Origin: Pseudomonadota bacterium
GTDB taxonomy: Bacteria; CALINM01
Reading direction: 5' to 3'
Assembly (NCBI GenBank): GCA_026415985.1
Contig: JAOAGA010000024.1
Location: 1,525 to 19,719 of the forward strand
Length of the DNA stretch: 18,195 nt
The position numbers and the translations under genes were made by a program. The stretch's first letter is position 1. Each line of letters begins with the position of its first letter. Below the pieces are notes generated by a model. That model was given only the letters and a program-made list of their open reading frames with translations, ran no database searches and was not told the DNA's origin. Of this stretch, positions 1 to 18,195 are shown one piece after another.

Positions 1-2
1 TA

Positions 3-1580
3 CAGATAGTTGCATTAAGTGGCAAGTCTGGCATCCTTCATATTAAAAGCAATAACAGGGTTGGTAAGATATATTTTTATAAAGGCAAGGTCATTAAAGC
101 CTTTTCTGATGCCTATAGGGTTAATTTGGGGGAACTACTTGTAAGAAAAGGGATTGTTTCCGGAGAAACTATAAAAAAGGCCCTTGAAAGACAGAGAGAG
201 TTTAATTATAGAGAAAAGTTAGGAACTATACTTATCAATGATTTTCATATTCCTAAAGAAAAGATAGAAGAGTGTGTTACAGAACTTATAGAAAAAACCG
301 TTTTCAGTCTTTTCTACTGGACAGAGGGAGAGTTTCGTTTTGAGTTAACCGATGAAATAGAGAGCGAAGCAATTAAACTTGATTTACTACAATATGATTT
401 AACTCAGGGAAGGGGGCTCAATCCTCAGTTTTTAGCGATGGAGGGCTCAAGAATACTCGATGAATGCAGGAAAGAAGGGGTAACTCCCCAGGAGTGTTAC
501 GCAGAGTTTGCCAGTCAGGAGGAGCTTCCACAGGAACAAATAAAAACTGAACCATTAGTTGAAATAAGGCCCAAGATAGTATACTTAGACGAGTTTGCCC
601 CTTTTAGAGTCGGTGTTAAAAAACTTTTTGAAGAAGAAGGTTTTGAATGTTATGCCTGTGAATCGGTAGATTCGGCATTGAATTTTATAGAATCTTTAAA
701 TGGTATGGCTACTCTTGTAATTACTTCTTTGATAATACCTAAAACTGACGGATCGGGAATACTTGGCGGACTTGAAATACTAAAAAAATTATCGGACAGA
801 AATAACTTAAAATTTCTTGTTGTCTCAGACTATTCTATAAAAGATGCCGAAGATGAGCTACAAAAACTTAATATCCCCTTAATCAAAAAACCTAAAAAAT
901 CACAGATTAACAGGGATAACGTAAGGGCAGAGTTGGATTTTTATGTAAAAACCTTAAAAAAGACGATAGAAGAGATTTATGAGAAATCCTATGATAAAAC
1001 CGTTTCAGTTGATGAAACTTGGGATAGTGATATTAAAAAAGAGTTTAATATAGTAGAAGAAGATAAGAATCTTATAACTACACCGGGTCTTACAATACTA
1101 AAATCGATGATGCTTGAGCTAACCCAGGCAAGTTCAGGCAATGACGTTATTTTAATGATCCTTAGGTTAGCAAGCGAGATTATGCCAAGAGGAATTGTTT
1201 TTGCAATTAAAAACAATAGGCTTTTTGGTTTGGGACAGTTTGGCCTGGAAAGATTTATAGAGACACCGCAAAGGGTGGTTAAAACACTGGTTTTTGATAT
1301 TAAGGATAAGATTAAAGAAATTATGGATCTTCAGCTACCTTATAAGGGTAAACCTGAAAGGGAAGATTTTTTTATAGAACTGTATAAAAAGATAGGGGTC
1401 GATTTCCCAACGGAGGTTTTTATATCAGTTGTTACTGCCGGTGGAAAACCTGTTATACTTTTTTATGGAGACAATTTACCCGGTAAAAAACCAATTGAAG
1501 ACACCGATGCCTTAGAGATTTTTCTTACTCAGGCGGGGATTACTATGGAACGGCTTTTATTAGAAAAGAAGGTAAAATAG
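3..1580 (+). CDS. PATAN (DUF4388)-degenerate receiver-GAF-like chemosensory protein, 5' end missing
   Basis: The reading frame is open to the window's left edge, so the true start lies upstream. The TTG at 126 is internal: the 41 codons before it continue a DUF4388/PATAN domain (SGILHI ... GKIYFYKGKVIKAFSD). The PATAN region runs to about 365, ending in the typical WTEGEFRFEL, and encloses a tandem segment resembling MshEN motifs at 123-287. A CheY-like receiver follows at about 570-900 (IVYLDEF, LVVSDY, IKKPKK), but the phospho-accepting Asp is Ser (LVITSLIIPKTDG, codon 726-728). The C-terminal part, about 1080-1570, resembles the GAF-like end of other PATAN proteins. It leads the cluster and stops 10 bases before cheY. 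PATAN-receiver proteins such as cyanobacterial PixG/PatA act with CheY/CheA modules on type IV pilus behaviour. A comparable adaptor role here is inference. Domain identity is fairly sure; the exact function is unknown. Confidence 0.85.
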   Translation, partial: QIVALSGKSGILHIKSNNRVGKIYFYKGKVIKAFSDAYRVNLGELLVRKGIVSGETIKKALERQREFNYREKLGTILINDFHIPKEKIEECVTELIEKTVFSLFYWTEGEFRFELTDEIESEAIKLDLLQYDLTQGRGLNPQFLAMEGSRILDECRKEGVTPQECYAEFASQEELPQEQIKTEPLVEIRPKIVYLDEFAPFRVGVKKLFEEEGFECYACESVDSALNFIESLNGMATLVITSLIIPKTDGSGILGGLEILKKLSDRNNLKFLVVSDYSIKDAEDELQKLNIPLIKKPKKSQINRDNVRAELDFYVKTLKKTIEEIYEKSYDKTVSVDETWDSDIKKEFNIVEEDKNLITTPGLTILKSMMLELTQASSGNDVILMILRLASEIMPRGIVFAIKNNRLFGLGQFGLERFIETPQRVVKTLVFDIKDKIKEIMDLQLPYKGKPEREDFFIELYKKIGVDFPTEVFISVVTAGGKPVILFYGDNLPGKKPIEDTDALEIFLTQAGITMERLLLEKKVK

Positions 1581-1590
1581 GGGGTAGGGT

Positions 1591-1965
1591 ATGGAGTCAA
1601 AAAGGATCATGATTGTCGACGACTCAAGCTCTATGAGGGCATTCATTATTGCAAGCCTTCAGGAATTAGGGGATCTTGATTTTTTTGAGGCAAAGACCGG
1701 TTTTGAAGCCCTTAAGGAACTCCCGAAAGGTAATTTTAATCTTGTTATATCTGATATAAATATGCCCGATATAAACGGGCTTGAGCTCTTGAATTTTATA
1801 AAAAAGTCTGATTATTATAAAAATATACCGGTTTTAATGATATCTACAGAAACCAAAGAAGAGGACCTTAAAAGGGCTATAACATTGGGAGCGGATATGT
1901 ATCTGACTAAACCTTTTACCTCCTCAGCAATCGTATCAGCTGTAAAAAAACTTCTTAAGGTATAA
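1591..1965 (+). CDS. cheY: CheY-like single-domain response regulator (first copy)
   Basis: This 124-residue protein is a stand-alone receiver with every phosphorylation residue present: acidic pair D10/D11 (IMIVDDS), phospho-acceptor D55 (VISDINMPD), T86 in LMISTET, and K107 in YLTKPF. There is no output domain, so it should act by protein-protein contact after taking phosphate from CheA. The ATG has a purine-rich GGGGTAGGG just upstream. The gene sits 10 bases after the PATAN gene and 3 bases before cheA, so it is probably the dedicated partner of that kinase. It resembles the second CheY at 11378-11755 in length and in motifs (DINMP, LGA-x-x-YLTKP), which suggests an old duplication. Its target is not identifiable from sequence: flagellar switch, pilus motor, or a phosphate sink. 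Confidence 0.95.
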   Translation: MESKRIMIVDDSSSMRAFIIASLQELGDLDFFEAKTGFEALKELPKGNFNLVISDINMPDINGLELLNFIKKSDYYKNIPVLMISTETKEEDLKRAITLGADMYLTKPFTSSAIVSAVKKLLKV

Positions 1966-1968
1966 GAT

Positions 1969-3927
1969 ATGAAAGAAAATAAATCCCTGAAAGAGTTTAT
2001 CGCAGAGTCAGAGGAACTTGCTGAAAATATAGAAAGAAAGATCTTTGAGCTTTCAGACACTATATCATCAGGTAATGAATCTCCGGATATAATAAACTCT
2101 ATTTTTAGAGATTTCCATTCCCTTAAGGGTATTTCAGGAATGTTCGGGTATTCAAATCTATCAAGGCTTGCCCATGAGTTAGAGAGTTTGCTTGATAAGA
2201 TAAGGCTCGGGAAGGTAAATCTTTCAGAAGAAACCATAGAGCTGATACTTAAAGGGAAGGAACTAATTTTAAACATCATCAAGAAAATATCTGAAAAGGG
2301 GGAGGATGGTTATCCTATTGATGATTATCTTGAAGATATAAACAAATTTTTTACCATGGATACAAAAAAAGAGGTTTCTATAACACAATCTCTTGATTAT
2401 TTAAAAAATGTCCTCACGGAATATGAGGAACACAGACTTTACGAAAATATCAAAAAGGGTAAAAATATATATTCAATTCAGTTTAACTTTAACATCGATG
2501 AGTTTGATGAAAGACTTACAGAAATTACCAATATTCTAAAAACCAAAGGTGAGGTCATAAGCACATTACCAAAGCCTTCCGAAACTCCGGGAAATATAAT
2601 GTTTTCCATTGTGTTCGCCACTGATGAAAAGGAAGATACCCTGCCTGTAAAAAACAGATATAAATATGCCATTGAAAAAATAGGAAACTATGCAAAGCAG
2701 GCTGATAACAGAGAAAAAGAAATCACTTCAGATACACAGACGGAGTTAAAAAGTATTAGTAACACAATAAGAGTTGATATATCAAAGCTTGATTATTTAA
2801 TGAATATTGTTGGCGAAATAGTAACACAAAAATCAGAACTTGCAAGGGTTATTGATGTTATTAAACCCTTGATAAACAACGGAGAGGTAACTCTTAATCT
2901 CTCTAAATCAGTAACCTCCCTTGAGAAAAAGATTAATGAGCTTCAGGAAGCGGTTATGTCCGTTAGAATGGTTCCCTTAAATCAGCTTTTTGAAAAATTA
3001 GAAAGAAACTTAAGAAAAATCTCCCACGAAATTGGTAAAGAGGTAAAGATTACAATTAAGGGTGGCGATACGGAGTTAGATAAGTTTATAGTAGAGGAGT
3101 TGGGTGACCCTCTTATGCATATTATAAGGAACTCTATTGACCATGGAATAGAGCCAAAAGAAGAAAGAATAGCAAAGGGAAAGCCCGAGTACGGACAGAT
3201 AGATTTATTGGCCTATCAGAAAGGTAATAATGTTTATATAGAAGTTAGAGATGATGGGAAAGGCATAGATATAGAAAGAGTCAGACAAAAACTTATAAAT
3301 ATGGGCAGGATTACTCCAGAGCAGGAAGTTTCGGAGGACTATCTTCTTCAGTCCCTATTTCTCCCCGGATTCAGCACAAAAGAAACGGCAAGCGAGCTTT
3401 CAGGCAGAGGTGTCGGACTTGATGTTGTAAAAAGTAATATATCAAGATTAAGAGGAACCGTAGAGATAAAAACTCAAAAAAATCGCGGCACATCTTTTAT
3501 CCTGACACTACCGCTTACTCTAATTATTGTTCAGGCAATAATAATAAAAACATCAAAAAAAATTTTTGCTATTCCTTTAAGTTTCGTTGAAGAGGTAGTT
3601 GAGATTAAATCCACCGATATTATGAAAATTTCCGGTGAAGATACGGTAAACTTAAGAAACTCAGCGTTACCTGTGGTTTATTTAGAAGAGATCTTTTCTT
3701 TCGGAGAAAGGCCTGAGAATATCAAATACCTTGTGGTAATAAGAGCGGGAGAAAGAAAGATTGGACTAATCTCTCAGGAAATAGTTGGACAGGGAGATAT
3801 CGTTATAAAGAATATGGGGAAATTTATAAGAGTTAGAGGGATTGCGGGGGCAACACAAATAGGCTATGGAAAAACAGTTCTTGTTATAGATCCGCCGGGA
3901 ATATTAGAAGAAGTAGTTAAGGTCTAA
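1969..3927 (+). CDS. cheA: Chemotaxis-type histidine kinase CheA
   Basis: This 652-residue cytoplasmic kinase phosphorylates CheY and CheB under control of receptor/CheW arrays. The domain order is canonical. The Hpt (P1) domain occupies residues 1-105, with phospho-site H50 in FHSLKGISGMFG. A P2-like response-regulator-binding segment lies at about 165-245 and the dimerisation helices at about 265-350 (IRVDISKLDYLMNIVGEIV). The ATPase domain holds an N box around N388 (HIIRNSIDHGIEP), a G1 box at 428-432 (DDGKG) and a G2 box at 479-484 (GRGVGL). A C-terminal CheW-like P5 domain covers about 515-650. No receiver is fused to the C terminus, unlike FrzE or PixL-type kinases. The gene begins 3 bases after cheY and ends 3 bases before the AAA+ ATPase gene. 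All catalytic residues seen are intact, so it should be active. Confidence 0.97.
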   Translation: MKENKSLKEFIAESEELAENIERKIFELSDTISSGNESPDIINSIFRDFHSLKGISGMFGYSNLSRLAHELESLLDKIRLGKVNLSEETIELILKGKELILNIIKKISEKGEDGYPIDDYLEDINKFFTMDTKKEVSITQSLDYLKNVLTEYEEHRLYENIKKGKNIYSIQFNFNIDEFDERLTEITNILKTKGEVISTLPKPSETPGNIMFSIVFATDEKEDTLPVKNRYKYAIEKIGNYAKQADNREKEITSDTQTELKSISNTIRVDISKLDYLMNIVGEIVTQKSELARVIDVIKPLINNGEVTLNLSKSVTSLEKKINELQEAVMSVRMVPLNQLFEKLERNLRKISHEIGKEVKITIKGGDTELDKFIVEELGDPLMHIIRNSIDHGIEPKEERIAKGKPEYGQIDLLAYQKGNNVYIEVRDDGKGIDIERVRQKLINMGRITPEQEVSEDYLLQSLFLPGFSTKETASELSGRGVGLDVVKSNISRLRGTVEIKTQKNRGTSFILTLPLTLIIVQAIIIKTSKKIFAIPLSFVEEVVEIKSTDIMKISGEDTVNLRNSALPVVYLEEIFSFGERPENIKYLVVIRAGERKIGLISQEIVGQGDIVIKNMGKFIRVRGIAGATQIGYGKTVLVIDPPGILEEVVKV

Positions 3928-3930
3928 CTT

Positions 3931-4734
3931 ATGTATGAGTTTTTTGGACTAAAAAAGAAACCCTTTTCGAAGACGCCCGATCCGGAGTTTATTTACTTGA
4001 GTAAAAAACATAAAGAAGCTCTTGCAAGGATGCTTTACGGTGCCGAAGAGAAAGAGATTATTATTATCACCGGCGAAATAGGCTGTGGTAAAACAACGCT
4101 CTCCCGGAAATTGCTTGATTCCCTTGATGAAAGTTTTGTACCCTATGTAATAATAAACCCCCGTGGAACGCCTGCAAATTTTTTGAGGTCCATAGTTAAA
4201 GGTTTTTCAAAAAAAGAACCTAAATATTATAAAAAAGATCTTCTTGAGCAGATTTACGAGATACTTTTTAAATTTTACGAAGAGGGGAAAACCCCCATAT
4301 TAATTATTGACGAGGCACAGTTGATAAACTCAAAGGATGTATTTGAAGAGATCAGACTTATAACAAATTTTCAGTTAGATGAAGAAAATCTTATAAGTAT
4401 AATATTATTAGGGCAACCGGAACTTTTAAATAAGATGAAAAAGGGCAACTGGGAGGCTTTCAGGCAAAGGGTAGGTTTTTTTTATAACATAGGACCTCTT
4501 GACGAGTTAGAAACAAAGGAATATCTCATACACCGGTTCAAGATTGCCGGCGGGAAATATAACCCTTTTGAAGAACCTGCAATGTCAGCAATTTACAATA
4601 TCTCGAGGGGTATACCAAGAGTAATAAATCACTTGGCTCAAAACTCATTACTGATTGCATTTGAAAAAGAAAAAAAGTATATTGATAAAAAAATTGTCGA
4701 AGAAGCAGGTAAAGAGTTAATGTATTGGGAATAA
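3931..4734 (+). CDS. ExeA/GspA-like AAA+ ATPase within the chemosensory operon
   Basis: The 267-residue protein opens with the signature of the ExeA/GspA ATPase group (YEFFGLKKKPFSKTPDPEF, then a run like SKKHKEAL). It carries Walker A at 48-55 (GEIGCGKT), Walker B at 123-128 (ILIIDE, followed by AQ), sensor 1 (ILLGQPEL, 158-165) and a sensor-2-like GIPRVIN at 227-233. ExeA partners GspB/ExeB in placing the type II secretin through peptidoglycan; related ATPases include TniB and MuB. This protein ends after the AAA+ core, with no peptidoglycan-binding domain and no transmembrane helix, so it looks cytoplasmic. It sits 3 bases after cheA and 40 before cheW, firmly inside the operon, and is not a standard chemotaxis part. 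It may remodel or position the array or a pilus/secretion target; that is inference. Family assignment is confident, role unknown. Confidence 0.9.
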   Translation: MYEFFGLKKKPFSKTPDPEFIYLSKKHKEALARMLYGAEEKEIIIITGEIGCGKTTLSRKLLDSLDESFVPYVIINPRGTPANFLRSIVKGFSKKEPKYYKKDLLEQIYEILFKFYEEGKTPILIIDEAQLINSKDVFEEIRLITNFQLDEENLISIILLGQPELLNKMKKGNWEAFRQRVGFFYNIGPLDELETKEYLIHRFKIAGGKYNPFEEPAMSAIYNISRGIPRVINHLAQNSLLIAFEKEKKYIDKKIVEEAGKELMYWE

Positions 4735-4774
4735 TTTATAAGTATCGGTTCATATATAAAAGGAATAAGAGAAA

Positions 4775-5401
4775 ATGGATATTGCTGAGATAAGAAAAAA
4801 GGCAAAGAAAAAAAAGACAGAAGAAAAAGAGCCTCTTAAGTTGCAGGAAATTGAGGAAGAAAAAGTTTCACAGCAACTACCTGTGGTATCTGAGCCGGAA
4901 AAAACAGATGCTATAGAACAGAGCTTTGATTTTGTCGATGAAGACTTACTATACAAAAAATTAGCCAAAAAGGAGTCTGAAGATGCCATAGAGTATCTAT
5001 GCTTTAAGCTGGGGGAAGAAGAGTATTGTTTGGAAGTTTCTATTGCCAACGAGATTATAAAACCAAAAGAAATTACAGAGGTCCCCAAATCGCCTGATTT
5101 TATTCTTGGTGTGTTTTCAATCAGGGGAGAGGTATTACCTCTTTTTGACATAAAAAAACTTCTCAATATAAAAGAACAGACTGTATCAATAAGGCCAAGA
5201 TTTATTATAATAAATCTCAACAACGATAAAGTGGGTATTTGTGTTGATGAGATAACCGCCATCAGGAAATTATCGGCAAAAAATATAGAACAGACACCTA
5301 TAAACATACAGGGAGCCAAAAAGGAGTTTATTAAAGGCATAGCAATAATAGATGGTAAGACTTTAAGAATACTTGATATTGAAAAAATTATGAGTTTTTA
5401 A
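4775..5401 (+). CDS. cheW: CheW-like coupling protein with long charged N-terminal tail
   Basis: The 208-residue protein has a C-terminal CheW domain (about 71-208) with the conserved core GVFSIRGEVLPLFDIKKLL at 112-130, which includes the invariant Arg-Gly. CheW links CheA to receptors. The first 70 residues are unusual: a Lys-rich start (KKAKKKKTEEKEP), then a Glu/Pro/Gln-rich stretch, probably disordered. Typical CheW proteins are about 150-170 residues and lack this tail. The tail could be a tether, a localisation signal or a docking site for the neighbouring ATPase; none of this can be shown from sequence. The start ATG follows an AAGGAATAAGAG stretch after a 40-base gap, the largest in this half of the operon. 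One base separates its stop from the next cheW. Confidence 0.92.
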   Translation: MDIAEIRKKAKKKKTEEKEPLKLQEIEEEKVSQQLPVVSEPEKTDAIEQSFDFVDEDLLYKKLAKKESEDAIEYLCFKLGEEEYCLEVSIANEIIKPKEITEVPKSPDFILGVFSIRGEVLPLFDIKKLLNIKEQTVSIRPRFIIINLNNDKVGICVDEITAIRKLSAKNIEQTPINIQGAKKEFIKGIAIIDGKTLRILDIEKIMSF

Positions 5402-5402
5402 T

Positions 5403-5858
5403 ATGGATAAGTTTCTGACTATCAGACTTAATGAGGAGTTTTTTGCTTTAAAACTAAAGGAAATAAGGGAAGTTTTGCCCTATTCCAGTCCCAGCCCGGT
5501 ACCAAATATGCCTGCATATATATCTGGACTAATCCATCTGAGAGGATTTTTTCTTCCTGTTATAGATATGAAAAAGATACTTTTTTTGCCCGAAGAAAAT
5601 AAAAAAAGGAAAAAAAAGATTGTAGTTGTATCCTTTTTGAAAAGAGTTGTCGGTATCAGCATAGACGATGCAGAAGATATTATAACCGTTGAAGATAATC
5701 AAATAATACCTCCGCCAAACCTGATTTCAAATATAAACTCAAACTATTTTTCCGGCGGTTTCTATTTATATGATAAGGTCATTCTTATCCTTGATTTAAA
5801 AAAGATATTTACAGATATTAACCTTATCAAAGAACTTACTAAGGAGAGGGCATCTTGA
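5403..5858 (+). CDS. cheW: CheW-like coupling protein (second copy)
   Basis: At 151 residues this is essentially a bare CheW domain. It opens directly with FLTIRLNEEFFALKLKEIREVL and contains the conserved GLIHLRGFFLPVIDMKKIL segment at 42-60, with the Arg-Gly pair kept. It should couple CheA to receptor tips or fill CheW-only rings in the array. It starts one base after the previous cheW stops, and its own stop overlaps the TTG start of the zinc-finger receiver gene by four bases, which suggests translational coupling. The two CheW proteins differ clearly in sequence outside the core. They may serve different receptors, or one may belong to an accessory complex; that is inference. Confidence 0.95.
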   Translation: MDKFLTIRLNEEFFALKLKEIREVLPYSSPSPVPNMPAYISGLIHLRGFFLPVIDMKKILFLPEENKKRKKKIVVVSFLKRVVGISIDDAEDIITVEDNQIIPPPNLISNINSNYFSGGFYLYDKVILILDLKKIFTDINLIKELTKERAS

Positions 5859-6757
5859 TAATCTCTTGCCCTACCTGTCAGACAAAATATAAGCTGAATT
5901 TAATTGATTCACCTAAAAAAGAGGTTTTTGTAACCTGCAAAAAATGTAACCATAGGTTTTCTTTAAACCTTAAAAACGAAGAAAAAACAGAAAATATCAA
6001 GATTCTCGTTGCCCACGATGATTTCAGAGTAATAAATATTATCAAAAAATTACTTGAAAAGATGAGCTTTAATATTATAACTGCAGATAACGGTATGTCT
6101 GCATATAGCGTCATAGAAAATGAAAAACCTGAGATTGCTATTATCGATGTGGCCTTACCGGGAATGTTTGGTTTTGAGCTCTGCGAAAAGATTAAAAATA
6201 ACCCTATGACAAAAAATACGAAGATTATTCTTGTTGCTTCAATTTATGACAGAACAAGATATAAAAGGAAACCTCAAAATTTATACGGTGCTGATGATTA
6301 TATAGAAAAACATCATATTCCCGATGAGCTAATTACAAAGATTCTCAATCTGACATCTGCACCGATAAGGTCAAAAGAAGTTGTTAACGAAATTAAAAAG
6401 GATATTCCGAAAGATAATCTTAAAGATAACAGAGATATATTGCTTGAAGACGCTAATATTAACAAAATTATAGATAAAGAGAGAGAAACCATTAAGCATG
6501 CTGAAAACAAGTATATAGCAAACACAAATAGTGTCGACGAAAAGGCGAAAAGATTAGCAAGGCTCATAGTTTCCGACATAGCCCTATATAATCAGGAGAT
6601 TATAAAAAAAGTTACTATAAATAATTATTCTGAACTACTTAAATTAGATGTGACTGACGGAATAAGCCATCTTAAATCAAGAGTTCCAGAGATATCTTAC
6701 AAGGCAGAAGAGTATATTCATAACGCTTTTATAGAGCTCCTAAAAAAGGAGATTTAA
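5855..6757 (+). CDS. Zinc-finger (MJ0042-type) plus receiver-domain protein
   Basis: The start is TTG at 5855, supported by an AAGGAG Shine-Dalgarno at 5841-5846 and by the four-base overlap with the preceding cheW. The 300-residue product begins with a four-cysteine finger, C5-x2-C8 and C28-x2-C31 (SCPTCQTKY, VTCKKCNHRF), like the MJ0042 zinc-ribbon family. A receiver domain follows at about 48-165: D55/D56 (LVAHDD), phospho-acceptor D98 (IAIIDVALPG), S129, and K152 in YIEKHH. It looks phosphorylatable, with a slightly extended basic loop after S129 (YDRTRYKRKPQ). The last 130 residues are charged and helical, with no domain I recognise. The finger's ligand is unknown; it could bind protein or nucleic acid. 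It lies between the CheW genes and the HEAT gene, so it is probably a CheA target or regulator. Confidence 0.88.
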   Translation: MIISCPTCQTKYKLNLIDSPKKEVFVTCKKCNHRFSLNLKNEEKTENIKILVAHDDFRVINIIKKLLEKMSFNIITADNGMSAYSVIENEKPEIAIIDVALPGMFGFELCEKIKNNPMTKNTKIILVASIYDRTRYKRKPQNLYGADDYIEKHHIPDELITKILNLTSAPIRSKEVVNEIKKDIPKDNLKDNRDILLEDANINKIIDKERETIKHAENKYIANTNSVDEKAKRLARLIVSDIALYNQEIIKKVTINNYSELLKLDVTDGISHLKSRVPEISYKAEEYIHNAFIELLKKEI

Positions 6758-8638
6758 ATGGATCCTAACATTGAGAGAGAAGAAAAGATTAAAAAAAAGA
6801 TAAACGAGTTAAGAAAAAACTTTACCCTTAACGAGGAAGTAAAAAAATTTATCTATGATTGTTTAGCCGATGAAAGCTGGAGAGTAAGAAAAGATGCGGT
6901 TTCTTTAACCATAGAAAATCCTGAAAATGAGATCTTAGATATTTTAATCAATGGCTTAGCTTCGGAAGATAACGCTGGATTAAGAAATGCCTGTCAGGAA
7001 GCCCTTACAAAAATCGGAGAGAGGACCATAAATAAACTCATAGACTCATTCAATAAATCAGATAGGGATGTAAGAAAGTTTATAATTGATATCGTAGGAG
7101 ATATTGGCAAAACGGAGTATTGTGATTTTTTAATATCTGCTCTTAACGATAATGATGAAAATGTTGTAATTTCAGCCTGTGAAAATTTAGGAAAGTTAAG
7201 GAGCGAGAAGGCAATTGAGCCTCTGCTGAAAAAACTTGATAAAAACAATGAATGGTTATCTTTTGTTATTATAGAGGCGTTATCACAGATAGGAAAACCT
7301 TTCGATGCAGAGAAGATATTGTCACTGTGGGAAGTAAACCAGCTGAGAAAGCCAATACTTGATATGATAACTATTTTCGATGAGAAAACCGCAAAAGAGC
7401 TGTTAGCCAAAGCTTTTTGTGACAGAGCCTTTTTTGTTCAGGAAAATGCCAGTAAAGCCCTCTTTAGGGTTATATCCCTCAAGCCAGAAAGGCTGAAAGA
7501 TTTTCAAAACACCTTAGAAGATATTATCGTTTTTAACTCTAACTATAAAAAACTACTCAACGGTAAAAGAGAAGATGAGTTAATATTTGCTTTACTCACA
7601 TTCATATCAAAAGATGCGGGATTTTTTCAGGAATTCATGGAAAAGGCGGGCGATGAAGCACTGGAGTTTTTTGGTTCCCTTGGGGAGTATGCTGATTACA
7701 AGAATAAAGATCTGATAATAAAAAATATTAAAAATCATGAAGGGAAAAAAGAGGCCTATCTTGTATATCTAATTGGGTTATTCAGGATTGAAGATGGCAT
7801 ACCCTATCTTAAGGATTTGTGTAACGCTAACTATGGACACACGAGACAGGCAGTAGCCTTTTCTTTTGGGAAATTATCTTCCGAAGAGGCGGTAGACTGT
7901 CTTTTCAAACTTATAGATGATAAGTATAAAGATGTAAGGGAAGAGGCGGTCAAATCCCTTTCTAGGAAGATAACAAAAGACAACTTTCCTGAAGAGATGG
8001 CATTAAAAATCTTTGAAAGTGGTGATAAAGACAAAATAACCGCCATTTTGTCATTAATGGGAAGGATTGGTTATTTTAACGAAAAAATCATAACAAAAGC
8101 ACTTAGGGATATCAATCCAGAGGTGAGGGCTAAGGCAATTAAGTTAATATCGGAGTTTCGGTTAAAGGATTTCCTGAATGACGTATTATTGCTTTTGACT
8201 GATGAAAATGAAGAAGTTCGTTATGAAGCAATATTATGCACCGGTAATATTATCGAAGATGAAGAGATGGCAGAATTGTTAGTTCCTTTTCTTGACGATG
8301 AAAGCAATAATATTAAAAAGGCGACAATTCGCAGTATCTATAATATATCAAAGGATTTATTAAAAAAATTTGAAGACATAATCTTTAAAAACATATCCCC
8401 GATAATCTATCTTTATTTAATTGAACTTCTTCGTGAAGGCATGTCCTTTGATATTGAGAAGATGTTTAAAATTGCCGAAAATTTTGATGACTATGATATA
8501 TATCGTGAGCTAATATCCTCTCTTATCGAAAAGGGAGATACAGAAAGCGCTCGTCAGATTCTTAAAAGATTAGAAAGTGAAAAAGGTTTTAAGGGACTTC
8601 TTGATGAGTTTTCCCATCTGCTGGAGGAATCATTCTGA
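6758..8638 (+). CDS. HEAT-repeat scaffold protein in chemosensory operon
   Basis: This 626-residue protein is built almost entirely of HEAT/PBS-lyase-like helical repeats. Repeat units recur about every 30 residues, with the pattern D-x-x-x-x-VR-x-x-A and a following G or L, for example ESWRVRKDAVS, KDVREEAVKSL, NPEVRAKAIKLI and NEEVRYEAIL. There is no signal peptide, membrane segment or catalytic motif, so a cytoplasmic protein-binding solenoid is the best reading. The ATG directly follows the previous stop, with AAGGAG at 6747-6752, and its stop overlaps the cheR start (TGATG). From memory, HEAT-repeat proteins occur in some myxobacterial Che clusters (Cpc7 of the Che7 system); I could not check this. 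It may scaffold the receivers, CheR or the AAA+ ATPase; that is inference. Confidence 0.88.
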   Translation: MDPNIEREEKIKKKINELRKNFTLNEEVKKFIYDCLADESWRVRKDAVSLTIENPENEILDILINGLASEDNAGLRNACQEALTKIGERTINKLIDSFNKSDRDVRKFIIDIVGDIGKTEYCDFLISALNDNDENVVISACENLGKLRSEKAIEPLLKKLDKNNEWLSFVIIEALSQIGKPFDAEKILSLWEVNQLRKPILDMITIFDEKTAKELLAKAFCDRAFFVQENASKALFRVISLKPERLKDFQNTLEDIIVFNSNYKKLLNGKREDELIFALLTFISKDAGFFQEFMEKAGDEALEFFGSLGEYADYKNKDLIIKNIKNHEGKKEAYLVYLIGLFRIEDGIPYLKDLCNANYGHTRQAVAFSFGKLSSEEAVDCLFKLIDDKYKDVREEAVKSLSRKITKDNFPEEMALKIFESGDKDKITAILSLMGRIGYFNEKIITKALRDINPEVRAKAIKLISEFRLKDFLNDVLLLLTDENEEVRYEAILCTGNIIEDEEMAELLVPFLDDESNNIKKATIRSIYNISKDLLKKFEDIIFKNISPIIYLYLIELLREGMSFDIEKMFKIAENFDDYDIYRELISSLIEKGDTESARQILKRLESEKGFKGLLDEFSHLLEESF

Positions 8639-9486
8639 TGTGGAATATCTCTGGAGGCCCCCAGTTAAGCAATGAAGAGTTTATTAACCTTAGAAATTTC
8701 ATAAAGGAAAAATGTGGAATATTCTTTGATGAAAACTCTAAATATATTCTTGAAAAACGTTTATCCTCAAGACTTGTTGACTTAAAAATTGAATCATTTA
8801 AAGAGTATCTGTTTTTTTTAAAGTTCGATAAAAGACGGGAAGAAGAGTTACTTCTTATCTATGACATACTTACTACTAATGAAACCTATTTTTTTAGGGA
8901 AGAGTACCAGTTAAAGGCCTTTTCTGATGAGATACTGCCTGAAATTTTATCTAAAAAGGGCGATTCAAAAAGTTTACGGATCTGGTCAGCAGGCTGTTCA
9001 ACTGGAGAAGAGGCTTATACTATAGCAATGATACTTTATAACAAAAAAGACATTATGGAAAATTATAAGATCAATATCTTTGCAAGTGATATAAGCCAGA
9101 GATGTCTTAAGATTGCCAGAGAGGGTGTTTATGGTCAGAACTCCTTTAGAGGAGAAAAGGATGATTACAAAAACATCTTTTTTACCTTGACGGAGGATAA
9201 AAAATACAGAATCAAAGATGAGATAAAAAGGTTAGTCAGTTTCGGACATCTTAACCTGCTTGATAAAAGACAGATAGCCATGTTGCCGTCAATGGATATT
9301 GTTTTTTGCAGGAATGTCTTGATATATTTCGATAATGAATCCCGTAAGATTGTCATAGACAATTTTTATAATAAACTGACTAACGGTGGTTTTCTCCTGT
9401 TGGGGCATGCGGAATCACTGATTAATGTTTCAACAGCCTTTATTATGAGACACCTGAAAAATGATTTGGTTTATCAAAAACCCTGA
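8638..9486 (+). CDS. cheR: Chemoreceptor glutamate methyltransferase CheR
   Basis: CheR transfers methyl groups from S-adenosylmethionine to receptor glutamates during adaptation. The 282-residue protein has the usual two parts: an N-terminal helical domain (about 12-80) and a methyltransferase domain. Diagnostic motifs are NETYFFRE (81-88), the SAM-binding WSAGCSTGEE (116-125), the acidic D151 in FASDIS, and the late motif FCRNVLIYF (223-231). Length is normal for the family, and no TPR or other extension is fused. The ATG overlaps the HEAT stop by one base (TGATG) and is preceded by GGAGG within CTGGAGGAA, so the start is secure. With CheB next door it makes a complete methylation pair, which implies an MCP outside this window. 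Confidence 0.97.
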   Translation: MWNISGGPQLSNEEFINLRNFIKEKCGIFFDENSKYILEKRLSSRLVDLKIESFKEYLFFLKFDKRREEELLLIYDILTTNETYFFREEYQLKAFSDEILPEILSKKGDSKSLRIWSAGCSTGEEAYTIAMILYNKKDIMENYKINIFASDISQRCLKIAREGVYGQNSFRGEKDDYKNIFFTLTEDKKYRIKDEIKRLVSFGHLNLLDKRQIAMLPSMDIVFCRNVLIYFDNESRKIVIDNFYNKLTNGGFLLLGHAESLINVSTAFIMRHLKNDLVYQKP

Positions 9487-9498
9487 TATAATTATATT

Positions 9499-10515
9499 AT
9501 GAAAAAGATATTAATAATTGACGATTCTCCCTTTACCAGAAAAATCCTGAAAGAGATGATAGAGGAAGACCCTGAATTTAAGGTAATTGATACCGCAGCT
9601 AATGGTGTAGAGGGGCTTAAAAAGGCTTTAACCTTAAAGCCAGACTTAATTACAGTTGATCTGGAAATGCCGGAGATGGATGGTTTTAGCTTCTTAAGAT
9701 TCATGATGGCACAACAACCCATACCAACCATTGTCGTGTCAAGCCTACACTCATCAGAGAATGTCTTCAAGGCTCTTGAGATGGGTGCGGTAGATTTTGT
9801 AATGAAACCTACGCAAAGTGCTTCTTATCAGCTCTTGGAAATCAAAAAGGATCTGCTTTTTAAAATCAGGGCAGCATTAATTAGCAATATTCAAATTAAA
9901 AAACCCGAAAAAACAAAAAAGGTTTCATACCCAAAGAATAACTTTAGGATTATTGCTATAGGTTCATCTACCGGTGGGCCACAGGCGATAACAAGAATAG
10001 TTTCAAGCTTACAGGGCAATCTGAATGCACCGATTTTAATAGCCCAACACATGCCCGAGGGTTTTACTAAGGTTTTTGCAGAGAGGCTTAATAAAAGTTG
10101 TGCCCTGAATGTATCAGAAGTAAAACAGGATGAGATAATAGAACCGGGCAATGTCTATATTGCCCCCGGTGGAAGTCATTTACGGGTAAAAGAGAAAAAT
10201 GGCAATCTTTTTACGGAAATAGTTGAAAAAAAGAATAAAGATATTTATATTCCATCTGTCAATGTTCTTTTCGAGTCTCTTGTCCCCTATTCTAACAGAT
10301 GCATCGCCATAATCCTGACAGGCATGGGGTCCGATGGAAAAAACGGGGCTATTAAGCTAAAAGAGGGAGGAGCAAAAATTTGGGCTGAGTCAAAAGAGAG
10401 TGCAGTTATATTTGGAATGCCTCAGGAGGTTATAAAAGCAGGTATTGCTGACAAAATCCTTCCTTTATGGGATATTCCTTTGCATATTATTAAAGAAGTG
10501 GGTATTATAGATTGA
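9499..10515 (+). CDS. cheB: Chemotaxis methylesterase/deamidase CheB
   Basis: This 338-residue protein reverses CheR methylation and can deamidate receptor glutamines. The N-terminal receiver (1-125) keeps D8/D9, phospho-acceptor D54 (LITVDLEMPEMDG), and K103 in VMKPT. The esterase domain (about 148-338) keeps the catalytic triad: S157 in IGSSTGGPQA, H184 in AQHMPEGF, and D279 in LTGMGSDG. Phosphorylation by CheA should activate it, giving adaptation feedback. The gene lies 12 bases after cheR. I see no convincing Shine-Dalgarno before the ATG, only AT-rich sequence (GATATAATTATATT), although the N terminus MKKILIIDDS fits the family exactly. Poor initiation could keep CheB low relative to CheR. 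No C-terminal receptor-binding tail is evident. Confidence 0.97.
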   Translation: MKKILIIDDSPFTRKILKEMIEEDPEFKVIDTAANGVEGLKKALTLKPDLITVDLEMPEMDGFSFLRFMMAQQPIPTIVVSSLHSSENVFKALEMGAVDFVMKPTQSASYQLLEIKKDLLFKIRAALISNIQIKKPEKTKKVSYPKNNFRIIAIGSSTGGPQAITRIVSSLQGNLNAPILIAQHMPEGFTKVFAERLNKSCALNVSEVKQDEIIEPGNVYIAPGGSHLRVKEKNGNLFTEIVEKKNKDIYIPSVNVLFESLVPYSNRCIAIILTGMGSDGKNGAIKLKEGGAKIWAESKESAVIFGMPQEVIKAGIADKILPLWDIPLHIIKEVGIID

Positions 10516-10560
10516 AAAAATTTTTTATTAATTTTATTATAGCATTAAAAGGAAAAAAGG

Positions 10561-11364
10561 ATGGTTAAAGAGATCGGAGAAGATTTTTTTTATAACCTTA
10601 AAAAGGCTGTAGAACACGCCAAAAACCTTATAAATGAAAACACCAAGCTCAAACTTGAAATAAAAAAGCTCAAAGAAGAGCTTGAGGCAAGAAAAGATGA
10701 AATTACTCAATCATCTCACAGTGAATGTTATAAAAAAATAAATGATTTAGAAGAAAAAAACTCAGAGTTTAACAAAAGAATTTCAGAACTGGAAGAAGAA
10801 AACAAAAATTTTGCTACCAAGTATGTTGAGCTTGAAAGTGAGAATAACAATCTTGCCAACCTGTATGTGGCAAGTTTTCAGCTCCATTCTACTCTTAACT
10901 TTAAAGAAGTTGTTCAGATTATAATGGAGATAGTAATTAACCTGATTGGTGCAGAAGTTTTTGTCTTATATCTGCTCGATGAAAAGACAAATGAGCTTAC
11001 TCCCATAGCGACAGAAGGGATAGAGATTGAGAAAACAAACAGCATAAAACTTGGGAAAGGAGTAGTCGGAAGAAGTGCAAAAACAGGTGAAAATTATTTC
11101 AGTGAACTAATTCCCATCTACGATGAGTTTAATGAAGATGCCCCTATAGCTTGTATACCTTTAAAAATCAAAGAGCACACAATCGGTGTCATTGCCATAT
11201 ATAAATTATTAATGCAAAAAGAACAATTTACAGAACTTGATTATGAGTTATTTACTCTCTTGGCTGGACATGCAGCAACGGCAATTTTCAGCTCAAAGCT
11301 CTACACGGAATCGGAACGTAAATTATCTACCATTCAGGGATTTATTGAACTGCTGACAAAATAA
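10561..11364 (+). CDS. Coiled-coil plus GAF-domain sensory protein
   Basis: The 267-residue protein starts with about 85 residues of heptad-like, Lys/Glu/Leu-rich sequence (residues 15-100, for example KLKLEIKKLKEELEA and RISELEEENKNF) predicted as a coiled coil. A GAF domain follows (about 108-245: LNFKEVVQIIMEIVINLIGAE, GKGVVGRSAKTGE, IPLKIKEHTIGVIAIYK). It ends SERKLSTIQGFIELLTK with no kinase, cyclase or output domain. GAF domains bind cyclic nucleotides, small ligands, haem or iron-sulphur sites; no cofactor-specific motif is clear here. There are no membrane helices, so it is cytoplasmic. It sits 45 bases after cheB, behind an A/G-rich AAAAGGAAAAAAGG, and 13 bases before the second cheY. 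It could be a soluble input to the array. It lacks the MCP hairpin signature and is not itself a receptor. Confidence 0.88.
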   Translation: MVKEIGEDFFYNLKKAVEHAKNLINENTKLKLEIKKLKEELEARKDEITQSSHSECYKKINDLEEKNSEFNKRISELEEENKNFATKYVELESENNNLANLYVASFQLHSTLNFKEVVQIIMEIVINLIGAEVFVLYLLDEKTNELTPIATEGIEIEKTNSIKLGKGVVGRSAKTGENYFSELIPIYDEFNEDAPIACIPLKIKEHTIGVIAIYKLLMQKEQFTELDYELFTLLAGHAATAIFSSKLYTESERKLSTIQGFIELLTK

Positions 11365-11377
11365 AAAGGAGATTAAG

Positions 11378-11755
11378 ATGGCTGGTATAAACATATTAGT
11401 TGTTGAAGACTCACCCACAATGAGACAGCTAATAGTTTTTGCTTTAAAAAGACTTAAAGATGTCAGTGTAGTTGAGGCAAATGATGGTGTTGATGGCCTG
11501 AAAAAACTTTCGGCTCAGAAATTTGATTTGCTGATTGCTGATATTAATATGCCTATTATGGATGGGTTAAAGCTTGTTAGTCTTGTAAGGCAGGATCAGA
11601 AGTATAAAGACATGCCCATAATAATTGTTACAACAGAAGGAGCAGAGGAGGACAAAAAAAGAGGCCTTACCTTAGGTGCAAATGCCTATTTAACTAAACC
11701 TGTTCAGACAAATCAATTAATCTCTACCGTAAAAGATCTTCTGCGTATTTCATAA
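11378..11755 (+). CDS. cheY: CheY-like single-domain response regulator (second copy)
   Basis: A 125-residue stand-alone receiver with a working phosphorylation site: acidic pocket E10/D11 (LVVEDSPTMRQ), phospho-acceptor D55 (IADINMPIMDG), T85/T86 (IVTTEG) and K107 (YLTKPV). The E-D pair in place of D-D is common among active receivers. A good AAAAGGAG precedes the ATG. It is the last recognisable chemosensory gene of the cluster and lies directly after the coiled-coil/GAF gene. Having two CheY proteins with one CheA is typical where one is the output and the other a phosphate sink or a branch to another target. Which is which cannot be told here. The next gene, a rubredoxin-like gene, begins 12 bases downstream. 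Confidence 0.95.
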   Translation: MAGINILVVEDSPTMRQLIVFALKRLKDVSVVEANDGVDGLKKLSAQKFDLLIADINMPIMDGLKLVSLVRQDQKYKDMPIIIVTTEGAEEDKKRGLTLGANAYLTKPVQTNQLISTVKDLLRIS

Positions 11756-11767
11756 TCGGGAAATTTT

Positions 11768-12102
11768 ATGGGAAAATTCAGATGTAAGGTTTGTTTATAT
11801 ATTCATAACGGAGAATCCGCCCCGATATCTGTCCTAAATGTGGGGCACCAAAGGAGCAGTTTGAAAAAATACCGGAAAATATTTCTTTACTAATTGACAG
11901 ATCAAGCAGGACAAATAACTTATTAATAGAATCCTTATATAAGATATCAGAACTTTCAAAAATAGCTAATGCAGGTATAGAAGACAATCTTGATCCCTCT
12001 TGTCTTTACATATTTCAAAGAATAAAAGAAAGTTGTAAAATTATAGAAAAGATGCTTTTATCAGAGATAAACGTACATACTCAAAAAAATAAATGGGGAT
12101 AA
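11768..12102 (+). pseudogene. Rubredoxin-like protein with helical tail, broken by a one-base frameshift
   Basis: From ATG 11768 the frame reads MGKFRCKVCLYIHNGESAP and then loses sense, stopping near 11893. Dropping one base of frame within the C run at 11820-11823 restores DICPKCGAPKEQFEKI and a further open stretch of about 70 residues to the TAA at 12100-12102. The rejoined protein aligns without gaps to the intact paralogue just downstream (both have CKVC-x-YIH, nine residues to C, then CP-x-CGA), so a missing base is the simplest reading. The restored product, about 111 residues, would have a rubrerythrin-type Fe(Cys)4 site (two C-x2-C pairs) followed by a helical tail of unknown role. 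Either the gene is genuinely inactivated or the C run was miscalled. The first pair reads CKVCLY, lacking the usual CGY glycine. Confidence 0.75.
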
Positions 12103-12111
12103 GGAGGATCT

Positions 12112-12219
12112 ATGAAATGGCAATGTAAAGTCTGTGGTTATATACACGAAGGACCGGAACCACCCGATGTTTGTCCGGTCTGTGGTGCCGATAAGTCACA
12201 GTTTGTAAAAATTGATTAA
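12112..12219 (+). CDS. Minimal rubredoxin-like (rubrerythrin C-terminal type) protein, 35 residues
   Basis: This tiny gene encodes MKWQCKVCGYIHEGPEPP followed by DVCPVCGADKSQFVKID, a single-iron site with two C-x2-C knuckles (C5/C8 and C21/C24). It matches the short rubredoxin-like module at the C terminus of rubrerythrins, shorter than classical rubredoxin at about 52 residues. Such proteins carry electrons in anaerobes, often to peroxide- or superoxide-detoxifying enzymes. An excellent AAGGAGG (12101-12107) overlaps the end of the frameshifted paralogue, 4 bases before the ATG. The two genes look like a tandem duplication. The partner enzyme is not in the window. Confidence is high because both cysteine pairs, the ribosome site and the paralogue agree. 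Confidence 0.92.
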   Translation: MKWQCKVCGYIHEGPEPPDVCPVCGADKSQFVKID

Positions 12220-12235
12220 AAATTAAAAAATACAG

Positions 12236-12247
12236 TAAGGAGGTGAT
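12236..12247 (+). promoter_or_regulatory. Near-perfect Shine-Dalgarno deciding the ferredoxin start
   Basis: TAAGGAGGTGAT matches twelve consecutive bases complementary to the usual bacterial 16S rRNA 3' end. It sits the right distance before ATG 12252 and excludes the in-frame GTG at 12243, which lies inside it. It suggests high ferredoxin expression. Confidence 0.9.
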
Positions 12248-12251
12248 AACA

Positions 12252-12425
12252 ATGGCATATTTTATTAATGACGATTGTGTTATGTGTGGTGCCTGTAAGG
12301 ATGAGTGCCCCACCGGAGCTATAAGTGAAGGTGATCCCAAATATACAATTGATGATAGCAAATGCGATGACTGTGGAACCTGTGCGGAGGTTTGTCCTGT
12401 TGGTGCACCACAGCCAAAAAAATAA
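12252..12425 (+). CDS. 2[4Fe-4S] ferredoxin
   Basis: A 57-residue clostridial-type ferredoxin with two complete cluster motifs: C9-x2-C12-x2-C15-x3-C19-P and C38-x2-C41-x2-C44-x3-C48-P. Each cluster takes three cysteines from one motif and the fourth from the other, the standard internal symmetry. It carries low-potential electrons in the cytoplasm, for example to and from oxidoreductases such as pyruvate:ferredoxin oxidoreductase; the partner here is unknown. Many acidic residues (DDSKCDDC) are typical. It follows the rubredoxin-like gene by 32 bases and is closed by a strong terminator 8 bases after its stop, so it is the last gene of the + strand transcription unit. Confidence 0.97.
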   Translation: MAYFINDDCVMCGACKDECPTGAISEGDPKYTIDDSKCDDCGTCAEVCPVGAPQPKK

Positions 12426-12433
12426 CTCAAAAA

Positions 12434-12469
12434 ACCCGGAGGATAGCCCTCCGGGTATCTTTATTTTTA
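12434..12469 (+). terminator. Rho-independent terminator
   Basis: A nine-base-pair GC-rich stem, ACCCGGAGG (12434-12442) with CCTCCGGGT (12448-12456), encloses a five-base loop and is followed by a T-rich tract (ATCTTTATTTTT). It ends the chemosensory/redox transcription unit. The A-run before it may also give weak termination from the other strand. Confidence 0.92.
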
Positions 12470-12626
12470 CCTTCAAAGGTAAAAAGTTGCCATCTGTCAA
12501 GCCTTTGCCTAAATAATTCGAGTAATACTTTTCCCTCTTGTCACGATATATATTGCTTTTTAGTGAATATATATTTAAAAACTTTATCTAAAAAAACTGG
12601 CATATTTTCTGCTTTACGTTCCTTCC

Positions 12627-13586
12627 ATGAACTACATTCTTGAATTCCTTTCCGATTTTATAAAAGAATTTGTATTTCTATTACCTTATTTCTTTGCTGG
12701 TGTTGCCATAGAAGCTCTGATAAGAACATTTAAGTGGCACATAAAGATAAAAAACACCATTAAAAAATATGGAATTATTTCTATTTTCATTGCAACAGCC
12801 CTTGGATTAATAAGCCCTCTCTGTGCCTGTGGTGTTTTACCCTTGTCTTTGGGACTTCTTTTCGGAGGTGTTCCCTTTTCTACCGTAATGGCACTTATTA
12901 TTACTTCTCCTCTTATGAGTCCTGCAGGTTATACATTAACTCAGTTTGAGTTGGGAACTGAATGGGCCATAGTAAAGCTTATATCGGCAGGATTTATGGG
13001 AATCTATGCGGGATTAGTTACCTACTTTCTTGAAGATAAATATTTTAAAGAATACCAGATAATGAAGCTTGACAGTATCCCCCATGATGCAGATTTTCAT
13101 GATCCCGATTTCCCCATAGATGAACTGAGATGTAGCTGTCATAGGCAGTTAAGTCACAGAGTAGAAGAGAAAACAAGAAGCAAATTTCTATTATTTTTAG
13201 CCAAATTCTATGAAGGGGCGATGAGAATCGGAAAATATTTGCTCATAGGAATCTTTTTTGAAATACTGATTTCTAAATATGTTCCTTCCGAATGGGTAGG
13301 TAACTATTTAAGCAAAGGAAATCCTTTAAACATACTAATGGTAATTATTGTATCAATTCCCTTGTACGTGAATCAGATTTCAGCTTCTGCAATTCTTTAT
13401 GGATTACTTGAGAAAGGTATTAGTAAAGGAGCGGGATTGGCATTTTTAATAGGTGGTCCCGTAACAGCAATACCTGTAATGGCGGTTTTTTTTACATTAT
13501 TTAAGAAAAGAGTGTTTTTCTACTATCTGTTTATAGCGGTGAGCGGAACTTATATTCTTAGTCTAATTTATCAGTTTTTCTTTTGA
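12627..13586 (+). CDS. ArsP_1/DUF318-family membrane permease, probable metal or metalloid exporter
   Basis: A 319-residue integral membrane protein with about eight hydrophobic segments. The repeat halves show the family marks: SPLCACGVLPLSLGLLFGG (63-81, with C66 and C68), ALIITSPLMSPAGY (89-102), and, in the second half, LAFLIGGPVTAIPVM (271-285). These place it in the ArsP_1 permease group, which includes methylarsenite exporters and the SO_0444-type Cu/Zn exporters. The central loop (about 146-185) carries possible metal ligands: H153, H158, C169, C171, H172 and H177. No ArsR or MerR regulator is adjacent. The ATG lacks a clear Shine-Dalgarno, but no better start exists upstream. Its 3' end overlaps the convergent NlpC/P60 gene by 24 bases. 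Substrate is uncertain. Confidence 0.87.
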   Translation: MNYILEFLSDFIKEFVFLLPYFFAGVAIEALIRTFKWHIKIKNTIKKYGIISIFIATALGLISPLCACGVLPLSLGLLFGGVPFSTVMALIITSPLMSPAGYTLTQFELGTEWAIVKLISAGFMGIYAGLVTYFLEDKYFKEYQIMKLDSIPHDADFHDPDFPIDELRCSCHRQLSHRVEEKTRSKFLLFLAKFYEGAMRIGKYLLIGIFFEILISKYVPSEWVGNYLSKGNPLNILMVIIVSIPLYVNQISASAILYGLLEKGISKGAGLAFLIGGPVTAIPVMAVFFTLFKKRVFFYYLFIAVSGTYILSLIYQFFF

Positions 13587-14540
13587 CAAATTATCATAGG
13601 AAGCGGACTGGAGAGTGAAAAGCCTTTTTGCTCCTACAAAATATCTTTTTACATAGGGGCTGTCAAGACTTGAAACAATCACACCTTTTCCCTTTCTGGC
13701 TGCATGAATATACATATTATCACCTATATATATTCCTACATGATTAATTCTGTTTCTCTTGGCGAAAAAAATCAAATCTCCTTCTCTTAACTCCTCTAAA
13801 GAGACATCTGACCCCAATGTATATTGTTCCCGGGAGGTTCTTGGTAAGTTGATATTAACTTCTCTGAATACTCTTCTTACAAAGGCTGAACAGTCTAATG
13901 ACGCTATGCTGTCACCACCATATTTATATGTTGCGCCCACATAATCAAGGGCACTGTTGATTAACTTTTTAAGATCATCGTCTCTTAAACTATAAAGATA
14001 CTCCTGCTTTTTGCTATCAAAATCAGCGAAATTTTCTGAATTGATATCTTCATCACCATCAAAATCATCTTCCTGAATTGATGAAGTTACAGCGCTGTTT
14101 TCCTTTATTTTCTCAAAATTTTTAATTTCTTCTTTAGCGAGGGAATATTTTTTTGAGGATCTGGAAGCAGTATTTTTATAACCATTATTTTCTTTTGCCA
14201 TATTAACATTAGGAATTAAAATAACCTGCCCGGGTTTCAGCATCTTTGGATTTATATTTTTGTTTAGTGAGAGTATATCTTTTTCTGAAACTCCCCTTAC
14301 TTTAGCAATCTTTCTTATGGTATCGCCTTTTCTGATTTTATAACTTACAGTATTTTCTGATTTTTTCCTTGCAACCTGCCCTTTTTTGCCTGCTGTTTTT
14401 TTGGCTATATTGGTTTTTGCAGTTGATTTTTGAGAAATATTTTTCCTTTTTTGATTTTGCTCAGAAAAAACGCAAGTTATTGAAAACAATAAATAAAAAC
14501 AAATAATTATAAAGCTAAAACAACATTTTATTAACGCCAT
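13563..14540 (-). CDS. Secreted LysM-NlpC/P60 peptidoglycan endopeptidase
   Basis: I use the ATG at 14538-14540, which gives a standard signal peptide (MALIKCC, a hydrophobic core, likely cleavage near VFS/EQ). A TTG at 14577-14579 would add 13 residues; neither start has a clear ribosome site. Numbering from the TTG form: a Lys-rich linker (43-75), a LysM peptidoglycan-binding domain (78-122, IRKGDTIRKIAKVRGV ... LKPGQVILIP), an acidic low-complexity linker (150-200), then an NlpC/P60 domain (about 205-325) with catalytic C230 (LDCSAF), H280 (HVGIY) and H292 (IHAAR). It should cut stem-peptide bonds in the cell wall outside the inner membrane. It follows nspC on the same strand by 48 bases and may be co-transcribed with it. 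Confidence 0.93.
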   Translation of the reverse strand: MALIKCCFSFIIICFYLLFSITCVFSEQNQKRKNISQKSTAKTNIAKKTAGKKGQVARKKSENTVSYKIRKGDTIRKIAKVRGVSEKDILSLNKNINPKMLKPGQVILIPNVNMAKENNGYKNTASRSSKKYSLAKEEIKNFEKIKENSAVTSSIQEDDFDGDEDINSENFADFDSKKQEYLYSLRDDDLKKLINSALDYVGATYKYGGDSIASLDCSAFVRRVFREVNINLPRTSREQYTLGSDVSLEELREGDLIFFAKRNRINHVGIYIGDNMYIHAARKGKGVIVSSLDSPYVKRYFVGAKRLFTLQSASYDNLSKEKLIN

Positions 14541-14588
14541 GATGATTGATATTAAAGCAAATAACTTCTTGAATTGCAAGAAAAAAAA

Positions 14589-15764
14589 TTATGAAAGCCT
14601 ATCTTTATAGTCCTTATATCCAAATCTTCTTACAACCTTTGTTTCTTTTTTTTCATGGTTAAAGAGGATTAAGGATGGTAGTCTGATACCATTGAAGGTT
14701 GTATTCTTAACAAAGGAATAAAGTGCCATATCAAGAAAGACAAGCCTATCTCCCCTTTTTAACGGCTCGGGAAATGAGTAGTCACCAATAATATCTCCTG
14801 CCAAACAGGATATTCCACCTAATCTATAGGTATATGGAAACTCATCAGGCTCACCAGCACCTATTATTTTAGGTTTATATGGCATTGCTAATACATCGGG
14901 CATATGGGTTTCTGCTGAGGTGTCAAGTATGGCAATCTCCATGCCGTTGTCAACAATGTCAAGAACAGTTGATACAAGAACTCCTGCATTAAGAACCACC
15001 GCTTCACCGGGTTCGAGATATACTGTTATGTTATTATATTTTTTTCTGAAACTTTTAATAGTCTCGATAAGTAATTGCAAATCATAATCTTTTCTTGTGA
15101 TATGATGGCCACCGCCAAAATTAACCCATTTAAGGTGGGGGATATATTTACTAAATCTTTCCTCGAAGGAGTTAAGGACCCTCACTAAAACATCTGCATT
15201 TTGTTCACAAAGGGCATGAAAATGCAAGCCACTAATGAGTGAGAGTTCAACTTTTTCCATATCTTCAGATTGTAAGCCGAACCTTGAACCGGGGAGACAG
15301 GGATTATATAAATCAGTTTCAACCTCAGAGTGACCAGGATTAACCCTAACACCTATCTCAATATTTTTTTTAATTGACTTAACAACAGGATAAAACTTAT
15401 TAAGCTGGTAAACTGAGTTAAATATTATAAAATCAGAATACTTTGCAACTTCAACAATATCATTATCCGAATAGGCAGGGGCAAAGGTATGCACCTCTTT
15501 CCTAAACTCCTCGAATCCTAATCGTGCTTCTATGGGACCACTGGCACATACCCCTTTAAGATATTTATTTATTATGGGAAAGGCAGACCACATGGCAAAG
15601 GCTTTTAAAGCAAGAAGTATCTTGGCACCAGTCTCGTTCTGAACATAATCTAAAACCTGACAGTTTCTTTCTATTACGTTCTCGCTGATAAGATAACAAG
15701 GCGTTTCAACCTTATCTGTTACATCTTTTGGAAAATCAATCAAAAACTCACCGTTTTTTATCAT
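14589..15764 (-). CDS. nspC: Carboxynorspermidine/carboxyspermidine decarboxylase
   Basis: NspC is a PLP-dependent fold-III decarboxylase that makes norspermidine or spermidine from the carboxy precursor. This 391-residue protein has the usual length. It shows the PLP-binding lysine K54 in LLALKAFAMWS, the phosphate-site stretch WVNFGGGHHI, the EPGEAVV motif, and the late active-site cysteine region GGISCLAGDIIGDYSF. It lies two bases downstream of the carboxynorspermidine synthase gene, an arrangement seen in many bacteria that use this route in place of S-adenosylmethionine decarboxylase. A ribosome site before the ATG is weak, so translational coupling to the upstream gene is likely. Whether the product is spermidine or norspermidine cannot be read from the sequence. 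Confidence 0.95.
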   Translation of the reverse strand: MIKNGEFLIDFPKDVTDKVETPCYLISENVIERNCQVLDYVQNETGAKILLALKAFAMWSAFPIINKYLKGVCASGPIEARLGFEEFRKEVHTFAPAYSDNDIVEVAKYSDFIIFNSVYQLNKFYPVVKSIKKNIEIGVRVNPGHSEVETDLYNPCLPGSRFGLQSEDMEKVELSLISGLHFHALCEQNADVLVRVLNSFEERFSKYIPHLKWVNFGGGHHITRKDYDLQLLIETIKSFRKKYNNITVYLEPGEAVVLNAGVLVSTVLDIVDNGMEIAILDTSAETHMPDVLAMPYKPKIIGAGEPDEFPYTYRLGGISCLAGDIIGDYSFPEPLKRGDRLVFLDMALYSFVKNTTFNGIRLPSLILFNHEKKETKVVRRFGYKDYKDRLS

Positions 15765-15766
15765 AA

Positions 15767-16984
15767 TTAATCAGGTAAATATCCTTTGAACTCTTCAATA
15801 TGCCAGGGCAGACCGTATTTATTTAAAGCTTCCATAAACGGATCAGGGTCAAGCTGTTCCATATTATAAACCCCTTTCCCTATCCATACCTTATTTAATA
15901 TAAGCATAGCACCTATCATGGCAGGGACACCGGTTGTATAGGATATTGCCTGTGCTTTTAACTCTCTATAGGCTTCCTCATGGTCACAGACATTATAGAT
16001 ATAGATTTTTTTTCTTTTACCATTTTTAATGCCATCAAATACACAACCAATTACTGTTTTACCTTTATAATTTTCACCCAAACTTGCTGGGTCGGGGAGA
16101 ACCGCTTTCAAGAATTTTAAAGGAACTATCTTTTTGCCTTCATATTCCACCTCATCAATTCTTGTCATACCAACGTTTTTAAGAACTTTGAGATGATTTA
16201 TATAGTTATCAGAAAAGGTCATCCAGAATCTGATTCTCTTCAGTCCTTTTATGTTTTTCACCAGAGATTCTAACTCTTCATGATACAAGAGATAACTCTC
16301 CCGTGGACCAACAACAGGGTAGTTGAAGGTAAAGTGGATTGAGTTTTCATCAAGAATAGGAGGTGTCTCAATAAACTTTCCGTTTGCCCAGTGTCTGACT
16401 ACCTGAGTTACCTCTCTGATATTTATTTCAGGGTTGAAGTTTGTGGCGAAAGGATGGCTATGAGAGCCCGCATTGCAGTCAAGAATGTCTATATATTCAA
16501 TTGTATCAAAGAGATGTTTCTGTGCATAGGCACAGAAAACATTTGTAACACCGGGATCAAAACCACAGCCTAAAAGACCAAAAATCCCCTTTTTTTTATA
16601 ACTATCATCAAAGGCCCACTGATATTTGTATTCAAAATGAGGATTATCCGGTGGTTCGTAATTTGCGGTATCAAGATAATGAACACCAGTTCTGAGGCAG
16701 GCTTCCATTATCGAAAGATCTTGATAAGGCAGAGCCAGATTAATTACCAAATCAGGTTTATATTTGTTGATTAAATCGACAAGCTCATTTGTATTATCTG
16801 CGTCAACCCTGGCAACTTTAATCTTTCTTTTATATTGCTCTTCTATTTCCTTCTGAATCTTTTTGCATTTTTCAAGGGTTCTGCTTGCAAGAACAATCTC
16901 CTCGAAAACTGATGGTAATTGGGCACATTTTTTTGTTGTAACATTACTAACCCCCCCTGCTCCTATGATTAAAACCTTCCCCAT
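15767..16984 (-). CDS. Carboxynorspermidine synthase (saccharopine dehydrogenase-like)
   Basis: This 405-residue reductase joins a diamine (putrescine or diaminopropane) to aspartate semialdehyde with NADPH, giving carboxyspermidine or carboxynorspermidine for NspC. The N-terminal Rossmann fold begins KVLIIGAGGVSNVTTKKCAQ with the GxGGV nucleotide motif at 8-12. The family marks VLASRTLEKC, DLVINLALPYQD and YLDTANYEPP follow. It belongs to the Lys1/saccharopine dehydrogenase family; linkage to nspC two bases away decides the assignment over lysine metabolism. Start ATG 16982-16984 has a good AGGAGG about five bases upstream and lies about 28 bases below the -10 box of a consensus promoter. 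It is the first gene of the operon. Confidence 0.93.
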   Translation of the reverse strand: MGKVLIIGAGGVSNVTTKKCAQLPSVFEEIVLASRTLEKCKKIQKEIEEQYKRKIKVARVDADNTNELVDLINKYKPDLVINLALPYQDLSIMEACLRTGVHYLDTANYEPPDNPHFEYKYQWAFDDSYKKKGIFGLLGCGFDPGVTNVFCAYAQKHLFDTIEYIDILDCNAGSHSHPFATNFNPEINIREVTQVVRHWANGKFIETPPILDENSIHFTFNYPVVGPRESYLLYHEELESLVKNIKGLKRIRFWMTFSDNYINHLKVLKNVGMTRIDEVEYEGKKIVPLKFLKAVLPDPASLGENYKGKTVIGCVFDGIKNGKRKKIYIYNVCDHEEAYRELKAQAISYTTGVPAMIGAMLILNKVWIGKGVYNMEQLDPDPFMEALNKYGLPWHIEEFKGYLPD

Positions 16985-17011
16985 AATGTCCTCCTGAAAT
17001 AAGTTGTTATT

Positions 17012-17040
17012 ATTATATTTTTTTCATTTCAAAAAGTCAA
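17012..17040 (-). promoter_or_regulatory. Sigma-70-type promoter of the polyamine operon
   Basis: On the minus strand, TTGACT (17035-17040) and TATAAT (17012-17017) are separated by exactly 17 bases, matching the housekeeping consensus at 11 of 12 positions. Transcription should start near 17005, giving a leader of about 20 bases that includes the AGGAGG. No operator-like dyad is apparent over it. It lies about 150 bases from the inferred insertion-sequence end, so it is the operon's own promoter and is not supplied by the mobile element. Confidence 0.82.
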
Positions 17041-17196
17041 ACTACACAAAGGAAGATCTATGATTTTAGCCTTAGTATATTTTTAATTTTTCCATAAAAA
17101 TAATTTAAACATTAGTAAGATATTGTCAGCCTAAATATGATTTTTGCTACAATGATTAATTTATAGGGCTGATGATAATTTTTCTGTTATTCCTAC

Positions 17197-18195
17197 TGTC
17201 AAGTCACATTTTATTACTACTGGAAAATGTCACATAGCATTTGTAATTTTTTCATTTTTGTGTAGTACTGGACGGGTATCATCATTAATCCTTAAGTTCA
17301 ATATTTCATCACCTTTATGAGTTTTTCTTTCATCCTCTGATCCTCTTATCTCTTTATAGTTTACTCTTTTACCCTCACAGAGGATTTCTATCCTTCCATC
17401 CATTAGTTCACATATCTCTACCCATTTACCTGCATAACTATTTCTCCCATTTGTGGGAAATAACTGATACACTCTTTTGGAGTATTGGACTGTATTGTCT
17501 TTTTTTACTATTCTTGGATGTTTTAAGGAGAATATAAGTTCAAGTTCCTTATCTTTAGTAAGAGGCTTGTATACACTTTCTGAGGGAATCATATATTTAT
17601 TGTTACACCAAACAATAAACTCTTCCTTTAAAAATTTATTGGCTTTATCGTAGTTATCTATCCCCCTTAGCTTCATCTCCTTTATAAGTCTGTCCTGAAA
17701 AAATCTAAACTTCCTCTCAATCCTTCCTTTCGCCTGTGGGCTGTTCGCAGTAATAAGTGTTATCCCTAACTCATTAAGCGCTCTCTCTATCTGCGTCTCC
17801 TTCTGTTCAATGTCCACTTTATAATGTAACCCACCAAGCCTCGTAGTCTTAAAATGCGAAGCTTTGTCTGTATATAAGGCCATAAAAATCCCCCTCTGCT
17901 CAATGTAGTTCCTAAGAACTTTCATATTCGCCCACATATTATCAGAGGAATGAAACTCCCCATAGGTAAAATTATCCCCATCATCAACCATCGTTACAAG
18001 CCACCACATCTCCTTAACTGAGTCTATCCATCTATGCTGGGATGAGTCCATCTGTACTAACATACCCGCCATAGGCATACGCCTACGCCTGCGATAAACT
18101 CTCCTCTTCTTCTTAGGCTCATGAAAACCCCTATCTATTAATAACCTCCTTAAACTCTCATACCTGAAAGATAGCTCATACCCTTCTCTAAGCTT
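17197..18195 (-). mobile_element. Partial insertion sequence (IS481/ISNCY- or IS1202-like)
   Basis: The element contains the transposase below and runs off the right edge. I place its left end tentatively at TGTCAAGTCACATTTT (17197-17212), outside the transposase stop, because many elements of this kind begin with TGT. GTCACAT recurs at 17203-17209 and 17229-17235 and might be a transposase-binding repeat. The matching right end and the target duplication are outside the window, so the boundary is unconfirmed. Confidence 0.5.
17230..18195 (-). CDS. DDE transposase with integrase core, N terminus beyond the window
   Basis: The frame is open to the right edge: upstream of the methionine at 18078 it continues through FRYESLRRLLIDRGFHEPK and a very basic stretch (KKKRRVYRRRRR). 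The window therefore cuts off the true start and part of the N-terminal DNA-binding region. The visible 322 residues carry an RNase H-like rve core. Counting from the 18078 Met, the catalytic residues are D11 (QMDSSQHRW), D71 (LYTDKASHF) and E121 (SPQAKGRIERKF), and the tryptophan-rich second strand is present. The DSS-x-H-x-W and SPQAKGRIER motifs fit ISNCY/IS1202-like and IS481-like transposases. The C terminus runs to a normal stop, and all three catalytic acids are present, so this part looks intact. It is transcribed toward the polyamine operon. Confidence 0.9.
   Translation of the reverse strand, partial: KLREGYELSFRYESLRRLLIDRGFHEPKKKRRVYRRRRRMPMAGMLVQMDSSQHRWIDSVKEMWWLVTMVDDGDNFTYGEFHSSDNMWANMKVLRNYIEQRGIFMALYTDKASHFKTTRLGGLHYKVDIEQKETQIERALNELGITLITANSPQAKGRIERKFRFFQDRLIKEMKLRGIDNYDKANKFLKEEFIVWCNNKYMIPSESVYKPLTKDKELELIFSLKHPRIVKKDNTVQYSKRVYQLFPTNGRNSYAGKWVEICELMDGRIEILCEGKRVNYKEIRGSEDERKTHKGDEILNLRINDDTRPVLHKNEKITNAM

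Follow-up and report, generated by a model that had tools for sequence, protein, structure and literature searches.

The window analysed here, an 18,195-nucleotide stretch (G000:C78:1525-19719), carries a chemosensory operon of a widely conserved type described under the names "beta group", Esn and Che8, an assignment that is well supported, and one of its receivers is fused to a domain that is, judged by sequence comparison, homologous to Myxococcus RomX. We consider it somewhat better than an even bet (about 55%) that the operon encodes a chemosensory array serving surface behaviour that depends on type IV pili, in which the zinc ribbon-receiver-RomX protein would act on an MglA-family GTPase. 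The cluster class itself is known, if little studied; the new and testable part is the receiver-RomX fusion. We found no description of such a fusion in a che cluster in the open-access literature, and its novelty is provisional because the literature search was confined to open-access publications.

The operon and its distribution

The G000 assembly comprises 1.57 Mb in 161 contigs and is 84% complete. As the first-pass annotation of the window had described, positions 1-11755 of the plus strand hold a tight array of twelve co-directional genes, with intergenic gaps of -4 to 45 bp, and domain searches with Pfam and NCBIfam models agree with the earlier labels for all twelve products. The array begins with a PATAN (DUF4388) protein that also contains a pseudo-receiver and a conserved C-terminal domain (1..1580; DUF4388 4.7e-23; truncated at the 5' end by an assembly gap) and continues with CheY1, an intact receiver whose motif DINMPDINGLEL is invariant in orthologues (1591..1965; PF00072 2.5e-26), a CheA with Hpt, dimerisation, HATPase and CheW domains in which the Hpt histidine and the N-box are conserved (1969..3927), an ExeA-type AAA ATPase (3931..4734; AAA_22 3.8e-26; TIGR03015 233 bits, below cut-off), CheW1 (4775..5401; PF01584 2.7e-37) and CheW2 (5403..5858; PF01584 4.3e-32). 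These are followed by the zinc ribbon-receiver-RomX fusion protein (5855..6757), a HEAT-repeat protein with syntenic orthologues (6758..8638; HEAT_2 1.9e-42), CheR (8638..9486; PF01739 9.7e-59), CheB (9499..10515; PF01339 4.7e-59), a coiled-coil GAF protein (10561..11364; GAF_3 2.5e-15) and CheY2, likewise an intact receiver with an Asp that is invariant in orthologues (DINMPxMDGLKLV; 11378..11755; PF00072 2.8e-29). Neither an MCP nor CheC, CheX or CheZ is encoded within the twelve-gene cluster, as had been noted before, and domain searches revealed no DNA-binding output domain in it.

Extension of the stretch upstream, a step that the first-pass annotation had proposed, placed the true start of the PATAN gene 223 bp beyond window base 1 (L006:1302), adjoining priA; window base 1 itself lies inside this gene and directly 3' of an N gap. 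Just upstream of window base 1 (L006 1302-1530), QIVALSGKSGILHIKSNNRVGKIYF is present on both sides of the N gap, and this duplication at the 5' end of the PATAN gene is an assembly artefact. Downstream of the operon, past a gap of 871 bp, the window contains genes for an ArsP-type permease and a LysM-NlpC/P60 cell-wall hydrolase (12627-14579), adjacent minus-strand genes resembling those for a saccharopine dehydrogenase-like protein and a PLP decarboxylase (14589-16984), which likely belong to the carboxynorspermidine (polyamine) pathway, and a partial IS-type transposase with an rve integrase core that extends past the window end (17230-18195).

The combination of genes, several of which had been called non-standard, is not unique. 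The common order PATAN-REC/CheY/CheA/ExeA/CheW/CheW/(MCP)/zinc-REC/HEAT/CheR/CheB/GAF/CheY, in which the MCP gene is optional, is found in about 12 families, at loci that are complete or interrupted by contig ends and that show some gene losses; a chance assembly of these genes is rejected on this recurrence. The cluster is present in all three sampled genomes of the phylum of G000 (G000, G001 and G002), and the zinc-receiver gene occurs in 9/9 genomes of one other phylum and in 23 of the 386 genomes of a broad sample (E <= 1e-22), a count that is not an upper bound since the sub-threshold genome G016 still has MCP/zinc-REC/HEAT. In G134, G108 and G372, the match is confined to the zinc receiver or to a plain receiver, without che neighbours. 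A search of plasmids with the zinc receiver returned generic receivers only, and named genome contigs queried with CheA yielded just distant relatives.

The synteny and class comparison that had also been proposed led to published clusters in Geobacter and Myxococcus, with which we file the operon, with good support, by gene content and order and not by sequence orthology. The genes cheA, cheW, cheR and cheB occur together with no mcp in the cluster, and both the CheA-ATPase-CheW order of Esn and the CheY-CheA-CheW-CheW-x-x-CheR-CheB-CheY order of Che8 are found. Geobacter Esn shares the cheA-ATPase-cheW order (in G. sulfurreducens GSU2222, GSU2221 and GSU2220, respectively; PMC5585712) and the presence of cheR and cheB without an mcp in the cluster (PMC2577667, PMC5585712). 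An unpublished knock-out of the Geobacter beta-group cluster affected the extracellular matrix (PMC2577667), and deletion of the CheW or the CheA gene impairs growth of G. sulfurreducens on electrodes (PMC5585712). The Che8 cluster of M. xanthus (MXAN_4751-4759; PMC3945109) likewise shows, by locus tag, the order given above with two CheY, two CheW and no MCP, whereas the ExeA and GAF genes present here are not listed for Che8. The publications consulted report no function for Che8.

Receptors encoded outside the cluster

That CheR and CheB are encoded without a receptor had been read as an anomaly. The cluster indeed lacks one, but this is not anomalous, because relatives have an MCP in the cluster and G000 has MCPs of the same type elsewhere in its genome. 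In many relatives, an MCP gene is located between CheW2 and the zinc-ribbon receiver, immediately before the latter; G000-G002, family f109 and some others lack it at this junction. Following the suggestion to inspect the genome for MCPs, we found four in G000 outside the cluster (on contigs C85, C142, C22 and C99), the first three of which are orphans, while the fourth lies within a separate CheR-MCP-CheW-CheY-CheA-CheC-CheD cluster. The earlier statement that a single CheA is present is thus correct for the operon but not for the genome, in which a second CheA is accompanied by an MCP, CheC and CheD.

The length of the receptor downstream of the signalling tip separates these proteins: it amounts to 228-229 aa in the C85 and C142 receptors, 193 in C22 and 158 in C99, and the in-cluster receptors of relatives have 228 aa, up to 245, with one exception that carries an extra C-terminal domain. 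As assigned by this length, the in-cluster MCPs and two of the orphans fit the 64H class and not 40H. In a maximum-likelihood tree of the signalling core, C99 and nine others form a clade with 100/95 support, and all eight in-cluster MCPs as well as the three G000 orphans fall outside of it. Other receptor-less genomes (G001, G002, G118, G253, G379 and G157) also possess orphan MCPs, several of them of the long type. Hence, orphan long MCPs of the same signalling type elsewhere in the genome provide a well-supported explanation for the missing receptor and for how such clusters can exist without a receptor gene of their own.

The C85 orphan adjoins a gene for a PhnD-type binding protein and the C142 orphan one for an ABC_sub_bind binding protein; in G102, the in-cluster chemoreceptor (L077 10529-13411) carries a PhnD-type phosphonate-binding domain as a C-terminal fusion. 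The orphan receptors of 64H length, some of them coupled to periplasmic binding proteins, would pair with the CheA of the cluster via CheW1 and CheW2, and CheR and CheB would serve the adaptation of this array. In Geobacter Esn, the receptor EsnA is similarly encoded outside the cluster, and two-hybrid assays show interaction of the orphan MCP GSU1704 with both the Esn CheW and CheA (PMC5585712); EsnA is reported to be of the 40H class, whereas the receptors described here are of 64H length.

Receivers and the RomX-like domain

A profile of the zinc-receiver orthologues matches PDB 8zna (labelled RomX) with an E value of 5.8e-18 over 73 residues, a region that includes A-RLAR-I-SDI-LYN, and the RomX-like segment of G000 (6536..6733) used as a single query finds the same entry in phmmer at 1.4e-7. 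This domain at the C-terminal end of the zinc receiver had escaped the first-pass annotation, and no Pfam model exists for it. A model made from it was found in every in-cluster orthologue that is complete at the C-terminus and matched no other protein type among all fetched loci, and the architecture of zinc ribbon, receiver and RomX is kept across the clusters. Single-sequence structure prediction of the zinc-receiver protein gave a mean pLDDT of 54.5, which is too low for a fold search.

In M. xanthus, the RomR receiver binds RomX, which in turn binds MglA (PMC12719032); RomX has been described as an MglA GEF (PMC10329633), and RomRX is called an effector by work as cited in PMC12719032. 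The protein studied here resembles this pair in that a receiver and a homologous RomX domain would act together, but it differs in that both are joined with a zinc ribbon in one polypeptide inside a che operon, where M. xanthus has two separate proteins with RomX as a small stand-alone protein recruited by RomR. Tentatively, at odds rather short of even, we propose that the fusion may constitute a direct one-protein bridge from the chemosensory kinase to MglA in many families.

The phosphorylatable Asp is invariant in the orthologues of CheY1, CheY2 and CheB. For the PATAN receiver, orthologues of which were identified in other genomes by alignment, G000 and G002 carry Ser at the phospho-site, the nearest other phylum has Glu or Asn there, and more distant families have Asp. 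Since Ser replaces the phosphorylated Asp, this receiver cannot be phosphorylated here and therefore does not compete for CheA phosphate. The view that four receivers besides CheB compete for CheA was thus overstated: four are present, three of which carry the phosphorylatable Asp in the G000 cluster. The zinc receiver has Asp at this site in G000 and Ser, Asn or Glu in families f109 and f167, so that phosphorylation cannot be its switch there. We propose that CheA would phosphorylate CheY1, CheY2, CheB and the zinc-ribbon receiver, whose RomX domain would then engage an MglA-family GTPase and thereby set the pole of pilus formation.

Among the matches listed for the PATAN protein profile against PDB, all are receivers, and its C-terminal domain has no Pfam match. 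A helical insert of the PATAN domain (126..275) contains a weak MshE-like c-di-GMP motif (NF053729 35.5 bits, cut-off 38); binding of c-di-GMP by the insert was rejected as a candidate, the score being below the cut-off and the motif not being kept in distant orthologues. In the Pix systems of Synechocystis, a PATAN-receiver gene is followed by a CheY gene, and the likeness of our array to these operons, remarked on earlier, is borne out by its first two genes and by the pilus context. The DUF4388-type PATAN domain with a pseudo-receiver, together with CheR/CheB, ExeA, HEAT and RomX, sets the array apart from the Pix systems. The PATAN protein likely provides a second point of contact with the pilus motor or the polarity module; in Synechocystis, PilB is bound by PATAN regulators (Han 2022, as cited in PMC10519157), and PATAN genes are occasionally located near mglA/mglB (PMC4316618).

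Pili, polarity GTPases and other possible outputs

The first-pass annotation had proposed an alternative, possibly pilus-directed signalling complex and a survey of the genome for pilus and flagellar genes. PilT scores over its curated cut-off in 24/24 zinc-receiver-positive genomes versus 308/386 in the whole sample, and full-length FlhA is present in 4/24 versus 172/386. Both associations are modest, with Fisher p values of ~0.01 (PilT) and ~0.02 (FlhA) for the 20 sample genomes with che neighbours, uncorrected for relatedness. G000 itself has a pilB-pilT-pilC-pilS-pilR operon on contig C83, and FlhA was not found in this 84% complete assembly. Hence, the pilus-directed part of the proposal gains from these data, but not its appeal to receptor absence as an anomaly. 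FlhA was seen in G001 (C183) and not in G000 or G002; either flagella vary within the phylum or the assemblies lack them.

MglA-family genes are present in the clade as well. Pairs of mglB and mglA were found in G001 and G002, both family-mates of G000, and in six other cluster genomes; a canonical mglBA pair was not detected in G000 at a strict threshold and 84% completeness. G000 does encode an extended MglA-like GTPase (L149 1036-2055) with a counterpart in G002 (L151 1465-2499), both with a C-terminal extension of ~150 aa and both located between genes for a conserved protein that lacks Pfam matches and for a GAF protein. MglA-like GTPases of greater length are encoded in G022, G102, G253 and G367 as well. 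None of the cluster loci contains mglA. As MglA and PilT are both widespread, their co-occurrence with the cluster is weak evidence. In Myxococcus, MglA-GTP acts with SgmX to position the pilus motor, PilB (PMC7519303).

The published output of Geobacter Esn is a diguanylate cyclase and not MglA, and an unlikely alternative, though the one that survives best, is that the main target of CheA signalling here is a receiver-diguanylate cyclase whose gene lies elsewhere, with c-di-GMP driving matrix and biofilm formation and RomX serving as a scaffold without MglA. The genetics and two-hybrid data on EsnABCD (PMC5585712), the attribution of the esnB effect on cGAMP signalling to EsnD c-di-GMP (PMC8835794), 12 GGDEF matches in the G000 genome and the weak motif in the PATAN protein are consistent with such an output; however, no diguanylate cyclase is encoded in the cluster or among the shared cluster genes of relatives, and the strictly kept RomX domain would be left without explanation. 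Quite improbable is a pilus-unrelated array for transcriptional or envelope-stress control, with receivers that act on the ExeA ATPase and the HEAT scaffold: the ATPase resembles PEP-CTERM/secretion-associated ATPases and the HEAT solenoid has no assigned partner, but a DNA-binding output domain is lacking in the cluster and the PilT association argues against it. Loss of the receptor gene from an otherwise ordinary flagellar chemotaxis operon is very improbable and disfavoured, since, even though CheA, CheW, CheR, CheB and CheY are all standard and one family-mate (G001) has FlhA, full-length FlhA is missing from 20/24 genomes including G000, a separate MCP-CheA-CheC-CheD cluster exists in G000, additional conserved genes are present that flagellar operons do not have, and the gene order recurs across families.

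It is only partly understood how chemosensory arrays act on cell polarity and type IV pili, and for Myxococcus an explanation is still lacking for the step that leads from Frz to RomR/RomX-MglA. If the array indeed directs pilus-based behaviour through an MglA-family GTPase, a link of the kind that is unexplained for Frz would be built into a che operon. As one widespread operon brings together the kinase, a pair of CheY proteins and the fusion of receiver and RomX, the step from kinase to polarity becomes directly testable. This extends to Geobacter sulfurreducens, whose Esn genes apparently correspond to those of the operon and have an electrode-colonisation phenotype.
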